Assembly: GCA_947492185.1 (NCBI GenBank)
Contig: CANLMR010000004.1
Coordinates: forward strand, 186,001 to 250,000
Length of the DNA: 64,000 nucleotides
Origin: an uncultured Tenacibaculum sp.
Lineage (GTDB): Bacteria; Bacteroidota; Bacteroidia; Flavobacteriales; Flavobacteriaceae
Direction: 5' to 3'
Positions 1-64,000 of the stretch are shown one piece after another. Below the pieces are notes generated by a model. The model saw only the letters and a program-made list of their open reading frames with translations. It searched no databases and was not told the origin of the DNA. The stretch's first letter is position 1; every line of letters starts with the position of its first letter. The translations under genes were made by a program, and so were the position numbers.

Positions 1-923
1 CGATCAATAAAACTTTCACTACTAAAACTACCCATTACTTTATCGTTCCATATTTTATTAGCAAAAACTTCTCCATTAAATTGTCCAGTAATCATACTCG
101 ATAGGTAAACAGCAGAAGTTACAGAACCACCACCATTATAGCGTAAATCAATTACCAAATCAGTAACTCCACCAATTAAAAAATCAGCAAAAGCTTGATT
201 TAATTGAGCATCAAAATCTGATGCAAACTGATTATACATTAAGTAACCAATTCTATTTGCACCTTGATTAATAATTGTAGCAACTTTAATAGGGTTTTCG
301 GTTACTTCGGATTTGACAATATCTATAGTTGTTCCATTAACAATTGGATTTCCTCCATTATAATTTGCTAAACTGACTGTAAAATTATTTGGAGCAAATA
401 ATTGATTTACATTTCCTGTAGTTATTTGTGTAGCATTTACTTCAGAAATAATCATTCCTCGAGTAATACCTTTAATATCTGCATCAGAACCAGTTACTAC
501 TTCTCGAACTACCACATATGCATTACCAGAATTATCAGCATATGGAATAGCAACTAATTTTAAACCACTTGTTAATCTAATACCTTGAAAAGAGTTTTCT
601 AAAGCTATATAGTCACTAGTAATCCAAGAAAAAACTCTATTAGGATCTTTAGGAAATTCGTTTGGTAATGATAATAAACTATTAAATAATTCATCAGGAG
701 CATTAAAACCACTCAAATAACTATTTAATTGCTCTCTTGTAGAAAATTTACTATCCGACAAATCAGGAATTACACCTTGCCATTTGTAGTAAGCATTCAT
801 ACCTCCCCATACAAAATCATTAATTTCTATATCTTGTGGTATGTCTTCAGTTTTAGAACAATTAACCATAGTTAATGTTAAAACAAGTAAAAAAACATAT
901 TTAAGGTGGGAATATTTCTTCAT
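1..923 (-). CDS. S41 family peptidase lipoprotein (C-terminal part off the left edge)
   Basis: The minus-strand frame opens at ATG 921-923 and stays open to the window edge (307 codons visible). A signal peptide ends in a lipobox-like VNC (Cys22), suggesting a lipoprotein. The middle resembles a PDZ domain (VVREVVTGSDADIKGI, then GMIISEVN), and near the left edge LVIDLRYNGGG is the typical core motif of S41 (C-terminal processing) peptidases. The catalytic Ser and Lys would lie beyond the edge, so activity cannot be judged. Known members are periplasmic or outer-membrane-anchored serine proteases that cut unfolded C-termini. It diverges from the sigma-factor gene at 1087, with 163 bp between them. 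Confidence 0.85.
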   Translation of the reverse strand, partial: MKKYSHLKYVFLLVLTLTMVNCSKTEDIPQDIEINDFVWGGMNAYYKWQGVIPDLSDSKFSTREQLNSYLSGFNAPDELFNSLLSLPNEFPKDPNRVFSWITSDYIALENSFQGIRLTSGLKLVAIPYADNSGNAYVVVREVVTGSDADIKGITRGMIISEVNATQITTGNVNQLFAPNNFTVSLANYNGGNPIVNGTTIDIVKSEVTENPIKVATIINQGANRIGYLMYNQFASDFDAQLNQAFADFLIGGVTDLVIDLRYNGGGSVTSAVYLSSMITGQFNGEVFANKIWNDKVMGSFSSESFID

Positions 924-989
924 ATACACATGTTTAATCTATCAGATAACGCAATTTATATAAAACTTAGTACTTTTTTTAACTTTCTT

Positions 990-1015
990 TGTAACAAAAT
1001 TATTTGTGCGTCGTC
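990..1015 (+). promoter_or_regulatory. Putative ECF-sigma promoter of the first sigma gene
   Basis: TGTAAC (990-995) is followed after 16 nt by CGTC (1012-1015) and then GTAAGG. The same layout, TGTAAC-N16-TGTC, lies upstream of the second ECF sigma gene in this window. ECF operons often regulate themselves, and GTAAC/CGTC is a common ECF-type element, so this is a reasonable autoregulatory promoter by inference. It lies about 70 nt upstream of the start codon. Confidence 0.4.
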
Positions 1016-1086
1016 GTAAGGGTGTAAAATTGATAAATAAGACGTAAAAAAAATCAATTAATTACAACTAATTCAATAACCAAACA

Positions 1087-1596
1087 ATGAAACAGTCAGA
1101 CTTTTTAAAAGTTGTATTACCATTTAAAGATAAAGTTTTTCGTTTAGCAAAACGTTTACTAGTGTCTACAGAAGAAGCAGAAGATGCTACTCAAGAGCTT
1201 TATTTTAAATTATGGAGAAATAAAGAAAAGTTGGCAGATTATAAAAATGTTGAAGCATTTGCAATGACTATGACTAAAAACTATTGTTTTGATAGATTAA
1301 AATCTAAACAAGCAAGTAATTTAACCTTGGTTCATAGTAATTATAAAGAAAAGGAAACTTCTTTAGAGAAGAAGATAGAATATAGAGATAGTGTAAATAA
1401 TGTTCACAAGCTCATTGAAAATTTACCAGAGCAACAAAAAATAATCATACAATTAAGAGATATTGAACAATATGATTTTGATGAAATATGTGAAATGGTA
1501 GATATGAAACCAACAGCAGTAAGAGTAGCATTATCTAGAGCACGTAAAACAATAAGAGAAGCATTAATTAAACAACATAACTATGGAGTTAGCTAA
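1087..1596 (+). CDS. RNA polymerase ECF-type sigma factor
   Basis: This 169-residue protein has the two-domain layout of ECF sigma-70 factors. Region 2 spans roughly residues 10-80 (ATQELYFKLW, then AMTMTKNYCFDRLKS). Region 4 spans roughly 108-165 and contains a helix-turn-helix (DFDEICEMVDMKPTAVRVAL). It would direct RNA polymerase to a small regulon, probably including its own operon. Its end overlaps the next gene by 14 nt, implying translational coupling to the membrane protein that is probably its anti-sigma factor. The inducing signal is unknown. Sigma-factor assignment is firm; target genes are inference. Confidence 0.9.
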   Translation: MKQSDFLKVVLPFKDKVFRLAKRLLVSTEEAEDATQELYFKLWRNKEKLADYKNVEAFAMTMTKNYCFDRLKSKQASNLTLVHSNYKEKETSLEKKIEYRDSVNNVHKLIENLPEQQKIIIQLRDIEQYDFDEICEMVDMKPTAVRVALSRARKTIREALIKQHNYGVS

Positions 1597-2059
1597 CATA
1601 GAAAAGTTAATAGGAAAATACCTAGAAGCGGAAACAACATTACAAGAAGAAAATCAATTAAGAAAGTACTTTACTTCGAACAATGTAGCACCGCATTTGC
1701 AAGATTATGCAATAATGTTCGGGTATTTTAAACAAAATAAAAGCGAGACGTATACAAAAACCATTAAGTTAAAACCTGAGAACAAAAGAAAGAAGAACTT
1801 TAAATGGATTACTGTAGCAGCATCTTTAGCTTTATTAGTAAGTGCCTACGTAGGTAAAATACAATACGATGAATATCAACAAAGAGTTTATTTCGCCCAA
1901 GTAAAAGAAGCACTTCAAAAAGTTTCATTTCATTTAAACAAAGGAAACGATGCCTTATATGCTGTTTCTGATAATTTGAATAAAGGGAATGATGCTGTTA
2001 AGCAATTGAAAATCTATGAGAACACTGCAAATACAGTACTCAAAAAAGTAAAAAATTAA
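1583..2059 (+). CDS. Probable membrane-bound anti-sigma factor
   Basis: This 158-residue protein has an N-terminal cytoplasmic part of about 70 residues, one membrane segment (WITVAASLALLVSAYVG, about residues 75-92) and an extracytoplasmic C-terminal tail. The start overlaps the sigma gene by 14 nt. The membrane segment closely resembles that of the protein encoded next to the second ECF sigma gene (WLSVAASIVLLIGFYFG), so the two are probably paralogous. I see no zinc-binding anti-sigma motif and no FecR signature. The tail has two similar short stretches (HLNKGNDALYAVS and NLNKGNDAVKQL). The anti-sigma role is inferred from position and topology. Confidence 0.65.
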   Translation: MELANIEKLIGKYLEAETTLQEENQLRKYFTSNNVAPHLQDYAIMFGYFKQNKSETYTKTIKLKPENKRKKNFKWITVAASLALLVSAYVGKIQYDEYQQRVYFAQVKEALQKVSFHLNKGNDALYAVSDNLNKGNDAVKQLKIYENTANTVLKKVKN

Positions 2060-2102
2060 AAATTTTAAAAGTAAAACCAAGTATTAAGTAAATAAGTAAA
2101 TC

Positions 2103-2606
2103 ATGAAAAAAGTAATATTAGTATTAGCATTAGTATTTATGTCAAACATAACTTTTGCTCAAGGAATGTTCGATTCTTTAGAAGATCTTGATGATGTATC
2201 AACTGTAGTAGTTACAAAAGCAGCTTTCGATTTGTTAAAGAAGTTTCCAGATGCGAAATCAGATGACATGAAAGTTTTTAATACAGCTAAAGGATTAGAA
2301 GAATTAAAAGTTTTTTCTACAGAAGATGCTTCAATAGCTTCAAAAATGGAAGCTATGGCAAACGCTGCAATTAAGAAAGGAAACATGACACAATTAATGC
2401 GTGTTAAAGACAAAGGATCTAGAGTAAAGATTTATATTAAGTCTACAAAAAATAAAGATATTGTTAGTGAAGTCTTAATGTTTGTAAAAACTAAAGACGA
2501 TAAGGATGATAAACCTAGCTCAACAATTATATCTTTAATAGGAGAAATTAATATGAATGAATTAGCAGAAATAGCTAATGATTATGATAAAAAATCTAAT
2601 AAATAA
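2103..2606 (+). CDS. DUF4252 domain protein, exported
   Basis: This 167-residue protein starts with a signal peptide cut near TFAQG (about residue 20). The remainder resembles the Bacteroidota DUF4252 family: small exported proteins of unknown function, often next to ECF sigma genes. It follows the anti-sigma-like gene by 43 bp on the same strand and is followed by a hairpin terminator at 2628-2657. It is therefore probably the last gene of the sigma operon and may be its output or sensor component. There is no lipobox Cys, unlike the next gene. Function is unknown. Confidence 0.7.
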   Translation: MKKVILVLALVFMSNITFAQGMFDSLEDLDDVSTVVVTKAAFDLLKKFPDAKSDDMKVFNTAKGLEELKVFSTEDASIASKMEAMANAAIKKGNMTQLMRVKDKGSRVKIYIKSTKNKDIVSEVLMFVKTKDDKDDKPSSTIISLIGEINMNELAEIANDYDKKSNK

Positions 2607-2627
2607 ACTTAGATTTCTAGAAAAAAT

Positions 2628-2662
2628 AAACATAGTCTATTGATTTAGACTATGTTTCTTAT
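2628..2662 (+). terminator. Rho-independent-type terminator after first DUF4252 gene
   Basis: A perfect 12-bp inverted repeat (AAACATAGTCTA at 2628-2639, TAGACTATGTTT at 2646-2657) has a 6-nt loop and a T-rich end. It lies between the two DUF4252 genes, suggesting that they can be transcribed separately. Confidence 0.7.
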
Positions 2663-2683
2663 TCATTAAATAAAAAGTATACC

Positions 2684-3259
2684 ATGAAAAAACTATTTAC
2701 ACTTGCTATAATTTGTATTTCTTTAGTATTTACTTCTTGTAAAAAGGAAGAAAGCTTACAAAGTTATTTAATTAAATCTGAGGAAAACACAGATTATATG
2801 CGATTTGATTTTTCAACGAGTATGCTTTCTCCATATTTTGAAACTACTGATGAAGAGGATCAAAAAACTTTTGAAACAGTAAAAAAAGTTAATATTGCTT
2901 TTTTACCTGTAAATAAAGCTACAGAAGAGCAATTTGGTTCTGAAAGAAAAAGATTAAAAGGAATTATGAAAAACACCGATTATAAGTCTTTAATTCGTGT
3001 TAATGATAAAAGAGGGAAGGCTACTATTTATTATGCAGGAGAGGCTGATGCAATTGATGAGATCGTAGCCGTTGTTTATGCAAAAGATTTTGGATTTGGT
3101 GTTGCTAGAATCTTAGGAGATAATATGAATCCTGAAAAAATAATTAGCATGATTCAGAAAGTAAACAATAAAGATAAAGAAGAAGGCTTAGAGAAAATAA
3201 AAGATATGTTTGGAGGTCAATTCGAAACTGAAAAAATATACGCAGAACCAGTTCAATAA
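2684..3259 (+). CDS. DUF4252 lipoprotein
   Basis: This 191-residue protein has a short signal peptide ending in a lipobox (FTSC, Cys19). The body resembles DUF4252: a central RVNDKRGKATIYYAGE matches the RVKDKGSRVKIYIKS stretch of the preceding protein, so the two are distant paralogues. It is probably an outer-membrane-anchored periplasmic lipoprotein of unknown function. It is bounded by terminators at 2628-2657 and 3287-3312 and could be a monocistronic gene. Confident as a gene; the family call is by eye. Confidence 0.7.
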   Translation: MKKLFTLAIICISLVFTSCKKEESLQSYLIKSEENTDYMRFDFSTSMLSPYFETTDEEDQKTFETVKKVNIAFLPVNKATEEQFGSERKRLKGIMKNTDYKSLIRVNDKRGKATIYYAGEADAIDEIVAVVYAKDFGFGVARILGDNMNPEKIISMIQKVNNKDKEEGLEKIKDMFGGQFETEKIYAEPVQ

Positions 3260-3286
3260 TACCTTTTTACAACATTTATAAATCAT

Positions 3287-3317
3287 AAACCACAATTTGA
3301 ATTTTGTGGTTTTTTTG
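3287..3317 (+). terminator. Terminator after DUF4252 lipoprotein gene
   Basis: AAACCACAA (3287-3295) pairs with TTGTGGTTT (3304-3312), followed directly by a run of T to 3317. This is the classic intrinsic-terminator layout. Confidence 0.75.
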
Positions 3318-3383
3318 TTTTAACTCGCCATTAACAAGTCCAAATGTTAAAATTCTTATTTTTGGCTAAATATCTAATGATTT

Positions 3384-5825
3384 ATGAAGAAAGTATTATT
3401 GGTCTTATTCGTGTTACTTAACACATATTTATTTTCACAAAATGTAACAGAATATAGAGGAGAGAAGGATAAGGTACACAATTTGGTGCATACAAAATTA
3501 AAGGTAGATTTTAATTTTGATAAACAAACAATGAATGGAGAGGCTTGGATTACTGCTAAACCTCATTTTTACACTACAGATAGAATTGTTTTAGACGCCA
3601 AAGCAATGAAAATCCATAAAGTTGAAATGGATGGAAAAGCTTTGAATTACAATTACAATGATTTTGAAATTACAGTAAATCTTCCGAAGAGTTATGAAAG
3701 AGATGAGCAGTTTACCTTATATATTAAGTATACAGCTCAACCTGAGAAAGTACAGCAAAATGGAAGTAAGGCAATAACATCAGCTAAAGGATTATATTTT
3801 ATAAATCCTAAAGGTATAGATAAAACAAAACCAACTCAAATTTGGACTCAAGGAGAAACAGAAGCGAGTAGTTGCTGGTTCCCTACAATTGATTCACCAA
3901 ATCAAAAAACATCTCAAGAAATTTATATTACTGTTCCAAATAAGTATGTAACACTTTCGAATGGTAAGTTAGAGAGTCAGAAAAATAAATCAAACGGAAC
4001 AAGAACAGATTATTGGAATTTCACTCAAAAACATGCTCCGTATTTATTCTTTATGGGAATAGGGGAGTATGAAGTTGTTAAAGATTCTTACAAAAACATT
4101 CCAGTAGATTATTATGTAGAAAAGAAATATGCTCCGTATGCGAAACAAATTTTTGGTGAAACACCAGAAATGTTAGAATTCTTTTCTAAAATAACAGGAG
4201 TAGATTATCCGTGGAATAAGTACGCTCAAATTGTAGGTAGAGATTATGTAAGTGGAGCTATGGAGAATACAACAGCCGTTATTCATGGAGAACAAGCATA
4301 TCAAACTCCAGGAGAATTAATTGATGGAAATACTCATGAAAACACTATAGCTCACGAGGCTTTTCATCATTGGTTTGGAGATTTAGTGACTACTGAAAGT
4401 TGGAGTAATTTGTCTTTAAACGAAAGTTTTGCTAATTACAGCGAGTATCTTTGGCAAGAGTATAAACATGGAAAAGATTATGCAGATGCTCATTTATTTA
4501 ATGATGTTGGAGCATATAAAAAGGGACAAAATTTTGATAAGCATTTAGTACGCTTCTATTACGATGATAAAGAAGATATGTTCGATGCTGTAAGCTATAA
4601 TAAAGGAGGGGCAATTTTACACATGTTACGTTCTTATTTGGGAGATAAAGCTTTTTATGAAGGATTAAATAAGTATTTAACTGATTATAAATATAAAGCA
4701 GCAGAAGTTCATCAATTACGTTTAGTATTTGAAGAAATTACAGGAAAAGATTTGAACTGGTTTTTTAATCAATGGTTTTTTGGAAACGGTCATCCTACTT
4801 TAGAAATTTCTTATGATTATAACGAGTTAAGAAAAACAGTAACAGTAAATGTTTATCAAACGCAAACAGAACAATTTCAATTTCCATTAACAATTGATGT
4901 TTTTGAAGGAAGTAAATCTACTCGTCATAAAGTTTTTGTAAAACGTAAAGAAGCTTCTTTTACTTTGCCTTATACTAAACAACCTGATTTTATACAAATT
5001 AATGCAGATGGAGTCCTTCTTTGTAATGTTAATGAAAATAAAGTGTTAAGTGATTATATTTTTCAATTACAAAATGCAAAAAGTTTTATGCATAAAAGAG
5101 AAGCGTTGCTAGAAGTTGCTAAGAAACAAGATGATAATAAAGCGTTTAGAGCAATGTCAGATGCGCTTAACGATTCGTTTTATTTAATTCGAAAATTAGC
5201 TTTAGAGAATATTAATTTAATTAATAAAAACTCCAAGAGACAAGTAATTGAAAAAATTAAGGTTATGGCAAATAATGACCCAAAAACTTTAGTTCAAGCA
5301 GCAGCTATTGAAACCTTAGGAAAACTTACTGAGCCTGAGTTAAAGCCTGTTTTTGAAAAGAGTTTGCAAAGTAAATCTTATGCTGTGATTGGTAAATCTC
5401 TTGTTGCATTATATTATGTTGATAAGGCATTAGCAGTATCAAAATCGAAAGCTTTACCAGATGAAGTTAAAAAGATTATAGCGACACCATTAACTCGTAT
5501 TTATTTAGAAGAAAATGACGAAGAAGAACTAACATTTATTGCTGGAAATGTAATTTCTGGGATGTTTTTAAGTTCTGATAAAAATACGCAAAGTTTATAT
5601 AAAAAGGCTTTCGATAAAATAGCAAAAGGAAATAACTCTGAGGCAATACAAAACCTGGTTAATGATATTGTGATAAAAGGAAAACAATACAAACAATATG
5701 GTTTTAATAATGTTGGAATTGAACTAATGCGTAATATGGTTAAAACTCAAAAATTGGCTAATAAAGCAAATGAAGTAAAAAATATAGCAATTATTCAAGA
5801 CGCTATGGCCAGATTATTAAAATAA
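3384..5825 (+). CDS. M1 family aminopeptidase
   Basis: This 813-residue exported zinc aminopeptidase has a signal peptide ending near LFSQN. The GAMEN substrate-binding motif is at 291-295. The zinc site is HEAFH (His324, Glu325, His328) with Glu347 in NESF 19 residues later, exactly the M1 (gluzincin) arrangement. The C-terminal 300 residues are helical, HEAT-like repeats as in aminopeptidase N/leukotriene hydrolase relatives. It removes N-terminal residues from peptides, probably in the periplasm. A possible -7 element TATTTTTG is at 3357-3364, but no matching -33 element is evident. Confidence 0.93.
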   Translation: MKKVLLVLFVLLNTYLFSQNVTEYRGEKDKVHNLVHTKLKVDFNFDKQTMNGEAWITAKPHFYTTDRIVLDAKAMKIHKVEMDGKALNYNYNDFEITVNLPKSYERDEQFTLYIKYTAQPEKVQQNGSKAITSAKGLYFINPKGIDKTKPTQIWTQGETEASSCWFPTIDSPNQKTSQEIYITVPNKYVTLSNGKLESQKNKSNGTRTDYWNFTQKHAPYLFFMGIGEYEVVKDSYKNIPVDYYVEKKYAPYAKQIFGETPEMLEFFSKITGVDYPWNKYAQIVGRDYVSGAMENTTAVIHGEQAYQTPGELIDGNTHENTIAHEAFHHWFGDLVTTESWSNLSLNESFANYSEYLWQEYKHGKDYADAHLFNDVGAYKKGQNFDKHLVRFYYDDKEDMFDAVSYNKGGAILHMLRSYLGDKAFYEGLNKYLTDYKYKAAEVHQLRLVFEEITGKDLNWFFNQWFFGNGHPTLEISYDYNELRKTVTVNVYQTQTEQFQFPLTIDVFEGSKSTRHKVFVKRKEASFTLPYTKQPDFIQINADGVLLCNVNENKVLSDYIFQLQNAKSFMHKREALLEVAKKQDDNKAFRAMSDALNDSFYLIRKLALENINLINKNSKRQVIEKIKVMANNDPKTLVQAAAIETLGKLTEPELKPVFEKSLQSKSYAVIGKSLVALYYVDKALAVSKSKALPDEVKKIIATPLTRIYLEENDEEELTFIAGNVISGMFLSSDKNTQSLYKKAFDKIAKGNNSEAIQNLVNDIVIKGKQYKQYGFNNVGIELMRNMVKTQKLANKANEVKNIAIIQDAMARLLK

Positions 5826-5918
5826 CGATTATAATTAAAAATTATCTCTTGATTTACCTTATGGATGGTGTTGCATGCTACATTATTCATTTAGGTTTTC
5901 TTACTTTTTTATTTGAAA

Positions 5919-6524
5919 ATGGATTTGTTTAATGAGTTTAATGAAACGTCTAATTTACTCCCGGAAGGAGGGGATGTGAATTATTATGGTTGTGTTTTTT
6001 CTAGAAAAGAAGCAGATTATTTATACAATTACTTATTAAATAAAATTGAATGGAAAAATGATCAAGCAGTTATTTTTGGTAAACAAATTATAACAAAAAG
6101 AAAAGTAGCTTGGTATGCAGAACAAGCTTTTGAATATTCCTATTCAAATACTACAAAAGTTGCTTTGAAATTTACAAATGAACTTTTAAAAATAAAATCT
6201 TTTGTAGAAAACAAAACTAAAGAAACATATAATTCTTGTCTATTGAATTTATATCATGATGGTTCTGAAGGAATGGCTTGGCATAGTGATGGAGAGAAAG
6301 ATTTAAAAAAAAATGGAGCTATTGCTTCTGTTTCTTTTGGAGCTGAACGTAAATTTGCTTTTAAAAATAAACGAACCAAAGAAGTAGTTTCGTTAATACT
6401 TCAACATGGTTCGTTATTAGTTATGAAAGGAGAGACGCAAACCAATTGGTTACATCGATTACCTCCTACAAAAAAGACTCATCGCCCTAGAATCAACTTA
6501 ACTTTTAGGACAATCGTTTCTTAA
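5919..6524 (+). CDS. AlkB-like 2-oxoglutarate/Fe(II) dioxygenase (alkylated nucleic acid repair)
   Basis: This 201-residue protein resembles the ALKBH2/3-like branch of AlkB. The iron ligands include His122-x-Asp124 in WHSDGE. The C-terminus has the distal His (WLHRLP) and the RPRINLTFR arginines that bind 2-oxoglutarate. It would oxidatively demethylate 1-methyladenine and 3-methylcytosine in DNA or RNA. I chose ATG 5919 (MDLFNEF) over a TTG six bases upstream because the family normally begins this way. Its stop overlaps the convergent stop of the next gene by a few bases. Confidence 0.88.
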   Translation: MDLFNEFNETSNLLPEGGDVNYYGCVFSRKEADYLYNYLLNKIEWKNDQAVIFGKQIITKRKVAWYAEQAFEYSYSNTTKVALKFTNELLKIKSFVENKTKETYNSCLLNLYHDGSEGMAWHSDGEKDLKKNGAIASVSFGAERKFAFKNKRTKEVVSLILQHGSLLVMKGETQTNWLHRLPPTKKTHRPRINLTFRTIVS

Positions 6525-7246
6525 TCTCTCTTTTTTACGTCTCCAGACCCTACTGAATTTGTGTCTATAAATTTTGGATCTCCTTTGTAGTATATACTAC
6601 CAGATCCCGCAATGCTAGCTTTAATTTTATTAGCTACTGTAGCTTCTACATCTCCAGATCCCGCAACCGATACTTTTAAATCATTAACTTTTAAACCGTA
6701 AGCTCTAATATTTCCTGATCCTGCTACCGAACATTTTAAATTATCAGTATCACCTTTCAAATTAATATTTCCAGAACCTCCAATAGAAGCTTTAACAGTT
6801 TCAGCATCAACAGTTACTTTTATATTTCCAGAACCGCCAATAGAAACGCTTATATCGTTTCCTGTGATAGTTTTTTCAGAAATAATACTTCCTGATCCAC
6901 CAAGAGCAACCCCATCTATGTCTTCGAAAGGAACAGTAATAGTTAATCTTTTTCGTGTTCTAATATTAGTATTTTTCTTTACTTTAATTTTTAAAGTCCC
7001 TCTTTTTACTTCAGTAATAATATATGGTAAAATATTTTCTTCTCCTTCTAAAGTAATTTTACCTTCTTTACCACTTACTAAAACAACATCAAAGAAACCG
7101 CTAAGGCTTACATTGTCAAAAGAGCCAATATTTCTTTTTTCGGTAACTACATTTCCATTACCTTTTACTTTTTTAGAATTCCACCAACTTTGTGAAAAAA
7201 TTGCAGTACTGCTAAAAATAAATAGTGTTAATAATAGTTTTTTCAT
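6521..7246 (-). CDS. Head-GIN (DUF2807-type) exported beta-helix protein
   Basis: This 241-residue protein has a signal peptide (cut near IFSQS). The rest is a repetitive beta-solenoid in which VxGSGNI / IGGSGNI recurs every 15-25 residues, typical of the DUF2807 putative auto-transporter adhesin head domain (head GIN family). Such proteins are secreted or surface proteins without a known biochemical role. It converges with the AlkB gene (overlapping stops at 6521-6524). It may belong functionally with the DUF4097-like gene at 7950-9032, a related fold, but the YhhN-like gene on the other strand lies between them. Confidence 0.8.
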   Translation of the reverse strand: MKKLLLTLFIFSSTAIFSQSWWNSKKVKGNGNVVTEKRNIGSFDNVSLSGFFDVVLVSGKEGKITLEGEENILPYIITEVKRGTLKIKVKKNTNIRTRKRLTITVPFEDIDGVALGGSGSIISEKTITGNDISVSIGGSGNIKVTVDAETVKASIGGSGNINLKGDTDNLKCSVAGSGNIRAYGLKVNDLKVSVAGSGDVEATVANKIKASIAGSGSIYYKGDPKFIDTNSVGSGDVKKRD

Positions 7247-7281
7247 TTTTTATTTTAATTTTAAGATTAATTAATAATTAA

Positions 7282-7953
7282 TTGACAGCAAAAATTGTAA
7301 ATAATAAGATTCCTCGTTTTCTAAAGTTTTTATATATCATTACTTCTGCTTTAGTTGCTTATGCACTAGCAATAGAAAACATTAACCTCGAGTTCGCTAT
7401 AAAACTTGTAGCTTTATTTTCATTGTCTTTTTTATACTTAGAAACTACATTGAAGGTTAATCATTGGTACGTAATGATTTTATTGTTCTCTATTGTGTCT
7501 GATTCGTTGTTTATTTTTGATGAGTTCTATTATCCTGCTTTAGCTTTTTTAATTTTAAATAGATTTCTATACATTGTAATAATTAGAAGAACCATATTTC
7601 CTTACCCTCCTAAAGTATTGTTATTGTATTCAATACCTTTTTTGCTTACCTTTTTAATGATTTATTTTTTGATTTACGAATATTTATTAGATATCCAATT
7701 CTCTGCTTTTATCTTAGGAGTTGTATCTGTTTTTCTTGTTTTGTTTACGTATTTAAATTTTTTATACAAAAACAATAAGCGATCAAAATATTTCTTTTTA
7801 GGTACTACTTTAATGCCTTTTGCAGATGTTTTAACAGCAATTGCTAATTATATTGATTCCCATTTACTTTATGTGATTATTTATCACTTCATGTATTACA
7901 TTGCAAGGTATTATATTTATAAAGCTATGATAATGAACAAAAACAAATATTAA
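7282..7953 (+). CDS. YhhN family membrane protein (lysoplasmalogenase-like)
   Basis: This 223-residue, highly hydrophobic protein has about eight membrane segments. Overall pattern and length match the YhhN/TMEM86 family, some of which are lysoplasmalogenases that cleave vinyl-ether lysophospholipids. The most conserved-looking part is near the C-terminus (GTTLMPFADVLTAIANYID), where acidic residues face the membrane. The start is TTG at 7282; no in-frame ATG lies close. The stop codon overlaps the convergent stop of the DUF4097-like gene (7950-7952). The enzymatic assignment is family-level only. Confidence 0.65.
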   Translation: MTAKIVNNKIPRFLKFLYIITSALVAYALAIENINLEFAIKLVALFSLSFLYLETTLKVNHWYVMILLFSIVSDSLFIFDEFYYPALAFLILNRFLYIVIIRRTIFPYPPKVLLLYSIPFLLTFLMIYFLIYEYLLDIQFSAFILGVVSVFLVLFTYLNFLYKNNKRSKYFFLGTTLMPFADVLTAIANYIDSHLLYVIIYHFMYYIARYYIYKAMIMNKNKY

Positions 7954-9032
7954 TCAATTAACTTTAAAGACACACCTCCATAACTAGATCTAATTTTTAT
8001 CTTTGATTTTGATTTTCCTTTACCAAATGTTCCTTCATAATATTTCTTAGTACTTTTCTTTAAAGATTTGAATGTTTCTACAAATTCATTCGGATAATTA
8101 AAACTAGCATAACTAAGATCTACAGTAAAGTTGAAACTGTTATCAGCAGCAGTTCCAATTTTAATTCCAGCATAGCTTCCATCAATAATTACTTCATCAA
8201 ACCCTTTCATTAATTCTCTAACTCTTAAACCACCGTAGTCTGTGTCAATTCTCAAATAGTCTCTTAAAGTTCCAATACGCATACCTGCATAATCTGAATT
8301 TCCATCTACAGAGCCAGCATCATTAATTGTAATACTACCATAATCACAATTGAAATCTACTTTATCAGCATTACCTATTTTTACTCCGCTGTAATCTGCA
8401 TTTACTCTTACATTTTCAGTTTTATCAATTGTTATTTTTGAATAGTCAGCGTTTAAACTTCCTGATTTCATATAATGAATATCAGAACTTCCGCAATAAT
8501 CTAGTTCAATGGTATTGCTTGTGTTTAATAATTTATCAATTTGTATTGAACCATAATCACAGTTTATATTAGCTTTACCTTCTATAGTATCTAAGTCAAT
8601 ATTACCGTATTTGTTATTTAAATCAGCATTATTAGTAACAGGCATTTTAATGTAATAATTAATCTTATAATTAAGTTTATTATTACTGCTTCCCCACCAA
8701 CTCCAACTAGATTTAATACTTTCAAAAACAGTTCTAGCTTCTACTAAATTTTCAGTAGCTTCAAACTCTATTTTTATAGTATTTAATTTTTCTTCTACCT
8801 TATCTTCATTTCTTCCTTTAACAGTAATTTTAACGTCTATTTCAACTGTGTTTTTATCCCAAGTAGTAACATTTACGTTACCATATTTATTTTTGATATA
8901 AACTGTTGCATTAGTATTTACATTAAACTTTTTACTTACTGTTTTTGTTTTTTCATGTTTTTTTATTGGCCCCGCAAATAAAAAGAGAGGAGATAATAAT
9001 AAGATGATTACTATTTTGTTAAATTGTTTCAT
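7950..9032 (-). CDS. DUF4097-like putative adhesin, exported
   Basis: This 360-residue protein has a signal peptide (ends near LFLFAGP) followed by a long beta-solenoid. Units such as NADYSGVKIG, NCDYGSITI, NSDYAGMRIG and DTDYGGLRV repeat about every 20 residues, the DUF4097/DUF4098-type putative adhesin fold. It is the last gene of a coupled operon, overlapping the anti-sigma-like gene by 14 nt, so it is probably made with the ECF regulatory pair. No T9SS tail is visible, so periplasmic or outer-membrane location is inferred. Function is unknown. Confidence 0.75.
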   Translation of the reverse strand: MKQFNKIVIILLLSPLFLFAGPIKKHEKTKTVSKKFNVNTNATVYIKNKYGNVNVTTWDKNTVEIDVKITVKGRNEDKVEEKLNTIKIEFEATENLVEARTVFESIKSSWSWWGSSNNKLNYKINYYIKMPVTNNADLNNKYGNIDLDTIEGKANINCDYGSIQIDKLLNTSNTIELDYCGSSDIHYMKSGSLNADYSKITIDKTENVRVNADYSGVKIGNADKVDFNCDYGSITINDAGSVDGNSDYAGMRIGTLRDYLRIDTDYGGLRVRELMKGFDEVIIDGSYAGIKIGTAADNSFNFTVDLSYASFNYPNEFVETFKSLKKSTKKYYEGTFGKGKSKSKIKIRSSYGGVSLKLID

Positions 9033-9549
9033 TGAATTCTATATTTTGATTTGAGGGATTTTTTAATCGTTCTAATAATGTTTGTAGGCTTTGAAGTATC
9101 TTTAAGCGTTGTTGATAGTTAGTTACCATAGCTTGTATAATTTGTTCTTCGTTGCCCTTAAATTGCAAATCGTTAACGTAATTTTTATAATGTTCTTCTA
9201 ATTCTTCAATATCATCAAGAGCATCTTCTATAATGGCCTCAGTATCTAAGTTTCTGTATTTTTCAATTTCTCTTAATTCATGATTAATAGCATTTACAAA
9301 AAAAGTTTGTGTTTCTCCCATTTCTGGTGAGACATCTGCAATATCAATAACTTGTTTAGGTGAATACATTGTGCCAAAATAAAAACCTATAAGTAAAACA
9401 ATTGATGCAGCTACAGATAACCATTTAAATGATATTCCTTTATTTTTTTTGGTTTCTAATTTTCTTAAAAATCGATCTTCATGCCCGGTATGTGGCTCAA
9501 AAATGTCCAAATCGTTGTTTGACAAAAACTCCTTCAACTTATCTTCCAT
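9019..9549 (-). CDS. Probable membrane anti-sigma factor
   Basis: This 176-residue protein has a cytoplasmic N-terminus with HTGHEDRFLRKL (about residues 20-31), one membrane segment (WLSVAASIVLLIGFYFG, about residues 43-60) and a helical extracytoplasmic C-terminus rich in Glu and Gln. It overlaps the sigma gene upstream by 11 nt and the DUF4097-like gene downstream by 14 nt. The membrane segment is very like that at 1583-2059. The role is inferred from neighbourhood and topology; there is no recognisable zinc-finger motif. Confidence 0.65.
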   Translation of the reverse strand: MEDKLKEFLSNNDLDIFEPHTGHEDRFLRKLETKKNKGISFKWLSVAASIVLLIGFYFGTMYSPKQVIDIADVSPEMGETQTFFVNAINHELREIEKYRNLDTEAIIEDALDDIEELEEHYKNYVNDLQFKGNEEQIIQAMVTNYQQRLKILQSLQTLLERLKNPSNQNIEFNETI

Positions 9550-10108
9550 ACATACTTATTTTTGGGTTTTCTTTGAGTAAAATTTGTTTTAATTTCTTTT
9601 TTGCTCTAGAAATAGTAGTTCTTACATTTTCATTGCTGTAATTTAAAATAGCTGCTATTTCTTCATTGTCATAACCTTCTATTAAATTAAGGTTTAAAAT
9701 TATTCTATAATTGTCTTTTAAACTATTTATAGTGTTTAATATATTTTGCACTCCTAAAACTTCATAATTAATTTCTACACCTACAGTTTTATCGTCGTCT
9801 GAAACAACTTCCATTTTTACTTCAGAATAACGATTATTTTTTTTAAGCTGAGTTAAACTTTTATTTATTACTATTCTTTTTAACCAAGCTCCAAAAGTTA
9901 CTTCACCTTTAAATGTGTTTAACTTTGTAAAAGCGGTAAGAAAAGCTTCTTGCATCAAATCTTCAGCTTCAAATTCGTCTTTTAAAATTCGATAAGCTGT
10001 ATTATACATAGCTTTATAATATTGCCTATACAATTGCATTTGAGCTGTTTTGTCACCTTTTTTACAGCGTTCGGTTAGTTGATTTATATTTAGTTTTTCA
10101 GCTTTCAA
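9539..10108 (-). CDS. RNA polymerase ECF-type sigma factor
   Basis: This 189-residue sigma-70 family protein has region 2 at about residues 20-90 (EAEDLMQEAFLTAF, then FGAWLKRIVINKSL). Region 4 is at about 125-178, with a helix-turn-helix ending in NVRTTISRAKKKLKQILL. It is the first gene of a minus-strand operon with the membrane protein and the DUF4097-like gene. A TGTAAC-N16-TGTC element just upstream matches the one in front of the sigma gene at 1087, suggesting autoregulation or cross-regulation. The envelope-linked partners suggest an envelope-stress-like role (inference). Confidence 0.9.
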   Translation of the reverse strand: MKAEKLNINQLTERCKKGDKTAQMQLYRQYYKAMYNTAYRILKDEFEAEDLMQEAFLTAFTKLNTFKGEVTFGAWLKRIVINKSLTQLKKNNRYSEVKMEVVSDDDKTVGVEINYEVLGVQNILNTINSLKDNYRIILNLNLIEGYDNEEIAAILNYSNENVRTTISRAKKKLKQILLKENPKISMYGR

Positions 10109-10129
10109 AAAATACTTTTCTATGGTAAA

Positions 10130-10155
10130 GACAAATCAATTTACAAGTTGTTACA
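10130..10155 (-). promoter_or_regulatory. Putative ECF-sigma promoter of the second sigma operon
   Basis: On the minus strand TGTAAC (10155 down to 10150) is followed after exactly 16 nt by TGTC (10133 down to 10130) and TTTACC. This is the same architecture as at 990-1015. It ends 21 bases upstream of the start codon at 10108. Confidence 0.4.
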
Positions 10156-10215
10156 CTTTTTTGTTTTATTATTTAAAATCTTAATAAAATTGTTAGTAAA
10201 GTGATTGATTGATAA

Positions 10216-10246
10216 TTTAAAAATATTAAAATATCTTCTATATTTG
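10216..10246 (+). promoter_or_regulatory. Putative promoter of HMG-CoA lyase gene
   Basis: TATATTTG (10239-10246) matches the Bacteroidota -7 element TAnnTTTG. Nineteen nt upstream is TTTA (10216-10219), one mismatch from the -33 TTTG. The start codon follows the -7 box by 5 bases, so the transcript could be leaderless. Confidence 0.4.
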
Positions 10247-10251
10247 GCATA

Positions 10252-11121
10252 ATGATTGAAGAAGTAAAGTTAATAGAATGCCCTAGAGATGCAATGCAAG
10301 GAATAAAAAGTCATTTTATTCCTACAAAGCTCAAAGCAAAATATATCAATTCACTATTGAATGTAGGATTTGATACTATTGATTTTGGAAGTTTTGTATC
10401 TCCAAAAGCGATACCTCAAATGAGAGATACAGATAAAGTACTAAATTTACTAGACCTTTCTTCAACAAGAAGTAAATTGTTAGCTATTGTGGCTAACGTT
10501 AGAGGAGCAAATGATGCTTGTGCTTTTGAGGAGATAGATTACTTAGGTTATCCTTTTTCTATTTCAGAAAATTTTCAAATGAGAAACACTCATAAAACTA
10601 TTGCAGAATCTGTAGATATATTGAAAGATATATTAAATATAGCGAATAGGCATAATAAAGAGGTAGTAGCTTATTTATCAATGGGGTTTGGAAACCCTTA
10701 TGGTGATCCTTGGAACGTTGAAATTGTTGCAGATTGGACCGAAAAACTTGCAAATTTTGGAGTAAAAATAGTATCTTTGTCTGACACTATAGGGAGTTCA
10801 ACTCCTGAGGTAATTGATTATTTGTTTTCTAATTTAATCCCCAAATACCCGCAAATTGAGTTTGGTGCTCATTTACATACTACACCAAATAAATGGTTTG
10901 AAAAGGTAGATAGTGCTTATAAAGCAGGGTGTAGAAGATTCGATGGAGCAATTAAAGGTTATGGAGGATGCCCGATGGCTAAGGATGAATTAACTGGTAA
11001 TATGCCAACAGAAAAAATGTTATCTTACTTTACAACTAATAAAGTTAATACTAATACAAAGCCATTAAGTTTTGAAAGTGCTTATAATAAAGCTTTAGAA
11101 GTTTTTAATACTGTTGTGTAA
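10252..11121 (+). CDS. mvaB: Hydroxymethylglutaryl-CoA lyase
   Basis: This 289-residue TIM-barrel enzyme splits HMG-CoA into acetyl-CoA and acetoacetate, the last step of leucine degradation. The N-terminal ECPRDAMQG carries the Arg-Asp substrate/metal pair of the HMGL/isopropylmalate synthase family. HLHTTPNK holds metal-binding histidines and GGCPMAKD the catalytic Cys loop. Length is normal for the bacterial enzyme. Its TAA stop overlaps the ATG of the next gene (TAATG). A promoter-like TATATTTG lies only 5 bases upstream of the ATG. Confidence 0.92.
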   Translation: MIEEVKLIECPRDAMQGIKSHFIPTKLKAKYINSLLNVGFDTIDFGSFVSPKAIPQMRDTDKVLNLLDLSSTRSKLLAIVANVRGANDACAFEEIDYLGYPFSISENFQMRNTHKTIAESVDILKDILNIANRHNKEVVAYLSMGFGNPYGDPWNVEIVADWTEKLANFGVKIVSLSDTIGSSTPEVIDYLFSNLIPKYPQIEFGAHLHTTPNKWFEKVDSAYKAGCRRFDGAIKGYGGCPMAKDELTGNMPTEKMLSYFTTNKVNTNTKPLSFESAYNKALEVFNTVV

Positions 11122-11933
11122 TGAAAATTAAATTTTTAATAATATTCTTCTTAAGTGCTATAATCCCTATGGATTCGCCTAGTGACAATGATGTTACTTT
11201 AGGGTCATGGGAGATTAAGAATGGAATATTTATTGAAAATAATGATGAGGAAACTAATATTGCAAGATATAATTGGAATATATTTTATAATATGTTTCCT
11301 AAGCGAATTACCCAACGTTACATAAAAAAACTAGTTTTAATGACCGATGGAGAGGATGAAAAAACCGGAGCATTAGGAGCATTAAACGATAAAAATAATG
11401 AATGGCAATTAGTTCTAGATCCTATTGATGTTGATTTTACAAGTAAAGATCAAACAAGAATTTCTCAATCAATTTACACATTAGTTCACGAATTTGGTCA
11501 TTTATTAACTTTAAACCACACTCAAATTAAACCCGCTAAAAAAAGGGAACAAGAAAAGGGAGAACCTTATGTTACTATAGAAGGAGTGGCTGTAAAAAAT
11601 AGTTATATTAATAAATTTGTTAATGAATTCTGGGGTGGAGGACTTTTAACGGAATGGGATTATATTCAACGTAATTTTTGTGTTACAGAACAAAAAAGTT
11701 GTTTAGAAAAACTATATGGATTGTACAAAGATAATTACACTGACTTTTTAACTGATTATGCTGCTGAAAGCCCAGAAGAAGATATAGCAGAAAGCTGGAC
11801 TGCTTTTGTTTTGGGAGAAAAAATTGATGATCCCGAAACTATAGCCGAAAAGAAAATTAATTTCTTCTATAAATTTGAAGAGTTAGTATACTACAGAAAA
11901 GTGATTAGAAAAAATATACGTAAGTATCAATAG
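11121..11933 (+). CDS. Putative exported zinc metallopeptidase
   Basis: This 270-residue protein has a hydrophobic N-terminal segment (probable signal peptide, about residues 1-17). The zinc motif HEFGHLLTLNH (His123, Glu124, His127, His133) has the HEXXHX5H spacing of metzincins but lacks their usual Gly. A later ESPEEDIAESWTAF supplies acidic residues that could complete the site. I do not recognise the exact family; similar proteins are annotated as putative zinc-binding metallopeptidases. The start overlaps the HMG-CoA lyase stop by 1 nt, so the two are co-transcribed, though a functional link is not obvious. Confidence 0.6.
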   Translation: MKIKFLIIFFLSAIIPMDSPSDNDVTLGSWEIKNGIFIENNDEETNIARYNWNIFYNMFPKRITQRYIKKLVLMTDGEDEKTGALGALNDKNNEWQLVLDPIDVDFTSKDQTRISQSIYTLVHEFGHLLTLNHTQIKPAKKREQEKGEPYVTIEGVAVKNSYINKFVNEFWGGGLLTEWDYIQRNFCVTEQKSCLEKLYGLYKDNYTDFLTDYAAESPEEDIAESWTAFVLGEKIDDPETIAEKKINFFYKFEELVYYRKVIRKNIRKYQ

Positions 11934-11948
11934 AATTTAGCCTCTGCT

Positions 11949-13499
11949 ATGAATCTTATAAAAAAAACTATACTCTTACTTACTTTAATTCTCATTAATT
12001 CATGTCAATCTTTTGAAAAAACTATTTCACAAGATGCTGTAAATTATGGATTTAAGAAAGACCCAAGTAAATTGTATTTTACAATAATACAATTAAACGA
12101 CGTTTATGAAATTTCACCAATTCAAGGTGGAAAATATGGTGGAATGGCTAGAGTAGAAGCTTTACACAAACAATTATTAAAGGAAAATCCAAATACATTA
12201 TTAGTATTAGCAGGAGATTTTTTGAACCCTTCTTTATTAGGAACTATAAAAGTTAATGGAGAAAGAGTAAGAGGGAAACAAATGGTAGAAGTAATGAATG
12301 CTATGAATTTTGATCTTGTAGCTTTTGGAAACCATGAGTTTGATTTAAGTTACCAAAACTTACAAGAAAGAATAAATGAAAGTAATTTCGATTGGATTTC
12401 TTCAAACGTTTTTCATAATAAAAATGGTAAAAATCATTTTTTTCATAAAGTAGTAAATGGAAAAAAGAAATCTGTAAATGAAACCTATATCCAAGAATTT
12501 AACTTAGGTGAACATAGCTTAAAAATAGGTTTTATTAGTGTTTGTATACCATCAAACCCTAAAAGTTATGTGTCTTATACAAACATGTTTGATGAGGCTC
12601 AAAGGACTCATGATGAGTTAAAAGAAAAAACAGATTATGTGCTTGGTTTAACACATGTAAAGATTGAACAGGATAAAAAAATAGCTCAAATGTTGCCTAA
12701 TATTCCTTTAATTATGGGAGGTCATGAGCATACAAACAAATATGAGAAGGTAGGTAATTCATTAGTAACAAAAGCAGATGCTAATGCCAAAACGGTATAC
12801 ATACATAGGTTTCAATACGATCCATCAACAAAAAAAATAGAATTTAAATCACAATTAAAAACTATTGATGATACTATTCCTGTAGATCAAGAAGTGGGAA
12901 CAATTGTTGATAAATGGGAAAATATACTTACTTCAAAAATAAAAGATATTATTGACAACCCTAATGAGATTATTTATAAAGCTAAAACCCCATTAGATGC
13001 AAGAGATACACCAATACGTTCTGTGCAAACTAATATGGGAGAGGTTGTAGCTGAAGCAATGAGTAAATCATATGACAATGAAATAGATTGCGCTTTTGTA
13101 AATGGAGGTTCTATTCGAATAGATGATGTATTGTCTGGAGATATATCTTCTGTTGATATTTTTAGAGTTTTACCATACGGAGGCCCAGTTTTAAAAGTTA
13201 AACTAAAAGGTACTTTGTTACGAAAAGTTTTAGATTATGGAGAAAGTGCCGCCGGAACTGGAGCATACTTACAATGTTATAATATTAGTAAATCTGATAA
13301 TATATGGCTAATTCAAAATGAACCTATTCAAAAAGATAAAGTTTATACAGTAGCTACTTCAGATTATTTATTAAAAGGTTTTGATATACCTTTTTTAAAG
13401 CCTTCAAATAGTCAAGTTATTGATGTTTACTCACCTACAAAAGATGAAGAAGCTTCTGATGTTCGTAAATCTGTAATCAATTTTTTAAAGACGAAATAA
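11949..13499 (+). CDS. 5'-nucleotidase / bifunctional metallophosphatase lipoprotein (UshA-like)
   Basis: This 516-residue protein has a lipobox (INSC, Cys19). The N-terminal metallophosphoesterase domain (about 35-290) shows LAGDFLNPSL, FGNHEFDLS and GGHEHTN metal-binding motifs. The first motif reads QLNDVYEI, with Tyr where the usual DxH histidine sits. The C-terminal nucleotidase domain (about 340-500) has NGGSIR and FRVLPYGG, typical of substrate recognition. It probably hydrolyses nucleotides outside the cytoplasm for phosphate or nucleoside scavenging. It starts 15 bp after the metallopeptidase gene and likely ends that operon. Confidence 0.87.
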   Translation: MNLIKKTILLLTLILINSCQSFEKTISQDAVNYGFKKDPSKLYFTIIQLNDVYEISPIQGGKYGGMARVEALHKQLLKENPNTLLVLAGDFLNPSLLGTIKVNGERVRGKQMVEVMNAMNFDLVAFGNHEFDLSYQNLQERINESNFDWISSNVFHNKNGKNHFFHKVVNGKKKSVNETYIQEFNLGEHSLKIGFISVCIPSNPKSYVSYTNMFDEAQRTHDELKEKTDYVLGLTHVKIEQDKKIAQMLPNIPLIMGGHEHTNKYEKVGNSLVTKADANAKTVYIHRFQYDPSTKKIEFKSQLKTIDDTIPVDQEVGTIVDKWENILTSKIKDIIDNPNEIIYKAKTPLDARDTPIRSVQTNMGEVVAEAMSKSYDNEIDCAFVNGGSIRIDDVLSGDISSVDIFRVLPYGGPVLKVKLKGTLLRKVLDYGESAAGTGAYLQCYNISKSDNIWLIQNEPIQKDKVYTVATSDYLLKGFDIPFLKPSNSQVIDVYSPTKDEEASDVRKSVINFLKTK

Positions 13500-13500
13500 T

Positions 13501-13523
13501 TTATTTAAAATTATTCTAAATAA
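13501..13523. promoter_or_regulatory. Fur-like palindrome 1
   Basis: TTATTTA and TAAATAA are separated by 9 nt (AAATTATTC) in a 23-bp partial palindrome. A near-identical copy lies 61 bp downstream, bracketing the promoter at 13526-13556. In front of an iron-type gene cluster this is a plausible operator for Fur or another metalloregulator (inference). Confidence 0.5.
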
Positions 13524-13525
13524 TA

Positions 13526-13556
13526 TTTGTAGAACTGATTTTGTTTTCTACATTTG
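13526..13556 (+). promoter_or_regulatory. Bacteroidota-type promoter of the DUF4856 gene
   Basis: TTTG (13526-13529) and TACATTTG (13549-13556) are 19 nt apart, a full match to the TTTG-N19-TAnnTTTG consensus. The predicted transcript start is close to 13562, the beginning of the second palindrome. Confidence 0.6.
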
Positions 13557-13561
13557 CAGCG

Positions 13562-13584
13562 TTATTTAAAATTAATCTAAATAA
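13562..13584. promoter_or_regulatory. Fur-like palindrome 2
   Basis: A second TTATTTA-N9-TAAATAA site differs from the first by one spacer base. It ends 3 bases before the ATG at 13588 and overlaps the expected transcription start, where a bound repressor would block expression. Confidence 0.5.
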
Positions 13585-13587
13585 AAA

Positions 13588-14778
13588 ATGAAAAAAATAA
13601 TTATAGCTTCATTAGCGATTACGTCTTTATCAATAGTGTCATGCTCTGATGATGATAACATAGATTCATCTGTAACTGCCCCACAAACTTATAAATTTGA
13701 GAGAAATGGTAGTACTTCTGTTAGTTACTCAGGTCAAACTACTCGTATTAAAATGGGAGAGGAGTTTATTTCTGCTTTAAAAGATCCTAGTAAAACAGAA
13801 GCTCAATTAGATGGAATGTTTGCCCATGTAGAAGGGAATAGTGATTTTTCTGATGTAGAGTTAAATGCATCTGATAAAAGTATTAGAAGTAAAACTGCCG
13901 CTTCAAGAGATTTTTTTTCTGCAAATACTACAGAAGCTAATGCTTTGAAATCTAAGTTTGATGGATGGATTGCTGCTCAAGTTTCAGAAGTTTTTCCAAA
14001 TTGGAATACTTTAGCATCAGAAGGAGTGGCAGGACAAATTCAAGAAGCTGGAGGTGGTTCTATTCGTTATGTGAGTGCTAAAGGTTTAGAATATAATCAG
14101 GCTATTAATAAAGGATTAATAGGAGGTTTAATGGTAGACCAAATGTTGAATAATTATTTAGGAACTGCCGTTTTAGATGAGGCTTCTAATATTTCTGATA
14201 ATGACTCAGATAATTTAGCTACAGATAAAAATTATACTACAATGGAACATAAATGGGATGAAGCATTTGGATATCTATATGGTACAGATGATGCTGAAAA
14301 TCCTCAATATGGAGCTGATAGCTTTTTAAGTAAATACGTAGCTAGAGTAGAAGGGGACACTGATTTTACTGGTATTTCAAAAGAAATTTATGATGCTTTT
14401 AAATTAGGAAGAGCAGCTATTGTAGTTAAAAATTATGATGTAAGAAATGAGCAAGCTACTATTATTAGAAATGCGGTTTCAAAAATTATAGCAATTAGAG
14501 CAGTTTATTATCTTCAACAAGCAAAATCTACTTTGTCAAATGATAAAGCTTCTGCTTTTCATGATTTATCAGAAGGTTTTGGATTTATTCAATCGTTAAG
14601 GTTTACAAGAAATACATCTACGAATACTACACATTTACCTGCAGCTGAAATAGAAGGTTTCTTAACTACTTTAATGGCTAATAATGGTTTTTGGAATGTT
14701 ACAAATACTACATTGGATGATATTTCAACAAGAATAGCAAATGTTTATGGGTTCACTGTTGCTGAAGCTGCTAATTAA
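13588..14778 (+). CDS. DUF4856 domain lipoprotein
   Basis: This 396-residue protein has a lipobox signal peptide (IVSC, Cys19) followed by an acidic linker (SDDDN). The body matches the Bacteroidota DUF4856 family (YKFERNGSTSVSYSGQT near the N-terminus is characteristic). DUF4856 proteins usually sit beside imelysin-type lipoproteins and TonB receptors and are thought to help with iron or haem acquisition at the cell surface, though no mechanism is established. It has a good promoter with two palindromic operator-like sites and is followed by an intrinsic terminator. Confidence 0.82.
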   Translation: MKKIIIASLAITSLSIVSCSDDDNIDSSVTAPQTYKFERNGSTSVSYSGQTTRIKMGEEFISALKDPSKTEAQLDGMFAHVEGNSDFSDVELNASDKSIRSKTAASRDFFSANTTEANALKSKFDGWIAAQVSEVFPNWNTLASEGVAGQIQEAGGGSIRYVSAKGLEYNQAINKGLIGGLMVDQMLNNYLGTAVLDEASNISDNDSDNLATDKNYTTMEHKWDEAFGYLYGTDDAENPQYGADSFLSKYVARVEGDTDFTGISKEIYDAFKLGRAAIVVKNYDVRNEQATIIRNAVSKIIAIRAVYYLQQAKSTLSNDKASAFHDLSEGFGFIQSLRFTRNTSTNTTHLPAAEIEGFLTTLMANNGFWNVTNTTLDDISTRIANVYGFTVAEAAN

Positions 14779-14805
14779 ATCTATTCTAAATAAAAATAAT
14801 TAACT

Positions 14806-14836
14806 AAAAAGTAGCTAGGTTTCATAGCTACTTTTT
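14806..14836 (+). terminator. Terminator after DUF4856 gene
   Basis: AAAAAGTAGCTA (14806-14817) pairs perfectly with TAGCTACTTTTT (14825-14836) across a 7-nt loop. The terminal Ts merge into a TATATTTG -7 element (14836-14843) of the next gene. Confidence 0.7.
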
Positions 14837-14849
14837 ATATTTGCACAGT

Positions 14850-14872
14850 TTATTTAGAATAAATAGAAATAA
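14850..14872. promoter_or_regulatory. Weaker Fur-like site before imelysin gene
   Basis: TTATTTA-N9-GAAATAA is one base off the palindrome seen twice upstream of 13588. It lies just downstream of a TATATTTG -7 element (14836-14843) and 5 bases before the ATG at 14878. This suggests that both lipoprotein genes share a regulator. Confidence 0.35.
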
Positions 14873-14877
14873 TAATT

Positions 14878-15981
14878 ATGTTCAAAAGATATTTCACTTT
14901 ATTTACGGTTTTAGTTTTTGCATTTTCATGCTCTAGCTCTGGTAGTGATCCGTTAGGAGGAACAGATAACTTTAATAGATCTTCATTATTAGCTAATGTT
15001 GCTGATAATATGGCTAAACCTGTTTTTGCCGATTTAAAAGTTAAACTTGAAGATATTAAAACAAAGTTTGATAACTTTAATGCTAATCCTAATACGTTAA
15101 CTTTTTCTGAAGTTAAAACTTCTTGGTTAAATGCTTATAAAGTTTGGCAATATGCTGCAATCTTTGAAATAGGTAAGGCTGAAGAATTACAATTCGTAAA
15201 TCATTTTAATATATATCCATTAACTGTAACAGATGTTGAGAATAATATAGCTTCTGGTACTTATGATTTAAATAGTACAAATAATCATGATGCGCAAGGG
15301 TTTCCTGCTTTAGATTATTTATTTTTTGGTGTTGCTTCAACGGAAGCAGATGTAGTTGCAAAGTATACAACAGATATGAATGCTACCAATTATAGAAAAT
15401 ATGTTTACGATGTGATTGCTAAAATGACTGATGTTGCTACCGAAATATCGAATGATTGGAATGGTAGCTATAGAGATGAATTTGTGTCTAATTCTGGAAA
15501 TACTGCTACTAGTGCTCTAAATAAGTTTGTAAACGATTTTATTTTTCATTACGAAAAAAGATTGAGAGCGAATAAGTTTGGTATTCCTGTAGGTAATTTT
15601 TCAGCAACTCCTTTACCTGAAAAGGTAGAAGGTTTTTACGCAAAACAGTATTCTAAAGATTTAGCTTTAGAGGCTTTATATGCAGTCCAAGGAGTGTTTT
15701 CAGGAGCTGGTTACACAATAACTAATTCAGGACCAAGCTTTAATTCGTATTTAAATAGTTTAGATAAATTTAATTTAGCTACTTCTATTTCCAATCAATT
15801 TGAATCAGCTAGAACTCAAATTAATTCTTTGAGCCCTAATTTATATGAACAAATTAATACTAATAATCAAGAAGCATTAAAAGCTTATGATGAGTTACAG
15901 AAAGCTGTAGTGCTATTAAAAGTTGATATGCTACAAGCATTTAATGTTAGTGTTGACTTTGTTGATGCTGATGGAGACTAA
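14878..15981 (+). CDS. Imelysin family lipoprotein
   Basis: This 367-residue protein has a lipobox (AFSC, Cys18). The helical body matches the imelysin (peptidase M75 / IrpA-EfeO) family: a four-helix-bundle duplication including WLNAYKVWQYAAIFEIG and GFPALDYLFFG, the second being the family's conserved region. Imelysins are iron-regulated surface or periplasmic proteins linked to iron uptake; peptidase activity is doubtful. Its neighbours (DUF4856, HTTM, FecA-like receptor) form a recurring Bacteroidota iron cluster. A strong terminator follows. Confidence 0.87.
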   Translation: MFKRYFTLFTVLVFAFSCSSSGSDPLGGTDNFNRSSLLANVADNMAKPVFADLKVKLEDIKTKFDNFNANPNTLTFSEVKTSWLNAYKVWQYAAIFEIGKAEELQFVNHFNIYPLTVTDVENNIASGTYDLNSTNNHDAQGFPALDYLFFGVASTEADVVAKYTTDMNATNYRKYVYDVIAKMTDVATEISNDWNGSYRDEFVSNSGNTATSALNKFVNDFIFHYEKRLRANKFGIPVGNFSATPLPEKVEGFYAKQYSKDLALEALYAVQGVFSGAGYTITNSGPSFNSYLNSLDKFNLATSISNQFESARTQINSLSPNLYEQINTNNQEALKAYDELQKAVVLLKVDMLQAFNVSVDFVDADGD

Positions 15982-16005
15982 GAGATTAGAGAATAAAAAA
16001 TAATT

Positions 16006-16033
16006 AAACTGTCTGTTTTCAGACAGTTTTTTT
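16006..16033 (+). terminator. Terminator after imelysin gene
   Basis: AAACTGTCTG (16006-16015) pairs with CAGACAGTTT (16020-16029) around a TTTT loop, followed by further Ts to 16033. The next gene starts only 15 bp later with no obvious own promoter, so partial read-through is likely. Confidence 0.75.
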
Positions 16034-16047
16034 GTGTATAAGGATAA

Positions 16048-17403
16048 TTGTATTTTAATAATTACATATCAAAAAGAGTTAGTACAGCTCCATTAGCAGT
16101 TTTTCGACTGTTTTTTGGAGTTTTAATGTGTTTAAGCATTATTAGATTTTGGTATTATGGATGGATTGAAAAATTATACATTACTCCAAAATTTTTCTTT
16201 TCATATTATGGTTTTGAATGGATTAAACCTTTAGGAAACTATACTTACTTTTTATTCTTAATTTGTGGATTATCTGCCTTAATGGTTGCCATTGGTTATA
16301 AATATAGATTAGCAATTATAGCCTTTTCCTTAAGCTTTACTTATATAGAATTAATGGATAAGACGACCTACTTAAACCATTATTATTTTGTTAGTGTATT
16401 AAGCTTTCTATTAATTTTCTTACCTGCTAATGCAACGTTTTCTCTAGATAGTTATAAAAGAAACTTTGAATACAATTCAATTCCAAAATGGTGTATTGAT
16501 AGCATCAAGTTATTATTAGGAATAGTTTATTTCTATGCAGGTTTAGCAAAATTAAATTCTGATTGGCTTTTAAGAGCACAACCATTGAAAATTTGGTTAC
16601 CATCTAAATATGATTTACCATTAATAGGAAATAATCTAATGCAACAAAATTGGTTTCATTTTGCTATGAGTTGGAGTGGAGCTATATACGATTTATTTAT
16701 TCCATTTTTATTGCTATTTAAAAGAACAAGAACAATTGCTTTTGTTTTAGTGGTAGTTTTCCATGTCTTTACAAGGATTTTATTTCCAATAGGAATGTTC
16801 CCTTATATAATGATTATAGCTGCATTAATTTTTTTCGATGCTAATTTACATGAGAGAATAATAGCATTTTTGAAGAAGAAAATCGGAAGATTAAATTATA
16901 AAGTCGACTCTTTAAAATCTTATAATTATAAATTTAAAAAAACCTGGTTTGTAGTTGGTGTTTTTCTATTATTTCAATTAATTTTTCCTTGGAGGTATTT
17001 GTTGTATCCTGGAGAATTATTTTGGACAGAAGAAGGGTATCGCTTTTCATGGAGAGTAATGTTAATGGAAAAAGCAGGATATTCTAATTTTAAAATAGTA
17101 AATGGAGCAACAAAGCAGTTTTTCTATGTAGATAATAAAGATTTTTTAACCTCTTTTCAGGAGAAACAGATGAGTTTTCAGCCTGATTTTATATTAGAAT
17201 ATGCTCATTATTTAGGTGATCATTTTACAAAAGATGGGCATCAAAATGTAGAAGTGTATGTTGAATCGTATGTAGCTTTAAATGGTAGGTCAAGCAAGCT
17301 ATATATTGATCCAAAGGTTGATTTATATAAACAGAAAGAAAATTTTAAACATAAAGATTGGATTTTACCTTTTAACGATGAGATTGAAATTAAAGGATTA
17401 TAG
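16048..17403 (+). CDS. HTTM / vitamin K-dependent gamma-carboxylase-like membrane protein
   Basis: This 451-residue protein has multiple membrane segments in the first 310 residues and a soluble C-terminal part. DKTTYLNHYYF (Lys105 is its second residue) corresponds to the DKTxxxNHxY signature that carries the catalytic base of gamma-glutamyl carboxylase, and APLAVFRLFFG is the usual N-terminal signature of HTTM proteins. The start is TTG 16048, 15 bp after a terminator; there is no suitable ATG. It overlaps the TonB receptor gene by 26 bp, so the two are translationally coupled. Its substrate in iron uptake is unknown. Confidence 0.82.
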   Translation: MYFNNYISKRVSTAPLAVFRLFFGVLMCLSIIRFWYYGWIEKLYITPKFFFSYYGFEWIKPLGNYTYFLFLICGLSALMVAIGYKYRLAIIAFSLSFTYIELMDKTTYLNHYYFVSVLSFLLIFLPANATFSLDSYKRNFEYNSIPKWCIDSIKLLLGIVYFYAGLAKLNSDWLLRAQPLKIWLPSKYDLPLIGNNLMQQNWFHFAMSWSGAIYDLFIPFLLLFKRTRTIAFVLVVVFHVFTRILFPIGMFPYIMIIAALIFFDANLHERIIAFLKKKIGRLNYKVDSLKSYNYKFKKTWFVVGVFLLFQLIFPWRYLLYPGELFWTEEGYRFSWRVMLMEKAGYSNFKIVNGATKQFFYVDNKDFLTSFQEKQMSFQPDFILEYAHYLGDHFTKDGHQNVEVYVESYVALNGRSSKLYIDPKVDLYKQKENFKHKDWILPFNDEIEIKGL

Positions 17404-19813
17404 TTTTGTATTTGTATTATTTCTATTTGTAAGTGCCATTTCAGCACAAACAAAATTTACTGGAGTTGTAACTTCAGAAACTAAAAAGAAGCTTCAAAAA
17501 GTACAGTTGTACGATGTTTCAGGAAATGTATTATCAACAACTAATTCGAAAGGATACTTTGAATTTACAAGTACAAAAAAAGTATTTACAGTTGTATTTT
17601 ATTTAGATGAATATGAATTATTTGAAACTAAGTTTGATGTAAATATTAAAACTAAATATAATATTACATTAAGTTTATTCTCAGAGGAATTATCTGAAGT
17701 AGAGATTAAAGCAAAAAAACGTAAAGCTTTTGAGTTAAAAAGGCTAAAAGATGTAGAAGGGACTGCAATTTATGCAGGTAAGAAAACAGAAGTAGTTTTA
17801 GTAACAGAATCAACGGCCAATTTGGCTACGAATAATGCTCGTCAATTATATAATCAGGTTGCAGGTTTAAATATTTTTGAAAATGATGATGCAGGATTAC
17901 AATTAAATGTAGGAGGTCGTGGTTTAGATCCGAATAGAACTTCTAATTTTAATACTCGTCAAAATGGATATGACATTAGCGCCGATGTATTAGGTTATCC
18001 TGAAAGTTATTATACACCTGCGGCAGAAGGAGTTCAAGAAATACAAGTGATTCGTGGAGCCGCTTCGTTACAATATGGAACTCAGTTTGGTGGATTGATT
18101 AATTTCATTATGAAAAAACCAAACCCTAATAAAGCTCTAGAAGTTGTTTCTAGAACTACTTTAGGTAGTTTTAATTTATTTACAAACTTCACTAGTATTG
18201 GTGGAACTTCAGGTAAACTAAGTTATTACGGATATTATAACTACAAACAAGGAGATGGGTTTAGACCAAATTCTGGTTTTAGTTCTAAAAATGCATTTGC
18301 TTATGTAGGTTATGATTTTAATACTAAAACAAAATTAGAAGCAGAAGCTACGTATTTAACATATTTAGCACAACAAGCAGGTGGATTAACAGATTCAATG
18401 TTTGCTAATGATCCATTTCAAAGTAATAGAACACGTAACTGGTTTAATGTAGATTGGTTGTTATATAACTTAAAATTCACACATGATTTTACTAATAATA
18501 CAAAGTTTACTTTTAGTTTCTTTGGTTTGAATGCATCTAGAGATGCAATTGGATTTAGAGATAGAAGAGTAGATTTAGCCGATACTTTTGAAGCTAGAGA
18601 ATTATTAAGTAGTGATTTTAATAACTTCGGATTTGAAGCTAGGTTTCTTGATAAATACACATTGTTTGGAAAGGACGCTACGTATTTATTAGGAGGAAAG
18701 TATTATAATGCGAGTAACACTTCTTTTCAAGGTCCAGGAACTGATGAAAGTGATGCCAATTTTTCTTCAGCGCTTAATCAGTTTCCAAATTATACTTTCC
18801 AATCTAATTTTGAAAATCCTAATGAGAATATTGCAATTTTTGGCGAAAATATACTTTATGTAAGTAAACGATTTTCAGTTACTCCAGGTTTCAGATTTGA
18901 ATATATTAATACAGGAAGTGACGGGTTTAGAAAAAGAGTAAATACAGATGCGGCAGGAAATCCAATTGGTACAATTGAAGAGTCTGATGATTTCACTAAA
19001 GTACGCTCTTTTGCGTTACTAGGTCTAGGTTTAAGTTATAAGCCTAGTGATATTATAGAGTTGTATGGAAATGTATCACAAAATTATCGATCAATTACAT
19101 TTTCTGATGTAAATGTTGTAAACCCTTCTAATGCCATAGATCCTAATTTAGAAGATGAAACTGGTTTTACTATTGATTTAGGAGTTCGTGGTAATTTGAA
19201 TAAATATGTTTCATATGATTTAAGCGGATTTGCATTGTTTTATAATAATAGAATAGGGGACTTCACAACAACAATTTCTCCATTAAATACAGTTGGTCAG
19301 TTAAGAACTAATGTTGGTGAGGCTCGTATTCTTGGATTGGAATCATTAATTGATGTAAACTTGAAAAGAGTTTTTGATTTATCTAACGATTATAGCTTAA
19401 ATACATTTATAAACACGTCATTTATTAATTCTGAGTATACAGATTCTAAGGAAAATAACATAAAAGGAAATAAAGTAGAGTTTGTGCCAGATGTAAATTT
19501 AAAAACGGGTTTAAAATTTGGATATAAAGATTTTACCACAAGTCTTCAATATTCTTATTTATCAGAACAATTTAATGATGCTAATAATTCTTCAACACCA
19601 GATATTTCTAATGCAGTAAGAGGGCCAATTCCTGCTTATGGGATTTTAGATTTCTCTGCTTCTTATGTTTATAAGTTTTTAAAGTTAGAAGTTGGCGTTA
19701 ATAATTTATTAGATGAAACGTATTTCACAAGAAGAGCAACAGGATATCCAGGCCCAGGAATAATTCCTTCAGCTCCAAGAAATTGGTATACAACTTTGCA
19801 ATTTGTTTTTTAG
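17378..19813 (+). CDS. TonB-dependent outer-membrane receptor, FecA/siderophore type
   Basis: This 811-residue protein has a signal peptide (cut near ISAQT), a carboxypeptidase-like regulatory domain at about 22-100, a plug domain at about 120-240 (LQLNVGGRGLDPNR, IQVIRGAASLQYGTQFGGLI) and a 22-strand-type barrel ending in aromatic FVF. It would import a ferric chelate using TonB energy. I chose ATG 17378, giving a clean signal peptide, rather than a longer frame opening near 17282 inside the HTTM gene. Coupling to imelysin and DUF4856 supports iron as the cargo; the chelate cannot be told. Confidence 0.9.
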   Translation: MRLKLKDYSFVFVLFLFVSAISAQTKFTGVVTSETKKKLQKVQLYDVSGNVLSTTNSKGYFEFTSTKKVFTVVFYLDEYELFETKFDVNIKTKYNITLSLFSEELSEVEIKAKKRKAFELKRLKDVEGTAIYAGKKTEVVLVTESTANLATNNARQLYNQVAGLNIFENDDAGLQLNVGGRGLDPNRTSNFNTRQNGYDISADVLGYPESYYTPAAEGVQEIQVIRGAASLQYGTQFGGLINFIMKKPNPNKALEVVSRTTLGSFNLFTNFTSIGGTSGKLSYYGYYNYKQGDGFRPNSGFSSKNAFAYVGYDFNTKTKLEAEATYLTYLAQQAGGLTDSMFANDPFQSNRTRNWFNVDWLLYNLKFTHDFTNNTKFTFSFFGLNASRDAIGFRDRRVDLADTFEARELLSSDFNNFGFEARFLDKYTLFGKDATYLLGGKYYNASNTSFQGPGTDESDANFSSALNQFPNYTFQSNFENPNENIAIFGENILYVSKRFSVTPGFRFEYINTGSDGFRKRVNTDAAGNPIGTIEESDDFTKVRSFALLGLGLSYKPSDIIELYGNVSQNYRSITFSDVNVVNPSNAIDPNLEDETGFTIDLGVRGNLNKYVSYDLSGFALFYNNRIGDFTTTISPLNTVGQLRTNVGEARILGLESLIDVNLKRVFDLSNDYSLNTFINTSFINSEYTDSKENNIKGNKVEFVPDVNLKTGLKFGYKDFTTSLQYSYLSEQFNDANNSSTPDISNAVRGPIPAYGILDFSASYVYKFLKLEVGVNNLLDETYFTRRATGYPGPGIIPSAPRNWYTTLQFVF

Positions 19814-19814
19814 G

Positions 19815-19887
19815 ATAAACAGGTTAAAATACACTGAAATTTTATGAAATGCAAACATGATAAAATTCAGTCAAACGCACTGTTTAT
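19815..19887. repeat. Nested inverted repeat downstream of TonB receptor gene
   Basis: An outer 8-bp arm ATAAACAG (19815-19822) pairs with CTGTTTAT (19880-19887). An inner arm ACTGAAATTTTAT (19833-19845) pairs with ATAAAATTCAGT (19860-19871), with one bulged A. There is no T-run after it. It could be a transcript-end stabiliser, a weak terminator or a protein-binding site. The rest of the 225-bp gap to 20039 shows nothing definite. Confidence 0.5.
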
Positions 19888-20038
19888 GTAATAATTGTAT
19901 TCATAAAGTAAAGTATTTTATTACTAATTATAAATCAAATTGTAGTTTCTCTTTCATTTTTTTAGCAAACAATATTTTGTTTTTTTGTTAAATTTTTATG
20001 TACATTTAGTACGTCTAACTAAACAAAATTATAAAAAT

Positions 20039-20536
20039 ATGGGTAACCCAGTAACAGTTAATGGAGTAACATTAACTTTAAAAGATTTCAGGAAATTTGA
20101 TTCAAATATTGCAGCAGCTAATAAACCATCAGGACCTTTAGTTAATATCTCTGGTATTGAAGGTAATAATAATACACCTTATACAGTGACGGTTTTAGCT
20201 TATTTACCTGATAATCCTTTAAATCCAATTGAAAATACAAGCGGATTACAATTGCAAGGAAATGAAATCTATTTAAATTATTACGGAATTAATCCTGTTA
20301 AAGTTTTAAATAGGACTGGTACTTTTGATACAGTAGAAGGAAGAGAATTTAGAGTAGAATTCAATTGCGCTGAAGAAACGACACAATTTGATTTATATTA
20401 TATTCAATTCACTTATCAAATTCAACAAGGCGGAGCTTCTGCTGATGTAATTTGGGTTAGAGATGAAGATGAAGACCCTGAAACAGATAGAGGAACAGTT
20501 ACTGGTCCGGCAACACCTCCACCACCAACAATGTAA
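20039..20536 (+). CDS. Uncharacterised small beta-rich protein without signal peptide
   Basis: This 165-residue protein starts at ATG 20039 after an A-rich leader. It has no signal peptide, membrane segment or lipobox. The composition (alternating hydrophobic/polar, PYTVTVLAYLPD, FDLYYIQFTYQIQQ) suggests a beta-sandwich. It ends in an acidic stretch (WVRDEDEDPETDR) and a proline tail (TPPPPTM). I do not recognise a family. The histidine kinase gene starts 11 bp later, so they are probably co-expressed. A role as signal-associated or secreted small protein is speculation. Confidence 0.6.
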   Translation: MGNPVTVNGVTLTLKDFRKFDSNIAAANKPSGPLVNISGIEGNNNTPYTVTVLAYLPDNPLNPIENTSGLQLQGNEIYLNYYGINPVKVLNRTGTFDTVEGREFRVEFNCAEETTQFDLYYIQFTYQIQQGGASADVIWVRDEDEDPETDRGTVTGPATPPPPTM

Positions 20537-20547
20537 AGTTTAATTCT

Positions 20548-22257
20548 TTGGAGCGTAAACTTTTTTTAATTCAACTTTTTTTTATTTGGGTTTCTTGTAT
20601 TTCAGCTCAAAAAAAGAATCTATTATTAGAGGAAGGAAATTCAATTTGTAAAGATTCAAAAAATGAAATTTTTTGTAAAGCAATTGATTTTTATAATTCT
20701 CAAGAATATGACTCTTGTTATGCCTACAGTAATAGAAGTTTAATGATGGTGAGTACAATAAGAGAAAAAGATTTTTTTCACAGTATTCATGGTTATAGTG
20801 CTTTTGTTAAAGGTCTTTATAAAAAAGCATTAATTAATGTTAATAGTATTTCAAATGATGAAAAATATTTGCAGATTAAAAGATATTTGCTGGGTAATAT
20901 TCATTTAAATCTTAAAAATTATGATGATGCTAGAGATAATATTAGTAAATGGATTCTAAAAGATTCTACTTCTAATAAAGTAGTTAAGAAGGTCATGTTA
21001 CATAATCTTGCTTTATGTTATATTCATAAAAAAGATTATAATAACGCTAAAAAATATTTTAATAAAGAATTAAATATTATAGAATCTTCAGATACACTAG
21101 CAATTATTAGAACAAAAATGGATTTAGCTAATGTGTATTACAATCAGTACTTAGATGATGATGCAATCCCGTTATTTAAAGAAGCTTATAATTTAGCAAG
21201 TAAATATTCAAATATTGAGTTTAAGCAATATACTTCTCGAAATATGGCGGTAGTTGAACGCAACCTTAAGCGTTATAAGGAGAGTGTAGAGTATTATCGA
21301 GAGTTTATTAGATGGAAAGATTCTTTATTTAATAGAGATAAAATATGGGAACTTACAGAGAAGGATAAACAATTTGCGGTAGCTCAAAAAGAGAGTGAAA
21401 TAAAAATACAAGATGAAAAATTAAAGCGACAAAAAGTAGTGCAAAAAGCATTACTTTTTGGTGCTTCAGGTTTGTTGATTTTTCTTGGTTTTTTAGCATT
21501 TTTCTACAAAAAATTACAAAAGAAAAATTCATTAATTACTCAGCAAAAAGAGGACTTAGCTATTGCTAATAAAACAAAGAACTATTTGTTTTCAGTAGTT
21601 TCTCACGATTTGCGTTCTCCAATGAATACTATAAAACATCAACATTTACAGTTAAAAAAGCATATAGCCAATAATAATATTGTTGGTATTAAAGAGGCAA
21701 ATAATTCAGCAATTACAGTTACAGAAAGTACAAGTCATTTATTAAACAATGTATTGCATTGGTCATTAGAACAAAACAATCAAATGGTTTTTGAGCAAAA
21801 AGAATATCCTCTAAAACCAATAATTGAGCATGTTTTGTACGATTATGAAAACTTAATTGAAGCCAATGATATTGAAATTACTACCAATTACATAAAGAAC
21901 TCTTTAATTAATGCTGATAGAGAATCATTAAAGATTGTGCTTAGGAACTTACTGGACAATGCTGTTAAATATATGAATGGTAAAGGTGAGCTTACTATTG
22001 AAATGGGAGTAAATACTGAAGGTTATGCTTATGTTTCTATACAAGATAAAGGAATTGGTATCTCTAAAGAAAGATTACAAAAAATTAACGCTTTAAAAGG
22101 GGTAAGTATTGACAAAATTAACAGATCTGAAGGTGTAGGTTTAGGATTGATTTTATGTCAAACTTTAGTAAAAAAGAACAGTGGAGTTTTATCTTTTGAT
22201 AGTGAAGAAGGAAAAGGAACAAAAGTTACAATTCAAATACCTAGAAGTGAAGAATAG
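20548..22257 (+). CDS. TPR-containing sensor histidine kinase
   Basis: This 569-residue protein has a signal sequence ending near CISAQ, TPR-like helices at about 40-250, a coiled coil (about 265-295), one membrane segment (about 300-321), a HisKA domain with the phospho-accepting His353 in VVSHDLRSPM, and a HATPase domain (N box NLLDNAVKYM, G1 DKGIGIS, G2 GVGLGLIL). The periplasmic TPR part would sense and the cytoplasmic part signal. The start is TTG 20548. It pairs with the LytTR regulator 46 bp downstream. Confidence 0.9.
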   Translation: MERKLFLIQLFFIWVSCISAQKKNLLLEEGNSICKDSKNEIFCKAIDFYNSQEYDSCYAYSNRSLMMVSTIREKDFFHSIHGYSAFVKGLYKKALINVNSISNDEKYLQIKRYLLGNIHLNLKNYDDARDNISKWILKDSTSNKVVKKVMLHNLALCYIHKKDYNNAKKYFNKELNIIESSDTLAIIRTKMDLANVYYNQYLDDDAIPLFKEAYNLASKYSNIEFKQYTSRNMAVVERNLKRYKESVEYYREFIRWKDSLFNRDKIWELTEKDKQFAVAQKESEIKIQDEKLKRQKVVQKALLFGASGLLIFLGFLAFFYKKLQKKNSLITQQKEDLAIANKTKNYLFSVVSHDLRSPMNTIKHQHLQLKKHIANNNIVGIKEANNSAITVTESTSHLLNNVLHWSLEQNNQMVFEQKEYPLKPIIEHVLYDYENLIEANDIEITTNYIKNSLINADRESLKIVLRNLLDNAVKYMNGKGELTIEMGVNTEGYAYVSIQDKGIGISKERLQKINALKGVSIDKINRSEGVGLGLILCQTLVKKNSGVLSFDSEEGKGTKVTIQIPRSEE

Positions 22258-22303
22258 TGAGCTAGTAACTTTTTTATATCTTTACTAAACAAAACCATCT
22301 TAA

Positions 22304-23047
22304 ATGAAAAACCTCCGACTACTACTATTAGAAGATTTAGATGAAGAAGCGAAAGAAATTGTATCTTTTCTTGAGGAAAATGATTATGAAGTCATTAGAG
22401 TAAGAAATATTGGTGAGGCTGAAAAAGAAATTAAAAACCGTTTTTTTGATGCTGTCATTCTTGATATAATGATTGATGGAAAACCAGAGGGGATAACATT
22501 TGCACAACGTATTAATAAGGAAGGTATGGATATTCCTTTTTTGTTTTTAACAAGTATGCAAAGTAGAGCTATTTTTGATGAAGCTAAGACTACTAATCCA
22601 ATTGTATATTTATTAAAACCTTTTAATAAATTAGAATTACTTTACACTTTAGAGTTGGCAATAGAATCGTTTTATGATCAAAGTAATAGTATTAGCTTTG
22701 ATGATGATAGTGCAGTTTTAAGTCCAAAATTTATGTTTATAAAACATAAACGAAGTGTAGTTAAAGTAGATGTAGATTCAATTGATTATGTTGATGTTAA
22801 AGAAAAATATTGTAATTTAAAGTGTGGTGAAAGTAAGTATTTAGTTAAACTATCATTAGTAAAGTTGAAGGAAATGCTTAATAATGATAATTTCAGACAA
22901 GTTCATAGAAATTACTTGGTAAACATGAAAAGTATTAAGGAGATTTATCTTGAAGACAATTTAATAATCTTGAATAATTTAGAGAAAATCCCATTTAGTG
23001 AGCGTTACAAACACGCTTTTGTAAGAGATAATACTATTTTTAGATAA
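22304..23047 (+). CDS. LytTR-type response regulator
   Basis: This 247-residue protein has a receiver domain (about 1-120) with phospho-acceptor Asp54 in VILDIM, acidic residues LLEDLDE near the start and Lys in YLLKPF. The C-terminal LytTR DNA-binding domain (about 143-245) contains FRQVHRNYLVNM, a family signature. It is very likely the partner of the kinase encoded upstream. LytTR regulators bind paired direct repeats; I could not identify targets, but the small-protein genes at 20039 and 23119 are candidates by position. Confidence 0.9.
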   Translation: MKNLRLLLLEDLDEEAKEIVSFLEENDYEVIRVRNIGEAEKEIKNRFFDAVILDIMIDGKPEGITFAQRINKEGMDIPFLFLTSMQSRAIFDEAKTTNPIVYLLKPFNKLELLYTLELAIESFYDQSNSISFDDDSAVLSPKFMFIKHKRSVVKVDVDSIDYVDVKEKYCNLKCGESKYLVKLSLVKLKEMLNNDNFRQVHRNYLVNMKSIKEIYLEDNLIILNNLEKIPFSERYKHAFVRDNTIFR

Positions 23048-23052
23048 AAAAG

Positions 23053-23095
23053 TTAAGGTAGCTCTCGTTTTGATTTAAAACTTGAACTACCTTAA
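23053..23095 (-). terminator. Inverted repeat between convergent genes
   Basis: TTAAGGTAG (23053-23061) pairs with CTACCTTAA (23087-23095). Read on the minus strand, the second arm is followed by a T-run, so it should terminate the 23119-23523 transcript. It may also act on the regulator transcript from the other side. Confidence 0.5.
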
Positions 23096-23118
23096 GCTAT
23101 AATCCCCTAATTTTAATT

Positions 23119-23523
23119 CTATTTTTCTGACTTTACAGGAACATCATCTACTTTTTGATTTCCATAAGTAAATCCACCAGTACCATTCCACTCATTGTTG
23201 ATGTCCATATATGCAGTAAACTTTTCTAAATAACTTCCTATAGCAGGAGGTGGTACAGATACTACATATTCTCCATTTAAAGAAACTATTTTAGTAACTT
23301 CTCCATAACCAGTATAACGAATATTTCCTGTTACTTTTACTTCAATTGGTTTACTGTCGATTGCTTGAGTAATTTCAACCATTCCTGATACTGTTCCAGA
23401 TGCAGCATTTACTACTAATGAGAAATGTGCAATAGGTGCTCCGGGCATTCCTACATTACCAATCGTTCCTTTAGTTAAGTATGCTGATTCTATTAATGAT
23501 TTTGGTTCTTTTAAAGTAGACAT
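23119..23523 (-). CDS. DUF1842-like small protein without signal peptide
   Basis: This 134-residue protein has a segment GMPGAPIAHFSLVVNAASGT followed by SGMVEITQAI that resembles my recollection of DUF1842 domains, a small beta-rich family of unknown function. There is no signal peptide or membrane segment. It converges with the LytTR regulator gene. Like the protein at 20039, it is small, beta-rich and apparently cytosolic or exported by a non-Sec route. The family call is by eye and needs a profile search. Confidence 0.6.
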   Translation of the reverse strand: MSTLKEPKSLIESAYLTKGTIGNVGMPGAPIAHFSLVVNAASGTVSGMVEITQAIDSKPIEVKVTGNIRYTGYGEVTKIVSLNGEYVVSVPPPAIGSYLEKFTAYMDINNEWNGTGGFTYGNQKVDDVPVKSEK

Positions 23524-23699
23524 AATCGTTTGGTTTTAAGAGTTAGTTATATATTTTGATATTTCTTTTACCAAAGATATCTTTAGAATTAAGGTGTTTT
23601 TATATTAATTCCTTAAACGTAAAAATATTGACCATAAGCGTTTTGCGTTGTTTAGGGTTACTTAACATTAATATAAACTACATATTTCAATAAAATCAG

Positions 23700-23707
23700 T
23701 ATATTTG
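23700..23707 (+). promoter_or_regulatory. Putative -7 element of guaB
   Basis: TATATTTG followed by CATG fits TAnnTTTG. No good TTTG occurs at the -33 distance. It would start the transcript near 23712, downstream of an upstream in-frame ATG at 23709, which supports the ATG at 23745 as the true start. Confidence 0.4.
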
Positions 23708-23744
23708 CATGCAATTAATTATTAAACCTAATATTGATTGCAAC

Positions 23745-25220
23745 ATGAATGCCCACTCATCTAAATTCGTAGGAGAAGGATTAACATATGACGATGTTCT
23801 ACTAGTCCCAGCTTATTCAGAAGTACTTCCAAGAGAAGTTAATATTCAAACAAAATTCACAAAAAACATTACTATTAATGTGCCTATTGTTTCTGCAGCA
23901 ATGGATACAGTAACAGAAAGTGCTATGGCTATTGCTATTGCACGAGAAGGTGGTATTGGTGTTTTGCATAAAAATATGACAATAGACCAACAAGCTCAAG
24001 AAGTAAGAAAAGTGAAAAGAGCTGAAAGTGGAATGATTATAGATCCTATTACGCTTCCTTTAGATGCAGTTGTTCTTGACGCTAAAAAAGCAATGAAAGA
24101 ACATAAAATAGGAGGTATTCCTGTAGTGAATGAAGAAAATACTTTAGTTGGTATTGTTACAAACAGAGATTTACGTTTCGAAAAAAATAATGAAAGAATT
24201 ATTACTGAAGTTATGACTTCAGAGAACTTAATTACAGTTGCAGAAGGTACCTCTTTATTAGAAGCAGAAATTATATTACAAAGTAATAAAATTGAAAAAC
24301 TTCCTGTTGTTAATGATCAATATAAATTAGTAGGTTTAATTACATTTAGAGATATTACTAAAACTACTCAAAAGCCAATAGCGAATAAAGATAATTTAGG
24401 AAGATTAAGAGTTGCCGCTGCATTAGGAGTTACTTTTGATGCAGTTGAAAGAGCAGAGGCATTAGTAAAGGCAGGTGTTGATGCAGTAATTATTGATACC
24501 GCCCATGGGCATACAAAAGGAGTGGTAACTGTACTAAAAAGTGTGAAAGAAAAATTTCCAAACTTAGACGTAGTTGTAGGGAATATAGCTACTCCTGAAG
24601 CAGCTAAGTATTTAGTTGAGGCTGGAGCAGATGCCGTAAAAGTTGGTATAGGACCAGGTTCCATTTGTACAACAAGGGTTGTTGCTGGTGTTGGATTTCC
24701 GCAATTTTCTGCAGTAATAGAAGTAGCAGAAGCTATTAAAGGCAGTGGTGTTCCAGTTATTGCTGATGGTGGAATTCGTTATACTGGAGATATTCCTAAA
24801 GCTATTGCCGCTGGAGCTGATTGTGTAATGTTAGGATCATTATTGGCAGGAACAAAAGAAAGTCCAGGTGAAACCATTATATATGAGGGAAGAAAGTTCA
24901 AATCATATAGAGGAATGGGATCTGTGGAAGCAATGAAAAAAGGTTCTAAAGATCGTTATTTTCAGGATGTAGAAGATGATATTAAAAAATTAGTTCCTGA
25001 AGGAATTGTTGGTCGAGTACCTTACAAAGGAGAATTATATGAAAGTATTCATCAATTTGTTGGTGGATTAAGAGCAGGAATGGGGTATTGTGGAGCAAAA
25101 GATATTGATACGCTAAAGAATACAGGAAAGTTTGTTCGTATCACAGCAAGTGGAATTAATGAAAGTCATCCGCATGATGTTGCAATAACGAAAGAAGCGC
25201 CAAATTATAGTAGAAGATAA
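23745..25220 (+). CDS. guaB: Inosine-5'-monophosphate dehydrogenase
   Basis: This 491-residue enzyme oxidises IMP to XMP with NAD, the committed step of guanine nucleotide synthesis. The TIM barrel is interrupted by two CBS domains (about 95-215). The catalytic Cys308 lies in [13 protein letters not shown], and the flap region SRRYFQ-like segment reads [11 protein letters not shown] chose ATG 23745 ([18 protein letters not shown]) because family members begin here and the -7 element lies just upstream of an earlier in-frame ATG. It is a housekeeping gene with normal length. Confidence 0.95.
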
Positions 25221-25225
25221 TTCTC

Positions 25226-25256
25226 TTTGATATTTAGAAAAAAAGTCGTTTTTTTG
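25226..25256 (+). promoter_or_regulatory. Putative promoter of the 27-kb surface operon
   Basis: TTTG (25226-25229) is followed after 19 nt by TTTTTTTG (25249-25256), one mismatch from TAnnTTTG. It lies in the 55-bp gap after guaB and 19 bases before the TTG start at 25276. Confidence 0.4.
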
Positions 25257-25275
25257 CCGCCAAATTAATTGACTA

Positions 25276-27765
25276 TTGAAAATCAGACATCTACTATTAA
25301 TAATTATAATTGTCCCCCACCTAATAAATAGTCAAAATCTAGAGAAAATAGGGAAATCTCCACTCTTTAGATTGACAGGTGGTATTGGCTTGAATTCTGT
25401 TTATTTTAACGGAGATTCAAATAGGGAACCGTTTACTTATTTTTTATCAGGAAATGTAAATCTGAATATTAGTGATGTCTATAATATTCCTTTTTCTTTT
25501 TCTTACTCTAATAGTAAATTTCAAACCAATACGCCTTTTACTTTCAATAGGTTAAGTATGCATCCTAGCTATAAGTGGGTAACTGCTCATATTGGAGATG
25601 TAAATGTAAGTTTTTCACCTTATACTTTAAATGGACATCAATTTACAGGTTTAGGGTTGGATTTATCTCCAAAAGATAAATTTAAAATCAACTTAATGTA
25701 TGGAAGGCTACTAGAAGAAAGAGAGTTCGATCCCGAAAACATTAGTAGTGCTGCAAATTACAGAAGAATAGGATATGGATTCAAAACTTCATATCAATTT
25801 GATAAATTTAAGTTAGGTACTATCTTTTTTAGAGCTTCAGATGATGTTGCATCATTAAAAAATGCAATTCCAACAGAAAGCGAAGTGCTACCAAAAGATA
25901 ACACTGTAATTAGTTTCGATGCAGAGGCTACACTTTTTGAAAAATTGAAATTTAGAGGAGAATTTGCCTTATCTGCATTAACTGAAGATATTAGAGTTAA
26001 TGGAGTTAGTGATCATTTTGCTTCATTTTTGGTTTCAGATAATCCAACTACACAATACTATAAGGCTTTTAATTTAAATTTTGCTTATCAAGTTGCAAGC
26101 GGAACTATTGGGCTAGGTTATGAACGAATAGATCCTAATTACAGAACATTAGGTGGGTACTTTTTTAATAACGATTTAGAAAATATAACCATAAATGCAA
26201 CTCAACGTATTTTTAAAGATAAAGTGACTGTAAGTTTTAATGGAGGTTTACAGAATGATGATTTAGATAATACGAAAGCTACTCAATTGAGTAGACTAGT
26301 TATGGCATTAAATGTAGCTTACAACGCTAGTGATAAATTAAATATTACTACAGGATACTCTAGCTTTCAGTCTTTTACCAATATTAAAAATCAATTTGAT
26401 TTTATTAATGGAGTTTCTCAAATAGAAGAACAATTAGATCAAGATAATTTCGCGCAAATTTCTCAGAATGCTAATATTAATGTGAATTATAAGCTAAAAG
26501 AGACAGATTATAATAGTCAGAATTTAAACGTTAGTTTTTCTTTTCAAGATGCAGAAAATAGAATAGGAGAGGAAGAAAGAACTGAAGATAGTTCAGTTTT
26601 TTATAATGCAAATTCAGTATACACAATAAATTATCCACAATCTGATTTTGGAATTTCAGGAGCTTTAAATACAAGTTTTAGTACACTTGGCGCAGAGAAA
26701 AGTGTCATATTAGGTCCAACTGTTTCTGCTACTAAAGGTTTTTTAGAAAAGAAATTAAAAGTTAATGGATCTGTAGGGTATAATAAAAGTATGGCCAATG
26801 GTATTAGTCAAGGAGATGTTACTAATGTTAGAATTGGTAGTAGATATGTGTATCAGAAAAAACATAATTTTAGTTTAAATGGATTATATCAATTAAGAAA
26901 TTCATTGACAAACAATACTAGTAGTTTTACACTTACTTTTGGTTATAATTATAGTTTTGGTCTTTTTAATTCTAAAGATATTCGATTTAGAAAAAGGCAA
27001 AAGGTTAAGAAAGCAAAAAATAAAAAAGAGCTAGCAGAGAAAAAAGAAAAAAAGAAAAAACCAGCTATTAATTTTACCTATAAAGATTCATTATATATTG
27101 GTTCGATATATCAAGTTGATAATAAAATTAAAAAACTAATTAAATCTAATGTTTTCAATGGATTACCAAAATCAGTTTTGTATGAATTACAAAAAGAAAG
27201 AATTGAAATCGCATCAGAAAGAAAGCATAAAGTTTATAAAGTTAAAGCAGTAAAATTATTGAAGAAAGCCTATACTTCAATAGGTAACAAGCAAGAATAT
27301 AATAAATTGCTTTTTGAAAGTTTAAATGCTTTAGAAGAAGATGTTAGCTCTGTTGATTTTGCAATAGAGAAATCTTTTGTAGAAAACAGAAAAGAAATTG
27401 TTAAGAGCCCTCTATGGAATTTATCTGAAGACGAAAAGTCTGATTTTTCTAAAGAAATTCAGGTTAAATACAGAAGAAAATTAAAAGTATATGAGAAGTC
27501 TCTTAAAAAATTATTAGTACATCGTTGGGTTTTAAATGAGCTCGAGAAATATAAAAATATAGATAAAGTAAATAAAGGTTCTGAGTTGTTAAGTGAATTT
27601 GAAAATTCACTTGGTATTGAAGCATATAAAATGCTAGAAATGAAAGAAAAGAATCAAAAAATAAAATTATATTTGCAAAAATCTATTATAATATTTTTAA
27701 CAAAAAAATCAGAAAAAAATATTGATAAAAATCAATATGAATTAAGATATATCAACCAAGACTAA
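25276..27765 (+). CDS. Large outer-membrane beta-barrel protein with Lys-rich C-terminal extension
   Basis: This 829-residue protein has a signal peptide (cut near LINSQN). Residues about 25-575 show continuous alternating aromatic/polar strands (for example VTAHIGDVNVSFSPYTLNG, FSLNGLYQLRNSL) typical of an outer-membrane barrel. After about residue 575 it changes to a Lys/Glu-rich helical region (KKAKNKKELAEKKEKKKK) of about 250 residues, probably periplasmic or peptidoglycan-facing. The start is TTG 25276. It lies 22 bp before the TANFOR toxin-like gene, making it a candidate export or anchoring partner. I recognise no named family; it is not PorP/SprF-sized. Confidence 0.65.
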   Translation: MKIRHLLLIIIIVPHLINSQNLEKIGKSPLFRLTGGIGLNSVYFNGDSNREPFTYFLSGNVNLNISDVYNIPFSFSYSNSKFQTNTPFTFNRLSMHPSYKWVTAHIGDVNVSFSPYTLNGHQFTGLGLDLSPKDKFKINLMYGRLLEEREFDPENISSAANYRRIGYGFKTSYQFDKFKLGTIFFRASDDVASLKNAIPTESEVLPKDNTVISFDAEATLFEKLKFRGEFALSALTEDIRVNGVSDHFASFLVSDNPTTQYYKAFNLNFAYQVASGTIGLGYERIDPNYRTLGGYFFNNDLENITINATQRIFKDKVTVSFNGGLQNDDLDNTKATQLSRLVMALNVAYNASDKLNITTGYSSFQSFTNIKNQFDFINGVSQIEEQLDQDNFAQISQNANINVNYKLKETDYNSQNLNVSFSFQDAENRIGEEERTEDSSVFYNANSVYTINYPQSDFGISGALNTSFSTLGAEKSVILGPTVSATKGFLEKKLKVNGSVGYNKSMANGISQGDVTNVRIGSRYVYQKKHNFSLNGLYQLRNSLTNNTSSFTLTFGYNYSFGLFNSKDIRFRKRQKVKKAKNKKELAEKKEKKKKPAINFTYKDSLYIGSIYQVDNKIKKLIKSNVFNGLPKSVLYELQKERIEIASERKHKVYKVKAVKLLKKAYTSIGNKQEYNKLLFESLNALEEDVSSVDFAIEKSFVENRKEIVKSPLWNLSEDEKSDFSKEIQVKYRRKLKVYEKSLKKLLVHRWVLNELEKYKNIDKVNKGSELLSEFENSLGIEAYKMLEMKEKNQKIKLYLQKSIIIFLTKKSEKNIDKNQYELRYINQD

Positions 27766-27787
27766 ACTATAATTGCCCTAAAAAACT

Positions 27788-30700
27788 ATGAAAAGAAAAG
27801 TCCTCCTTTCGCTTTTTTCATTTGTATTATCTATTAATCTATTTGCTCAACAGTTTCCTGTTAATATTATTCCTAGAGTAAAAGCTCCAGCACCTATAAA
27901 TTTTTATAATTATGCTGATGATACTGCTTTACAAGGACCAATAACTGTACAGGTTTTCTTAAATGATTTAACCGTTTCAAATAGACAAATTCGCTTAAAA
28001 ACATATTTCGAAGGAGGGAATATTAATTTTACAAGTAAAGATTTTGTTATTGGAGCTCAAGATCTATTTATAGAAGGAGGAATTCCTTTAACGTTAACTA
28101 ATGCCGAATTAGCACCTTATTATAGATTTGAAAATATTCAAGGTATTGGACAAAATGTTTATGCACAGGCAATTCCTGAAGGCACTTATAATTTTTGTTT
28201 TGAAGTTTACGATTTTATTTCTGGAGCTAAACTTTCAGATAAGAAATGTGCAACGGTTTTCATCTTTAAAAATGAACCACCAATTTTAAATTTACCTTTT
28301 AATGGTAAAAATATTGAACCTAGTGATTTTGAAAATATTGTTTTTCAATGGACACCAAGACATATTAATGTTAGTAATGTTGAATACGATTTTAGTATTG
28401 TAGAAATTTGGGATCATAATGTAGATCCTCAAACGGCATTTTTATCCCAAGCTCCTATTTATGAAGAAACAGTAAGAACAACTAGTTTGTTTTATGGTCC
28501 AGATAAACCTTTATTGTTAGCAGGAAGGAAATATGCTTGGAGGGTTAGAGCAAGAGCATTACAAGGTTTAGAGGAAATAGGATTGTTTAAAAACGAAGGG
28601 TATAGTGAGATTTTTTGGTTTTCAAGAACAGCACCTTGTCAAATTCCAGATGGAGTTTCAGGTGAACCTAAAGGAACTTCTAAAATAAATGTCTTTTGGG
28701 ATCAAGATCCTACATTACACTCAGAATATATTATAGCGTATCGTGAAGCTAATAATCCAGATGCAAATTGGTTTACTAAAAAAACTAATAGTGCTTGGGC
28801 AACAATATGGGATTTAAAAGCTGGTACTGCTTATGAATTTAAAGTTAAAGGAAAATGTACATATCAATATAGTGAGTATTCAGAATTGCAATATGTAACT
28901 ACAGATATTGTACAAAATGAAGATGCAAATTACAATTGTGGAATCGTTCCAGATGAAGTAGCAATTTCTAACAGAGAACCACACCCAGGATTAAATATTG
29001 GAGATCAAATAACTGCAGGAGATTTTAAAGTTACTGTTACTGAAATTCAAAGTCAATCTAATGGAATACTTTCAGGAAAAGGTTTTGTTGAAATCCCATA
29101 CTTAAAGTTTGCAAAATTCGGAGTAACATTTACTAATATTTTAGTAAATACTGATGCGCAATTAGCTGAAGGAGAAATAGTAACATTATATGATCCTGAA
29201 TTTGGAGAAGGAGCTTCAATGACTGTAGATGTAAATATCAATATATCTGAAGGTATTAATGGAGATTCTAATGAACTTGATGATACTGTTGAAGTTGATT
29301 TTGTTATTGATACAGTTGAGATTGATGCTAATGGTGCTATTGTTGTTACAGGAACAAATGGAGAAACAGCTACAATTCCTGGAGACGATGACGTAAATAT
29401 AGTAAGTTCTAATGGAGATGTATGGTCAGTTGGTGAAGATGGTACAATTACAAAACAAGAAGGAGCTCAAGGAGGAGCAGTTTCTGATGCTACAACAAAT
29501 GGTTTAGATTCTAATGGTAATGTTACTTCTATTACTGCAAAAGGAATTACAATAGAATTTGAACCATCTGGTTACTATCATTTTGATGAGTTACCAGAAA
29601 ACACTTCTGCTACTTTTGAAAAAGAGTATAAAATTCTTGATACTGAATCAGGCAAATATAGAGTGCCATACAAAGCAATTTCAGATAATAACGGAGAAGA
29701 TTTTATCAATGCTAAAGTAACTATTACTGATACTTCTATAATTAAAGATAGTATTGTATTTAAAACTAAAGATGGAGCTAAAATTCCTGTTGAATGGAAT
29801 GGAGACATTGCAAAACTACAATTGAAAAGAAAGTTTGACTATGTTGACGAGGAAATCTTTGCAGTAGTTAAATCTAAAAATAATGGAAAATACGATGTTG
29901 CAGGTAGTGTTGTTACTGCTCATTTAGCTTCAGAACAATTAGATCCAATAAATGTAACACTTGTTCCTGTAGGAATTGACGGAGTATCTGACGAAGTTAA
30001 AAATGGTGTAAAAGAAATTTATGCAAAAGCAGGAGTTCGTTTAAATATCCAAGATGTTAAATCAATTTCTCCTGAAGAAATATATGGTTGGGATAAAGAT
30101 GGTGATAATAGATTAAGTGTTGGTGATAGTAATTTACTTTCTCATTATACAGATGAAGAAGCTGTTTTCAATAGTTATATAAAACAACAAAGTTATTATA
30201 ATAACAAAACATATTACGTTTTTGTAACTAATGTTTCAGTTAACAAAACAGATGTAAATGGTTTCATGCCATTAAAAAGACAGTTTGGATATGTGTTTAC
30301 TGCTAATGCGAATTCTGCTACTAAGCAAATCCGTACAATGGCTCACGAATTAGGTCATGGTATTTTTGGACTAAAACACACTTGGGATGAATACAAATTT
30401 CCACAAGGAGCTACAGACCACTTAATGGATTATGGAAATGGAACAACATTAAATCATTTAGATTGGAAGAAAATTCATGCACCAGGAATTAAAATTTATT
30501 GGTTCCAAGGAGATGAGGATGGGGAACATATTACAGAGAAAAATGAATTTCCTGATATGTTTCTAAACTCGGATAAGAAATCTTTTAGTTTTATTACTCC
30601 TTCTGGTGATTTTGTTGATCTTCCGAAATCAGTTAGAAACGTAACTTTTACTTTCGGAATTTATGATTTACAAAGAAGTAAAGATATTGTCACTGGATGT

Positions 30701-33700
30701 CTTTATGGTTTTGAGATTGATGAGAAAAAATTTGTAGCCCATTATGATGAGAATTCATTTTATGGTTATAAAAGCGGGAATGAATACTATGATTTTAGTA
30801 AATATTTAAATGATAATGGTTACAAAGGTTTTGAAGATAAGATTGTTATGGGGCTTCCAAACTCTAGCAATTATGTCATTACTAAATTTGAAGCTAAAGC
30901 ATTAGACATTTATAATACTAATTCAAAGATTTTAAGTGAAAGTAATTTTAAGATTATTCCTTTTTCAAATGCAAATAAAGCAGTAGGGAAAAATAAAACT
31001 TATTCTTATCCTAAAGCTTTAATTGGTGATAAGGCTGATGATCTTAATTTAGAAGTGTATTCAAAATTACTTTCTAAACATAATAAAAAACCCACATTAC
31101 TTTCAGTATTAAAAATAATTCAGTTAGCGAATTCGTATGAAAAAATGTATAAAACATTTGATGAATGTATAGACGAAGAAACTAACAAATCATGGTATCA
31201 TAATGCTAATAAATTTTTCGATTTTGTTTTTGATACTACAGGGACTTTAGATTGTTATATTAATATTATTCCAAATGCTAAAGAGTTAATTAACTCAAAT
31301 AATAAATTAGAATTTTATACTCTTTATTTAGAAGCTTTTAAAAACTATTTAAAAGGAAATGTTGATGCTTGTGGAAGCTTGCTTTCAAGTATTAATAAGG
31401 ACAGCTCTGTAGGTGCTATAGAACTTTGTTTGAGTCTTTTGTCAAATAAGGATATTGAAAAAATACCTACAGATAAAAGATTATTAGCTATAAGTATAAT
31501 GCTAGATGAGTGGTGGGTAGATAATAGCCAAGAAACTCAATTGGTTAGACTTATCGGAAATGTCACCAAAGAAAATTCTGATGCTTTTCTAAAAGGTTTA
31601 TTAGGAAAATCTTTAATAGAAGGGGAAGATTATTCATTAATTAGAAGATTAACTTACAAAGTAGATAATGATCATACATGGTTAACTGAAGATAATTATT
31701 TAGGCTTGATGAAGGCGTTAACTGTTATTGCTTTAAAATCAAATGATTTTAAAACAGCAGCATTAGCTTATAGTGATGAAGACTTTTTAAAGCATAACAT
31801 AAATTTCTATCATAGGAGTTTTTGGGATGGAGTTAAAGAAACAGGAGCAACATCATTCAATATTATGTATGTAAAATGTAGTCCTGATACTACTGTCGAT
31901 TGGTATTCCGATGATTCTGTAGATATTAGTATTCAGAATGTACTTTCTTGTAACTTAATTGAATATCCAACAACTGAACCTCTTAGAGTAAGTCCTTTAA
32001 AACCAATTTGGTTTATAAATAAGTCATCATTAAGTATGCTTAGTGATTACAATAAAAAAGGACCTGTACTAGCGCCAGCTATTTTAGCATATTATGCAAA
32101 TGATGTTGGGAATACTAAAAATATAATTGATGGTATTGAAGCTGCAATTGATGTTGCTACATTAGCAACAGGATATGGAGCAATTGCTAAAGCTCCTTCA
32201 GCACTTAGAAAGGCGTTTATAATTGCAGATATGATTGGTGCTGGTGTTAATATAACTTTAAATTCATCTTCAGAGAATTTAAGCCCAGGTGCGAAAACTG
32301 TATTGCAAACATTAAACGTATTAACTGCTGTAGTAGCAGTTGGTGAATTAGGTTCAGGAGGAATAAAAAGCTTAAAAGCATTATATAAAAAAGCTAAGAA
32401 TAATACCAAAAGTCTTCCGTCTAAAAAACAAGTAGATGACTTTTTGAACAATCTTTTGGATGATAAAGTTACTCCAGATGAAATAGCAGAGATTGGAGCT
32501 AATAAAATTAAAGAAGCAGAAATATGGTTAAAAACTATAGAAGCAGAAAAACAGGCAAGTAATTCCATAGATCTAGCTTTAAAGGCAAAGAATGCTAGAG
32601 CAAAATTATTATTAGTTAAAAAGCTATTAAAAATAGATTCTAAGGATATTAAAAGTGCAATTAAATTAACTGATGATGAGGCTGGTATTGTAAAGAATTA
32701 TATAAACAAAAGTGATGAATATATAGATGTTATAGTTCATGCAGATGATACAGGAAAAGGCTTCCCTATGGTTGTTGAAGTTGATGGAATTGCTAAAACT
32801 GTTACGTTAAGTGCTACTGAATTTGCCCAAACTCTTAGAAATGTACCTAAAGACAAAAAGATCAGATTATTAAGTTGTAATAATCCTGAAAGTGCTAAAG
32901 AGATTTCTAAAGTTTTAGGAAGAGATATTGTAGGGTCTACGGGAGATATGAAACTTTATGATAATGGTTACATTTATGGTGAAGGATGGTTTATAGCTAA
33001 AGCAGATGGAAAAACAGCAAGTTATACACCTAATAATAATGGTCTAGAAGCTACGAATGACTTTATTCAATTAGGTAAAAAACTGGATGATCCTTTATTA
33101 GAAGCGATAAGAGTAGGAAAAAGAAAAGGTGGTGCTAAAGGAACATTAGCTATAGCATTAAGGAATGCAGGTTTTCCAAAATGTGCAGATGCAGTAGCTG
33201 GCGCATCTTCTGTTAATAAAAATAATAAAAGATTATTACATTCAGATACACAAATACCTGAAGCTGTAAAAGATTATAGTAGAACAAGAAATAACATTAC
33301 TTTTAAGAAAGGACAACCTCCAGCCAAACCTACAGAAACATGGGGAGAGTTTTTTGAAAGAATTAATAAAGTCGTTGAAGAAGGAGGTAATAAACTTCGT
33401 CATTTTAACCAATTTGAATCACATCATATTTTCCCAATAGATTTATTTAAAAATGAATCCTTTAGAAAATGGTATGAATTAGTAGGCCATAAGCATTTTG
33501 ATATTAATGGAAAAGAATCTTTAGAAAATTTAATAATGCTTGAAGCAATTAGAAGAAACCCTGTAAATAAAGAGGGTGTTCCAAATTTTGTAGGAGGAGT
33601 TCACGCTGTTCATAATAAATATACTGAGAAAATCGGAAAATATTTTGACAAATTGTGGCAAGATGCAAAAGGAAATAGTAGTTGGGACGATGCTAAAATA

Positions 33701-33835
33701 GCAAGAGAAATAGATGATGATATTTTAAATTTATCTGAACGTTTAAAACAATCCTTATTAGAAAATTCTGTTCGGGGTAATGTAGAGTTACCTACGTACT
33801 GGGAAACAATTAAGTTTGAGGATCTAATTAAATAA
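27788..33835 (+). CDS. TANFOR-domain polymorphic toxin: zincin, C80-like domain and C-terminal HNH (AHH) nuclease
   Basis: This 2015-residue protein has, in order: a signal peptide (1-21); a TANFOR-type region (about 22-280: FPVNII, LAPYY, QWTPRH, GRKYAWRVRA); an Fn3-like domain (about 285-375); a low-complexity beta stretch; a zincin motif HELGHGIFGLKH (His853, Glu854, His857, His863); a long helical region; a hydrophobic pre-toxin stretch (about 1449-1520); a domain with VIVHAD (His1651) and IRLLSC (Cys1697) resembling C80-type self-cleaving modules of polymorphic toxins; and an AHH-type HNH nuclease with SHHIFP (His1879, His1880) and HAVHNKY (His1939, His1942). There is no T9SS tail. The next gene, 9 bp away, looks like its immunity gene. 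Domain calls are by eye; the toxin role is inference. Confidence 0.8.
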   Translation: MKRKVLLSLFSFVLSINLFAQQFPVNIIPRVKAPAPINFYNYADDTALQGPITVQVFLNDLTVSNRQIRLKTYFEGGNINFTSKDFVIGAQDLFIEGGIPLTLTNAELAPYYRFENIQGIGQNVYAQAIPEGTYNFCFEVYDFISGAKLSDKKCATVFIFKNEPPILNLPFNGKNIEPSDFENIVFQWTPRHINVSNVEYDFSIVEIWDHNVDPQTAFLSQAPIYEETVRTTSLFYGPDKPLLLAGRKYAWRVRARALQGLEEIGLFKNEGYSEIFWFSRTAPCQIPDGVSGEPKGTSKINVFWDQDPTLHSEYIIAYREANNPDANWFTKKTNSAWATIWDLKAGTAYEFKVKGKCTYQYSEYSELQYVTTDIVQNEDANYNCGIVPDEVAISNREPHPGLNIGDQITAGDFKVTVTEIQSQSNGILSGKGFVEIPYLKFAKFGVTFTNILVNTDAQLAEGEIVTLYDPEFGEGASMTVDVNINISEGINGDSNELDDTVEVDFVIDTVEIDANGAIVVTGTNGETATIPGDDDVNIVSSNGDVWSVGEDGTITKQEGAQGGAVSDATTNGLDSNGNVTSITAKGITIEFEPSGYYHFDELPENTSATFEKEYKILDTESGKYRVPYKAISDNNGEDFINAKVTITDTSIIKDSIVFKTKDGAKIPVEWNGDIAKLQLKRKFDYVDEEIFAVVKSKNNGKYDVAGSVVTAHLASEQLDPINVTLVPVGIDGVSDEVKNGVKEIYAKAGVRLNIQDVKSISPEEIYGWDKDGDNRLSVGDSNLLSHYTDEEAVFNSYIKQQSYYNNKTYYVFVTNVSVNKTDVNGFMPLKRQFGYVFTANANSATKQIRTMAHELGHGIFGLKHTWDEYKFPQGATDHLMDYGNGTTLNHLDWKKIHAPGIKIYWFQGDEDGEHITEKNEFPDMFLNSDKKSFSFITPSGDFVDLPKSVRNVTFTFGIYDLQRSKDIVTGCLYGFEIDEKKFVAHYDENSFYGYKSGNEYYDFSKYLNDNGYKGFEDKIVMGLPNSSNYVITKFEAKALDIYNTNSKILSESNFKIIPFSNANKAVGKNKTYSYPKALIGDKADDLNLEVYSKLLSKHNKKPTLLSVLKIIQLANSYEKMYKTFDECIDEETNKSWYHNANKFFDFVFDTTGTLDCYINIIPNAKELINSNNKLEFYTLYLEAFKNYLKGNVDACGSLLSSINKDSSVGAIELCLSLLSNKDIEKIPTDKRLLAISIMLDEWWVDNSQETQLVRLIGNVTKENSDAFLKGLLGKSLIEGEDYSLIRRLTYKVDNDHTWLTEDNYLGLMKALTVIALKSNDFKTAALAYSDEDFLKHNINFYHRSFWDGVKETGATSFNIMYVKCSPDTTVDWYSDDSVDISIQNVLSCNLIEYPTTEPLRVSPLKPIWFINKSSLSMLSDYNKKGPVLAPAILAYYANDVGNTKNIIDGIEAAIDVATLATGYGAIAKAPSALRKAFIIADMIGAGVNITLNSSSENLSPGAKTVLQTLNVLTAVVAVGELGSGGIKSLKALYKKAKNNTKSLPSKKQVDDFLNNLLDDKVTPDEIAEIGANKIKEAEIWLKTIEAEKQASNSIDLALKAKNARAKLLLVKKLLKIDSKDIKSAIKLTDDEAGIVKNYINKSDEYIDVIVHADDTGKGFPMVVEVDGIAKTVTLSATEFAQTLRNVPKDKKIRLLSCNNPESAKEISKVLGRDIVGSTGDMKLYDNGYIYGEGWFIAKADGKTASYTPNNNGLEATNDFIQLGKKLDDPLLEAIRVGKRKGGAKGTLAIALRNAGFPKCADAVAGASSVNKNNKRLLHSDTQIPEAVKDYSRTRNNITFKKGQPPAKPTETWGEFFERINKVVEEGGNKLRHFNQFESHHIFPIDLFKNESFRKWYELVGHKHFDINGKESLENLIMLEAIRRNPVNKEGVPNFVGGVHAVHNKYTEKIGKYFDKLWQDAKGNSSWDDAKIAREIDDDILNLSERLKQSLLENSVRGNVELPTYWETIKFEDLIK

Positions 33836-33844
33836 TGACATTTT

Positions 33845-34555
33845 ATGAAAATATTTGAAATAAGTTTAAACGATGAATTATTTAATGAATGGCACGTTGT
33901 CTTAAGTCAAAAGGTAAACATAAAATACCAAGTTATTGACTGTATTGAAAATAATAAGGAAATAATTCTAGGTAAAGAAGATAAAATTCAAATGTTTCTA
34001 ATTAACATAGAATCAAATAAAGATGCTAGAAAAGAAATACCTTTTCAGTCTGATATTTTGTATTGGAAAAACGATATTACTTTAGATGCTTATTCTCCTT
34101 TCAAAGGAATTATTATAAGTGAAAACCTTAAAAATATTTTATCAAATTATAATTTACCACCACATTTTTTATATCCTTTAGAGATAGTAAATTCAGAAAG
34201 TTTAGAACTAAATAATAATTACTACTTGTTTTATTCCCATGAAAATATGTTAGACTTAACATTATTCAATGAATCGGAATATACATATTACAAAAGGAGA
34301 AAAGAGATAAAGAAAAGTGTCGGCGAATTTAATAGTTTTGAAGAGTATGATAAAGAATATGACAGAGTCTTTGACAAAGAAAATATGAAAATAAAAATAA
34401 CAAATAGAGTAATTTCTTCTGACTATGATCTATTACCTAGTCCATTAAATTATTTACGAGTAAAAGAAAATTTTATGAAAGATAAGAATAAGTTAGAAGG
34501 ATTAATTTTCAAAGAGCAAATAAATCTAACTATTAAACAATCAAATAATCTATAA
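33845..34555 (+). CDS. Probable immunity protein for the upstream nuclease (Imm11/DUF1629-like)
   Basis: This 236-residue protein lacks a signal peptide, as expected for a cytoplasmic immunity protein. It starts 9 bp after the nuclease gene. The middle (NLPPHFLYPLEIVNSE, YYLFYSHENMLDL) followed by an acidic stretch (FNSFEEYDKEYDRVFD) recalls Imm11/Imm43 (DUF1629-type) immunity proteins. Among long secreted proteins it is the only small soluble product of the operon. Toxin binding is not shown by sequence; the call rests on position, topology and a tentative family match. Confidence 0.6.
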   Translation: MKIFEISLNDELFNEWHVVLSQKVNIKYQVIDCIENNKEIILGKEDKIQMFLINIESNKDARKEIPFQSDILYWKNDITLDAYSPFKGIIISENLKNILSNYNLPPHFLYPLEIVNSESLELNNNYYLFYSHENMLDLTLFNESEYTYYKRRKEIKKSVGEFNSFEEYDKEYDRVFDKENMKIKITNRVISSDYDLLPSPLNYLRVKENFMKDKNKLEGLIFKEQINLTIKQSNNL

Positions 34556-34586
34556 AAAGAAAAACAAAAATCAACTATCAAACAAT

Positions 34587-37500
34587 ATGAAAATAAAGTT
34601 ACCCCTAAGTCTATTACTTGTTTTATGGATGAATGTTTCGGTGTTTGCAACCACAAAACACTCAAGAGATAGTCTAGCTACAAATCCTACAATTAAACCT
34701 GCTAGAATTACGAGTAGCAAAAGTTTACGAAAATTTTCTTCTTTAGATAAATTCGATAAACTTGAAAGTGCTTTGGTTACTAATGCTAAAGCTCAATATA
34801 GTTTTACTGATCAAGGCTTTAAATTTAATACTCCAGATTCAACAGTTAATAAAAAATGGTTGGATATGGCTGAAAACACATTTAAAACTATTGAAGAAAC
34901 GGGTAACTTTATAGATGTACTAACTAAAGATGGTTTAAGTGAACTACCTGTTGCTATTAAACCACAAAGTATTAGTAATGTTAAATATACAGTTGGTATT
35001 GCTAAAGCAGTTTTTAAACCAGCTTTTACAGAATTAACTGTTTTTCTTAAGGTAGAATTGCCAAGTACTAATGAAAAAAGAGGAGAACAAGTTTTAATAC
35101 TTGGAGCTTCAAATGTAAAACTGTCTCACGAAGGAGGTATAATAGGGGATGCCAAACTTCAGTTGATTTCTCAGTTTACAGTAAATTTTAATAGCGGTAC
35201 GGTATTATTAACATTAAAAGGAAGTTTTGAAGAACCAGGAACTTATGCAATGATCGATTGTTCTGGTTTTAAAGAAATGGGCTTAGATGCCAATTTAAAA
35301 TTTGCAAATGGACTATTACATCCTGTAGATAAGAATGGAAAGAAAAAAATTGGATATGTAGAGGCAGACTTTAAAACCACAATTTCAGATTGGAATGATT
35401 TAGTGGTAAATATATCTTTACCTGAATTTGGAGTTAAAGGATTAGAAGGAACAACGTTTAAATTGAATACAGCTGTATTCGATTTTAGTGATTTGCGTAA
35501 TGATCCAGCTACTCCTAGTGCTTATTTAAGTAAATACTATAGTGAAGCTCCTACATTATGGAGAGGAGTTTATGTAAAATCATTGAAAGTAATTTTACCT
35601 CCTGAATTTAAAATCAAAGGGAAATCAGATGAAAGAGTAGCATTCGGAGCAACCGATTTGATTATTGATGGACAGGGAGTTACTGGTAAATTTATTGGTG
35701 AGAATGTTATTGGGTTAAAAGAAGGAGATGCTTCTGGATGGGATTTTTCTTTAGATTATTTCTTATTAGATGTTGAAACTAATAGTTTAAAAGCAGGAGA
35801 GTTTAAAGGGAAATTGGTATTACCAGTTTCGCAATTAGATAGTTTAAAGTATAATGCAGTTTTTCAACCAGGAGAATATAAGTTAAAGGTTGAAACAGAA
35901 AAAGATATTCAGTTTAACGTTTGGAAAGCTGATGTTTTACTAACCAAAGATTCTTATATAGAAATGAAAGTTTCTGATGGAAAGTTTAGACCTAAAGCAA
36001 GTTTAAACGGATCCATGAGTATTGCATCTAGTTTGAAAAAAGATGATAAACCTGCTGACCCTTCTAAAAGCGTAATCAATTTTAAAGGAATTAAGTTTCA
36101 AAAGCTAGTACTTCAAACAGAGTCCCCCAAATTTTCGGTGGAATATTTTGGTATAGAAGGAAAGTTACAATTGGCTAACTTCCCTGTTTCCATCAATGAA
36201 ATTGGTTTAAAAACCCCGTCTGGAAATAAGGCTGAATTAGTGATTGATTTAGCAGTAAACTTGATGTCTGAAGGAGATGGAGGTAATGGAGGTTCTTCTA
36301 AATTAGCGATTAAAGGTAAGTTAGATGAAGAAGGAAATAAATGGAAGTTTGATGGTGTAGACTTAGAAAAACTATTCATTAAAATGGAAGTTGCTGGTAC
36401 CGAACTTAAAGGAGCAATTTTCTTATTTGATGATGACCCAAAATATGGAACAGGATTCGCTGGAGCAGTTGGAGCTAAATTTTCTAAAGGTTTAAAATTA
36501 GAAGTAGAAGCTAAGGCATTATTTGGTAGAAAAGAAACGTTTAGATATTGGTTTGCTGATGCTAAAGTTACTATTCCTGGTGGAATTCCAGTATTTACAG
36601 GGTTTGCTTTAAATGCTTTTGGAGGAGGAGTATATAACCGTATGAAAATGGCGGGTAATACAAATGCTCAAGATGCCGCTTTTAATGAAATAGGAGCGTC
36701 TACTTCTGGTGTAATTTATGAACCTTATGAAGATAATGCTTTTGGTATGAAAGCTTCTGTTGGTATTATTACTCAGAATTCTGAAGAATTATTTCATGCT
36801 ACTGTTGAATTTGGAATGGCATTTAAAAAGAGTGGTGGTTTACAAGAAATATATTTCAAAGGATTTGGTGAGCTAATAGCACCATTGCCTCCAGAATTCC
36901 AAGATGTGGTTGACAGTAATTTGACAGCAATTGCAGAACCTGATAGTAAAGGAGTTCCAGCTCAAAAACCATCAGGGGCTATTTCAGCAAATGTATTTAT
37001 TGGTTTTGATTTTGTAAACGATATTTTTCACTCTACCTCTGAAATTTACATCAATTTTGGAATTTTAAAAGGAGTTGGAGAAAATGGTAGAGCTGGTTGG
37101 CTTGATTTTTACGTTTCACCTGACGAATGGCATTTAATGATCGGTACACCAGAAGATCGAGTAGGAATTAAAATCGATTTAGGAATACTCAAAATTCAAA
37201 TGGACAGTTATTTCATGGTAGGAGATGACTTACCAGGTAGTCCACCACCACCACCAATTGTAGCAGATATTTTAGGTGTAGATGTATCCAAATTGGATTA
37301 TATGAGAGATCTTAATATGCTTGAATCTGGTAAAGGTTTGGCGTTTGGAGCTAGCTTAAGTGTTTCTACAGGTGATTTAACCTTCCTTATTTTCTATGCG
37401 CGTTTTGATGCTGGAGTTGGTTTTGATATCATGTTAAAAGATTATGGAGAAGCTCATTGCAAAGGATCTTCTGAGCCAATTGGAATGAATGGATGGTATG

Positions 37501-39197
37501 CCAATGGACAAGCTTATGCCTATTTATATGGAGAATTAGGTTTGACCTTTAAATTATTTGGTTCCAAAACAAAAATTCCAATCATTAGTGGTGGTGGAGC
37601 TGTTTTACTTCAGGCAAGACTACCAAATCCAGCATGGTTTAGAGGATATCTTGGAGGTAAATTTAACTTATTGGGAGGTTTAATTAAAGGTAGATTTAGG
37701 TTTAAAGTAGAACTAGGAGAGAAATGTGAGATTGTAGGAGGAAGTCCTTTAGATGGTATTGTAGTTATTGGAGATATGAAACCTAAAGATGGTAGTGGAG
37801 ATGTAGATGTTTTTGCTGCTCCACAAGTATCATTTAATTTGCAGATTAATAAAATATTTGAGTTACCAGATGAGACTGGAGATAGAAAATATAAAATCTT
37901 ACTAGATGAATTCTCAGTATCTAATAATGGTCAGAAAATAAAAGGAGAAGTTAAATGGAATAACAATAATGATGTTGCAGCATTTTATTCTCATGAAATC
38001 TTACCTCCACATGCTAAGTTAAAAGCTTATGTACAATTGCATTTTGAAGAATTCAAAAACGGAAGTTGGCAAGTTATTAAATCTGATGGTAAAACATCTC
38101 TAGAAACAAAAGAGGTAAACTTTACCAGTGGAGATGCACCTAAAACAATTCCACTCACAAATATTGAATACATGTATCCAGTAAATGGGCAGCAAAACTT
38201 CTTTATTGACGAGTATAATAAAGGTTATATTAACTTAAAGAGAGGACAATCTTATTTATTTGATGCTGTTCCTAATTGGGACAAAGAAATGATTATGACT
38301 GCTAGCTCGGGAATTAAAATGAAACAAGCTTTTTCTTATAATTCAGCAAAAAAACAAGTAGTCTTTGATTTACCTAAGGATATTGCTATTAGCGAAAACT
38401 ATAATATTAATATTCAATTAGTATCAGAAGGAACAGAAATCGGAGGTAATGTTTCAGAAAGTTATACATCTAAAGATTTAGGAGATGATGATAATACTGC
38501 TGAAGTAAAAAACACTGAACTTGAAGGTACAGCTAGTAAAGACGGACAGCGAGATTTATTAACCTATGATTTTAAAACAAGTTCATATAAAACATTCAGA
38601 AGTAAAATGAATGATATGGATACAAATAAGGAACTGTATGATCATGTAGATTATCCTTACGGGTTAACATTAATCAACGGTATTAAACATCAGGAAGCAT
38701 TCGATTTAGTTGAGTTAGTAGGAAATGAATTCACAGCAGGTAATCCTTTAGTACAAGTTCATGCTAATCTAGATGATCGTTATTATAAGAGTATAATTTT
38801 TCCACTATTATATAAGAACTATCCCTTTGCTGGAGGAGAAATAACTGTAAATAGAGAAACAGATAAAGTAGGAGTTCCTCCTGTAGAAGGTGTAGAACCA
38901 TTAACTTGGTATCTTACGTATTTAGAAAATGGTAATACTGGTGAAATAAATGTACGTAATCCGTACAGATATAATTTAACTCATTATTATTTACAAGATT
39001 ATCAAGATTTAAGTTATCAATTAGTTACATCTGATTATCCTTGGCAGCAAAACCCTCAATATTCTAAAATCGTAACTGAATCTTTTCCTTACATGAGGAA
39101 AGATAAATATAAAACAACGTTTAAATATATTTTACCAGGCCAAGTTAAAATAGGTAGAGACAATACAGTTAAATATACAAACCCATTAGATGAATAA
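34587..39197 (+). CDS. Very large exported beta-rich protein of unknown function
   Basis: This 1536-residue protein has an N-terminal signal peptide (ends near SVFATT). The body is almost entirely predicted beta: residues about 120-680 look like repeated amphipathic strands, and about 690-1070 have barrel-like alternation (YAYLYGELGLTFKLFG, FRGYLGGKFNLLGGLIKGRF) interrupted by a proline linker PGSPPPPPI near 890. The C-terminal third looks like separate beta domains. There is no T9SS tail. It overlaps the Fn3 gene by 8 nt. I recognise no family; it could be a barrel, a filament or a scaffold for the toxin-like protein. Confidence 0.65.
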   Translation: MKIKLPLSLLLVLWMNVSVFATTKHSRDSLATNPTIKPARITSSKSLRKFSSLDKFDKLESALVTNAKAQYSFTDQGFKFNTPDSTVNKKWLDMAENTFKTIEETGNFIDVLTKDGLSELPVAIKPQSISNVKYTVGIAKAVFKPAFTELTVFLKVELPSTNEKRGEQVLILGASNVKLSHEGGIIGDAKLQLISQFTVNFNSGTVLLTLKGSFEEPGTYAMIDCSGFKEMGLDANLKFANGLLHPVDKNGKKKIGYVEADFKTTISDWNDLVVNISLPEFGVKGLEGTTFKLNTAVFDFSDLRNDPATPSAYLSKYYSEAPTLWRGVYVKSLKVILPPEFKIKGKSDERVAFGATDLIIDGQGVTGKFIGENVIGLKEGDASGWDFSLDYFLLDVETNSLKAGEFKGKLVLPVSQLDSLKYNAVFQPGEYKLKVETEKDIQFNVWKADVLLTKDSYIEMKVSDGKFRPKASLNGSMSIASSLKKDDKPADPSKSVINFKGIKFQKLVLQTESPKFSVEYFGIEGKLQLANFPVSINEIGLKTPSGNKAELVIDLAVNLMSEGDGGNGGSSKLAIKGKLDEEGNKWKFDGVDLEKLFIKMEVAGTELKGAIFLFDDDPKYGTGFAGAVGAKFSKGLKLEVEAKALFGRKETFRYWFADAKVTIPGGIPVFTGFALNAFGGGVYNRMKMAGNTNAQDAAFNEIGASTSGVIYEPYEDNAFGMKASVGIITQNSEELFHATVEFGMAFKKSGGLQEIYFKGFGELIAPLPPEFQDVVDSNLTAIAEPDSKGVPAQKPSGAISANVFIGFDFVNDIFHSTSEIYINFGILKGVGENGRAGWLDFYVSPDEWHLMIGTPEDRVGIKIDLGILKIQMDSYFMVGDDLPGSPPPPPIVADILGVDVSKLDYMRDLNMLESGKGLAFGASLSVSTGDLTFLIFYARFDAGVGFDIMLKDYGEAHCKGSSEPIGMNGWYANGQAYAYLYGELGLTFKLFGSKTKIPIISGGGAVLLQARLPNPAWFRGYLGGKFNLLGGLIKGRFRFKVELGEKCEIVGGSPLDGIVVIGDMKPKDGSGDVDVFAAPQVSFNLQINKIFELPDETGDRKYKILLDEFSVSNNGQKIKGEVKWNNNNDVAAFYSHEILPPHAKLKAYVQLHFEEFKNGSWQVIKSDGKTSLETKEVNFTSGDAPKTIPLTNIEYMYPVNGQQNFFIDEYNKGYINLKRGQSYLFDAVPNWDKEMIMTASSGIKMKQAFSYNSAKKQVVFDLPKDIAISENYNINIQLVSEGTEIGGNVSESYTSKDLGDDDNTAEVKNTELEGTASKDGQRDLLTYDFKTSSYKTFRSKMNDMDTNKELYDHVDYPYGLTLINGIKHQEAFDLVELVGNEFTAGNPLVQVHANLDDRYYKSIIFPLLYKNYPFAGGEITVNRETDKVGVPPVEGVEPLTWYLTYLENGNTGEINVRNPYRYNLTHYYLQDYQDLSYQLVTSDYPWQQNPQYSKIVTESFPYMRKDKYKTTFKYILPGQVKIGRDNTVKYTNPLDE

Positions 39198-41295
39198 AAG
39201 TTTTAGAAATTTAGTATTATCATTCATGTTACTGTTTTTAACAGTGATATCTAAAGCTTATGCGCAGAAAGAAATCGGTAATGAGCCTGCTGAAGTAAAA
39301 GCTATTGCTACAGTAACAAAAAAAAATATCATGTTGCGTTGGGGTGTTACAACTCCAACAGCTTGGAAGTATTCTAACAAGTATGGATATATAATTGAAC
39401 GTAGAACAATTGTAAAAGATAAAATTGTATTAAGGCAACCTACAGTAAAGATTTTAACCACTTCACCATTAAAACCTAAACCAATGATGGAATGGAAAGA
39501 ATTTACCGAACGTAATACAAATGCAGCCATTGCTGCACAGGCTTTGTACGGTGATCAATTTGAAGTATCGATGAATGAAGGAGGAAATGGTATTTTAAGC
39601 GTGATTAATCAAGCACAGGTTTTTGAACAACGTTTCACTTTTGCTTATTATGCTGCAGATCAAGATTTTGAAGTTGCTAAATTTTCTGGTCTAGCTTTTA
39701 TAGATGATGATATAGTAGAAGGTGAGAAATATTTATACACAATTAAAGTAGCATCAACTGAAAACTTTAAATATAAAATTAAAAAAGGAGGAGTTTTTAT
39801 AGGAAGTATGGATTATAAACCACTTCCTGAGCCTCAAGAATTTGTTGGGGTTTTTAAAGATAAAACTGCAATTTTAAGTTGGAATTTTCAAATTTTAAAA
39901 AGATACTACACGAATTATATAATTCAAAAATCAGAAGATGGAGGAAAAAGTTTTAAAAGTTTAGGAAATACACCTATAGCAAATTTTGGAGAAAAAGAAA
40001 CCAATCCTTCTAATAGGATGATGTATGTAGATAGTCTTTTTCAAAATAATAAGGCTTATAAATATAGGATCAAAGGAATTTCACCTTTTGGAATAGAAGG
40101 TCCATTTTCAAATATAGTTTCAGGAAAAGGAGTTGATCCATTAATTTATAATCCTTTCTTAACTGATTTGTCATTTCAAGATAATGGTAGTGTTATTTTA
40201 AATTGGGAGTTCCCAAGTCAAGGAGTAAATACATTAAAAAAATTCGAATTGTATAGATCTGACACTCCTAAAGGAAAGTATTTATTAGTGAACCCATCTA
40301 TTGCTAAAAACTTAAGAAGCATTAATATCAATAATTTACAGGCAATTAATTATTATAAAATTGTTGCTATTGGTTATGATGGAAGCCGTCGTGAATCATT
40401 TCCGAAAATGGTTCAACCAGATGATAATACACCACCAGCTGTTCCATTTGGTTTAACAGGCACAATTGATTCTTTAGGTGTTGTAAAAATAAATTGGAAT
40501 AAAAATGTTGAGGTTGATTTTTTAGGGTATAGAGTATTTAGGGCAAATTTAAAAAATGATGAATTTACTCAAATTACATTCAAACCTATTCCTAATAGTT
40601 CGATTATTGATACGGTAAATATTAAAACACTAAATAAAAAAATATACTATAAAGTTCAAGCATTTGATAAGCGATATAATCCTTCAGCTTTTTCACAAGT
40701 TTTAGAATTAAAAAGACCTGATATTGTTCCTCCTACATCACCAATATTTACTTCTTTTGAAGCTAATGTTAATAATGTAAGATTAAATTGGGTTTGTAGT
40801 ACTAGTGATGATGCTAAAGCTACATTATTATACAGGAAAGAAGCTGGTAGTCAATTAGATTGGATGCTAATTAGAGAATTCCCTTTACCAGTTAATAAGT
40901 TTGAAGATACTTCGGTTCAAACAGGAAAAACGTATTTATATACTGTCATTACTGTGGATGAGTCAGGATTGGAGTCAGAACCAATAAGACCTCTGAAAAT
41001 TACGATTTCAGATAATGTAGCTAAAGATCCTATTAAAAAATTTAATGGTATAGTTAATAGAGAATCAAAATACATCCGTTTAAGCTGGAATTATAATGCT
41101 AAAGAAGTAAAAGAGTATGTGTTATACAAAGCAGATGGAGAAAATCAACCAACCTTATTTAAGATTTTTACTGATAAGACAAAAAGTTTTACTGATCGAC
41201 AATTGTTAGTTAATACTAAATACACGTATTTGCTTCAGGCAATTTTTAATTCTGGTGCAAAATCTCCCTTAAAAAAAATCAACCTCAATTACTAA
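39190..41295 (+). CDS. Exported protein with multiple fibronectin type III domains
   Basis: This 701-residue protein has a signal peptide (ends near AYAQKE). It contains about five or six Fn3-like modules of about 90-100 residues, each with a W-core strand (ILSWNFQ, VILNWEF, VKINWNKN, VRLNWVCS, IRLSWNYN) and a late Tyr strand (YYKIVAIGYD, TYLYTVITVDESG). Fn3 arrays are extracellular binding or spacer elements. No T9SS tail is evident, so it probably stays in the periplasm or is assembled with partners. It is coupled to the preceding gene by an 8-nt overlap and lies 3 bp from the SprB-like gene. Confidence 0.75.
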   Translation: MNKSFRNLVLSFMLLFLTVISKAYAQKEIGNEPAEVKAIATVTKKNIMLRWGVTTPTAWKYSNKYGYIIERRTIVKDKIVLRQPTVKILTTSPLKPKPMMEWKEFTERNTNAAIAAQALYGDQFEVSMNEGGNGILSVINQAQVFEQRFTFAYYAADQDFEVAKFSGLAFIDDDIVEGEKYLYTIKVASTENFKYKIKKGGVFIGSMDYKPLPEPQEFVGVFKDKTAILSWNFQILKRYYTNYIIQKSEDGGKSFKSLGNTPIANFGEKETNPSNRMMYVDSLFQNNKAYKYRIKGISPFGIEGPFSNIVSGKGVDPLIYNPFLTDLSFQDNGSVILNWEFPSQGVNTLKKFELYRSDTPKGKYLLVNPSIAKNLRSININNLQAINYYKIVAIGYDGSRRESFPKMVQPDDNTPPAVPFGLTGTIDSLGVVKINWNKNVEVDFLGYRVFRANLKNDEFTQITFKPIPNSSIIDTVNIKTLNKKIYYKVQAFDKRYNPSAFSQVLELKRPDIVPPTSPIFTSFEANVNNVRLNWVCSTSDDAKATLLYRKEAGSQLDWMLIREFPLPVNKFEDTSVQTGKTYLYTVITVDESGLESEPIRPLKITISDNVAKDPIKKFNGIVNRESKYIRLSWNYNAKEVKEYVLYKADGENQPTLFKIFTDKTKSFTDRQLLVNTKYTYLLQAIFNSGAKSPLKKINLNY

Positions 41296-41298
41296 GTT

Positions 41299-44200
41299 AT
41301 GAAAAGAATAATTTTAATAATCAGTATACTATTTACAGCTCTGCCAGTTTTATCTCAGAGTTTTAAGGTAAATTATAGGTTAACAGCAAGACCAGCAAAT
41401 AGTACATACGGTGACGGATGTAATAATAATATTAATGTAAAAATTTTCTATAGAATAAATGGAGGTAGTGAAATAAGTAAACAAATCTTCAATCAAGATT
41501 TAAATGGTGGAGGTGGAACTTATAATTTTCCTCAAACTATTTATGGAGGAGATGTTGTATTTACAAAAGTAGAGGTAAGAACTTCTCGAAATTGGAAAAG
41601 ACTTATAGGAGGTTGTGGAGGTAACGGTTCATTCAATAATTCACTAAGAACAACATCTATTAACAGTAGATGTACTAAATTATTATCAGGTAGCAATTTA
41701 GCTCGTTGGTGGGTAACATCATTAAATATAGATATAAAACCAGTTGTTAATTTAACCCCTAAAAATGTTATTGCTTGTCAATCTGGAGCTGCTGTTGTTA
41801 ATAGTGGATTTCACAGTAGTAAAGCATACAGTGGTATATATAGATGGGAGTTTTTAGATCCAGTAAATACAGTAAGTACTATAACTACTGCATATCAAAA
41901 CTTAATAAATGCAAGTGACCAAGCTTATCAAATTTGGCAAGATTGTGAAAATTTTAGTGGTGGTGGAGGTCCAGGTGATCCTATATTTAGAGCGTCTGGA
42001 AATGTTAAAAAAACAAAGTATGATAATTCAGTTGCAGGAAGACCTCCTATTGGTCCAATACCGGGAGGTAATCCAAGTGCAAACTGTAGAAGATGGTATG
42101 ATCGATATGTAACTGCTTATCAAAAAGTAAGAGATTACACAGGTCAAAAATATTATCCAAGAAAAATCTGGAGAGCCATTCCTAGTGAGAATGGTAAGGC
42201 AATTGCTAATATTACACTTACAGACTTATATTCAAGAGAATCAGATAGATTAAAAGCGTTAACTAACAAGGTAATTAGTATTAGAATAAATCCAAATTGT
42301 AGTGGAGAAGGAGATATTAATACTCCAGTGAGTATATCACAAATCCAATTCTTTTCAGATCCACCTCCTATAACCAAAACTGAATTCAGTTCTCCAACCT
42401 GTTCATATGACCCAATAGATAATTTTAAAATTTTCTTTTCTAGACAATTGTTATCCACAGAACGATTAAACATTAACTTAAAGAAAAAACTATCTCAAGC
42501 TCCCTTTACGTATGAGACGATAGCTAACAATATAAATATTTCCTCGTTTCAAGAAATTACATCAGGTAGTTTATATAGTTATACATGGAATCCTAGTAAT
42601 GGTAATGAGTTACCAGAAGCAGGTGAATATAGAATAGAACTGTCAGGAGCTAGTGGTAATCCTTTTTGTAATAATGGTACTTTACAATATGATTTTAGTA
42701 TAGCTATTCCTCCTAAAGTAAATTTTTTGTCTGCTGTAAAAGAACAAGATGTCACATGTTTTAATGGAAGTGATGGAAAAATAAAAATTACAGCTTCTGG
42801 AGGTTCAAACAGTTTTCAATATAGTATAGATAATAAAGCCACTTGGAGTGCTGCATTTACAAATTCCACAATTATTACTGGAAGAACCGCCGGAACTCAT
42901 AAAATTTGGTTAAGAGATTCAAAAAGTTGTATAGATCAAGACTTTCCAAGTCGTAATGTAACTTTAGCTCCAAAAGCTAAAATTACTCATGTTGTTACAG
43001 CTAATACTAATGAAATTATAAACCCCGGTAAACCTGGTGGAACAGATGGTTCTATTAAAATTAATAGTGTTAGCGGTGGTACTCCTTCGGGTAATAAATA
43101 TGATTATGAAGTACTTTTAAATGGTAATAGTTCAACTATTCTTTCAGGAACAGCTAATGGAACAAGCTCTACAATAATTGAAAACTTACCAAAGGGAACA
43201 CATAAAATTAGATATAGTGATAGTAAAGGATGTGTATCGGAAGCTTATACACTACCAACTTTATCTGATCCGCAAGCGGTCGAGTTTGATCAAGCAATAG
43301 TTAATGCTAAATGTAAGGGAGCGAATGGACAAATAAAAGTTTCTAATGTAAGAGGAGGATATAAAAATTATAAAATTAAAGTAGAAGGTTCAGGAATAAC
43401 TCCTCTTGAAGAAACTAATGTACCACCTAGTACTGAAAAAATATTTAATGTTAAGGCTGGAACCTACAAGATTACAGTTACAGATACTAGATCTGGAATA
43501 AAAGTAAAAAATAGTATAATAGTTGGAGAACCAAATGAAATTATTATTACAAATGTTAATGCTAGTAATATTGATTGTAATGGAGGTAAATCTACAGTAA
43601 CTATTACTACATCTGGAGGACAAACAGGTGTTGTTTATGAATATGCTATTCATAAACCATCAGGTATGGTTTGGCAATCTAGCAATACATTTAGCTTAGA
43701 TGCTAGTCCTACAGTTGGTTACCGTTTTGTAGCTAGAGATAAAAATCAAACATTTTGTAAATCTCAGCCTTCGACAAAAACAACAATAAGCGAACCTACT
43801 AGTATAGTATTAGGAACACCTCAAATAATTGATAATACTATTTTTAATGGTATTACTGGAGAAATACAAATACCTATATCAGGTGGAACTCCAGGATATA
43901 CAGTTACTTGGACAAGAAATGGTTCAAGTATTGGGAAAACAGGAGCAACAATTACAGGACTAACTGCAGGTACTTATATTGCTACAGTAAAAGATTCAAA
44001 ACAATGTACTCTAGTCTCATCGAATATTATAGTAGATGAACCTGATGAATTAAAAGTGTTTGTTACGATTGATTCTGAGATAGACTGTAATGGAGGAAAT
44101 GGTGTTGTTCGTGCTAATCCTTCTGGTGGTTCAGAAAGTTATACTTATAAATGGTATAGAAATAATACGTTAATTTCTGGAGCAAATTCAATTACCTATC

Positions 44201-47200
44201 AAGGAATATCAGGAAATTACGAAGTTGAAGTAAATGACGGTTATATTTCAAAAAGAAGTGCTATTAAAAATTTAGGTCAACCTAATACTATAACTTTAAG
44301 TTTAACTAAAGAAGATATTTCATGTAATACTGTTGATGATGGAAAAATTACAATAAATGCTAGTGGAGGAACACCACCATATTATTATTCTATAGACGAC
44401 AAAACTACATATACAGCTGTTTCTAGTTTAGATAGTAATACGATAACAGATTTAACTGATGGAGTTTTTAATGTTTGGATAAAGGATGCTAATGATTGTG
44501 AAATAAGTTCTTCAAAGAGTGTTACTATTGTTAGACCACCATTGTTAGAAATTACAAGTTTTAATATTGATAATAATCAGGTAATTAATGAGAGCAAGGG
44601 GGCAATTCAAATTGTAGTTGATGGAGGTACTAAACCTTATACTTTTTCATGGACTAGAAAAAATGATGCTACTTACAGTTCTTCTAATCAAAACATATCA
44701 GATCTACCTGCAAGCATATATATTGTTGAAGTAGCAGATGAAGAAGGTTGTAAAATAACAAAAGAATTTGATGTTAAAGAGCCATTACCTTTAGGTGTAA
44801 CTATACAAAAAACTAAAGATGTTTTGTGTAAAGACGATGTTACTGGTGAACTTTTTGCTGAAGTAACAGGAGGCTATCCTTTAGCTTCTGTACCTTCTGA
44901 TTTTGACTATAGATGGTACGAAGTAATTGGTTCGACAACAAATTTATTAAATGCATCAAATCTTAAATTAGATAGAATAAGTAATCTTAAAGCCGCAAAA
45001 TATAGAGTAGTTGTTAACGATGTTAAAGGAACTTCTACCAGCGCAGATTTTGAAATCACCGAACCAGATGCTATTAGAATTGCTATTAATAAACAACAAA
45101 ATGTGAGTTGTTTTGAAGGAAATGACGGTGTAATTGAAATTACTGTTACAGGCGGTACAGCACCTTTTACATATAAATGGACTAATGATTTAGATGCGAC
45201 ATTTAATGCATCTACAAAAGATATTAGTACATTGAAAGAAGGAGATTATACTCTGGAAATTACAGATAAAAATAATTGTAAGTTTACTTCTAATATCATT
45301 AAAATAGAACAACCTACTTCTAAAATTAGTATTGATAGCTTTAATGTTGTAAATCTTACAGGATTTGAAACTAATAATGGTAGTATTTCGGTAGATGTAT
45401 CTGGAGGTACACCTGGTTATACCTATGAGTGGAGAGTAAAAGGAACAACAACTATTATTGGAACTTTAAATTCAATAGATAATTTAAGTGAAGGTAATTA
45501 CGAATTAACTATTAAAGATTCAAAATTGTGTTCACTTGTACAAGAGTATCCAGTTACACAACCAGATTTATTAGTTGTAAATTCAATTAATCAAATAGGA
45601 GATATTCTTTGTAATGGAGATAAAGGAATAAATTTAGAAGCTACTGGTATAACTGGAGGAGTTACTCCATATAGTTATTCTTGGAATTTTAAAGGAGTTG
45701 CTACAGTGTTAAGTGCTACTACTATCCTGGAAGATGTTGGAGCAGGAACATATGTAATAACTGTTACCGATAAAAATGATAATGTTGTTACCAAAGAATA
45801 CACAATTTCAGAGCCAGTAGTTTTAGAAATATCAAATGTTGATACTCAAGATGTTTCTTGTCATGCAGGAAATAATGCATTTATAGATTTAACAGTTAGT
45901 GGAGGAGTGTTACCATACACTTATAGTTGGAAACATGGAGAAACCACTTCTAGGATTGAAGACTTGAAAGAAGGTGTATATGAAGTTACTATCCGTGATA
46001 AAAATTTATGTGAGGTTACACAAAGTTTTACAATTTCACAACCTTCTTCTAGATTAAGTTTAACCAATGAAAATGTAGTTAATTTAACCGGTTTTGAAAC
46101 GAATAATGGTAGTATTTCTATTGAAGTATTAGGAGGTACACAAAATTATACTTATGAATGGAGAGTTAAAGGAGAAACTACTATAATTGGAAATTCAAAT
46201 AGTATTAACAACTTAAGTGCCAACTTTTATGAATTAACAGTCATAGATTCAAATTCATGTTCTTTAGTTGAAGAGTTTTTAGTTTCGCAGCCATCCTTAT
46301 TGGAAGTTAACGTTGTTGAAACCTTATCTATTTTATGTAATGGGGATAAAGGTATTTTAACTGCAAATGTAAGTGGAGGAGTAACTCCATATAGTTATTC
46401 TTGGAACTTAAAAGGAGATGCTACAGTACTAAGTACCACAGATAAGCTAGAGAATATTGCAGCAGGTATATATGTAATAACAATTATAGATAAGAACAGT
46501 AATATTACAACAAAGGAATATACAATTTTAGAGCCAGCCGTTTTAGAAATATCAAATGTTGATACTCAAGATGTTTCTTGTCATGCAGGGAATGATGCAT
46601 TTATAGACTTAACAGTTAGTGGAGGAGTGTTACCATATACGTATAGTTGGAAACATGGTGCAACCACTTCTAAATTAGAAAACTTAACAAAAGGTACTTA
46701 TGAAGTAACCATTAGAGATAAGAATTTATGTGAGGTTACACGTACATTTACAATTACAGAGCCAGTTTCAGCTTTAGCAATTGATAATAGTAATGTTACT
46801 AACTTAACAGGATTTGAGACAAATAATGGTAGTATTTCAGTTGATGTTGTAGGAGGTACTCCAGTTTATACTTATGAGTGGAGAGTAAAAGGAACAACAG
46901 CTATTATTGGAAGTTCAAATTCAATTGATAACTTAAGTGCTGGAGATTATGAGTTAACTATTAAAGATTCTAAATTATGTGAAGTAGTTAGAGATTTTAC
47001 AGTTACTCAGCCATCTTTATTGGAAGTTGATGTAGTTGAAACCTTATCTATTTTATGTAATGGGGATAAAGGTATTTTAACTGCAAATGTAAGTGGAGGA
47101 GTAACTCCATATAGTTATTCTTGGAACTTAAAAGGAGATGCTACAGTACTAAGTATCACAGATAAGCTAGAGAATATTGCAGCAGGTATATATGTAATAA

Positions 47201-50200
47201 CAATTATAGATAAGAACAGTAATATTACAACAAAGGAATATACAATTTCAGAGCCAGCCGTTTTAGAAATATCAAATGTTGATACTCAAAATGTTTCTTG
47301 TCATGCAGGGAATGATGCATTTATAGACTTAACAGTTAGTGGTGGAGTATTGCCATATACCTATAGTTGGAAACATGGTGCTACAACTTCTAAATTAGAA
47401 AACTTAACAAAAGGTACTTATGAAGTAACCATTAGAGATAAGAATTTATGTGAGGTTACACGTACATTTACAATTACAGAGCCAGTTTCAGCTTTAGCAA
47501 TTGATAATAGTAGTGTTACTAACTTAACAGGATTTGAGACAAATAATGGTAGTATTTCAGTTGATGTTGTAGGAGGTACTCCAGTTTATACTTATGAGTG
47601 GAAAGTAAAAGGAACAACAGCTGTTATTGGAAGTTCAAATTCAATTGATAACTTAAGTGCTGGAGATTATGAGTTAACTATTAAAGATTCAAAACTATGT
47701 GAAGTAGTTAGAGATTTTACAATTACTCAACCTGGATTATTGGAAGTTGATGTAGTTGAAACCTTATCTATTTTATGTAATGGAGATAAAGGTATTTTAA
47801 CTGCAAATGTAAGTGGAGGAGTAACTCCATATAGTTATTCTTGGAACTTAAAAGGAGATGCTACAGTACTAAGTACTACAAATAAGTTAGAGGATATTAT
47901 TGCAGGAATATATGTAGTAGTTGTTAAAGATAAGAATGGAAATGAAACTACTAAAGAATATACAATTTCTCAACCTGATTTATTAGAGATTACAAATGTG
48001 CAAACAGTAGATGTTACTTGTTATAATGGAAATAATGGAGCTATTGAATTAACTGTAATTGGAGGAGTGGCTCCTTATACATATTCATGGAACCACACAA
48101 CTGATAATACAAACAAGTTAGAGAATATTTCAGCAGGGAATTATTTTGTTACTATTTCGGATAATAATGGTTGTGAAATTACACGCAATATAGAAATAAT
48201 TCAACCCGACGAATATGATATTATTAGTGTGAAGTTAGAAAGACCTTCTTCTGATTTAGTTAATGATGGAATTATTGAAGTTGAAATCACCGGTGGAGCT
48301 GCTCCTTATACATATTTATGGACAGATGAATTAGGTAATACAGTTTCAAATCAAACTACTAGTTTATCTATAGATCGTATAGAAAACTTAGGAGAAGGAA
48401 CATATACCATTAATATTACCGATACTAATAATTGTGTTATCAATGAGACGTATAATTTAGCTAACCCTGGAGAAATTTTAGTTTCAATTACTCAACTTCA
48501 GGAAATTAAATGTTATAATTCTTCAAATGCAATATTAGATGTAATAACTGTAGGTGGTGTTGGTGGAAATTCATATCAATGGTATAATGCTACTAATGAC
48601 CAGTTAATAGGAAGTGATAAACAATTAAAGAATATTCCAGCAGGACAGTATTATGTGATAGTTAGTAATGCTGAAGGAATTCAAGAGAAGAGTTCAGTTT
48701 TTGTAGTAACTCAACCAGAAGAAATTAAGGTTGCTATCTCTTCAAATGATCCAACTTGTTTTGGATTCAACAATGGTAATTTTGATTTCACTGTCCAAGG
48801 AGGTACTGGGAATTATGAGTTCAGATATAGAAAAACTACAGGATACTCAGATTGGAATGCTGTTACAGGTAATTCAGCTACGGTAAATAATCTTGATAAA
48901 GGAAATTATACACTTCAAGTTAGAGATGCTAATAATTGTTTAGCATTAGATGCTTCTTCTAACTCTGAATTTAGTATAACCATTAATGAACCATCAGTAT
49001 TAGAATTGTCAAAAGAAGAGACTGTAAACTTAACAGGGTTTGCGACTAATAATGGTAGTGTTTTGGTTGAAGTAACTGGTGGTTCACCAGGATATTCATA
49101 TCAATGGTTAGATGGCTCAGGAGTTGAAATAGCTACAGGAGTTACTTCATTAAGTAATCTAGCTGCAGGAACATATACCTTTAATGTTACAGACACAAAA
49201 GGATGTTCATTAACAAAAGAGTTTGTATTAACTCAACCAGAATTATTAGAAGTTTCATTAACAAGAACAGCTATTATTAGTTGTAATAGAGCAAATGATG
49301 GTTCATTACAAGCTACTGTAAGTGGAGGAGTTTTAGGATATACTTATCAATGGTTTATAGAAGGAAGCACAACAGTAATAGGTACAACTTCTAGTATTTC
49401 AGATTTAGGACCAGGTAATTATTATGTTGTAATTGAAGATACAAATTCAAATACAGTCACAAGTGCTACATATAGCTTAACAGAACCTACAGTTTTAGAT
49501 TTAAGTTTATCATCAGATTATGTACTTTGTGGTACAGGAAATGATTGGACAGTTACAACTACAGTAACAGGAGGAACTGCACCATATGTTTATTTATGGA
49601 ACACTGGATCGAATACAGCTAATTTATCTGATGTTACTTCTGGTACTTATGAAGTAACTGTATTAGATGCAAACGGATGTAGAATAGAAAAGTCTATTAC
49701 CTTAACAGCTCCACCAATATTAGAATTATCAAAAGAAGAGACTGTAAACTTAACAGGGTTTGCGACTAATAATGGTAGTGTTTTGGTTGAAGTAACTGGT
49801 GGTTCACCAGGATATTCATATCAATGGATAGATGGTTCAGGAGTTGAAATAGCTACAGGAGTTACTTCTTTAAATAATTTAGCTGCAGGAACATATACAT
49901 TTAATGTTACCGATACAAAAGGATGTTCATTAACAAAAGAGTTTGTATTAACACAACCTGAATTATTAGAAGTTTCATTAACAAGAACAGCTATTATTAG
50001 TTGTAATGGAGCAAATGATGGTTCATTACAAGCTACAGTAATAGGAGGAGTTTTAGGATATACTTATCAATGGTTTACAGAAGGAAGCACAACAGTAATA
50101 GGTACAACTTCTAGTATTTCAGATTTAGGACCAGGTAATTATTATGTTGTAATTGAAGATACAAATTCAAATACAGTCACAAGTGCTACATATAGCTTAA

Positions 50201-52164
50201 CAGAACCTACAGTTTTAGATTTAAGTTTATCATCAGATTATGTACTTTGTGGTACAGGAAATGATTGGACAGTTACAACTACAGTAACAGGAGGAACTGC
50301 ACCATATGTTTATTTATGGAACACTGGAGTGAATACAGCTAATTTATCTGATGTTACTTCTGGTACTTATGAAGTAACTGTGTTAGATGCAAACGGATGT
50401 AGAATAGAAAAGTCTATTACCTTAACAGCTCCACCAATATTAGAATTATCAAAAGAAGAGACTGTAAATTTAACAGGATTTGAGACTAATAACGGTAGTA
50501 TTTTAGTTGAAGTAATTGGTGGTACACCAGGATATTCATATCAATGGATAGATGGTTCAGGAGTTGAAATAGCTACAGGAGTTACTTCATTAAGTAATCT
50601 AGCTGCAGGAACATATACATTTAATGTTACAGACACAAAAGGATGTTCATTAACAAAAGAGTTTGTATTAACACAGCCAGAATTATTAGAAGTTTCATTA
50701 ACAAGAACAGCTATTATTAGTTGTAATGGAGCAAATGATGGTTCATTACAAGCTACAGTAACAGGAGGAGTTTCTGGATATACTTATCAATGGTTTACAG
50801 AAGGAAGTACAACAGTAATAGGAACAACTTCTACTATTTCCGACTTAGGACCAGGGAACTATTATGTTGTAGTTGAAGATACAAATTCAAATATCGTAAC
50901 AAGTGTTACATATGCATTAACAGAGCCTACAGTTTTAGCGTTAAGTTTATCGTCTTATTATGTATTATGTGGTACAGGAAATGATTGGACAGTAACAACT
51001 ACAGTAACAGGAGGAACTGCGCCATATGTATATTTATGGAACACGGGAGCTAATACAGCAAATTTATCAGATGTTACTTCTGGTACTTATGAAGTAACTG
51101 TATTAGATGCAAATGGATGTCAAACAGAGCAATCAATTACACTTACTGCTCCAGATGCATTAATTATAGAAAATGAAGTATTAACTAATCCAACTTGTTT
51201 TGAAGGAAATGACGGAAGTATTTCTGTTAATGTAATAGGTGGTACTCCTCCATACCAATATGAGTGGACAAATGGTGATACTTCAGAACTATCTCAAGAA
51301 TTAACAGCTGGAAATTATGAAGTAATAATAACTGATAACAAAGGATGTCAAATAAGTAAAGCATTTGTTATTACTAATCCAGATCAAATTGCTCTTGATT
51401 TAGATGAAGACGTAACATTATGTCAAGGACAAAGCTATATTATTGATGGTAGAATAGAAAATGGTGTTAGTTATACTTGGACTTCATCAAATGGATTTAC
51501 AAGCACAGATGCTGTAGTTGAAGTTACAGATGAAGGAATATATAAAGTTTTAGCAACTGATAATAAAGGATGTCAAGTTGAAGATGAAATAGAAATTAAA
51601 AGATCTACGGATGATATTTCGGCAAATTTCTTAGTATCATCTCAAGTATTTACAGATGAAGTATTTGTTGCCGTAAATGTAAGTGATCCTGTACCTGATG
51701 AAATAGATTGGATTTTACCACCAGAAGCAACAATTAAAGAAGTTAATAACTCTTATGCTGAGCTTTCATTTGCAGAAGAAGGAGAGTATGAAATTACCTT
51801 ATATACTAAAAAAGGAGAATGTGAAGCATTCTTAACTAAGAAAGTACTTGTTTTAGAAAGAGAGTTTGATGATCCAGATACTGGAAATGGCTCAGAAAAT
51901 AATAATACTCCAATGATTAAAGATCTTGTCGTGTATCCAAATCCATCAACAGGAGTTTTTGCATTAGAAGTTGAATTAAAAGAAGTTAGTCCTATTAGTG
52001 TTAAAATCTTTAGTTTATTAAGTAATGATTTAATTGATTATAAGACGATGAGCAATGAGAGTGATTATAAAGTTGATTATAACTTGAATTTAATGACTGG
52101 ACTGTATTTTGTTGTTCTTGAATCAGGAGGAGAAAGAATAGTTAAGAAAATAATTATTCAATAA
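41299..52164 (+). CDS. Giant SprB-repeat surface adhesin with T9SS type A sorting domain
   Basis: This 3621-residue protein has a signal peptide (ends near VLSQS), a unique N-terminal region of about 450 residues, then about 35 SprB repeats of about 80 residues (pattern C-x-G-x-NDGSI, V-GG-TPPYTYxW, L-xxGTYxVxVTDxxGC). A PKD-like module follows, then a type A T9SS tail (LVVYPNPSTGVF ... GLYFVVLESGG, ... IVKKIIIQ). It is therefore probably exported by T9SS and attached to the surface, where SprB-type proteins act as adhesins in gliding or attachment. Two blocks are near-identical 720-bp repeats. It is shorter than the SprB of F. johnsoniae, and the usual sprC/sprD/sprF neighbours are absent. 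Confidence 0.88.
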   Translation: MKRIILIISILFTALPVLSQSFKVNYRLTARPANSTYGDGCNNNINVKIFYRINGGSEISKQIFNQDLNGGGGTYNFPQTIYGGDVVFTKVEVRTSRNWKRLIGGCGGNGSFNNSLRTTSINSRCTKLLSGSNLARWWVTSLNIDIKPVVNLTPKNVIACQSGAAVVNSGFHSSKAYSGIYRWEFLDPVNTVSTITTAYQNLINASDQAYQIWQDCENFSGGGGPGDPIFRASGNVKKTKYDNSVAGRPPIGPIPGGNPSANCRRWYDRYVTAYQKVRDYTGQKYYPRKIWRAIPSENGKAIANITLTDLYSRESDRLKALTNKVISIRINPNCSGEGDINTPVSISQIQFFSDPPPITKTEFSSPTCSYDPIDNFKIFFSRQLLSTERLNINLKKKLSQAPFTYETIANNINISSFQEITSGSLYSYTWNPSNGNELPEAGEYRIELSGASGNPFCNNGTLQYDFSIAIPPKVNFLSAVKEQDVTCFNGSDGKIKITASGGSNSFQYSIDNKATWSAAFTNSTIITGRTAGTHKIWLRDSKSCIDQDFPSRNVTLAPKAKITHVVTANTNEIINPGKPGGTDGSIKINSVSGGTPSGNKYDYEVLLNGNSSTILSGTANGTSSTIIENLPKGTHKIRYSDSKGCVSEAYTLPTLSDPQAVEFDQAIVNAKCKGANGQIKVSNVRGGYKNYKIKVEGSGITPLEETNVPPSTEKIFNVKAGTYKITVTDTRSGIKVKNSIIVGEPNEIIITNVNASNIDCNGGKSTVTITTSGGQTGVVYEYAIHKPSGMVWQSSNTFSLDASPTVGYRFVARDKNQTFCKSQPSTKTTISEPTSIVLGTPQIIDNTIFNGITGEIQIPISGGTPGYTVTWTRNGSSIGKTGATITGLTAGTYIATVKDSKQCTLVSSNIIVDEPDELKVFVTIDSEIDCNGGNGVVRANPSGGSESYTYKWYRNNTLISGANSITYQGISGNYEVEVNDGYISKRSAIKNLGQPNTITLSLTKEDISCNTVDDGKITINASGGTPPYYYSIDDKTTYTAVSSLDSNTITDLTDGVFNVWIKDANDCEISSSKSVTIVRPPLLEITSFNIDNNQVINESKGAIQIVVDGGTKPYTFSWTRKNDATYSSSNQNISDLPASIYIVEVADEEGCKITKEFDVKEPLPLGVTIQKTKDVLCKDDVTGELFAEVTGGYPLASVPSDFDYRWYEVIGSTTNLLNASNLKLDRISNLKAAKYRVVVNDVKGTSTSADFEITEPDAIRIAINKQQNVSCFEGNDGVIEITVTGGTAPFTYKWTNDLDATFNASTKDISTLKEGDYTLEITDKNNCKFTSNIIKIEQPTSKISIDSFNVVNLTGFETNNGSISVDVSGGTPGYTYEWRVKGTTTIIGTLNSIDNLSEGNYELTIKDSKLCSLVQEYPVTQPDLLVVNSINQIGDILCNGDKGINLEATGITGGVTPYSYSWNFKGVATVLSATTILEDVGAGTYVITVTDKNDNVVTKEYTISEPVVLEISNVDTQDVSCHAGNNAFIDLTVSGGVLPYTYSWKHGETTSRIEDLKEGVYEVTIRDKNLCEVTQSFTISQPSSRLSLTNENVVNLTGFETNNGSISIEVLGGTQNYTYEWRVKGETTIIGNSNSINNLSANFYELTVIDSNSCSLVEEFLVSQPSLLEVNVVETLSILCNGDKGILTANVSGGVTPYSYSWNLKGDATVLSTTDKLENIAAGIYVITIIDKNSNITTKEYTILEPAVLEISNVDTQDVSCHAGNDAFIDLTVSGGVLPYTYSWKHGATTSKLENLTKGTYEVTIRDKNLCEVTRTFTITEPVSALAIDNSNVTNLTGFETNNGSISVDVVGGTPVYTYEWRVKGTTAIIGSSNSIDNLSAGDYELTIKDSKLCEVVRDFTVTQPSLLEVDVVETLSILCNGDKGILTANVSGGVTPYSYSWNLKGDATVLSITDKLENIAAGIYVITIIDKNSNITTKEYTISEPAVLEISNVDTQNVSCHAGNDAFIDLTVSGGVLPYTYSWKHGATTSKLENLTKGTYEVTIRDKNLCEVTRTFTITEPVSALAIDNSSVTNLTGFETNNGSISVDVVGGTPVYTYEWKVKGTTAVIGSSNSIDNLSAGDYELTIKDSKLCEVVRDFTITQPGLLEVDVVETLSILCNGDKGILTANVSGGVTPYSYSWNLKGDATVLSTTNKLEDIIAGIYVVVVKDKNGNETTKEYTISQPDLLEITNVQTVDVTCYNGNNGAIELTVIGGVAPYTYSWNHTTDNTNKLENISAGNYFVTISDNNGCEITRNIEIIQPDEYDIISVKLERPSSDLVNDGIIEVEITGGAAPYTYLWTDELGNTVSNQTTSLSIDRIENLGEGTYTINITDTNNCVINETYNLANPGEILVSITQLQEIKCYNSSNAILDVITVGGVGGNSYQWYNATNDQLIGSDKQLKNIPAGQYYVIVSNAEGIQEKSSVFVVTQPEEIKVAISSNDPTCFGFNNGNFDFTVQGGTGNYEFRYRKTTGYSDWNAVTGNSATVNNLDKGNYTLQVRDANNCLALDASSNSEFSITINEPSVLELSKEETVNLTGFATNNGSVLVEVTGGSPGYSYQWLDGSGVEIATGVTSLSNLAAGTYTFNVTDTKGCSLTKEFVLTQPELLEVSLTRTAIISCNRANDGSLQATVSGGVLGYTYQWFIEGSTTVIGTTSSISDLGPGNYYVVIEDTNSNTVTSATYSLTEPTVLDLSLSSDYVLCGTGNDWTVTTTVTGGTAPYVYLWNTGSNTANLSDVTSGTYEVTVLDANGCRIEKSITLTAPPILELSKEETVNLTGFATNNGSVLVEVTGGSPGYSYQWIDGSGVEIATGVTSLNNLAAGTYTFNVTDTKGCSLTKEFVLTQPELLEVSLTRTAIISCNGANDGSLQATVIGGVLGYTYQWFTEGSTTVIGTTSSISDLGPGNYYVVIEDTNSNTVTSATYSLTEPTVLDLSLSSDYVLCGTGNDWTVTTTVTGGTAPYVYLWNTGVNTANLSDVTSGTYEVTVLDANGCRIEKSITLTAPPILELSKEETVNLTGFETNNGSILVEVIGGTPGYSYQWIDGSGVEIATGVTSLSNLAAGTYTFNVTDTKGCSLTKEFVLTQPELLEVSLTRTAIISCNGANDGSLQATVTGGVSGYTYQWFTEGSTTVIGTTSTISDLGPGNYYVVVEDTNSNIVTSVTYALTEPTVLALSLSSYYVLCGTGNDWTVTTTVTGGTAPYVYLWNTGANTANLSDVTSGTYEVTVLDANGCQTEQSITLTAPDALIIENEVLTNPTCFEGNDGSISVNVIGGTPPYQYEWTNGDTSELSQELTAGNYEVIITDNKGCQISKAFVITNPDQIALDLDEDVTLCQGQSYIIDGRIENGVSYTWTSSNGFTSTDAVVEVTDEGIYKVLATDNKGCQVEDEIEIKRSTDDISANFLVSSQVFTDEVFVAVNVSDPVPDEIDWILPPEATIKEVNNSYAELSFAEEGEYEITLYTKKGECEAFLTKKVLVLEREFDDPDTGNGSENNNTPMIKDLVVYPNPSTGVFALEVELKEVSPISVKIFSLLSNDLIDYKTMSNESDYKVDYNLNLMTGLYFVVLESGGERIVKKIIIQ
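45361..48249 (+). repeat. Higher-order tandem repeat block A inside the adhesin gene (4 copies)
   Basis: Copies begin at 45361, 46090, 46810 and 47530 (spacings 729, 720, 720 bp). Each encodes three SprB units. Copies two and three are almost identical: 46321-46620 against 47041-47340 differ at only three bases by eye. The last copy is diverged in its final third. Confidence 0.85.
49021..51180 (+). repeat. Higher-order tandem repeat block B inside the adhesin gene (3 copies)
   Basis: Three 720-bp copies start at 49021, 49741 and 50461, each with three SprB units. The stretch 49359-49608 is identical by eye to 50079-50328 (250 bp). The third copy is more diverged. Block B has the same 720-bp period as block A but a different sequence. 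Confidence 0.85.
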
Positions 52165-52186
52165 TAGCTTTTAACCTTAATACATT

Positions 52187-52223
52187 AAAAACTCTGTTAA
52201 TAACTATATTAGCAGAGTTTTTT
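52187..52223 (+). terminator. Terminator of the surface operon
   Basis: AAAAACTCTG (52187-52196) pairs with CAGAGTTTTT (52213-52222), with further pairing inside (TAATA/TATTA) and a T-run. It follows the adhesin stop by 23 bp. Confidence 0.75.
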
Positions 52224-52250
52224 GTTTGTTAATGGTAAACCTTATTTTAG
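52221..52250 (+). promoter_or_regulatory. Putative promoter of the parE operon
   Basis: TTTG (52221-52224) and TATTTTAG (52243-52250) are 18 nt apart, close to the TTTG-N19-TAnnTTTG consensus with one mismatch. It lies 28 bases upstream of parE and abuts the preceding terminator. Confidence 0.4.
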
Positions 52251-52277
52251 CAAACACTTCATTATTTACTGACTTTT

Positions 52278-54137
52278 ATGGCGCAAGAAACAAAATATAC
52301 CGAAGATAATATACGATCACTCGACTGGAAGGAACATATCCGTATGCGACCTGGAATGTATATTGGTAAATTAGGAGATGGTTCATCTCCTGATGATGGT
52401 ATTTATATTTTAGTAAAAGAGGTACTTGATAATTCTATAGATGAATTTGTTATGGGTACTGGTAAAACTATAGAAGTCTCTATTCAAGGTAATAAAGTAA
52501 TTGTAAGAGATTATGGCCGTGGTATTCCTTTAGGAAAAGTAGTAGACGTAGTTTCTAAAATGAATACTGGAGGAAAGTACGATAGTAGAGCATTTAAAAA
52601 ATCGGTAGGATTAAATGGAGTTGGTACAAAAGCTGTAAATGCATTATCAACTTTTTTTAGAGTTGAAAGTACCAGAGATGGTAAATCTGCCTCTGCTGAG
52701 TTTGAAAAAGGAAATTTAACCAATCAGGATTTATTAGAGGAAACAACTCGACGAAGAGGAACTAAAGTTACTTTTATAGCAGATGAAGCGATATTTAAAA
52801 ATTATAAGTATCGTCCTGAATATGTTATCCGTTTACTTAAAAACTACGTGTATTTAAACCCTGGTTTGACTATAGTTTTTAATGGAGAAAAATTTTATTC
52901 AGAAAATGGATTAAAAGATTTATTGGAGGATAATAACAATCAAGAAGATATGTTGTATCCAATTATCCATTTAAAAGGAGAAGATATTGAGGTAGCTATG
53001 ACGCATAGCAAAACACAATATTCAGAAGAATATCATTCTTTTGTTAACGGACAAAATACTACACAAGGAGGAACGCATCAAGCTGCATTTAGAGAAGCTG
53101 TAGTAAAAACTATACGTGAGTTCTACGGAAAAAATTTCGATGCTTCAGATGTACGTAAATCAATTATTGCAGCTATTTCTATTAAAGTTATGGAACCTGT
53201 TTTTGAAAGTCAAACAAAAACAAAGTTAGGTTCTACCGATATGGGAGGAGATTTACCAACGGTAAGAACCTATATCAATGACTTTATAAAAACTAAACTC
53301 GATAATTATTTACATAAAAATCAAGAAATAGCTGAAGCACTGCAAAAGAAAATTCTTCAAGCAGAGAAAGAACGTAAAGAATTATCTGGAATACGAAAAT
53401 TAGCTAAAGAAAGAGCTAAAAAAGCAAGTTTACATAATAAGAAATTACGTGATTGTAGGATTCATTTTGGAGATACAAAAAAGGAAGATTATTTAAATAC
53501 AACTTTATTTATTACAGAGGGTGATTCTGCATCGGGTTCGATTACCAAATCTAGAAATGTTAATACTCAAGCAGTATTCAGTTTAAAGGGAAAGCCTTTG
53601 AATTCATATGGATTGTCTAAGAAAATTGTATATGAAAATGAAGAATTTAACCTGTTACAAGCAGCTTTAAATATTGAAGATGGTTTAGAAGGTTTACGCT
53701 ATAATAATATTGTAATTGCTACTGATGCCGATGTTGATGGAATGCACATTCGTTTATTATTAATTACATTCTTCTTACAATTCTTTCCTGAAGTGATTAA
53801 AGAGGGGCATCTTTATATTTTAGAAACTCCATTATTTAGAGTTCGTAATAAGAAAGAAACATATTATTGTTATTCTGAGAAAGAAAAACAAGAGGCAATA
53901 CAAAAATTAAGAGGAAAACCAGAGATAACACGATTTAAAGGATTAGGTGAAATTTCACCAAATGAATTTGTACATTTTATTGGAGAAGATATGCGTTTAG
54001 ATCCTGTAATGTTAGATAAAGAAATGTCTATTGATCAAATGTTGCAGTTTTATATGGGTAAAAATACACCGGATCGTCAAAAATTTATCATTGAAAATTT
54101 AAAAGTAGAACAAGATTTAGTTTCTACAGAGGAGTAA
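52278..54137 (+). CDS. parE: DNA topoisomerase IV subunit B
   Basis: This 619-residue protein has a GHKL ATPase domain ([29 protein letters not shown]) in the first 220 residues, a transducer domain, and a TOPRIM domain with Glu414 in TEGDSASGS and Asp483/485/487 in DADVDGMH. With ParC it separates linked daughter chromosomes after replication using ATP. Length and the lack of a GyrB-type insert fit ParE. ParC is encoded in the same operon at 56496, after three membrane-protein genes. GyrB remains a remote alternative. Confidence 0.92.
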
Positions 54138-54142
54138 CTTTA

Positions 54143-54817
54143 ATGAAAAAGAAGTTTAATAGAATTTTAATTGTTTTGGCTGGAGTTTTGATTTTTTATC
54201 AAATACTTTCAGCATTTCATGTTTTTAGAATTTATCATAGCCCTACTCCAGCCAATGAACCAAATATAAAGTTTAACAGTCGTTTTTTTGCTTCTAATCT
54301 TATAGAACCTCAACTGAAAGATTTTGTTTGTTATAGAATAGAAGATGAAATGTTTGGGAAGCAGATAAGAATTCATCGATTAATGGGAATGGAAGGAGAT
54401 ATTATAGAAATAAAAAAAGGTGATGTTTTTTTAAATAATTTCAATCAAGATATACTTCTCAATTTATGGCATACATATAAATTATCTAGAGAAGGGTTTG
54501 ATAAAATGGATTTTCCTTATACAGCAATGGAACAAGCATATAATTATAATAAAGATTCAATTATAATTCCAATATCTAAAAAAGCTGCAAAACTGAATGG
54601 AATAGAACCTCAAAGATTAATAGAAGACAAAAACAAATTTGATGATAAAATCTTTGAATTGTACGGTGAAAAATGGAACAAAGATAATTTTGGACCTATT
54701 AAAATACCAAAAGGTAAAATATTTGTAATTGGAGATAATAGAGATAATTCTTATGATTCAAGATATGTAGGATTTATTAATAAATCTGATATCGTAAGTG
54801 TACTGGTCAACAATTGA
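54143..54817 (+). CDS. Signal peptidase I (S26) homologue lacking catalytic Ser and Lys
   Basis: This 224-residue protein has one N-terminal membrane segment (about 8-27). The C-terminal GDNRDNSYDSRYVGFI is a clear S26 signal peptidase box. The catalytic Ser region reads TPANEP (Ala37 where the SxxP serine belongs), and the Lys box reads IRIHRLMGMEGD (His78 where Lys belongs). By alignment to the family it therefore looks catalytically dead, unless another residue serves. About 60 residues are inserted before the last box. It starts 5 bp after parE. A chaperone-like or regulatory role is possible but unsupported. Confidence 0.8.
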   Translation: MKKKFNRILIVLAGVLIFYQILSAFHVFRIYHSPTPANEPNIKFNSRFFASNLIEPQLKDFVCYRIEDEMFGKQIRIHRLMGMEGDIIEIKKGDVFLNNFNQDILLNLWHTYKLSREGFDKMDFPYTAMEQAYNYNKDSIIIPISKKAAKLNGIEPQRLIEDKNKFDDKIFELYGEKWNKDNFGPIKIPKGKIFVIGDNRDNSYDSRYVGFINKSDIVSVLVNN

Positions 54818-54822
54818 TAATT

Positions 54823-55014
54823 ATGAAAAGTATAGTAAAAGTATTTAATGCATTATCCATCATTTTTCTAATCATCTTAATTGTATGGATTGCAATGATT
54901 GATTATAATGATTTGTCTTTTAAGAATAATATTTCACCATATTTCGGAATATTTTCAATGGTGTTAATGTTAATCGCTATGGAATTCATTAAAAGAGGTA
55001 TTAAAAAGAAATAG
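54823..55014 (+). CDS. Small two-segment membrane protein
   Basis: This 63-residue protein starts at ATG 54823, preceded by a TTG nine bases upstream in the same frame. It has two hydrophobic segments (about 8-26 and 39-56) and a basic tail RGIKKK. It sits between the signal-peptidase-like gene (5 bp before) and the next gene (8 bp after). The family is unknown. Tight spacing supports it being a real gene. Confidence 0.6.
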   Translation: MKSIVKVFNALSIIFLIILIVWIAMIDYNDLSFKNNISPYFGIFSMVLMLIAMEFIKRGIKKK

Positions 55015-55022
55015 TTTACATA

Positions 55023-56438
55023 TTGAATAAAGAGGAAAAGGAACTTTGGAAAAAAGTTAAAGCATTTAAATTAGACTCTCCTAAAGAAGATTATGGTTTT
55101 TCGGTAAAACTATCACATGAAAATAAATGGTCAATACAATTTACAGAAGATGCCATTTTAGAGTATAAAAAGTTCATGTTTTTAGCTGCTATAACCAAAT
55201 CTATGGTATCTCCATCTCATATTATAGATGTAGTATGGCATCAGCATCTGACGTTTTCTCATTCCTATAAATCATTTTGTGAGTTATTAGGTAAATCGAT
55301 TAATCATATTCCTTCTACTGGAAAAGTTGGGGAAAGGGAAGTGCTTAAGAATGCAGTAAGTTTTACTAAAGAAAAGTATGAGAAGTATTTCGATAAACAG
55401 AATGTAATAATTTGGTCGGTTACATCTTTTGAAGATTCAATAAAACTTCAACAGGCAAGTAAAAATTGGAATCTATCGAATAGTCAATTGATTTTGGTAG
55501 GGGTATTATTGTTGATACCAACATTTTTTCTTTGGAAACCCATTTTATTAAAAATAGGAAACCCTGAATTTATACTGATTGCTATAATGGCTTTGGTTAT
55601 TAGTATTTTATTGATTGAATATTTTGTAAGAGAAGGATTCAATAGTGCTTATAATACCTTAGTTCATGATAACGAATATATTCGCAAATTAAGACCAGAG
55701 GAATCAATAGTAATAGCAACTAGAAATACAGAACAGCTAGCACTTTTTAAATTGAATAATTTATTTGAAAATAAATTAATTGAGACAAAAGGAAATGACA
55801 ATAATTTAAAGAAAGTAACTACTATTAAAAAAACTGAAGATGTAGTTGAAAATTCTATTTTAAGTTTTGTCAAGGAAAATCCTGAAAATGATTTAAGAGT
55901 TGTATTAAATGAAGCGAGTAATAAGCCTTTTTTGACAAGATTTTTAGATATAGGTGAAATGATTCAAGATAAAATAGTGAATTCAAAAGCTATTGTAGAG
56001 CATAAGATAACCATATCATTCATCTTATTTTTACTCTATTCTTTTCTTTTTTCAAGATTCATTCTAGGAACACTTAGAGATAAACCAGTTTTAATATTGA
56101 TGGTATTTATAGTATTTTCTTTGATTATATTTTATGTGTATTTAATGGATAGATATAAAGTTTTATATAAGAAGAAGTTTTTAACTACCATCGATACGCA
56201 TGTAGATACAGATCAATATTTAGCAGGAATATTGTCTAATAAAAATGTGGTATTAGCTGGAGCATTAACAGCTTTAATAGTTGCTAGTGGTTACGGACCA
56301 AAAAAAAAGCAAAATACTTGGTTTGAGTCTACTTGGACTACCTGCAGCAGTTGTAGTTCCTGTAGTAGTTGCAGTTCATGTAGCTCTTGCAGTAGCTGTA
56401 GTAGTTGTAGTTCTTGTGGCGGATGTGGAGGAGATTAA
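55023..56438 (+). CDS. Membrane protein with WHxH domain and C-terminal Cys-Ser-Ser tail
   Basis: This 471-residue protein starts at TTG 55023. Residues about 1-130 contain PSHIIDVVWHQHLTFSHSY, resembling the DUF1399/glycine-rich-domain (GRDP-like) motif. Five hydrophobic segments follow (about 158-175, 180-199, 322-342, 352-372, 405-420). The C-terminus is eight CSS triplets and then CGGCGGD, similar to Cys/Gly-rich tails of TIGR04222-type membrane proteins. The tail might bind metal or form disulfides; this is inference. It is located between parE and parC. The family call is tentative. Confidence 0.7.
   Translation: MNKEEKELWKKVKAFKLDSPKEDYGFSVKLSHENKWSIQFTEDAILEYKKFMFLAAITKSMVSPSHIIDVVWHQHLTFSHSYKSFCELLGKSINHIPSTGKVGEREVLKNAVSFTKEKYEKYFDKQNVIIWSVTSFEDSIKLQQASKNWNLSNSQLILVGVLLLIPTFFLWKPILLKIGNPEFILIAIMALVISILLIEYFVREGFNSAYNTLVHDNEYIRKLRPEESIVIATRNTEQLALFKLNNLFENKLIETKGNDNNLKKVTTIKKTEDVVENSILSFVKENPENDLRVVLNEASNKPFLTRFLDIGEMIQDKIVNSKAIVEHKITISFILFLLYSFLFSRFILGTLRDKPVLILMVFIVFSLIIFYVYLMDRYKVLYKKKFLTTIDTHVDTDQYLAGILSNKNVVLAGALTALIVASGYGPKKKQNTWFESTWTTCSSCSSCSSCSSCSSCSSCSSCSSCGGCGGD
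56343..56414 (+). repeat. Eight CSS codon triplets (9-bp units)
   Basis: There are eight tandem Cys-Ser-Ser codon triplets. The DNA varies synonymously (TGT/TGC for Cys; AGT, AGC, TCC, TCA, TCT for Ser), so the peptide pattern is kept while the bases drift, which points to protein-level selection. Confidence 0.85.
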
Positions 56439-56495
56439 GTATATTAGTCAAGTAAAACAATAAATAAACTCAAAACGGTTAAACGTTTATAATAC

Positions 56496-59177
56496 ATGAG
56501 CGAAGAAAACAATAATTACGAACACGACGAAGAGTTAACAAACGAAAATCAAGCGGAGAATACAGAGTCTATAACTAAGGTTACAGGAATGTATAAAGAT
56601 TGGTTTTTAGATTATGCTTCGTATGTAATTTTAGAACGTGCTGTTCCATCTATTGAAGACGGTTTTAAACCTGTACAGCGTAGAATTATGCATTCTATGA
56701 AAGATTTAGATGATGGACGTTACAATAAAGTAGCAAATATTGTTGGTCATACCATGCAGTATCATCCACATGGTGATGCTTCTATTGCAGATGCCATGGT
56801 ACAAATGGGGCAAAAAGAGTTACTTATTGATATGCAAGGAAACTGGGGTAATATCTTAACAGGAGATAGAGCTGCTGCTTCACGTTATATTGAAGCACGT
56901 TTATCTAAGTTTGCCTTAGATGTTGTATTCAACGCAAAAACTACAGAATGGCAGTTGTCATATGATGGTAGAAAAAATGAGCCGGTAAATCTTCCTGTAA
57001 AATTCCCTTTATTATTAGCTCAAGGAGCTGAAGGTATTGCCGTTGGTTTATCTACTAAAATATTGCCTCATAATTTTAATGAGTTAATAGATGCATCAAT
57101 AAAATATCTTAGAGGAAGAAGTTTTTCCTTAGTTCCAGATTTTATGACTGGGGGAATTGCAGATGTTTCTAATTATAATGATGGAAAACGTGGCGGAAAA
57201 GTTCGTGTAAGAGCAAAGATTTCTCAATTAGATAAAAAGACTTTAGTAATTACTGAAGTTCCATTCGGTACAACCACTTCATCTTTAATTGATAGCATAT
57301 TAAAAGCTAATGATAAAGGAAAAATAAAAATTAAAAAAATAGAGGATAATACGGCAGCTAATGTAGAAATATTAGTGCATTTACCGCCAAATATTTCTCC
57401 TGATAAAACTATTGATGCTTTATATGCCTTTACAAGCTGTGAAAGCTCAATATCTCCATTGTCTTGTATTATTGAAGATAATAAGCCAATTTTTATTGGT
57501 GTTTCAGAAGTTTTAAAAAAATCAACAGACTTTACAGTAGAGTTACTTAAAAGTGAACTAGAAATCCAATTAAATGAACTAGAAGAACAATGGCATTTCT
57601 CTTCCTTAGAACGCATTTTTATTGAAAACAGAATTTATCGTGATATTGAGGACCAAGAAACCTGGGAAGGTGTAATTGAGGCAATTGACTTAGGTTTAAA
57701 ACCACATACAAAGCATTTAAAAAGAGCAGTTACCGAAGAAGATATTGTTAGACTTACTGAAATTCGAATTAAGAAAATTTCAAAATTCGATATAGACAAA
57801 GCAAAACAATTTATAGAAGGTTTAGAAGATAAAATAGCAGATGTTAAACACCATTTAGATAACTTAATTGAATATGCTATTGATTATTTTAAAGAATTAA
57901 AATCTAAATACGGTAAAGGTAAAGAGCGTAAAACAGAAATTAGAATTTTTGACGACATTGTAGCTACTAAAGTAGTTATGCGTAACGCAAAGTTATATGT
58001 AAATAGAGAAGAAGGTTTTATTGGTACGTCATTACGTAAGGATGAATTCGTTTCTGATTGTGCTGATATTGACGATATCATTGTTTTTAAAGAAGATGGA
58101 TCAATGTTGGTAACTAAAGTTGGTTCTAAAACATTCGTAGGTAAAGGAATTATTTACGTTGCGGTATTTAAAAAGAAAGATAAACGTACTGTGTATAACT
58201 TAATTTATAAAGATGGTGCACGTGGCCCAAGTTATATGAAACGTTTCAATGTTACTTCTGTGACTAGAGATAAAGAGTACGATTTAACTAACGGAAATAA
58301 AGGTTCTAAAGTATTATATTTCTCAGCAAATCCTAATGGAGAAGCTGAAGTGGTTACTGTTATGCTAAGAGCAGTTGGAAGTATTAAGAAACTAAAGTGG
58401 GATTTAGATTTTGCAGATTTAGCGATAAAAGGTAGAGGAGTAAGAGGAAATCTAGTAACCAAACATAGTGTTAAAAAGGTTGAGTTTAAAGAAGCAGGAG
58501 TTTCTACCTTAAAACCTCGTAAAATTTGGTTTGATGATACGGTACAACGTTTAAATGTTGATGAAAGAGGAGAACTTTTAGGAGAATTTAGAGCTGAAGA
58601 TAAAATTCTAATCATAACACAATCGGGTAAAATTAAAGCTGTTACACCTGATTTAGCAATGCATTTCGATAATAACATGATTGTGCTAGAAAAATGGAAA
58701 CCAAATAAACCTATTTCAGCAATTTATTATGATGGACATAAAGAACGTTATTTTGTTAAGCGTTTCTTATTAGATACAGCCGATAAGGAAGAAGTATTCA
58801 TTACCGATCATGAAAAATCTCAGTTACAAATTGTATCCACTGATTATCGACCTATTGCAGAAATTAACTTCTCAAAGCGTAGTTTACCAAAAATGGAAAT
58901 AAATTTCGAAGAGTTTATTTCTATAAAAGGAATTAAAGCTATCGGAAATCAATTAACGCAGGCTAAAATTAGAACAGTTAATTTATTAGAATCACTTCCT
59001 TATGATGAACCAGAAGAGAAAATTGAAGATATTAAAGTGAATGATGAAGAATTAATGAATAATTCAGATGAAGAAGTAGAAAAAATCAAAGAGAACAAGG
59101 CAAATAAAGCATTACAAGCAGCTATAAAAAAGAAGAAAGAAGGAAATGATGATGAAAATCAAACAGCACTATTTTAA
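56496..59177 (+). CDS. parC: DNA topoisomerase IV subunit A
   Basis: This 893-residue protein has a type IIA topoisomerase breakage-reunion domain. The N-terminal quinolone-region segment is HPHGDASIADAMV, and the catalytic Tyr131 sits in AAASRYIEAR. A coiled-coil arm occupies about 440-480, followed by a beta-pinwheel C-terminal domain (about 510-800) and an acidic/Lys-rich tail. With ParE it cuts and passes DNA to decatenate chromosomes. There is no GyrA-box (QRRGGKG) in what I read, favouring ParC. The next gene starts directly after the stop. Confidence 0.93.
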   Translation: MSEENNNYEHDEELTNENQAENTESITKVTGMYKDWFLDYASYVILERAVPSIEDGFKPVQRRIMHSMKDLDDGRYNKVANIVGHTMQYHPHGDASIADAMVQMGQKELLIDMQGNWGNILTGDRAAASRYIEARLSKFALDVVFNAKTTEWQLSYDGRKNEPVNLPVKFPLLLAQGAEGIAVGLSTKILPHNFNELIDASIKYLRGRSFSLVPDFMTGGIADVSNYNDGKRGGKVRVRAKISQLDKKTLVITEVPFGTTTSSLIDSILKANDKGKIKIKKIEDNTAANVEILVHLPPNISPDKTIDALYAFTSCESSISPLSCIIEDNKPIFIGVSEVLKKSTDFTVELLKSELEIQLNELEEQWHFSSLERIFIENRIYRDIEDQETWEGVIEAIDLGLKPHTKHLKRAVTEEDIVRLTEIRIKKISKFDIDKAKQFIEGLEDKIADVKHHLDNLIEYAIDYFKELKSKYGKGKERKTEIRIFDDIVATKVVMRNAKLYVNREEGFIGTSLRKDEFVSDCADIDDIIVFKEDGSMLVTKVGSKTFVGKGIIYVAVFKKKDKRTVYNLIYKDGARGPSYMKRFNVTSVTRDKEYDLTNGNKGSKVLYFSANPNGEAEVVTVMLRAVGSIKKLKWDLDFADLAIKGRGVRGNLVTKHSVKKVEFKEAGVSTLKPRKIWFDDTVQRLNVDERGELLGEFRAEDKILIITQSGKIKAVTPDLAMHFDNNMIVLEKWKPNKPISAIYYDGHKERYFVKRFLLDTADKEEVFITDHEKSQLQIVSTDYRPIAEINFSKRSLPKMEINFEEFISIKGIKAIGNQLTQAKIRTVNLLESLPYDEPEEKIEDIKVNDEELMNNSDEEVEKIKENKANKALQAAIKKKKEGNDDENQTALF

Positions 59178-59513
59178 ATGAAATTAAAACATCTTTATTT
59201 AGGTTTAGCAATTTTAGGTATTTGTTATACTTGGTATTATAATATCCAGTATTTCCAACATGCTGTTGATCCGTCTTTTACCAATTTTTTTGCTGATGCT
59301 AAAGTAAATTTTGCTGGAAAATCTTTAAGTGCCGACTTATTAGTTGTGGTACTTACGTTTTTTGCTTTTTATATTCCAGATGCCATTAAATTGAAGATAA
59401 AGTTTTGGTGGGTTTTAATACCATTAACCTTTATTATAGCTATTGCTTTTACATTTCCTCTATATTTGTATTTAAGAGCGAATGCAATAGAAAAACAACT
59501 TAAAATTGGATAA
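59178..59513 (+). CDS. DUF2834 membrane protein
   Basis: This 111-residue protein has three hydrophobic segments (about 5-22, 53-70, 75-98). It matches the DUF2834 family pattern (CYTWYYNIQYFQ near the start, FYIPDAIKLKIK in the middle). It begins at the base after the parC stop and overlaps the MscS gene by 8 nt, so it is part of the same operon. Function is unknown. Confidence 0.75.
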   Translation: MKLKHLYLGLAILGICYTWYYNIQYFQHAVDPSFTNFFADAKVNFAGKSLSADLLVVVLTFFAFYIPDAIKLKIKFWWVLIPLTFIIAIAFTFPLYLYLRANAIEKQLKIG

Positions 59514-60348
59514 AATTACTTCATATCAATTTGATTTAAACAGTCCGTTAGGTATTATAACTTATGTAGCGGTTGTATTTTTTATAGCCTGGTTATTTTC
59601 AAGATTGATTAGATATCTGATTTTATTGATAATTAAATCAAAAAAATCAGATCGTTTTGGGAGAACAAGCATTCAGTTTTTAAGAAATTCAGTTACTTTT
59701 TTTGTAGGATTATTTGCATTGGTATTTATTATAATCAATATTCCATCATTACGAAGTAAAGCTACATTAATCTTTTCTGGAGCAGGAATTATTGCAGCTA
59801 TAATAGGTTTTGCTGCTCAAGCCGCATTATCCAACTTAATTGCAGGAGCATTTATTGTTATTTTCAAACCATTTCGCGTAGGTGATTATATAAAATTAGA
59901 TGATACTAGAGTTGGTATTGTAGAAGATATTACACTACGTCATACAGTAATAAATAACTTTGAGAATAAACGATTAATTATTCCAAATTCGGTAATTAGT
60001 ACAGATTCTATTTTAAATCATACTATTCAAGATTCTCATATATTAAGTTTTAATAATTTTAAATTAGGGATAAGAGCAGATATTGATTTGGCTAGGAAAA
60101 TTATTCAAGAAGAAGCGTTTAAATTGCCTAATGTAATTAAGGAAAACTTAGATGATAGTAATGAGATTGATGTACGTGTAATTGATGTACATCCGAACCA
60201 CATTCATTTAAGAGCTTATGTTTGGCTTGTTGAACCATTTAAAGAATTTAAAACCAAGTGTAAGTTAAAAGAGAAAGTACACAAACGTTTTCTTAAAGAA
60301 GGAGTGGATTTACCAATTCCAATTAATAAAGTAGAAAGAATAGAATAG
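59506..60348 (+). CDS. MscS family mechanosensitive ion channel
   Basis: This 280-residue protein has three membrane helices. The pore-lining TM3 (GAGIIAAIIGFAAQAALSNL) shows the Gly/Ala pattern of MscS, followed by a beta domain (FRVGDYIKL, IPNSVIS) and an alpha/beta tail. It opens under membrane tension to release solutes during osmotic downshock. The start is TTG 59506, overlapping the DUF2834 gene. It is the last plus-strand gene before the convergent gene at 60364, 15 bp away. Confidence 0.9.
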   Translation: MDKITSYQFDLNSPLGIITYVAVVFFIAWLFSRLIRYLILLIIKSKKSDRFGRTSIQFLRNSVTFFVGLFALVFIIINIPSLRSKATLIFSGAGIIAAIIGFAAQAALSNLIAGAFIVIFKPFRVGDYIKLDDTRVGIVEDITLRHTVINNFENKRLIIPNSVISTDSILNHTIQDSHILSFNNFKLGIRADIDLARKIIQEEAFKLPNVIKENLDDSNEIDVRVIDVHPNHIHLRAYVWLVEPFKEFKTKCKLKEKVHKRFLKEGVDLPIPINKVERIE

Positions 60349-60363
60349 TATTGTCTGAAAACT

Positions 60364-61092
60364 TTATAGTGATTGCAATGAACTTCGTTCTACTTTTTCC
60401 ATCCTCGCGTAAAAAATTTGTTCATTTACATGTAAAAGATTAATTAAGTTTAAAGCAACAAAAACAGCAAGTCCTATATTCCCTTCTTTATGATCTCCAA
60501 ACTCAATTTGTAATCCAATATTATTTGTATGGTCATCATTAGAAACACCTTCAGGATCTTTCCATGTTCCAGCAGTATTTATTTCGGTAGCGGCTTTAAG
60601 AAAAAATAGAGATTCCGACTTACTTTGGGGGATTATTATAGTTAAAACTTCTTCCTGATTTCGAGTAAAGTTAACATTTGTTGTTTCATCTCCATATAAA
60701 GCAACATAAAGCATGTCTCTTGCTTCTTCAAGTAAGGTTTCTCCTTTTTTTGAACGTTGATAGGATGCTATAGTAGCTAATCCCATATGAGGAGGATTAA
60801 TAATAAAACCAGTTTCTTCTAGTTGTTTTCTGCTTATTTTTTGATAAGTATCAATAAAGTTTAAAACGGATCGATTGGTATAGCCTACTTTTCTGATTCT
60901 ATTTAGACGTTTCCTCATATCATCAAGCTTTATCTTTTGTTCATGCAAACTATGTCTATCACAGGTTAGGTAAATAATTTGATCTATAAGCCACTCTTTA
61001 TCTTTTTTATTCAATTCAGAACGAATTTTAGCCTCTAATTCAGGAAATAAATCATCCTGAGCTTTTTTAATAATCCTATTTATGTTATCCAT
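60364..61092 (-). CDS. Uncharacterised cytosolic protein
   Basis: This 242-residue protein has no signal peptide or membrane helix. The N-terminal 75 residues are strongly charged and helical (KIRSELNKKDKEWLIDQI, KIKLDDMRKRLNRIRKVG). The C-terminal part is mixed alpha/beta with VLTIIIPQSKSESLFFLKA and IGLQIEFGDHKEGN. I do not recognise a family. It is preceded by the STM3941-like gene 19 bp upstream on the same strand, so the pair may be an operon. Confidence 0.6.
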   Translation of the reverse strand: MDNINRIIKKAQDDLFPELEAKIRSELNKKDKEWLIDQIIYLTCDRHSLHEQKIKLDDMRKRLNRIRKVGYTNRSVLNFIDTYQKISRKQLEETGFIINPPHMGLATIASYQRSKKGETLLEEARDMLYVALYGDETTNVNFTRNQEEVLTIIIPQSKSESLFFLKAATEINTAGTWKDPEGVSNDDHTNNIGLQIEFGDHKEGNIGLAVFVALNLINLLHVNEQIFYARMEKVERSSLQSL

Positions 61093-61111
61093 TATAGTTT
61101 AATAGCAATTG

Positions 61112-61582
61112 TTAAACATTGTGATTACTTCTTAATTTATAGGCCTTCATTAAGTCAAGTAACTCATGCGTTTTTATATTATAGGAAGACTGAATAGCTC
61201 CTTCATTTCCTGAAATTAATTTGGCTAATTTTTTTCCTTGTTTCCATTTTTTATGTTCTTCAGTATAGTTAAAGAATATCATTTTATTACTTTTTATTTG
61301 CCCTTGTCTAAAATCTTTAACATGAGACCATTTTGTGAAATTTGAACGAAATAAACCCTTTACTTCAAACCCTTCTTCATTTAATTTTAAATATGAAGCG
61401 TTTGGGTGAAACTGTATTAAAGATACGACAACACCAAGACCAAAAAATATAATACTTCCCCATCCAATTAAAGGATCCTTGTCTATAAGAAAAATTCCAA
61501 TGACTACAAAAGCTGAGCATCCTAAGAAGAGTAGCATGTTTTTTAATAGATTTTGTTTAAATATTTGTGAGTTATTTTCCAT
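61112..61582 (-). CDS. STM3941-like membrane protein
   Basis: This 156-residue protein has two membrane segments (about 14-31 and 37-57) followed by a soluble PH-like beta domain (YLKLNEEGFEVKGLFRSNFT, WSHVKDFRQG). The layout matches proteins annotated as STM3941 family, which have no known function. A Gln/Lys-rich C-terminal helix follows. It lies upstream of the gene at 60364 on the minus strand. The 133-bp gap to 61716 shows nothing definite. Confidence 0.65.
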   Translation of the reverse strand: MENNSQIFKQNLLKNMLLFLGCSAFVVIGIFLIDKDPLIGWGSIIFFGLGVVVSLIQFHPNASYLKLNEEGFEVKGLFRSNFTKWSHVKDFRQGQIKSNKMIFFNYTEEHKKWKQGKKLAKLISGNEGAIQSSYNIKTHELLDLMKAYKLRSNHNV

Positions 61583-61715
61583 TCAAAGTATGATTTTAGT
61601 TAAATAGCATTTGTATGTGAATTTAGTAATAAGTTATTTAAGTAAAAACGATTTGTTAGAAAATTCGATTGGATTTTGTTAGCGATTAGTTATATTGTTT
61701 ATTATTAAATAGTTT

Positions 61716-62135
61716 TCATTCTTTTCTAATCCAATATTGAGTTCTACCAAAGAGAGAGAAGCCAAGATAACCTCTTATTTTTAATTTATTGTTATTGATT
61801 AATTTTAAAAAACACTTATAGGTTTTCCCGTTTTCAGGATCTAAAATCGTTCCTCCATTATATTCATCCCCATCTCTTTTTAAGTTATCAATAATGATTA
61901 GACCAATAATAGGTTGATCTCTTTTATCTCCTTTGCACGTCTTACAAATGGCATTTTTCTCGCTAACAAAACTTTCTGTTATTTTGGCAAAGTATAGATT
62001 GTCAGTTTTAAATATTTCAATAATTGCTTTTTTTTCTTTGGTTTTATCATCAAAAGTTTGCCATTTTCCTAATATGGATTGTCCGTAACTAACAGCGCTC
62101 AATATTGTTATTATTATAATTAATAGTGATTTCAT
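61716..62135 (-). CDS. DUF2147 exported protein
   Basis: This 139-residue protein has a signal peptide (ends near VSYGQS). It resembles DUF2147: ILGKWQTFDD at the mature N-terminus, CKTCKGDKRDQPIIG in the middle, GGTILDPENGKTYKC, and a final WIR. It has a lipocalin-like beta-barrel expectation and unknown ligand. It follows the membrane-protein gene at 62155 by 19 bp on the same strand and is probably co-transcribed with it. Confidence 0.82.
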   Translation of the reverse strand: MKSLLIIIITILSAVSYGQSILGKWQTFDDKTKEKKAIIEIFKTDNLYFAKITESFVSEKNAICKTCKGDKRDQPIIGLIIIDNLKRDGDEYNGGTILDPENGKTYKCFLKLINNNKLKIRGYLGFSLFGRTQYWIRKE

Positions 62136-62154
62136 AATTCAAGTGTTTTTTAGT

Positions 62155-62625
62155 TTATATTTTGTTTTTACGATGTATAATAGTGTAGGTTACGATTAGA
62201 AAAATCAAGGAAAGTACTTCAAGGAATACACGTAACCAATGCCATGTTTCCCAGTTGTTTAATGTAGATTTTAATTGATTTGAGTTTAATGTTCTTGTAT
62301 AGAATAACTCATTTGTTCCTTTAAAATAAATGTAAAACATGGCAATAACTGATAAGGCAAAAATTGTAGAGATGATGGCATATTTTAATGCATCAGTTTT
62401 TTTTGCATAACAATAAATACTGGTACCAATAGGAATTAGTACAGCTATAATTGTTTGTATGGTATAAAAGCCTCCAATTGTTGGTCCGAATTCAGAATAA
62501 TAATTATAAAACCCTGTTTTAGTTAATGTTTTCCAATAAGGAACTAACAAGGAACCTTCTGTTATTTGACTGCCTAAAAAAACAGAAAATAATGCAATTA
62601 AAATGAAAGATAAAAAACGATTCAT
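62155..62625 (-). CDS. Four-helix membrane protein, possibly DUF1772-like
   Basis: This 156-residue protein has four hydrophobic segments (about 5-22, 50-72, 82-100, 133-150). NNWETWHWLRVFLE before the last helix recalls the W-H-R motif of DUF1772 (anthrone-oxygenase-like) proteins, but this is weak. A perfect 16-bp palindrome lies upstream at 62678-62693, next to the Crp/Fnr gene, suggesting control by that regulator. Function is unknown. Confidence 0.55.
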   Translation of the reverse strand: MNRFLSFILIALFSVFLGSQITEGSLLVPYWKTLTKTGFYNYYSEFGPTIGGFYTIQTIIAVLIPIGTSIYCYAKKTDALKYAIISTIFALSVIAMFYIYFKGTNELFYTRTLNSNQLKSTLNNWETWHWLRVFLEVLSLIFLIVTYTIIHRKNKI

Positions 62626-62677
62626 ACGATGTTATTTAATGATAAATACAAATCTCATCGCATTTTAGTACTCTTAC

Positions 62678-62693
62678 ATTTACATATGTAAAT
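62678..62693. promoter_or_regulatory. Perfect 16-bp palindrome, candidate Crp/Fnr operator
   Basis: ATTTACATATGTAAAT is fully self-complementary. It lies between the stop of the Crp/Fnr gene and the start of the 62625 gene. A minus-strand -7-like GAGATTTG (62656 to 62649) would put the palindrome centre about 42 bases upstream of the transcript start, the classic class II activator position. The link to the adjacent regulator is inference. Confidence 0.45.
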
Positions 62694-62697
62694 AAAA

Positions 62698-63273
62698 TTA
62701 AGAAGTACTCATTTTTCTTCTAATTCTACTTAATTGAGTAGGAGAGATGCCTAAAAAGGAAGCAATATAATATTGAGGAACTATAGTCTCGATCATCGGA
62801 AATTGTTGTCTAAAAATTAAATATCTCTCATCTGCATCTAAAAGAGCCATTTCTATTTCTTTTTGCTCTTTTTCTAAAAAGTAAAATTCCGCTATTTTTC
62901 TACCTAATCTTTCTAAATCATGGAAGTTGTTATAAAGCTTTTCTATATCGTTAAAATTAGCAACTAATATTTCGCAATCGGTTAGAGCTTGTTGAGCTAT
63001 TTTATTTGGTTTCTTTGTGATTAAAGATGTATACGCACCAACTATAGAAGAATCTACAAAAAATTGTTTGGTATATTCTTTTCCTTCTTGGTTTAAAAAA
63101 TACGCTCTAATAATTCCTTTTTTTAAGAAACCTATGTGTTGTGCATATTCTCCTTGTTTAACAAAAAAATCATTTTTTTTTAGCTGAAGAGGTTTAAAAT
63201 ATTTTAATAGCACTTTAATTGTTTCATCTTCTATTGGACTGATATTACTTATGTATTTTAAAAAATCTTGCAT
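62698..63273 (-). CDS. Crp/Fnr family transcriptional regulator
   Basis: This 191-residue protein has a cyclic-nucleotide-binding-like domain (about 10-125: GEYAQHIGFLKKGIIRAYF) and a C-terminal helix-turn-helix (YYIASFLGISPTQLSRIRRK). There are no Fnr-type N-terminal cysteines and no clear cAMP-binding Arg-Ser pair, as is usual for Bacteroidota members, so the ligand is unknown. The gene lies directly upstream of two small envelope genes on the same strand, with a perfect palindrome between, which suggests local regulation. Confidence 0.88.
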   Translation of the reverse strand: MQDFLKYISNISPIEDETIKVLLKYFKPLQLKKNDFFVKQGEYAQHIGFLKKGIIRAYFLNQEGKEYTKQFFVDSSIVGAYTSLITKKPNKIAQQALTDCEILVANFNDIEKLYNNFHDLERLGRKIAEFYFLEKEQKEIEMALLDADERYLIFRQQFPMIETIVPQYYIASFLGISPTQLSRIRRKMSTS

Positions 63274-63311
63274 TTAGAATATCATTTTTTGGTTATTGTC
63301 ACAAATAGCTT

Positions 63312-63692
63312 TTAACCTAACCTTAATTTTGTTCCCGTTAAAATGGAAGATACTTTTTGAATTTCCTTAAAACTTCCAATTTTGATTCCTGGACTAGAAG
63401 TTCTAGGTTTAGTTCCATCTCCATATTCGGTATTTCCATACATAAATAAAATTCCAAATTTGTTAGCATCTGATTGTGAACGCCAGTATACTACATCACC
63501 CTCTTCAAAAACTTCCCTTTCTTCTCCGTTAAAGGGAATGTCTAATTCAAATTGATAGAAAAATACTTCTCCGCCAATATTATTAGCATCTCCTTCCAAA
63601 GCTTTAGAGTTTATAATGGATTCAATTATTCCGCATTTGAAATCCCATTCAATTTTAATCTCATTCTTTTCAGTTATTAATATGCTATTCAT
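63312..63692 (-). CDS. Cyclophilin-like fold protein
   Basis: This 126-residue protein resembles the TM1367-type cyclophilin-like family: GEVFFYQFELDIPFN, FEEGDVVYWRSQSDANKFGI and an expected closing strand IGSFKEI. These small beta-barrels lack known isomerase activity. I prefer ATG 63692 (MNSILI) because family members are about 120 residues; an in-frame ATG at 63737 would add 15 polar residues. It lies 39 bp upstream of the Crp/Fnr gene on the same strand. Confidence 0.7.
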   Translation of the reverse strand: MNSILITEKNEIKIEWDFKCGIIESIINSKALEGDANNIGGEVFFYQFELDIPFNGEEREVFEEGDVVYWRSQSDANKFGILFMYGNTEYGDGTKPRTSSPGIKIGSFKEIQKVSSILTGTKLRLG

Positions 63693-63757
63693 TCTTGTTT
63701 TCGCTTTTTTATTTTCATTACTGAAAGTATCGAACATATAATATAAACCAATCTTGA

Positions 63758-64000
63758 CTAATTAGAATATATACTTCTATTATGGAGTTCCATCCATTTG
63801 CTTGAATCAGCTAAGTCTGTCCAACCATATTTTCGATAGAGTTCATGAGCATCACCAGTAAGTAAAATCCAACGTCTTAAACCTTGAAGTTCAGGAAAAT
63901 TCATTATAGTTTCCATTAACCATTTAGAAAGTCCTTTTCCACGATATTTCTCCAATATGTATACATCTCCTAAATAAGCTATTGTCGAAAAATCTGTAAT
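63758..64000 (-). CDS. GNAT family N-acetyltransferase (N-terminal part off the right edge)
   Basis: The minus-strand frame is open from the window edge to a stop at 63758, giving the last 80 residues. YILEKYRGKGLSKWLME contains the acetyl-CoA-binding R/Q-x-x-G-x-G/A loop (KYRGKGLSKW) of GNAT enzymes, and RKYGWTDL is the usual late strand. It transfers an acetyl group to an unknown amine. It is truncated by the window, not broken. An internal ATG at 63955 is not the likely start. Confidence 0.85.
   Translation of the reverse strand: MTDFSTIAYLGDVYILEKYRGKGLSKWLMETIMNFPELQGLRRWILLTGDAHELYRKYGWTDLADSSKWMELHNRSIYSN

Follow-up and report, generated by a model that had tools for sequence, protein, structure and literature searches.

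Two adjacent genes in the window, the whole 64,000-nucleotide stretch of an uncultured Tenacibaculum sp. contig analyzed here, very probably (probability about 0.85) encode a polymorphic toxin with an AHH-like nuclease tail and its immunity protein, 2015 and 236 residues long, respectively (Table 1). They lie in a co-directed run of open reading frames (ORFs) in the order p829, 2015-aa protein, 236-aa protein, p1536, p701, and 3621-aa protein, with gaps of 22, 9, 31, −8, and 3 nt, and the 2015-aa and 236-aa ORFs, 9 nt apart, are in the same frame. A crude hydropathy scan gave a signal-like hydrophobic N-terminus for all genes of the run except the 236-aa protein. The ORF calls match the coordinates, lengths, and 9-bp spacing that the original prediction reported for the two genes. 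The toxin/immunity layout that it had placed in a surface-adhesin operon was borne out as well, given that the run contains an SprB-repeat adhesin with a type IX secretion system (T9SS) sorting tail (28 stretches of PF13573; TIGR04183 at 66.7 bits vs a cut-off of 23). SprA and GldK matches above cut-off indicate that T9SS genes are present in the genome, and p701 had no Pfam match.

TANFOR proteins were described as polymorphic toxins in 2020, with AHH among their C-termini and with SprB and T9SS-tail neighbors (PMC7073777, available part). Like the proteins described there, the window's protein has a signal-like N-terminus, an Fn3 domain, and a variable, predicted toxin tail, and it is accompanied by an adjoining immunity-like gene and by SprB and T9SS-tail neighbors. 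The hydrophobic N-terminus was found by the crude hydropathy scan in the window's protein and 66/77 relatives. The locus fits the class in its exchangeable tails, its SprB/T9SS-tail neighbor, and the T9SS in its genome, but differs in that the TIGR02542 match of the window's protein is far below the model cut-off. Of the TANFOR/Fn3 start initially proposed, the Fn3 domain was recovered, while the TANFOR match was weak in this protein; when E-values up to 0.1 were accepted, TIGR02542 matched 5/9 relatives in alignment A1 (counting the window's protein), the strongest at 6.3e-7. Given that TANFOR polymorphic toxins are already present in PMC7073777, as far as its available part goes, the suggestion of an undescribed kind of delivery system was not supported. 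The TANFOR class (PMC7073777), the nuclease–immunity pairing (PMC3482391), and a tested pairing in another delivery system (PMC12077131) are all published, according to the available parts of these sources. What is new here is the window's pair, as a further member of the published TANFOR toxin class.

Table 1. Features of the locus, with positions in the window.
Feature	Position	Strand	Basis
p829, exported-looking flanking gene	25276..27765	+	Upstream in 68/77 loci (stretch around each locus)
2015-aa gene, predicted TANFOR-type polymorphic toxin	27788..33835	+	ORF; one N-terminal cluster for this protein and 76 relatives, 46 tail clusters
Signal-like hydrophobic N-terminus, residues 1–21	27788..27850	+	Crude hydropathy scan
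Weak TANFOR (TIGR02542) match, residues 100–158	28085..28261	+	E 0.03, 14.3 bits, cut-off 67
Fibronectin type III (Fn3) domain, residues 287–365	28646..28882	+	PF00041, E 7.3e-6
Zincin-like motif HELGHGIFGLKH, residues 853–864, then LMDY	30344..30379	+	HExxHx6H
End of conserved part, residue 913; exchangeable part starts	30524..30526	+	Identity profile, 76 relatives
Pre-toxin module	32585..33112	+	Alignment A4, His and Cys invariant in 7/7
AHH-like nuclease domain (predicted), residues 1871–1969	33398..33694	+	PF14412, 19.8–20.2 bits; invariant residues
236-aa predicted immunity protein	33845..34555	+	ORF, 9 nt behind toxin gene
p1536, exported-looking flanking gene	34587..39197	+	Downstream in 60/77 loci (stretch around each locus)
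p701, exported-looking flanking gene	39190..41295	+	Downstream in 50/77 loci (stretch around each locus)
3621-aa SprB-repeat adhesin with T9SS type A sorting tail	41299..52164	+	PF13573, TIGR04183

Tails are exchanged together with the downstream gene

One genome scan with alignment A1 gave 79 loci (best 80 of 453 candidates), which together with the window make 80. A complete ORF was present in 77 of these, and L054, L074, and L079, with truncated ORFs, were excluded from complete-ORF counts. The first 900 residues of the 77 ORFs formed one cluster and the last 170 residues formed 46. Identity to the window's residue among the 76 relatives was 0.38–1.00 per residue over the stretch FQGDEDGE and at most 0.12 over the 19 residues past residue 913. 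Among 20 pairs whose N-termini were 90% identical or more, 4 shared a tail cluster, and two loci on different contigs of one genome (L057 and L070) kept 95–100% identity in each block of 100 residues as far as residue 1700, past which they were unrelated. The boundary at residue ~913 offers a route to unknown toxin–immunity pairs, with 30/46 tail clusters represented by a single member.

The gene behind the tail changed with it. Immunity candidates were limited to downstream ORFs of at least 70 aa, no more than 150 nt away, and without a match to p829, p1536, or p701, a selection that retained 67/77 loci. Among these, 27/37 same-tail pairs shared a downstream family, compared to 28/2174 different-tail pairs (Fisher 7.5e-39; the pairs include related strains and are therefore not independent). 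The remaining 10/37 same-tail pairs had no common downstream family, which weakens our explanation. Three loci carry the window's own tail family, namely the window, L037, and L057, and each has a homologue of the 236-aa protein behind the tail, L057 three of them in tandem. Where the next ORF was other than p1536, the gap was at most 50 nt in 64/70 loci. Compared to the window, the Tenacibaculum skagerrakense locus (L043) was 73–97% identical per block over residues 1–900, 84% in p829, and 88% in p1536; its tail differed from that of the window, and no homologue of the 236-aa protein was found there. Tails are exchanged between otherwise near-identical proteins and the downstream gene changes with the tail, while p829 and p1536 stay, as anticipated when a comparison of orthologous operons for swapped C-termini and immunity genes was proposed.

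The uncultured Aquimarina isolate 821-3Z carries TANFOR genes on three contigs (L057, L069, and L070), with N-termini 97–99% identical and different tails.

Partner genes and export

We infer that the toxin would be exported by Sec through its signal-like N-terminus and would reach the surface aided by p829/p1536/p701 and/or the T9SS. Its tail may then be freed by proteolysis, perhaps by a built-in zincin, and the freed tail would enter a competing cell and cleave DNA there, giving the pair its presumed antibacterial activity. The immunity protein, which has no signal-like N-terminus, would act in the cytoplasm of the producer by binding the nuclease.

We consider it nearly an even chance that the general T9SS alone exports the toxin and that p829, p1536, and p701 serve the adhesin. 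The T9SS genes of the genome and the T9SS tail of the adhesin are consistent with this, T9SS export has been proposed for the class (PMC7073777, available part), and G047 (L128, 5499–14470) and G181 (L129, 2111–10908) each have a locus that groups relatives of p1536, p701, and p829 and in which no TANFOR match was detected. However, the toxin, which ends in the predicted nuclease, gave no match to a T9SS tail, and the distribution of the partner genes also speaks against this reading. Among 199 genomes of the family, the TANFOR-type N-terminus, p1536, and p829 all had strong matches (E < 1e-30) in the same 15/15 genomes, compared to 3 (p1536) and 2 (p829) of the remaining 184 (Fisher 6.0e-20 and 1.0e-20); since linked genes are inherited together, this co-occurrence shows a fixed gene set and not a function. 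At E ≤ 1e-3, the N-terminus was found in 19 of the 199 genomes, four of them with a weak TANFOR match (G073, G113, G158, and G179), p1536 in 18, and p829 in 20.

In G073, a 2137-aa ORF (L127, 4170–10583, minus strand) joins a TANFOR-like N-terminus (24.6% identity, E 1.7e-18) to a following p1536 (27.2% identity, E 2.1e-78), which also speaks against export by the T9SS alone. Gene fusion is commonly read as a hint of physical interaction. The fused ORF is flanked by relatives of p829 and p701, and neither the toxin tail nor the immunity protein of the window had a match at the locus.

The partner genes could instead form a dedicated surface machine for export or display, fixed around the TANFOR N-terminus, with the toxins as its exchangeable cargo, the zincin freeing the tail, and any cassette placed after residue ~913 being delivered. 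We regard this only as a tentative possibility, and the loci in G047 and G181, which have p1536, p701, and p829 relatives and no TANFOR match, count against a strictly dedicated role. Because of the SprB-like neighbor, we also considered SprC and SprD of the gliding operon as a candidate reading for p1536 and p701. For p1536, 742 homologues passed, and the names among the 120 matches listed were hypothetical, uncharacterized, or unknown-function protein. For TANFOR toxins as a class, we found neither a release mechanism nor dedicated partner genes described in the open-access literature.

Candidate processing modules

The zincin-like motif and the pre-toxin module are two candidates for the processing of the toxin. 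HExxHx6H was found in 78/80 loci. The search pattern HELGHG[IVA]F, via which part of these loci were found, biases this count upward, but it cannot account for 18 of the 78, which read HEI or HEM. An [LMI]MD turn followed the motif in 76/78 motif-bearing loci. In a pattern-free sample of 30 loci obtained via the N-terminal query alone (L007–L036, where L007 is the window and L017 and L030 are one gene), the motif was present in 15, that is, in all 14 with a match to query residue 838 or beyond, plus L017. It was missing from short TANFOR relatives, in which the match stops around residue 620 or earlier. Matches of the 2015-aa protein to peptidase-family profiles were all below cut-off. Neither the zincin-like motif nor the p829/p1536 partners were found in the available part of PMC7073777, and the words peptidase, metallo, zincin, and protease are absent from its main text. 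The open-access literature likewise yielded no description of a zincin-like motif at the cassette boundary or of the p829/p1536 partners. The locus and its relatives offer testable parts, namely the boundary at residue ~913, the zincin-like motif just before it, and the two partner genes.

In two loci of the same tail cluster, L047 and L051, the alignment to window residues 852–864 revealed the loss of the zincin HE pair, and cleavage may therefore not be essential.

The pre-toxin module lies nearer to the tail than the zincin-like motif and was seen in a minority of loci. An Asp, a His, and the Cys of RLLSC are invariant in 7/7 aligned sequences. This residue pattern makes a caspase-like protease possible, an assignment that we did not adopt, the window's member having no Pfam match. 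Caspase-like and metallopeptidase processing domains have been described in other polymorphic toxins (PMC3482391, available part).

The nuclease-like tail and its predicted immunity protein

We predict an AHH-like (HNH/EndoVII-type) nuclease for the variable tail. The match of the tail to PF14412 (AHH) scored 20.2 bits (E 6.3e-4), below the Pfam cut-off of 22.3, and AHH matched 4/9 members of alignment A3 (best E 8.2e-4). The SHH and HAVHNKY motifs named in the original prediction are both present, as ESHH at residues 1877–1880 and, within GVHAVHNKY, as H1939, H1942, and Y1945, with N1914 between them. Across all nine aligned tails, no variation was seen at E, S, H, and H, at the following N, or at the closing H, H, and Y; the other eight tails are 32–71% identical to that of the window. 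In the published residue sets, Tox-AHH has [AG]HH, N, H, H, and Y, and Tox-SHH has [SG]HH and H (PMC3482391, available part). Because the window has S in place of A/G together with the complete HH, N, H, H, and Y set, it falls between the two labels, and we call the tail AHH-like without filing it as an AHH member. The toxin model (pLDDT 73.8, with low values near the active site) had no PDB relative by Foldseek or VIA-align, and a search of PDB sequences with alignments A2, A3, and A4 gave no significant relative. For the AHH/HNH assignment first made for the tail, the named motifs were confirmed as present, while the profile match remained below cut-off and the structure added no PDB relative; these points, together with SHH replacing [AG]HH, weaken our explanation.

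At the thresholds applied, the predicted immunity protein matched no family in Pfam, NCBIfam, PADLOC, or PHROGs, and Pfam scans gave no match to Imm43, which had been proposed as a check. Imm11 (PF07791, DUF1629) matched 3/8 members of alignment A2 at E up to 10 (best 4.2e-4, below cut-off), and a distant homologue in G150 scored above the Imm11 cut-off (25.2 vs 22.1 bits). The Imm11/AHH link is carried by distant homologues whose matches to the window's protein span only 50–140 residues (E 4e-5 to 7e-4). An hhalign comparison with one Imm11 sequence, the sole Imm11 ORF from six loci and hence a poor comparison, gave probabilities of 0.7% and 3.2%. The lack of a family match, the negative Imm11 comparison, and the shortness of the distant-homologue matches likewise weaken our explanation. 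The predicted fold of the 236-aa protein matches PDB 6a4c (MXAN_0049; 11% identity over the structural match), and we predict that the protein has this fold. The proposed likeness to Imm11/DUF1629 is therefore seen through relatives and the predicted fold, but not in a match of the window's protein itself.

That AHH nucleases and Imm11 occur in polymorphic toxin loci, as the original prediction had stated, agrees with the listing of Imm11/DUF1629 in 2012 as a partner of Tox-AHH and Tox-SHH, Bacteroidetes included; these toxins share the HNH/EndoVII-type residues HH, N, H, H, and Y with the window (PMC3482391, available part, in which the term TANFOR does not occur). MXAN_0049 of Myxococcus xanthus is an immunity protein reported to neutralize an AHH nuclease (PMC12077131, PMC6627406, available parts). 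As in the window, MXAN_0050/MXAN_0049 combines an AHH nuclease with a neighboring immunity protein, but its delivery is by a T6SS with PAAR proteins, in contrast to the predicted TANFOR surface protein of the window.

Alternatively, the 2015-aa protein could be mainly an SprB-type-operon surface adhesin or a protease with a degenerate tail, and the 236-aa gene a hitchhiker or chaperone. The Fn3 domain, the zincin-like motif, and the adhesin neighbor would suit such a protein, as would the AHH score under cut-off. We nevertheless consider this improbable, given that the motif residues are invariant down to 32% identity, that the next gene is exchanged along with the tail, and that the predicted fold of the partner is that of an AHH immunity protein. 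It is less probable still that the tail targets eukaryotic hosts and not bacteria: some TANFOR tails are predicted to be anti-eukaryotic (PMC7073777, available part), but an immunity-like gene that co-varies with the tail and lacks a signal-like N-terminus would be expected only where the producer itself is at risk.

At L122 in G094 (8881–11957, minus strand), a distant homologue of the 236-aa protein overlaps by one base the gene of a non-TANFOR protein of 805 aa, whose AHH domain scored above cut-off.
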